Of a stretch of DNA of 12,943 nucleotides, positions 1-12,943 are shown in pieces; position 1 is the first letter of the stretch, and each line of letters opens with the position of its first letter. The stretch is from Aquabacterium sp. A3 (lineage in GTDB: Bacteria; Pseudomonadota; Gammaproteobacteria; Burkholderiales; Burkholderiaceae_C): positions 1-12,943 of the forward strand of contig NZ_JBBPEV010000008.1 in NCBI RefSeq assembly GCF_038069945.1, written 5' to 3'. The notes below the pieces were generated by a model. It ran no database searches. It had not been told where the DNA came from and worked only from the letters and a program-made list of their open reading frames with translations. Both the position numbers and the translations under genes were made by a program.

Positions 1-198
1 GAGGGCGTCAGCGAAGTTCACGTCGAAGGCTTCAATGGCCAGAACGTCATCTCATCACTGAACCTGGAGCTAGCGCAGGCCCGAGACAAGCAAGAGCAAA
101 CCATCATCAAAGTTGAGCTAGAGCACTGCTACCTCTTTGAGGCTTCATTCACCGCCCAAACAGCTCAGCTCATCACCATCACGCCCTATGCGAAGTGA
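1..198 (+). CDS. C-terminal 65 residues of a cassette protein, possibly Imm50-like (5' end outside window)
   Basis: The frame is open from the first base and ends at TGA 196-198, so the start lies upstream. The visible part reads EGVSEVHVEGFNGQNVISSL near its beginning, then alternates short beta-like stretches (TIIKVELEHCYLF, FTAQTAQLITITPY). A GFNxQNVI motif followed by a KVELExCY-type strand and a terminal ITxxPY strand recalls, from memory, the C-terminal part of small immunity proteins of the Imm50 type. These are found in toxin-immunity loci and as orphan cassettes. That assignment is inference from a short fragment. A 106-bp spacer, mostly the module X repeat, separates the stop from the first attC, which marks it as the gene of a cassette whose start is off the window. 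Confidence 0.6.
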   Translation, partial: EGVSEVHVEGFNGQNVISSLNLELAQARDKQEQTIIKVELEHCYLFEASFTAQTAQLITITPYAK

Positions 199-227
199 GC
201 ATTGCCTCCGCCAAGCGATAAACACTG

Positions 228-304
228 GCGCGGATTGACACGTCAAGTGCAACACCCAAAAATGCAGGCTCACACAGCACCAAAACCTTCCACTCCGCGC
301 CCCA
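228..304 (+). repeat. Module X copy 1 (cassette 3'-end repeat)
   Basis: Repeat of about 76 bp that abuts attC and follows different genes in eight cassettes. Its parts are GCGCGGATTGACA, then CGTCAAGTGCAACAC, an A-rich run, GCAGGC, and AAAACCTTCCACTCCGCGCC immediately before the R'' box. TTGACA at 235-240 matches a sigma-70 -35 box, and the hexamer 17 bp downstream is AAAAAT, only 4 of 6 to TATAAT. TTGAC-AC-GTCAA forms a short inverted repeat in this copy. Function is unknown. Confidence 0.85.
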
Positions 305-422
305 GCCTAACTGTCAGGTCAACGCGGACGCAACCAAGGGCCATGCCTTCGGCATTTTCATGGCCCTTGGTTGTACCCTCCGCCCTAAAGGGCTCCGGCG
401 CCGGTTACCTTGGTAGTTAGGC
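305..422 (+). repeat. attC site 1 (major type)
   Basis: Integron recombination site of 118 bp. R'' is GCCTAAC (305-311) and R' is GTTAGGC (416-422), fitting RYYYAAC...GTTRRRY; the integrase cuts after the G at 416. Inside, L'' GGTCAAC pairs with L' GTTACC, leaving one extrahelical C. The centre is a perfect 15-bp stem, CAACCAAGGGCCATG with CATGGCCCTTGGTTG, around a GCCTTCGGC hairpin. A second small hairpin, GCCC-TAAA-GGGC, lies on the right arm. Orientation shows that cassettes read left to right. Confidence 0.97.
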
Positions 423-430
423 CCCTATCC

Positions 431-1042
431 ATGATGCACATGCCGCCGCCCATCCTTACAGCGCTAGCCTTGTTGCTGGCAGCGAGCGCCCATGCACAAG
501 ATTTTTCATTCGTCGGGCGCAAGCCGGATCTTTCCGGCAACCGGAAGCTCCACGTTGTCAAAGGCGTTGATCCCGGCGTTCCTGTAGTGTTCGATACAGT
601 ATCCAGTGAGCGAGTGGTTCTGCGACCCGCTACCCCAGCGGAACGTTCAACCCCAGAGAACCCTGTGTATCGCTTCGAGTGGCAGAAAGACAAATCCATA
701 TTTTTTTTCGAACTCATTGACCCCGACTTGTTGAAGCGACTAGACCAACAAAACACTCGAAGCACCGCTTCCGCAGATGGCAAAGCGTACGAACTGCGTG
801 TGATCACAGCCTTCTTCGATCAGGGTAAAACCCTGCAGCTGTGCGTGCCGTCCACAAAATCTGCCCGTGGAGTGATTACGGCTTACATAAAGGTTGGAGC
901 ATCGGGTGAGCAAGAGCAAGCGCTCGTGTTGCCCGAAGGGGGCATAGCACAGTGCATCATGGAGGCAACGCGTTCATATACCTACCCCATCCCTCCTGCA
1001 TCACCCTTCGTGGCGAAGGCAGTCGTTAATGTCACCGAGTGA
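431..1042 (+). CDS. Exported protein of unknown function
   Basis: 203 residues. The N-terminus is a clear signal peptide: MMHMPPP, a hydrophobic core of residues 8-19, and an ASAHA-Q cleavage site near residue 22, so the product should be periplasmic or outer-surface. The mature part has no motif I recognise. It is mixed beta/alpha with only two cysteines (in LQLCVPS and GIAQCIME), about 40 residues apart, that could form a disulfide. I chose ATG 431 (434 and 440 are in-frame alternatives) because the signal peptide starts there. The frame is also open back into attC, to a TTG at 410, which would only add attC-derived residues. No classical ribosome-binding site exists; the nearest AGG is inside the R' box, 9 nt upstream. 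Cassette spans 417-1202. Confidence 0.85.
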   Translation: MMHMPPPILTALALLLAASAHAQDFSFVGRKPDLSGNRKLHVVKGVDPGVPVVFDTVSSERVVLRPATPAERSTPENPVYRFEWQKDKSIFFFELIDPDLLKRLDQQNTRSTASADGKAYELRVITAFFDQGKTLQLCVPSTKSARGVITAYIKVGASGEQEQALVLPEGGIAQCIMEATRSYTYPIPPASPFVAKAVVNVTE

Positions 1043-1090
1043 CGGAACTGGGTTCAAATTGAAGAGGCAACACTCTGCCTACGCGTCCCA

Positions 1091-1208
1091 GCCTAACTGG
1101 GCGGTCAAGCGGACGCCAACACAGGCCATGCCTCCGGCATTCTCATGGCCTGTGTTGGTGCCCTACGCACCTTCGGTGCTCCGGCGCCGCTTACCTTGGT
1201 AGTTAGGC
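1091..1208 (+). repeat. attC site 2 (divergent subtype)
   Basis: 118 bp with standard R'' and R' boxes but a different interior. The L boxes are GGTCAAGCGG and CCGCTTACC, a compensated C-to-G / G-to-C change relative to the major type that keeps the extrahelical C. The central stem is CCAACACAGGCCATG with CATGGCCTGTGTTGG, again perfect over 15 bp. The right-arm hairpin is GCACC-TTC-GGTGC. It lacks the CCTTCCACTCCGCGCC flank upstream, having only a CGTCCCA remnant. Confidence 0.95.
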
Positions 1209-1237
1209 TTTTGGGGCACTAGTAAGTTCTAGAACTC

Positions 1238-1242
1238 AGGAG
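1238..1242 (+). promoter_or_regulatory. Ribosome-binding site for the TTG-start gene
   Basis: AGGAG, seven bases upstream of TTG at 1250. It is the strongest Shine-Dalgarno match in this part of the array and fixes the start on a TTG, because no ATG follows until well into the protein. Confidence 0.75.
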
Positions 1243-1249
1243 AGCGTAC

Positions 1250-1903
1250 TTGGACAAGTCGGTAATTGGTGCGCTTCTGGCGCTAGTGGGGACACTGATA
1301 GCGGGCTTTTTGAGCACTTTTGTATCTGAACACTATCGGCGGCACTGCAATAGAACGGCATTGGCGGGTGCCCTAGCGGGGGAACTTGGTTCATATAGTG
1401 AGGCTTGGCCTCTTGCACATGAGAACATCAACAATGCCTATAACTTGGCGTTGTCTGGTACAGAAATAAAATTACCAAAAATTGAAAAGTCAACGGATCG
1501 AGTATTTGATAGTTGTGTAGCACAGATAGGCCTGCTCGGCCCTGATCTCGCAGATGACCTAGCGTATACCTACAACAACATCAATGCGTTCAGAGTCAGC
1601 ATTCAAGCGGCAAGCGAAATTCATTCTGATCCGGTGCGACAGGCAGCAATGCTGCAAGCAGCGTTGGCATCTATGCATCGTGCAAATGAGCGAGGAAAAC
1701 AATTGCCCGAAAAATTGCGCCGCGTAGCAAGAGAGCGCTATTTTCAAAAGTGGCCTTGGCTGCTACTTGCGGGGTGCTCATTTTGCGCAGTCATAGTTGC
1801 CGCATTTCTATTCGGCGCGGCATACGGAATCCCATCTCAAGCCACAAGCACAAAACCGATGTCAATTCAAAGCCAGCCCTCGGCCGCCAGCCCATCACGA
1901 TGA
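1250..1903 (+). CDS. Two-TM membrane protein of unknown function (TTG start)
   Basis: 217 residues. TM1 is about residues 5-24 (VIGALLALVGTLIAGFLSTF), followed by basic YRRHCNR. TM2 is about 170-192 (the WLLLAG...FLFGAAYG stretch), preceded by basic KLRRVARERYFQK, and the tail is Ser/Pro-rich. Positive charges flank both segments on the same side, so the central helical domain of about 145 residues is probably cytoplasmic. This single-domain layout between two anchors is common in small defence or envelope proteins, but I recognise no family. The TTG start is supported by AGGAG at 1238-1242. Base composition is more AT-rich than neighbours (runs such as GAAATAAAATTACCAAAAATTG), suggesting an independent source. 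Cassette spans 1203-2122. Confidence 0.8.
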   Translation: MDKSVIGALLALVGTLIAGFLSTFVSEHYRRHCNRTALAGALAGELGSYSEAWPLAHENINNAYNLALSGTEIKLPKIEKSTDRVFDSCVAQIGLLGPDLADDLAYTYNNINAFRVSIQAASEIHSDPVRQAAMLQAALASMHRANERGKQLPEKLRRVARERYFQKWPWLLLAGCSFCAVIVAAFLFGAAYGIPSQATSTKPMSIQSQPSAASPSR

Positions 1904-1933
1904 ACGACGCAACGATTACCGCACCTGCCACTA

Positions 1934-2010
1934 GCGCAGATTGACACGTGAAGTGCAACACACAAAAATGCAGGCAGCCGCACTATCAAAACCTTCCACT
2001 CCGCGCCCCA
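1934..2010 (+). repeat. Module X copy 2
   Basis: Begins GCGCAGATTGACACGTGAAG, with TTGACA at 1941-1946 and AAAAAT 17 bp downstream. It starts 30 bp after the stop codon of the two-TM gene and runs up to attC 3. Confidence 0.85.
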
Positions 2011-2128
2011 GCCTAACTGTCAGGTCAACGCGGACGCAACCAAGGGCCATGCCTTCGGCATTTTCACGGCCCTTGGTTGTGCCCTCCGCCCTGGCGGGCT
2101 CCGGCGCCGGTTACCTTGGTAGTTAGGC
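2011..2128 (+). repeat. attC site 3 (major type)
   Basis: 118 bp. R'' is 2011-2017 and R' is 2122-2128. The central stem is fully paired (CTTGG variant) and the right-arm hairpin loop is TGGC. Confidence 0.97.
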
Positions 2129-2157
2129 CTTCGTTTCCGGAACTCTCTGGAAGTCGA

Positions 2158-2505
2158 ATGAGCAGTATTCGGAAGGCTCTGGAAGCCTGGTTTGGTATCC
2201 ACTGCCTTGCCCTTTTGAACGGTTTCAACGCGCGCCGAACCTGCAGCACGGCACGCATGGGGTCTTACTTTCGCCGCTCTGGTTGGCCGTCTGTCCTTCG
2301 GCAGCCTGCTCACCATTCAGCAGCGCTCAAGTGCCACTCGCCATCGGCCTTTGGGCTCAACAACGTCGGCGCTCTTCCACCAGGCCGAGGCGTCTGGCAC
2401 ACTGATCACAAACATCAAAGGGAGCGTCTATGCAGCATCACTGTTCATCGAACCACGGCCGGTTTGCCGTGTGCTCCACGCTCTCTCCTTCGCGCCACAG
2501 CCTAA
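2158..2505 (+). CDS. Family A cassette ORF, copy 1 (115 residues, coding status uncertain)
   Basis: Begins MSSIRKALEAWF and contains FNARRTCSTARMGSYFRRSG and SVLRQPAHH. It ends at TAA 2503-2505, supplied by the R'' box of the next attC. GGAAG lies just upstream of the ATG. The same start and first 60 or so residues recur at 4496, 8222 and 8781, so the cassette is truly conserved. However, changes in the N-terminal region fall mostly on codon positions 1 and 2. In the 3' part they fall on third positions of a different frame, the one reading SGTLITNIKGSVYAASLF. That frame is open from about 2217 through attC to TAG 2609-2611 but has no ATG. The cassette could encode a frameshifted relic, a structured RNA or an overlapping gene pair. 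No known family recognised. Confidence 0.35.
   Translation: MSSIRKALEAWFGIHCLALLNGFNARRTCSTARMGSYFRRSGWPSVLRQPAHHSAALKCHSPSAFGLNNVGALPPGRGVWHTDHKHQRERLCSITVHRTTAGLPCAPRSLLRATA
2393..2499 (+). repeat. Module Y copy 1 (107-bp cassette 3'-end repeat)
   Basis: Runs from TCTGGCACACTGATC to CTTCGCGCCACA, abutting attC. It contains AAAGGGAG five bases before ATG 2430, which opens a 61-codon frame crossing the whole attC to the TAG in R'. Five copies of identical length exist in the window, one of them behind the HNH gene. Confidence 0.85.
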
Positions 2506-2617
2506 CTGTCAGGTCAACGCGGACGCAACCAAGGGCCATGCCTTCGGCATTCTCATGGCCCTTGGTTGTCCCCTTCGCCCTGGCGGGCTCCGGCGCCGGT
2601 TACCTTGGTAGTTAGGC
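2500..2617 (+). repeat. attC site 4 (major type)
   Basis: R'' 2500-2506, R' 2611-2617, CTTGG stem variant, right-arm loop TGGC. Has GTCCCC where most copies have GTGCCC after the stem. Confidence 0.97.
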
Positions 2618-2647
2618 TTCCAAAAAGAACCGCAGCATCTAATTTAC

Positions 2648-2654
2648 AAAGGGA
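2648..2654 (+). promoter_or_regulatory. Ribosome-binding site for the GTG-start HNH gene
   Basis: AAAGGGA, nine bases upstream of GTG 2664. It supports GTG as the start of the HNH protein, which has no in-frame ATG before its first zinc-binding cysteine pair. Confidence 0.65.
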
Positions 2655-2663
2655 CCGCGACCA

Positions 2664-2996
2664 GTGAACCGTTGGAACATTCCGCCTGACCTAGAGCAAT
2701 ATGTAAAGGCTAGAGACGGTCGCTGCGTCTACTGCCAGCTTGACTTTTCCCTGCCAGCGAATAGCAGAGGCATGCGCCCGTCGTGGGAGCATATCGTCAA
2801 CGACGAACGAATCATCACGCGCGCCAATATTGCTCTATGCTGCATCTCATGTAATGCGAGCAAAAGCGCCAAGCCGCTCCATCAGTGGCTGCAGTCTAAG
2901 TATTGCGCCCGTAAAGGCATCAGCGCCGAGTCTGTCGCCGAGGTCGTTAAACAAGCACTTGCTAGTCCACCGAGCGCCCTTCCTATACAGTGCTAG
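2664..2996 (+). CDS. HNH-type endonuclease-like protein
   Basis: 110 residues, GTG start. The visible fold is a compact HNH/treble-clef nuclease: C21-x-x-C24 (GRCVYCQLDF), then W41-E42-H43 (PSWEHIVND) at the catalytic beta strand, then N55 and C60-x-x-C63 followed by N64 and K67 (LCCISCNASK). These match the CxxC...EHI...N...CxxCN pattern of HNH proteins, whose metal-coordinating His acts as general base on DNA. No second domain is present, only a short helical tail ending IQC. Stand-alone HNH cassettes may be nucleases or zinc-binding relics; the general base is E42-H43 rather than the usual D-H. Module Y follows behind it, and an overlapping module Y frame starts at GTG 2990. Confidence 0.8.
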   Translation: MNRWNIPPDLEQYVKARDGRCVYCQLDFSLPANSRGMRPSWEHIVNDERIITRANIALCCISCNASKSAKPLHQWLQSKYCARKGISAESVAEVVKQALASPPSALPIQC

Positions 2997-3046
2997 CAGC
3001 ACCGTACACCATCCAAAAAAACCTACGCAGCAAAGCAATCAAGGTG

Positions 3047-3153
3047 TCTGGCAAACTGATCGCAAACATCAAAGGGAGTAGCCGTGCAACATCAATGCTC
3101 ATCGAACCACGGCCCGTTTGCCGTGTGCTCCACGCCCTCTCCTTCGCGCCACA
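3047..3153 (+). repeat. Module Y copy 2 (behind the HNH gene)
   Basis: Same 107-bp length and end points as copy 1, but attached to an unrelated gene. GTG 3084 follows AAAGGGAG and opens the frame that crosses attC to TAG 3267-3269, nine bases before the next cassette's ATG. The alternative frame is open from GTG 2990 to TAG 3263-3265. Confidence 0.85.
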
Positions 3154-3271
3154 GCCTAACTGTCAGGTCAACGCGGACACAACCAAGGGCCATGCCTTCG
3201 GCATTCTCATGGCCCTTGCTTGTGCCCTCCGCCCTGAAGGGCTCCGGCGCCGGTTACCTTGGTAGTTAGGC
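3154..3271 (+). repeat. attC site 5 (major type, CTTGC variant)
   Basis: R'' 3154-3160, R' 3265-3271. The right arm of the central stem reads CCCTTGCTTG, giving one C-C mismatch against the left arm. Left arm has GGACACAACC instead of GGACGCAACC. Right-arm loop TGAA. Confidence 0.97.
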
Positions 3272-3277
3272 AACTCC

Positions 3278-3595
3278 ATGACATCGACCGCAACTAGCCT
3301 CGATCTCTACATTCAGTCCGCAGAAGCACAAGCTGTAATTCCAGTTTGCGTTGCGGCTGATCCGATCTACGCAAACACAAAGGAGCAATTGGAAGCGTGG
3401 CTGTCCAAGCATTCCGCAACGCTTAAAGATGGAGAGAATCAGGCGAAAGCGCAAGGCATGCTCAATGCGGGCGCAGCGAACATCAAGACGTTCGCGACTG
3501 TTAAGGCTCAGATGCTGACCCAGTTGCCACCCGACGATCAACGCCGACGATGTAGCGAAGTCGTAGAGCGTCTGAAAGATGAAGTCAAGCGCTAA
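3278..3595 (+). CDS. Small soluble protein of unknown function
   Basis: 105 residues, predicted mostly helical: LDLYIQSAEAQAV, then a Cys-containing turn (VCVAADPIY), EQLEAWLSKHSATL, a central AKAQGMLNAGAANIKTFATVKAQML stretch (positions about 57-80), and a charged C-terminal helix RCSEVVERLKDEVKR. There is no signal peptide or membrane segment. The two cysteines are 65 or so residues apart. ATG 3278 lies only six bases after the R' box, so no room exists for a separate ribosome-binding site; AGG inside R' (3268-3270) is seven bases upstream. I recognise no family. Cassette spans 3266-3794. Confidence 0.7.
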   Translation: MTSTATSLDLYIQSAEAQAVIPVCVAADPIYANTKEQLEAWLSKHSATLKDGENQAKAQGMLNAGAANIKTFATVKAQMLTQLPPDDQRRRCSEVVERLKDEVKR

Positions 3596-3606
3596 TCAAA
3601 TCCATC

Positions 3607-3682
3607 GCGTGGATTGACACGTGAAGTGCAACACCCAAATTGCAGGCCGTCGTACTATCAAAACCTTCCACTTCGCGCCCCA
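3607..3682 (+). repeat. Module X copy 3
   Basis: TTGACA 3614-3619, preceded by GCGTGGA; 17 bp downstream is AAATTG. Starts 11 bp after the stop of the 105-residue gene and ends at attC 6. Confidence 0.85.
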
Positions 3683-3800
3683 GCCTAACTGTCAGGTCAA
3701 CGCGGACGCAACCAAGGGCCATGCCTTCGGCATTTTCATGGCCCTTGGTTGTGCCCTCCGCCCTCACGGGCTCCGGCGCCGGTTACCTTGGTAGTTAGGC
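3683..3800 (+). repeat. attC site 6 (major type)
   Basis: R'' 3683-3689, R' 3794-3800, fully paired CTTGG stem, right-arm loop TCAC. Its sequence appears identical to sites 12 and 13. Confidence 0.97.
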
Positions 3801-3807
3801 TCATCCA

Positions 3808-4299
3808 ATGAGAACACTCCGCAAACTCGCTGCCGCAGCCTCTTTCGTTGCGCTGTTGCTCACCTTGCTGTTTGCAAGCCAACTCGCACTTGTGCCGCAT
3901 ACGGTCGAAAACGGAGCCCTAATCTCTCGTGCATTCTCCGCCAGCGCGGCCTTCATCAAGTCATTCCAAGCTGCCAATCGTCGCTTGCCAAATGACGACG
4001 AATTTGCGACTTGGAAGGCTCAACAGAAAGGTGTCTTACCAATGGTTGAGGGCGTGAAGCTCACCTCACCGAACAACCTGCCATTGGATGCACAAGAAGT
4101 TTTCGGAGCGGCGCCTGCCGGCAGCTTCGCGCTATCCCTGTGGCGCGGTGAATGGCATGAGCACTACGCACCATGGTCTCAAGAGAGCACTGTCGATAAC
4201 CCCGCTGGACTTTATGCAAGCACAATTGGGCTCGTGCTGATCGCAGGCTTTTCTACAGTTGCTTTATGGAAATTCGCAAAAAGCGGATCTGCCAGTTGA
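3808..4299 (+). CDS. Two-TM membrane protein of unknown function
   Basis: 163 residues. TM1 is about residues 8-29 (LAAAASFVALLLTLLFASQL) after a basic MRTLRK start. TM2 is about 136-154 (YASTIGLVLIAGFSTVALW) near the C-terminus, followed by KFAKSGSAS. The loop of about 105 residues should be periplasmic by the positive-inside rule. It includes FIKSFQAANRRLPNDDEFATW and SFALSLWRGEWHEHYAPW. The RLPxDxEFxxW segment resembles the mature region of pilin-like or type II secretion pseudopilin-related cassette proteins, but no pilin leader is visible, so I do not assign it. The start, ATG 3808, is eight bases after AGG of R'. Cassette spans 3795-4460. Confidence 0.8.
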   Translation: MRTLRKLAAAASFVALLLTLLFASQLALVPHTVENGALISRAFSASAAFIKSFQAANRRLPNDDEFATWKAQQKGVLPMVEGVKLTSPNNLPLDAQEVFGAAPAGSFALSLWRGEWHEHYAPWSQESTVDNPAGLYASTIGLVLIAGFSTVALWKFAKSGSAS

Positions 4300-4349
4300 A
4301 ATGCAAAGGCGGCTCATGAGTAGATCGAAGAGTTCAGCACCTGTTCCCA

Positions 4350-4466
4350 GCCTAACTGGTCGTTCAACGCGGACGCCACTACAGGCCATGCCTTCGGCAT
4401 TCTCATGACCTGTAGTGGTGCCCTCCGCGCTTCGCGCTGCGGCGCCGGTTAACTAGGGCGTTAGGC
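4350..4466 (+). repeat. attC site 7 (divergent subtype, 117 bp)
   Basis: R'' 4350-4356, R' 4460-4466. L boxes are GTTCAAC and GTTAAC, compensating each other while keeping the extrahelical C. The spacer near R' is CTAGGGC instead of CTTGGTA. The central stem CCACTACAGGCCATG pairs with CATGACCTGTAGTGG with one G-A mismatch; the right-arm hairpin is GCGC-TT-CGCGC. No module X or Y precedes it. Confidence 0.95.
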
Positions 4467-4495
4467 CTTCGTTTCCGAAACACTCTGGAAGTCGA

Positions 4496-4843
4496 ATGAG
4501 CGATTTTCGGAAGGCTCTGGAATCCTGGTTTTATGCGCAAGGCATGGGCTTTTTGAGCGGTTTCAACGCGCATCGAACCTGCAGCACGGTACGCATGGGG
4601 TCTTACTTTCGCCGCTCCGGTTGGCTGTCTGTCCTTCGGCAGCCTGCTCACCAATCAGCAACGCCAAAGTGCCACATGCCATCGGCCTTTTGGCTCAACA
4701 GCATCGGTGCTCTTCCACCAGGCCGAGGCGTCTGGCACACTGATCGCAAACATCAAAGGGAGCGTCTATGCAGTACTGCTGTTCATCGAACCATGGCCAG
4801 TTTGCCGCGTGCTCCACGCCCTCTCCTTCGCGCCACAGCCTAA
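4496..4843 (+). CDS. Family A cassette ORF, copy 2 (115 residues, coding status uncertain)
   Basis: Same length as the copy at 2158 and also closed by TAA in the R'' box. It begins MSDFRKALESWF and keeps STVRMGSYFRRSGW, SVLRQPAH and the RGVWHTDRKHQRERLCS segment. The cassette (4461-4949) is exactly 489 bp, like copy 1. In a second frame the stretch LTFAAPVGCLSFGSLLTNQQ continues into LFHQAEASGTLIANIKGSV and through attC; that frame shows silent third-position changes against copy 1 in its 3' half. Which frame, if any, is translated cannot be settled here. Confidence 0.35.
   Translation: MSDFRKALESWFYAQGMGFLSGFNAHRTCSTVRMGSYFRRSGWLSVLRQPAHQSATPKCHMPSAFWLNSIGALPPGRGVWHTDRKHQRERLCSTAVHRTMASLPRAPRPLLRATA
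4731..4837 (+). repeat. Module Y copy 3
   Basis: 107 bp. ATG 4768 stands five bases after AAAGGGAG and opens 61 codons ending at TAG 4951-4953 within R'. Confidence 0.85.
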
Positions 4844-4955
4844 CTGTCAGGTCAACGCGGACGCAACCAAGGGCCATGCCTTCGGCATTCTCATGGCCCT
4901 TGCTTGTGCCCTCCGCCCTCACGGGCTCCGGCGCCGGTTACCTTGGTAGTTAGGC
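4838..4955 (+). repeat. attC site 8 (CTTGC variant)
   Basis: R'' 4838-4844, R' 4949-4955, one central mismatch, right-arm loop TCAC. Confidence 0.97.
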
Positions 4956-4971
4956 TCTCTAGGAAAAATCG

Positions 4972-5409
4972 ATGAAACGGCTCTCTATACACTTTATGCA
5001 ACGCATTCTATTCAGCGCTATCGTAATCCTTACCATCTTGTCGCCTAACTTCTCAAAAGCAAACGAAGTCACGCCCAGCAGAGATGTCCCGATCGCATTG
5101 ATCGATGTATCCTCCAGAATGGAAGCAATGTGTTTCGATCTCGTTCGAAAACTAACATCAAAAGCCGATTTCCAACCTGCCTTCAGCCACCGAGAACCTC
5201 AACCTTCCGAGACGTGTCGTTGCGCCATTGAATCTATCCGTTCCGATCAAAAACTACGTCGCCAATTCGACGGAGAGGAAGCTCTCATGAAAGAGCGACT
5301 CAAGTCAGAACAGTTGCAATCATATTTCCTGCTCAAAACAACCACATCCATACTTTCTTGCCTAGCATCCGATTTCAACATGACCCTTGAGGTCATTGAC
5401 TTGAAATAA
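4972..5409 (+). CDS. Exported cysteine-containing protein of unknown function
   Basis: 145 residues with a signal peptide: basic MKRLSIHFMQR, hydrophobic core about residues 12-24 (ILFSAIVILTILS), and a likely cleavage after SKA at residue 30. The mature protein has four cysteines, at about 54, 82, 84 and 130 (a CRC pair at 82-84). That is an even number and would suit two disulfides in the periplasm. The rest looks helical (ALMKERLKSEQLQSYFLLKTTTSILSC). AGGA at 4961-4964 lies seven bases before ATG 4972. The HRExQxSExCRCA...I region with paired cysteines is reminiscent of small secreted cassette proteins but no family is recognised. Cassette spans 4950-5682; 5410-5494 carries nothing I recognise. 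Confidence 0.82.
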   Translation: MKRLSIHFMQRILFSAIVILTILSPNFSKANEVTPSRDVPIALIDVSSRMEAMCFDLVRKLTSKADFQPAFSHREPQPSETCRCAIESIRSDQKLRRQFDGEEALMKERLKSEQLQSYFLLKTTTSILSCLASDFNMTLEVIDLK

Positions 5410-5494
5410 ACTGGGGGCTTGCATCGCGCGAAGAATCAAAAAACCAATAAATCCAAGCCATGCCAACAAGCCCGCCCCTCCACTATGTGCCCAA

Positions 5495-5570
5495 GCTCGG
5501 ACTGACACTTGAAGTGCAACACGCAAAATGCAGGCAGCCGTACTATCAAAACTTTCCACTCCGCGCCCCA
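5495..5570 (+). repeat. Module X copy 4 (degraded -35-like box)
   Basis: CTGACA (5502-5507) replaces TTGACA, and the leading GCGCGG is GCTCGG. The rest, including GAAGTGCAACACGCAAAATG and the CCACTCCGCGCC end, is retained. Confidence 0.8.
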
Positions 5571-5688
5571 GCCTAACTGTCAGGTCAACGCGGACGCAAC
5601 CAAGGGCCATGCCTTCGGCATCTTCATGGCCCTTGGTTGTGCCCTCCGCCCTGGCGGGCTCCGGCGCCGGTTACCTTGGTAGTTAGGC
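5571..5688 (+). repeat. attC site 9 (major type)
   Basis: R'' 5571-5577, R' 5682-5688, fully paired CTTGG stem, right-arm loop TGGC, TCTTCATGG between the two stem arms. Confidence 0.97.
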
Positions 5689-5807
5689 CTCATCAATTCT
5701 CACTATTCGCCACCCATGCCTAGTTTCCCCACCATCTCCCGCCGTTCAGACACTGCGTCAACGAAATCTCATCATCTAACCAACCCACACCAGTTGAAGG
5801 AAATCAA

Positions 5808-7271
5808 ATGAGCGATCCCTACAAAAAGAAGTATCAAGTCTTCATTAGCAGCACGTTCAGCGACCTTGAAGCAGAGAGACTGTCGATCATGAAGGCAATG
5901 ATGGGGATAGACTGCATACCAGCTGGAATGGAGGACTTCCCTGCGTTTGATGAGGCGCAACTCTCATATATCAAGAGAGTAATTGATGAAAGCGACTACT
6001 ATATTCTGATAATCGGCGGACGCTACGGCAGCCAGGATGAGGATGGAATAAGCTTTACAGAGAAAGAGTTCCAATATGCCAGAGAGAAAAAGAAGCCAAT
6101 ACTAGCCTTCATTAACTCTGATGTGGGATCCCTCCTTGCCAAGCACATTGACGACGATCACTCAAAGCGCGCAAAACTTGAACGATTCAAGGAGGAAGTC
6201 AAGCGCAGTCGCATTGTAAAATTTTGGACACGATCCGAAGAGCTTCCAGGTCTCGCGCTGATCGCACTAAATCAAGCAATCAGGTTGGTACCACAGATTG
6301 GATGGGCAAGAGGTGATTCGCTTGAGGTCCAGCAGCTAGTCTCAGAGCTAAGTCAACGAAGGCAGGAAAATCATATACTCAGATCTGAAATTGAGAAGCG
6401 CGATATAGAAATTGGGGAGCTACGTGATGTCTTGGGCCGCGACGCCGACGATGCTTCCGGACTATATTCAAAGGCGGCGGCTATCGCCGCCAAAGGTGAC
6501 CAAATTGAAACCGGAGATCGTGAAAGCATAAGACTACTTCTGGAGCGAATTGTCAAACTGGCATTGGAGCTAAAGGTTCCTCCTAATGACCTATACAACT
6601 CGGGAATAGCGGCCGCGAATGTGGACTTGGACTATCTTTCACTGCAACTGCATACATTGGCACACCATTCCCAGGACTCCCTAAGCCACTTGATGGCTAG
6701 GTTGCACAGGGAAACCAGCTCTGGTGTTAGACTCCTAATTGTCTCTGGGAATGAGGGCCTGGAGATTCAGCGGGATACAAGTGCAACCTCGCAAGCTATT
6801 CGCAAAGAAGCCTTGAATGCGACTCTGGCAATGTTCGCCGACGCACCGGTTGCACAGTGTGAAATCGTCTACTCTCAAGGCTGGAATATATGCCAAGTAC
6901 ACCGCGAGTCCGGCGCCTCGGAGTTGGCTCTAAGCCTCCTGACCGCGTCCTACTACGCAAGAATCAATGAGATGGACAAGATTGAAGAGATTCCTGATAA
7001 CGATTTGCTCAGCGCAAAGATCGACTGGTCTAAGCAAATTGGGAAGCCCGTTCCGTCCTATCTCCTTCAGAAGATTGCCGAGTTTACGATGTTTCTCTCT
7101 AAGCACGACTGGATGGACCATACAAAACATTGGATCCGACTTGCAGAACGTCAAAACGCCATCGAACCACCAAATGCGACATGGTACGAATCGACGGTTA
7201 TGGAATTAAACAAATCTTTGGCGATGATACGTGCCGTTGAGGCAAGAATTGCACAGCAAATCGACATTTAG
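5808..7271 (+). CDS. DUF4062 domain protein, candidate defence protein
   Basis: 487 residues. Residues about 9-105 carry the DUF4062 signature: YQVFISSTFSDLEAER at the first strand and helix, PAGMEDF, then VIDESDYYILIIGGRYGS and GISFTEKEFQYA. DUF4062 is related to TIR/flavodoxin-like folds and is found at the N-terminus of STAND-type and other prokaryotic immunity proteins. It is followed by a linker, a coiled coil at about 170-215 (LVSELSQRRQENHILRSEIE, then EIGELRDVLG) and a helical C-terminal region of about 270 residues with no motif I recognise. There is no Walker A box, so it is not a complete STAND NTPase. GAAGGA (5796-5801) is six bases before ATG 5808, and the leader 5689-5807 holds no gene. 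At 1464 bp it is large for a cassette and AT-richer than its neighbours. Cytoplasmic; a role in phage defence is inference. Confidence 0.9.
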   Translation: MSDPYKKKYQVFISSTFSDLEAERLSIMKAMMGIDCIPAGMEDFPAFDEAQLSYIKRVIDESDYYILIIGGRYGSQDEDGISFTEKEFQYAREKKKPILAFINSDVGSLLAKHIDDDHSKRAKLERFKEEVKRSRIVKFWTRSEELPGLALIALNQAIRLVPQIGWARGDSLEVQQLVSELSQRRQENHILRSEIEKRDIEIGELRDVLGRDADDASGLYSKAAAIAAKGDQIETGDRESIRLLLERIVKLALELKVPPNDLYNSGIAAANVDLDYLSLQLHTLAHHSQDSLSHLMARLHRETSSGVRLLIVSGNEGLEIQRDTSATSQAIRKEALNATLAMFADAPVAQCEIVYSQGWNICQVHRESGASELALSLLTASYYARINEMDKIEEIPDNDLLSAKIDWSKQIGKPVPSYLLQKIAEFTMFLSKHDWMDHTKHWIRLAERQNAIEPPNATWYESTVMELNKSLAMIRAVEARIAQQIDI

Positions 7272-7390
7272 TTGCCTGAGGTTCGTCGATGAAGACGTAA
7301 CAATTTGGCGCGCGTGCATGCCACGATCCCTAAAACACCTAAGGAGTGGGATTATCGAATTGCAGATTCATCTGCGTAGTCATTAATGAG

Positions 7391-7467
7391 GCGCGGATTG
7401 ACACATCAAGTGCAACACCCAAAAATGCAGGCAGCCGTACTATCAAAACCTTCCACTCCGCGTCCCA
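7391..7467 (+). repeat. Module X copy 5
   Basis: TTGACA 7398-7403 in GCGCGGATTGACACATCAAG; AAAAAT follows 17 bp downstream. The 119-bp stretch 7272-7390 between the DUF4062 stop and this repeat has no recognisable element. Confidence 0.85.
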
Positions 7468-7585
7468 GCCTAACTATCAGGTCAACGCGGACGCAACCAA
7501 GGGCCATGCCTTCGGTATTCTCATGACCCTTGCTTGTACCCTCCGCCCTCACGGGCTCCGGCGCCGGTTACCTTGGTAGTTAGGC
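7468..7585 (+). repeat. attC site 10 (CTTGC variant, extra mismatch)
   Basis: R'' 7468-7474, R' 7579-7585. Has CTATCAGG instead of CTGTCAGG after R'', and CATGACCC in the right arm, so the stem carries two mismatches. Right-arm loop TCAC. Confidence 0.97.
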
Positions 7586-7593
7586 CTCTCCAT

Positions 7594-7597
7594 GGAG
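7594..7597 (+). promoter_or_regulatory. Ribosome-binding site for the GTG-start three-TM gene
   Basis: GGAG, eight bases before GTG 7606. It decides between GTG 7606 and the longer frame that is open back through attC 10. Confidence 0.6.
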
Positions 7598-7605
7598 CAG
7601 AACGC

Positions 7606-7974
7606 GTGAAACGCCTCGGAGCACAAACGTTGCGATGGGCCTTGTTAACAATCGGGCTTGTCGCTTGCCTCTACTTCCTCAATGACGCCGCATTCAGCGG
7701 CTGGATGGCAGGCGGCCCGCCAGGCCCACATAAGGGAGGCTGGGAGTTTCGCGCCCAATCAAGCCTCCTTCGAGCCGTGGGCTCATTGCTGCTAGGCATT
7801 GCCGCCTTTCGCGCGGTCAAGCAAGTCCCAAACGTTTCGCGAACAACATGGGCCGCTGGGGCCTTAGCCCTATTCGCCCTCCTAGCACCATTGGCCCAAC
7901 GCGCCTTGGCTATCGACAAATGCCTCGATAGCGGCGGCAAATGGAGCCCGCAAGCACTGGAGTGCGAGCGCTAA
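7606..7974 (+). CDS. Three-TM membrane protein with C-terminal CLDSGGKW motif
   Basis: 122 residues from GTG 7606. Segments: TM1 about 8-25 (TLRWALLTIGLVACLYFL), TM2 about 53-70 (SLLRAVGSLLLGIAAFRA) and TM3 about 81-98 (TWAAGALALFALLAPLAQ). The tail IDKCLDSGGKWSPQALECER has two cysteines that may form a disulfide on the periplasmic side. A D-x-C-L-D-x-G-G-x-W...C tail is frequent in small Proteobacterial membrane proteins carried by cassettes, but I know no function for it. The region between TM1 and TM2 is Gly/Pro-rich (GWMAGGPPGPHKGGW). Cassette spans 7580-8186. Confidence 0.8.
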   Translation: MKRLGAQTLRWALLTIGLVACLYFLNDAAFSGWMAGGPPGPHKGGWEFRAQSSLLRAVGSLLLGIAAFRAVKQVPNVSRTTWAAGALALFALLAPLAQRALAIDKCLDSGGKWSPQALECER

Positions 7975-7998
7975 TGGCCAAGAAGCACAACCACCGCG

Positions 7999-8074
7999 GC
8001 GCGGATTGACACGTCAAGTGCAACACTCAGAATTCAGGCAGTCGTAATGCAAAAACCTTCCACTCCGCGCCCCA
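7999..8074 (+). repeat. Module X copy 6
   Basis: TTGACA 8006-8011, followed 17 bp downstream by AGAATT. The middle reads CAGTCGTAATGCAAAAACC rather than CAGCCGTACTATCAAAACC, a variant shared with copy 7. Confidence 0.85.
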
Positions 8075-8192
8075 GCCTAACTGTCAGGTCAACGCGGACG
8101 CAACCAAGGGCCATGCCTTCGGCATTCTCATGGCCCTTGGTTGTGCCCTCCGCCCTACCGGGCTCCGGCGCCGGTTACCTTGGTAGTTAGGC
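8075..8192 (+). repeat. attC site 11 (major type)
   Basis: R'' 8075-8081, R' 8186-8192, CTTGG stem, unique right-arm loop TACC. Confidence 0.97.
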
Positions 8193-8221
8193 CTTCGTTT
8201 CCGGAACTCTCTGGAAGTGGA

Positions 8222-8749
8222 ATGAGCAGTATTCGGAAGGCTCTGGAATCCTGGTTTGATGGCCAAGGCATGGGCTTTTTGAGCAGTTTCAACGCGCGCC
8301 GAACCTGCAGCACGGCACGCATGGGGTCTTACTTTCGCCGCTCTGGTTGGCCGTCTGTCCTGCGGCAGCCTGCTCACCCATCGGCGGCGCCCAAGTGCCA
8401 CATGCCATCGGCCTTGTGGGCTGCCTGTCCTGCGGCAGTCAGCTCAACATCCAGGGGCGCCAAAGTGCCATTCGCCATCGGCCTTCTGCTTAAAGAAGCT
8501 CCGTGGTCTTCCACCAAGACCGCGCGTCTGGCAGACTCTCTGGAAACATCAAAGGGAGCGTCTGTGCAGCATCACTGTTCATCGAACCACGGCCAGTTTG
8601 CCGTGTGCTCCATGCCCTCTCCTTCGCGCCCCAGCCTAACTGTCAGGTCAACGCGGACGCAACCAAGGGCCATGCCTTCGGCATTTTCATGGCCCTTGGT
8701 TGTGCCCTCCGCCCTCACGGGCTCCGGCGCCGGTTACCTTGGTAGTTAG
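8222..8749 (+). CDS. Family A cassette ORF, copy 3 (175 residues, frame-shifted by duplication)
   Basis: Starts MSSIRKALESWF like the copies at 2158 and 4496 and shares FNARRTCSTARMGSYFRRSG. It carries two adjacent 70-bp units, 8346-8415 and 8416-8485, both ending GCCATCGGCCTT. The other two copies have a single unit. Since 70 is not a multiple of three, the downstream frame changes: the ORF passes into the QHHCSSNHG frame of module Y and through attC, ending at TAG 8747-8749. About 37 of its residues are therefore attC translation. That a frameshift leaves the ORF open on both sides may be chance. Cassette is 559 bp (8187-8745). Confidence 0.3.
   Translation: MSSIRKALESWFDGQGMGFLSSFNARRTCSTARMGSYFRRSGWPSVLRQPAHPSAAPKCHMPSALWAACPAAVSSTSRGAKVPFAIGLLLKEAPWSSTKTARLADSLETSKGASVQHHCSSNHGQFAVCSMPSPSRPSLTVRSTRTQPRAMPSAFSWPLVVPSALTGSGAGYLGS
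8527..8633 (+). repeat. Module Y copy 4
   Basis: 107 bp, with GTG 8564 after AAAGGGAG. Replaces ACTGATC by ACTCTCTG in its first third, a variant shared only with copy 5. Confidence 0.85.
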
Positions 8750-8751
8750 GC
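8634..8751 (+). repeat. attC site 12 (major type)
   Basis: R'' 8634-8640, R' 8745-8751, fully paired CTTGG stem, loop TCAC. Identical to site 13 as read by eye. Confidence 0.97.
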
Positions 8752-8780
8752 CTTCGGTTCCGAAGCTCTCTGGAAGTCAA

Positions 8781-9308
8781 ATGAGCGGTTTTCGGAAGGC
8801 TCTGGAATTCTGGTTTGGCGGCCTCGGCCAAGGCTTTTTGACAGGTTTCAACGCGCACCAAAACTGCAGCACGGCACGCATGGGGTCTTACTTTCGCCGC
8901 TCTGCTTGGCTGTCTGTCCTTCGGCAGCCTGCTCACCACCGCGCGGCACCAAAGTGCCACATGCCATCGGCCTTGTGGGCTGCCCGTCCTTCGGCAGTCA
9001 GCGCAACATCCAGGGGCGCCCAAGTGCCATTCACCATCGGTCTTTTGGCCAAACACGCTCGGTGGTCTTCCACCAAGACCGCGCGTCTGGCAGACTCTCT
9101 GGAAACATCAAAGGGAGCGTCTGTGCAGCATCACTGTTCATCGAACCATGGCACGTTTGCCGTGTGCTCCACGCCCTCTCCTTCGCGCCCCAGCCTAACT
9201 GTCAGGTCAACGCGGACGCAACCAAGGGCCATGCCTTCGGCATTTTCATGGCCCTTGGTTGTGCCCTCCGCCCTCACGGGCTCCGGCGCCGGTTACCTTG
9301 GTAGTTAG
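8781..9308 (+). CDS. Family A cassette ORF, copy 4 (175 residues, tandem neighbour of copy 3)
   Basis: Begins MSGFRKALEFWFGGLGQGFL, then FNAHQNCSTARMGSYFRRSA. It has the same 559-bp cassette length and 70-bp duplication (8905-8974 and 8975-9044) as copy 3. Here the second frame is also uninterrupted: 8906-9304 reads LVGCPSF...SVVFHQDRASGRLSGNIKG and on through attC, whereas copy 3 has a TAA in that frame. The main ORF ends at TAG 9306-9308 inside R'. Copy 3 and copy 4 differ by scattered substitutions and no length change, so this looks like an old tandem duplication or a paired acquisition rather than a recent copy. No known family. Confidence 0.3.
   Translation: MSGFRKALEFWFGGLGQGFLTGFNAHQNCSTARMGSYFRRSAWLSVLRQPAHHRAAPKCHMPSALWAARPSAVSATSRGAQVPFTIGLLAKHARWSSTKTARLADSLETSKGASVQHHCSSNHGTFAVCSTPSPSRPSLTVRSTRTQPRAMPSAFSWPLVVPSALTGSGAGYLGS
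9086..9192 (+). repeat. Module Y copy 5
   Basis: 107 bp. GTG 9123 follows AAAGGGAG. Differs from copy 4 in only a few bases, such as CATGGCACG in place of CACGGCCAG. Confidence 0.85.
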
Positions 9309-9310
9309 GC
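9193..9310 (+). repeat. attC site 13 (major type)
   Basis: R'' 9193-9199, R' 9304-9310, loop TCAC, fully paired CTTGG stem. Appears base-for-base identical to sites 6 and 12. Confidence 0.97.
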
Positions 9311-9335
9311 CTCTTCTTAAGACCCGCGACAATCC

Positions 9336-9698
9336 ATGATCATGCAAATCCCAGGCATCAACATCTTGGCGAAAGCAGACAGAGGGGCGTTTTTTCATTT
9401 CGAGGTCGTAGCAGACTCCGAGCAAGTTGAATCTGCTACGACCGCACTCATTGCCCACCTACCTGAACTTGGCGAAGTCTCGATATTGGAACCTGGCGGG
9501 GCCGAATGCTACCGAGAATGCCGACGCATCGGCAATGAGCTTCAAATCAAGCGCGGTTGTCGTGGTGCCCATGGAACATGGCAGAAGGCGACGCTTGCTG
9601 AGTCAGTCAATTGGCTTGCCGATGGTATGCGGCTCTCAGCAAAAAATCCTAGGCGGGAGCAATGCATCATGAGCCTGCCACATGGCAGCTTTAGTTGA
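9336..9698 (+). CDS. Small soluble protein of unknown function
   Basis: 120 residues, with no signal peptide or membrane segment. The N-terminal half looks alpha/beta: MIMQIPGINILAKA, FFHFEVVADSEQ, SATTALIAHLPELGEVSIL. A Cys-rich middle follows (ECYRECRRIG, then IKRGCRGAHGTW at about 70-85), and then a helix (LAESVNWLADGM). Four cysteines in all, three of them within about 20 residues. ATG 9336 is followed by another in-frame ATG at 9342; no ribosome-binding site is clear before either. I recognise no family. Cassette spans 9305-9852, and its attC is the chimeric site 14. Confidence 0.7.
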   Translation: MIMQIPGINILAKADRGAFFHFEVVADSEQVESATTALIAHLPELGEVSILEPGGAECYRECRRIGNELQIKRGCRGAHGTWQKATLAESVNWLADGMRLSAKNPRREQCIMSLPHGSFS

Positions 9699-9740
9699 AC
9701 GCAGTGAATAGCATTTCAGACGTATGTGCACCTATCCACA

Positions 9741-9858
9741 GCCTAACTGTCGGTTCAACGCGGACGCCAACACTGGCCATGCCTTCGGCATTTTCATGGC
9801 CCTTGCTTGTACCCTCCGCCCTCGCGGGCTCCGGCGCCGGTTACCTTGGTAGTTAGGC
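9741..9858 (+). repeat. attC site 14 (apparently chimeric)
   Basis: R'' 9741-9747, R' 9852-9858. The left half (CGGTTCAACGCGGACGCCAACACTGGCCATG) resembles the divergent sites 2 and 7. The right half (CATGGCCCTTGCTTGTACC, loop TCGC, GGTTACCTTGGTA) is the major CTTGC type. As a result only the inner seven base pairs of the central stem match, and the L'' box GGTTCAAC pairs with GTTACC only with a mismatch or a two-base bulge. No module X or Y precedes it. Confidence 0.95.
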
Positions 9859-9904
9859 GTCACAAGTCCCGTCAGTTGCCAGCTAGCATCATCGAAAGAA
9901 AAAC

Positions 9905-10312
9905 ATGGGTGGTCTCGATCCAAGCCTCATAGTCACCGCGATCTCCGCCATTCTTCAGGCAACGCAAACTTGGTACGCACACAAAGATGCGCGCCAAGCT
10001 GCTGAAGAGCTTGACAAGATCATTGGCTCAGGGGCTGACGATCCCGAACTCGTTGAAGCCATGGCACAGCTGCATTCATTTGTGCCAGCCGAAGTAATCG
10101 ATGCACTTCTGGCTCGGATCGAGCAGCAATGGGTTCGCTACGCCGAAGTTCTCGAGGCTCCGCCTGGCGCCTTTACCGAAGCAGAAATAGATGCCGCGAC
10201 TCAGGCAGCAAAGGCCGGAGTGTGCCGAGAACTTCAACGCTTGCGTTCGATTACCGGAGCACTGCCACCCGGTAAGCTTTCTCAATGGTGGGAGCTATAC
10301 AAATGCCCATGA
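9905..10312 (+). CDS. Helical soluble protein of unknown function
   Basis: 135 residues, almost entirely helix-forming: an amphipathic N-terminal helix (LIVTAISAILQATQTWYA), a charged DARQAAEELDKII helix, then VEAMAQLHSF, VIDALLARIEQQWVRYAEVL and EIDAATQAAKAGVCRELQRL, ending QWWELYKCP. Two cysteines lie near the C-terminus. There is no signal peptide; the first helix is too interrupted for a confident TM call. ATG 9905 is preceded only by GAAAGAAAAAC. No family recognised. Its AT content is close to that of neighbouring cassettes. Cassette spans 9853-10502 and ends in module X. Confidence 0.75.
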   Translation: MGGLDPSLIVTAISAILQATQTWYAHKDARQAAEELDKIIGSGADDPELVEAMAQLHSFVPAEVIDALLARIEQQWVRYAEVLEAPPGAFTEAEIDAATQAAKAGVCRELQRLRSITGALPPGKLSQWWELYKCP

Positions 10313-10313
10313 C

Positions 10314-10390
10314 GCGCAGATTGACACGTGAAGTGCAACGCTTAAAATTATAGGCATTCCTAATGCAAAAACCTTCCACTCCGCGCCCCA
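10314..10390 (+). repeat. Module X copy 7
   Basis: TTGACA 10321-10326, AAAATT 17 bp downstream. It starts one base after the stop codon of the preceding gene, the closest junction of the eight. Confidence 0.85.
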
Positions 10391-10508
10391 GCCTAACTGT
10401 CAGGTCAACGCGGACGCAACCAAGGGCCATGCCTTCGGCATTTTCATGGCCCTTGCTTGTGCCCTCCGCCCTGGCGGGCTCCGGCGCCGGTTACCTTGGT
10501 AGTTAGGC
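10391..10508 (+). repeat. attC site 15 (CTTGC variant)
   Basis: R'' 10391-10397, R' 10502-10508, one central mismatch, loop TGGC. Confidence 0.97.
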
Positions 10509-10552
10509 TTTTCGCAAACACACAACTTAGCCATTTTTTAGGCCTTAAAGCA

Positions 10553-10963
10553 ATGCGATTACTCTCACCGCGAATTCTCTTGCTCGCAACAATCATTGCA
10601 ACCATCGGAGCACAAGCTGCAACGATGAATAAATGCATCGTAAATGGCAGTGTCTCGTATCAACAAAATCCCTGCCCCTCGACCAAAGCCCGAAAAGATC
10701 CAACACTTGAGGAGCTTAACGCGGCGGAAAAGAAACGCGAAAAAGCCCCCATCAGCACAGCACCCACCACAGCTGTGTTAGCAAAGGAGGCAACGGTCGC
10801 CTCGCCTACTGTTTCCAGCAGCTACCGTTGCGACGGTCGCCAATATTGTTCACAAATGGGTTCATGCGCGGAAGCCAAGTTCTTTCTAAAGAACTGCCCT
10901 GGTGTAAAAATGGATGGCAACAACGATGGAGTCCCCTGCGAAGCTCAATGGTGCGATGATTAA
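10553..10963 (+). CDS. Exported DUF4124 + Excalibur-domain protein
   Basis: 136 residues from ATG 10553. The signal peptide covers about residues 1-22 (MRLLSPRILLLATIIATIGAQA). Residues about 24-45 (TMNKCIVNGSVSYQQNPCP) match a DUF4124-type module: a K/Y-C-x-x-x-G strand, a YQxxPCP end and two cysteines at 28 and 41. A Lys/Pro-rich linker follows (about 46-90). Residues 91-134 form an Excalibur domain: YRCDGRQYCSQM-SCAEAKFFL-CPGVKMDGNNDGVPCEAQWC. DGNNDGVPCE is its Ca-binding-like loop and there are six cysteines. Excalibur domains occur at the end of secreted proteins such as micrococcal-type nucleases; here no nuclease is present. The frame is open upstream through attC 15, but only ATG 10553 gives the signal peptide. 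Confidence 0.9.
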   Translation: MRLLSPRILLLATIIATIGAQAATMNKCIVNGSVSYQQNPCPSTKARKDPTLEELNAAEKKREKAPISTAPTTAVLAKEATVASPTVSSSYRCDGRQYCSQMGSCAEAKFFLKNCPGVKMDGNNDGVPCEAQWCDD

Positions 10964-11043
10964 TAAACAAACCATATACAGGCCAAAAGTTATAAATTAA
11001 AATACCATCATATGCACTTCAATACCTTCCACTCCGCGCCCCA

Positions 11044-11161
11044 GCCTAACTATCAGGTCAACGCGGACGCAACCAAGGGCCATGCCTTCGGCATTTTCAT
11101 GGCCCTTGCTTGTACCCTCCGCCCTGGCGGGCTCCGGCGCCGGTTACCTTGGTAGTTAGGC
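11044..11161 (+). repeat. attC site 16 (CTTGC variant)
   Basis: R'' 11044-11050, R' 11155-11161. Has CTATCAGG like site 10 and loop TGGC. Upstream, 11021-11043 keeps only ATACCTTCCACTCCGCGCC of module X; the TTGACA portion is missing. Confidence 0.97.
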
Positions 11162-11235
11162 CCCAAGCACAAAACCAGCCATGCTACCGAATAGACGGCT
11201 TGTCAAAATTCAATGAATCAACGGGAATTTCAGTA

Positions 11236-11649
11236 ATGCTTTATTGTCAAAGCTGCGACACCGACAACGACACATCAGCGCATAAATGCCGTGAATGCGG
11301 TTGTCCATACCTTATTCCGTACAAGTCAGTGCTAGTGCGAAGCGACGGGAAACGCGTCGGGATCAAGTCCGGCTTTTGTTGGCCAGCGGCAATATTTGGC
11401 TGGATGTGGACCGCATACCATCGAGCTTGGCGTCTGTCGCTCATCCTCGCAGTAACGGCTTTTGGCTTACTCGCTTTAGACCACCTGTTCTTTAGTAATA
11501 CTCAAAACCCTCTGTGGAGCTTACTAACCATCGGTGCATATGCTTCTTACATGTTCATCTGCGGAAAAAATGGGTACGCCCTATTAGAAAAAGATCTCCA
11601 AAGAGTTGACTACACTGCACTTATAAAGCCGCAGGCTAACGTACTATGA
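11236..11649 (+). CDS. Zinc-ribbon membrane protein (DUF2628-like)
   Basis: 137 residues from ATG 11236. The N-terminus is a zinc ribbon: C4-x-x-C7 (YCQSC) and C18-x-x-C21 (CRECG). Residues about 43-120 are DUF2628-like: SGFCWPAAIFGWMWTAYHRAW, TM1 about 68-86 (SLILAVTAFGLLALDHLFF), TM2 about 92-109 (PLWSLLTIGAYASYMFIC) and a final GKNGYALLEKDLQRVDY helix. The KSGFxWPAxxFGxxWxxYHRxW block is what I recognise from this family, whose function is unknown. GGGA at about 11223-11226 is nine to ten bases before the ATG. The frame is open back into attC 16, which I discount. Its stop (TGA 11647-11649) runs into the short CCTTCCAC flank of the next attC. Confidence 0.8.
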   Translation: MLYCQSCDTDNDTSAHKCRECGCPYLIPYKSVLVRSDGKRVGIKSGFCWPAAIFGWMWTAYHRAWRLSLILAVTAFGLLALDHLFFSNTQNPLWSLLTIGAYASYMFICGKNGYALLEKDLQRVDYTALIKPQANVL

Positions 11650-11671
11650 AAACCTTCCACTACGCGCCCCA

Positions 11672-11789
11672 GCCTAACTGTCAGGTCAACGCGGACGCAA
11701 CCAAGGGCCATGCCTTCGGCATTCTCATGGCCCTTGCTTGTGCCCTCCGCCCTGAAGGACTCCGGCGCCGGTTACCTTGGTAGTTAGGC
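11672..11789 (+). repeat. attC site 17 (CTTGC variant)
   Basis: R'' 11672-11678, R' 11783-11789, right-arm GCCC-TGAA-GGAC with one broken pair. Preceded by the short module X remnant AAAACCTTCCACTACGCGCC. Confidence 0.97.
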
Positions 11790-11811
11790 TCCCCACACCC
11801 TCGCGCCGATC

Positions 11812-12720
11812 ATGTCTAGTCTTCCCAGACACAATTCAGCCGACTCAGACTTTCCCCCAACTGAGCCGCTGCCCAACTTACCCATTTCACATCACCTCGA
11901 CCGCGCATTGTCACAACCAACAATATACAAGCCAAAAATAATTAAAACAAAAATCAAAATTTTCATAGCAACCCTATCGGCCACTATATTCTGGTGGTCG
12001 GCGATCGGCATCGCCTCGGGGCACGCCAATATGGCAATGAAGCGCGTCGGAGTGATCCACATATCTGGGACTCCCGCAATTCTATTCTCCCTAGCAATCC
12101 TAATACTAGCAGCCACTTTGGCAACATATATGATTGAGCATGATGATGCACCCAGTGTTGATGCAGCATACGCTCAGATGCGCAACAGGCTTGGATTCCT
12201 TGCTGCACTACTTGTCGTCGCATCTATAACTGTTGCCGCCCTTGAAAAATCGGGGAGCCTGCCGCGCACAGATGAGCGCATTGGATTAATGTCAATAGAA
12301 TTTATGAAGAATTTATTGACTTCGGATTTTGTGGCACTTACCCTGGCGCCACAAAAATCTGATTTGAAGCTCTGGTCTCTCGTTTCCAGCATGCCTGCTG
12401 CCGCCGTCGGAACAGTGTGGTTTCTACACAGCAAACTAACAGGCCATCGACACATAAATTTATTGTTTCGAATAGCCGCAACCCTTGCGATACCACCCCT
12501 ATGTATTCACGTTTTATACATTATAGCCGAGCTCTCAATACTATCCCAAAAAAGAGTAACCGACGCATCGGAAACATATTTCAGAGAGGCCATAGCACTC
12601 AACATGTTTCACCTCACCATGTCGGCATTAATGCTTGTTATGCTAATCGGGTCACTCCTTTTAAAGGAGGATAAACCAAGATGGCCCCACAAAAACCAGC
12701 GATCTCATTATCGCCGGTAG
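11812..12720 (+). CDS. Six-TM membrane protein of unknown function
   Basis: 302 residues. A Pro-rich N-terminal tail of about 45 residues (FPPTEPLPNLPISHHL) ends in basic KPKIIKTKIK. Six hydrophobic segments follow: about 49-69, 88-108, 128-145, 188-205, 218-241 and 264-284. The tail is basic (WPHKNQRSHYRR). Tail and N-terminus are both positive, placing both ends in the cytoplasm. A loop of about 40 residues between TM3 and TM4 (SLPRTDERIGLMSIEFMKNL...) is likely periplasmic or cytoplasmic-facing. I recognise no transporter motif. The coding region is AT-rich and unlike its neighbours (ATAATTAAAACAAAAATCAAAAT), consistent with a foreign origin. No ribosome-binding site precedes ATG 11812. 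Confidence 0.8.
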   Translation: MSSLPRHNSADSDFPPTEPLPNLPISHHLDRALSQPTIYKPKIIKTKIKIFIATLSATIFWWSAIGIASGHANMAMKRVGVIHISGTPAILFSLAILILAATLATYMIEHDDAPSVDAAYAQMRNRLGFLAALLVVASITVAALEKSGSLPRTDERIGLMSIEFMKNLLTSDFVALTLAPQKSDLKLWSLVSSMPAAAVGTVWFLHSKLTGHRHINLLFRIAATLAIPPLCIHVLYIIAELSILSQKRVTDASETYFREAIALNMFHLTMSALMLVMLIGSLLLKEDKPRWPHKNQRSHYRR

Positions 12721-12758
12721 GTCAATATATTAGTTAATTTCACACATCAACACCCCTC

Positions 12759-12832
12759 GCGGATTGACACTTTAAGTGCAACACTCAATATGCAGACAAA
12801 CGTACTATCAAAACCTTCCACCTCGCGCCCCA
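12759..12832 (+). repeat. Module X copy 8
   Basis: TTGACA 12764-12769 in CGCGGATTGACACTTTAAG. AATATG lies 17 bp downstream. Runs to the final attC. Confidence 0.8.
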
Positions 12833-12943
12833 GCCTAACTGTCAGGTCAACGCGGACGCAACCAAGGGCCATGCCTTCGGCATTCTCATGGCCCTTGCTT
12901 GTACCCTCCGCCCTGAAGGGCTCCGGCGCCGGTTACCTTGGTA
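12833..12943 (+). repeat. attC site 18 (truncated by the window end, CTTGC variant)
   Basis: R'' 12833-12839, stem and L' present, loop TGAA. The window stops at GGTTACCTTGGTA, just short of the expected R' box. Confidence 0.95.

What the first reader, a model, noticed from the sequence alone, without database searches (positions are those of the whole stretch)
1934..12832. Unrelated genes share identical cassette 3' modules ahead of attC
Module X (eight copies) and module Y (five copies, all exactly 107 bp) follow genes with no similarity to each other, including HNH, DUF4062, six-TM and family A. Homology extends well upstream of R'' and ends abruptly at the gene. The integrase exchanges at R' and would not create this. 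It implies that attC plus 25-107 bp was appended as a unit to different genes, a trace of how cassettes are made, or recombination between 3' ends. The remnants at 11021-11043 and 11646-11671 look like shorter attachment events. Module X recurs with the same order TTGACA...AAGTGCAAC...CCTTCCACTCCGCGCC.
Basis: partly seen in the sequence, partly recalled or inferred. Interest (0 to 1): 0.72.

Follow-up and report, generated by a model that had tools for sequence, protein, structure and literature searches.

The report
Transposon-ended attC units in an integron
Many unrelated genes in this bacterial gene-collecting array carry the same tail because a short unit, made of a transposon end joined to the array's recombination site, sits exactly where each gene's older site began, so the tags that let genes move can themselves be swapped.

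Summary
The window is a cassette array of a large chromosomal integron (same genus as Aquabacterium fontiphilum). Module X is real: eight copies in the window. Among 28 X cassettes (own genome and relatives), 24 gene bodies share no detectable similarity. Conservation jumps at one base. X is a unit: an IS30-family terminal inverted repeat (TIR), about 20 variable bases, a conserved block, then attC. A profile built only from IS30 ends of other genomes scores intact X copies at 14-28 bits (decayed ones lower), tip towards the gene. An IS30 element with nearly this TIR occurs in the genus (28 of 29 bases). In two cassettes the same gene exists in another genome without X; there R'' of a different attC starts exactly at X's first base. 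In relatives, IS30 elements sit at attC core sites. So X is attC hitched to an IS30 end and joined at R'' of older attCs, most likely by IS30 transposase in trans. That last step is inferred: no second TIR was found, and the own genome has no IS30 transposase match. Module Y differs: ragged break points, fitting deletion between neighbouring cassettes.

The parts
228..422 (+). X unit 1: TIR 228-256, spacer and block2 257-304, attC 305-422
   Evidence: (26.4 bits); empty site in G970
1934..2128 (+). X unit 2: TIR 1934-1962, attC 2011-2128
   Evidence: (23.8 bits)
3607..3800 (+). X unit 3: TIR 3607-3635, attC 3683-3800
   Evidence: (27.2 bits)
5495..5688 (+). X unit 4: TIR 5495-5523, attC 5571-5688
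   Evidence: (21.4 bits)
7391..7585 (+).
   Evidence: (27.3 bits); the DUF4062 name was not tested
7999..8192 (+). X unit 6: TIR 7999-8027, attC 8075-8192; an orthologous gene lacks X in G970
   Evidence: (26.2 bits)
10314..10508 (+). X unit 7: TIR 10314-10342, attC 10391-10508
   Evidence: (21.8 bits)
12757..12943 (+).
   Evidence: (25.7 bits)
1046..1208 (+). attC of another type (1091-1208) with a weak TIR-like stretch 1046-1074, 16 nt before R''; resembles class Z units of relatives
   Evidence: 6.0 bits: weak, below the >7-bit cut; class Z
3042..3153 (+). module Y behind the HNH gene (shared with family A cassettes; no TIR)
2388..2499 (+). module Y, family A cassette (also before the attCs at 4838, 8634 and 9193)
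   Evidence: start estimated from a 112-bp alignment
11021..11161 (+). block2 and attC without TIR
11629..11789 (+). truncated X: part of the spacer, block2 and attC, no TIR
   Evidence: start by eye

Best explanation
Module X with its attC is a non-autonomous unit ending in an IS30-family TIR. In this genus and one neighbouring genus, IS30 elements are found at the attC core GCCTAAC, at or just before its first bases (shown for ISa and ISb of G159, one element of G984 and one of G143). In one cassette such an element lost its body and its attC-side end, so that one gene-side TIR became fused to the 3' end of a cassette (about 20 nt spacer, block2, attC): this made the unit (inferred). IS30 transposase supplied in trans then joined the unit's TIR tip to R'' of other cassettes' attCs and replaced those attCs. 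This could be insertion followed by integrase excision of the right half with the old attC, or deletion from the TIR tip to a neighbouring R'' (inferred; not told apart). The joints lie mostly at GC|(CTAAC), 1-119 nt behind the stop codons of the eight window genes, and the gene differs from case to case (shown). The integrase then moves gene plus unit as an ordinary cassette through R' (established knowledge of integrons).
For: (1) A profile of 33 TIR sequences from 17 IS30 elements of other genomes, made without X, gives 30 sites above 13 bits in 16 stretches (some overlap, and several were fetched because they hold X). 28 of the 30 lie 47-51 nt before R'' with the tip away from attC; 2 (L017, L019) have no attC. 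Shuffles of five own stretches gave 0 of 2,881,440 positions above 15 bits and 1 above 13. Real TIRs score 9-40 when left out. (2) In blastn of the 30-mer against plasmids, the six best of 10 records match in the same register. I opened four; three border IS30-like coding sequence, read by eye, and L033 has a second end in inverted order; the fourth (L032) shows only a short such stretch beside an IS5. (3) IS30 elements with X-type TIRs in the genus: G973, 28 of 29 bases, tnp 59% identical to ISa. The L019 contig end begins with the X TIR (30-bp match to the window unit at 97%) and runs for 141 bp at 91% identity with the G973 element. (4) Empty sites: the C24 cassette (460 bp, 98.5%; its end is window 1-227) and A. 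fontiphilum L098 (413 bp, 90.8%) match G970 up to the tip, where G970 has GCCTAACTGGTCGG or GCCTAACTGGGCGTTGC. (5) IS30 ends at attC cores: ISa left ends 3 of 3 behind GCC (two of them behind CCCCAGCC), right ends with visible flank 2 of 2 before (GC)AGCCTAAC, ISb right ends with visible flank 3 of 3 within 5 nt behind GTTAGGC; G984 behind CTCCGCGCCCCA|GC; G143 right end directly before GCCTAAC. (6) Left flanks of 29 X copies resemble pre-R'' sequence at offset 0 (p = 4e-4); of the other eight offsets tried only -2 fell below 0.05 (0.037). (7) TIR columns are far more conserved than the spacer. (8) Other TIR-attC units: class Z, 6 units, 17-19 nt from R''; one unit in G984 44 nt from R''.
Against: No second TIR was found at the right side of any unit (one search scanned both strands; its one minus-strand site, 11.8 bits in L016, was not looked into). 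So a complete two-ended unit has not been seen. The own genome has no IS30 transposase match. The G973 element with the X-type TIR is not itself at an attC core, nor are other IS30 copies of the genus with visible flanks (L207, L208, L211, L213, L214, L053; fragment L216). Four ISb left ends show no attC in the 48 nt shown. Target-site duplications are not clean in the C17 copy of ISa. X differs from the common IS30 TTCAA (it has TTGAC). Only 22 of 31 unique tips begin with GC. Some copies are decayed (8.9-11.2 bits, or not found at 7 bits: C4), and the left-flank test is carried by about half of the 29 copies. The conserved TIR could instead be kept as a promoter. In 40 other integrase-anchored stretches (one own, one of the family, 38 from the class) no unit was found, though my finder saw only 19 attCs there.
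Confidence: 0.72

Rival explanations
1. Homologous recombination between IS30 copies or TIR-bearing 3' ends: different cassettes first each received an IS30 at R'', and RecA-type exchange then gave them the same attC. No transposition of the unit itself was needed.
For: IS30 copies do sit between gene and attC in several cassettes. The C17 copy has unlike bases at its two ends (GGC and AGC), as recombination between copies would give. attCs are long and nearly identical in the window.
Against: The shared TIR is only about 29 bp. The X unit lacks the IS body that would give the homology. The X units share one inner joint 47-51 nt from R''.
Confidence: 0.15
2. X is kept by selection as an outward promoter or other signal for the next cassette, and its spread reflects function, whatever joined it first.
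For: Six of the eight window X copies score as sigma-70-like (TTGACA or CTGACA with xAxAAT at 16-17 nt, 9-11 of 12); 14 sites were found in the window against 8.0 +/- 3.0 in shuffles. TIR and the AAAA behind it are more conserved than the spacer.
Against: The conserved block is longer than a promoter and in register with an IS30 TIR. The second hexamer is weak. It does not explain joints exactly at R''. No expression data.
Confidence: 0.15
3. Ragged deletion between neighbouring cassettes (gene 1 fused to the 3' tail of the next cassette) made all shared 3' modules.
For: Fits Y and the TIR-less block2 tails: break points vary.
Against: X has one sharp left end at a TIR tip behind 24 unrelated bodies and in two empty sites.
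Confidence: 0.05
4. Chance resemblance to an IS30 end.
For: The best plasmid hits of the 30-mer alone have E of 0.1-0.4.
Against: Null scan, the X-type TIRs on IS30 elements of the genus, the empty sites.
Confidence: 0.01

Closest known systems
IS30 family insertion sequences
   Same: TIR sequence, length and register; transposase of ISa matches NF033563 (298 bits) and Pfam HTH_38 and rve
   Different: X units carry no transposase and only one TIR; attC lies inside the unit
IS1111-attC group (Tetu and Holmes 2008; Post and Hall 2009; seen only as citations and passages in PMC11187229 and PMC12444791)
   Same: insertion sequences that target attC of cassettes
   Different: other transposase family: ISa matches the IS30 model, and no IS110/IS1111 model was among its six NCBIfam matches; no attC-carrying unit is mentioned in the passages I saw
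Group IIC-attC introns (recalled; start of the abstract of PMC7923331 seen)
   Same: mobile element associated with attC; recalled as proposed to help make cassettes
   Different: no Rfam family reached threshold in the window; a DNA transposon end is present instead
Miniature inverted-repeat elements (MITEs; recalled)
   Same: non-autonomous, TIR kept, body lost
   Different: second TIR not found

Membership tests
IS30 family (module X left block) | terminal inverted repeat of IS30 type in register | tested here: met
IS30 family (module X left block) | IS30 transposase encoded between two TIRs | tested here: not met
   no IS30 transposase match in the own genome and no second TIR at X units; X is a derivative, not an IS
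IS30 family (ISa of G159) | IS30-type DDE transposase | tested here: met
   (family match; the catalytic residues themselves were not checked)
IS30 family (ISa of G159) | short target duplication | tested here: inconclusive
   AGC on both sides of the C7/C8 copy if those contigs adjoin; unlike in C17
IS1111-attC group | IS110/IS1111-type transposase | tested here: not met
   one search lists IS30, IS481, IS21, IS630, IS3 and a sigma-factor model for ISa, none of IS110/IS1111
IS1111-attC group | insertion at attC | tested here: met
   ISa, ISb, G984 and G143 elements; not the G973 element
MITE | two TIRs and no transposase | tested here: not met
   only the gene-side TIR found
Integron gene cassettes | attC with R'' and R' complementary, ending GTTAGGC | tested here: met
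   17 complete attCs in the window

The most novel reading that the evidence does not exclude
attC sites are themselves mobile: IS30 transposase moves TIR-attC units into R'' of other cassettes, so cassettes exchange their recombination sites independently of the integrase. Because X-type TIRs also supply TTGACA, the units may carry an outward promoter to the next cassette.
Probability: 0.45. Interest if true: 0.85.

Novelty: new variant of a known kind. Interest (0 to 1): 0.72.

Why it matters
How cassettes get their attC is described as largely unknown (PMC5371416, passage seen). This gives a concrete route by which existing cassettes change attC, with joints that can be tested at single-base level. 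It would also mean that attC type is not a safe marker of a cassette's origin, which matters for methods that infer source from attC (e.g. PMC8352920, start of abstract seen). I found no paper linking IS30 to attC targeting (listings; CC-licensed PMC papers only). PMC9330008 names IS30 and IS1111 in one sentence but gives the attC preference to IS1111 (passage).

Tried and rejected
Rfam scan of the window: nothing. Viral-contig scan for the core: nothing. TIR core in 398 other genomes of the order at up to 1 mismatch: 0. X-module DNA in 199 other genomes of the family: 3 with a hit; X plus attC in plasmids: two records, partial matches only. My attC finders were poor: each kept only part of the attCs (the class counts are not used), and one search found almost none. 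One search mixed up strands because attC is nearly palindromic; I did not use its counts. The class-wide survey found no unit, but with only 19 attCs recognised it is weak. I considered that block2 (CACTCCGCGC) is the other TIR tip: rejected, because in G159 the same letters lie on the gene side of an ISa left end (L188). I considered that X in L017 and L019 lacks attC because the core is an independent repeat: for L019 it is the end of an IS30; L017 stays unexplained. I considered an IS with a passenger gene: rejected, as no inverse TIR was found at the 5' ends of cassettes. My note says that the G143 copies are not at attC; one search corrected this for one copy (right end directly before GCCTAAC), and the other (L178) lies behind GATGAC|GCC, which fits R'' by eye only.

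PWM rows: 33 TIR sequences were typed from the outputs. I left out L044, L045, L046, L048, L079, one end of L043 and the loci without a clear repeat pair, of the 59 loci L035-L093.
Full report
WHAT THE WINDOW IS. The window is the whole of contig C8 (12,943 b) of a 3.83 Mb genome. It is an array of cassettes with 17 complete attCs, 16 of them 118 bp long. Five more contigs of the genome carry array pieces (C9, C11, C13, C24 and the start of C4). The integrase gene is on C5 (250161-251105), near the contig end, where a first cassette begins. The genus contains A. fontiphilum: its contig places (G588) and those of genus member G959 coincide.

THE OBSERVATION. X occurs eight times in the window and 17 times in the own genome by its 21-base core at up to 3 mismatches, only on integron contigs. 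Among 28 X cassettes from the own genome, A. fontiphilum and a Methylomonas, 24 gene bodies are without detectable similarity to each other. Aligned on the left end of X, 29 copies show almost no conservation from base -26 to -1 and high conservation from base 0 to about 33. The next 20 bases are variable, and conservation returns with block2.

WHAT X IS. A short query from X hit plasmid-borne repeats, most of which proved by eye to be ends of IS30-type elements. To avoid circularity I collected IS30 loci by transposase (NF033563), read their inverted repeats, and built a profile from 33 of them (17 elements, chosen by eye from 59 loci). Scanning 16 stretches gave 30 sites above 13 bits. Of these, 28 lie 47-51 nt before R'', tip towards the gene, and two have no attC. 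Shuffled sequence gave 0 in 2.88 million positions above 15 bits. Decayed copies score lower (8.9-11.2 bits). Several of the 16 stretches were fetched because they hold X and were turned so that X reads forward, so the test shows that X is IS30-like and how it lies to R'', not how common it is.

THE PARENT ELEMENTS. In 42 genomes of the genus, 9 have an IS30 transposase over the family cut-off; the own genome has no match. The G973 element has a left TIR equal to X's commonest 29 bases at 28 of 29. L019, one of two places where X's core stood without attC, is the end of such an element: 141 bp at 91% identity to the G973 element, reading (by eye) into an IS30 C-terminus. Its genome (G591) has the coordinates of genus member G986. 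Another fragment is in G957 (25 of 29).

THE TARGET. In G159, of the same genus, ISa (three copies) has its left end behind GCC in 3 of 3, two of them behind CCCCAGCC, i.e. in R''. Its right end lies before (GC)AGCCTAAC in 2 of 2 visible flanks. ISb (seven copies) has its right end within 5 nt behind R' in 3 of 3 visible flanks; its four visible left ends show no attC. In G984 an IS30 lies behind CTCCGCGCCCCA|GC, again the R'' boundary. In G143, of another genus of the family, the right end of an IS30 (54% tnp identity to ISa) directly precedes GCCTAAC of an attC. These insertions lie where X tips lie. Other IS30 copies of the genus are not at attC (L207, L208, L210, L211, L213, L214, L053).

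EMPTY SITES. The cassette whose 3' part opens the window is complete on C24. It matches G970:C2 over 460 bp at 98.5%, up to the last base before X. There the own genome has GCGCGGATTGACAC and G970 has GCCTAACTGGTCGG, an attC of another type. An A. fontiphilum X cassette matches G970:C78 over 413 bp at 90.8%, again to the last base, followed there by GCCTAACTGGGCGTTGCAGG, an 85-bp attC. The window copy at 7999 is a more distant orthologue of the same gene. These two are all the clean empty sites among 31 unique X flanks searched against the loci kept. Which state is older is not shown by the two alone. Across 29 copies the left flank resembles sequence that normally precedes R'' at offset 0 (p = 4e-4); of the other eight offsets only -2 fell under 0.05. 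Clear single examples are L100 (CTTCGCGCCCCA|GC), L094 (CTCCGCGCCTCA|GCC) and L199 (CTTCGCTCCCCA|).

MORE THAN ONE UNIT. Class Z (six units; TIR 21-31 bits, 17-19 nt before R'', mostly with another attC type) and one unit in G984 44 nt before R'' suggest that TIR plus attC arose more than once. In G159 and G984 the unit TIRs resemble the resident IS30 TIRs (by eye), as expected if the resident transposase serves the units.

HOW IT MAY WORK. Shown: IS30 ends at a fixed place before attC, joints at R'', IS30 elements at R'', the same gene with and without X. Inferred: the unit was made by loss of an IS body, and transposase joined it to other R'' sites. Two routes fit and are not told apart. One is insertion of a two-ended unit, followed by integrase excision of the right half with the old attC. 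The other is a deletion from the single TIR tip to an upstream R''. Against the first: no right TIR was seen. Against both: no transposase in the own genome today. A promoter role is possible on top: six of eight window copies have a sigma-70-like match.

MODULE Y. Y is the tail of family A cassettes. It is also behind HNH and, with ragged starts, behind other genes. The Y cassettes showed no TIR-like site (scores below 0). Deletion between neighbouring cassettes is the simplest account.

LIMITS. The genomes are mostly drafts broken at repeats. The profile rows were chosen by eye. The p-value rests on 52 pre-R'' sequences from the same arrays, a few of them block2- or Y-like that my filter let through. 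Literature was searched in CC-licensed PMC text only; for PMC11187229, PMC12444791, PMC5371416 and PMC9330008 I saw passages, for others the search listing and start of abstract.

Noticed in passing
L017:2188-2216 (Azonexus fungiphilus): X-type TIR directly at the end of a cassette-like gene, with neither attC nor IS body behind it; an attC-like stretch lies before that gene (by eye).
   Followed up: partly
L005 (own contig C24), both ends: The first and last 90 bases look like reverse complements of each other, an assembly end or an inverted repeat.
   Followed up: no
L190:2112 against own C9 (L002, TIR at 526 of the reverse strand): The same gene (94%) carries X in both genomes, decayed in the own genome, but the attC types behind it differ, so attC seems to change at or after R'' as well.
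   Followed up: partly
own C13/C24 cassettes (L004, L005), tip at 3065 and 4516 of the reverse strand: Two TIR starts in tandem (GCGCGGATTGACAC then ACGTGGACTGAGACGTGAAG), perhaps a second joint next to the first.
   Followed up: no
G159 contigs C3, C12, C13: ISb sits immediately behind R' in 3 of 3 copies with a visible right flank: a possible hot spot between attC and the next cassette.
   Followed up: partly
class Z units, L102:11839, L188:3436, L189:3713: The bases before R'' (AAATCC..C) look like an inverted TIR tip, so Z may be a whole IS30 shrunk to about 46 bp.
   Followed up: no
L176 (G143), attCs at 1199, 1713 and 2310: An array with long attCs (about 125 bp) whose first attC directly follows the right end of an IS30 element, in another genus of the family.
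   Followed up: partly
window family A cassettes ending at 2499, 4837, 8633 and 9192: One cassette family repeated four times in the window and further times on other own contigs; whether it encodes a protein was not examined.
   Followed up: no
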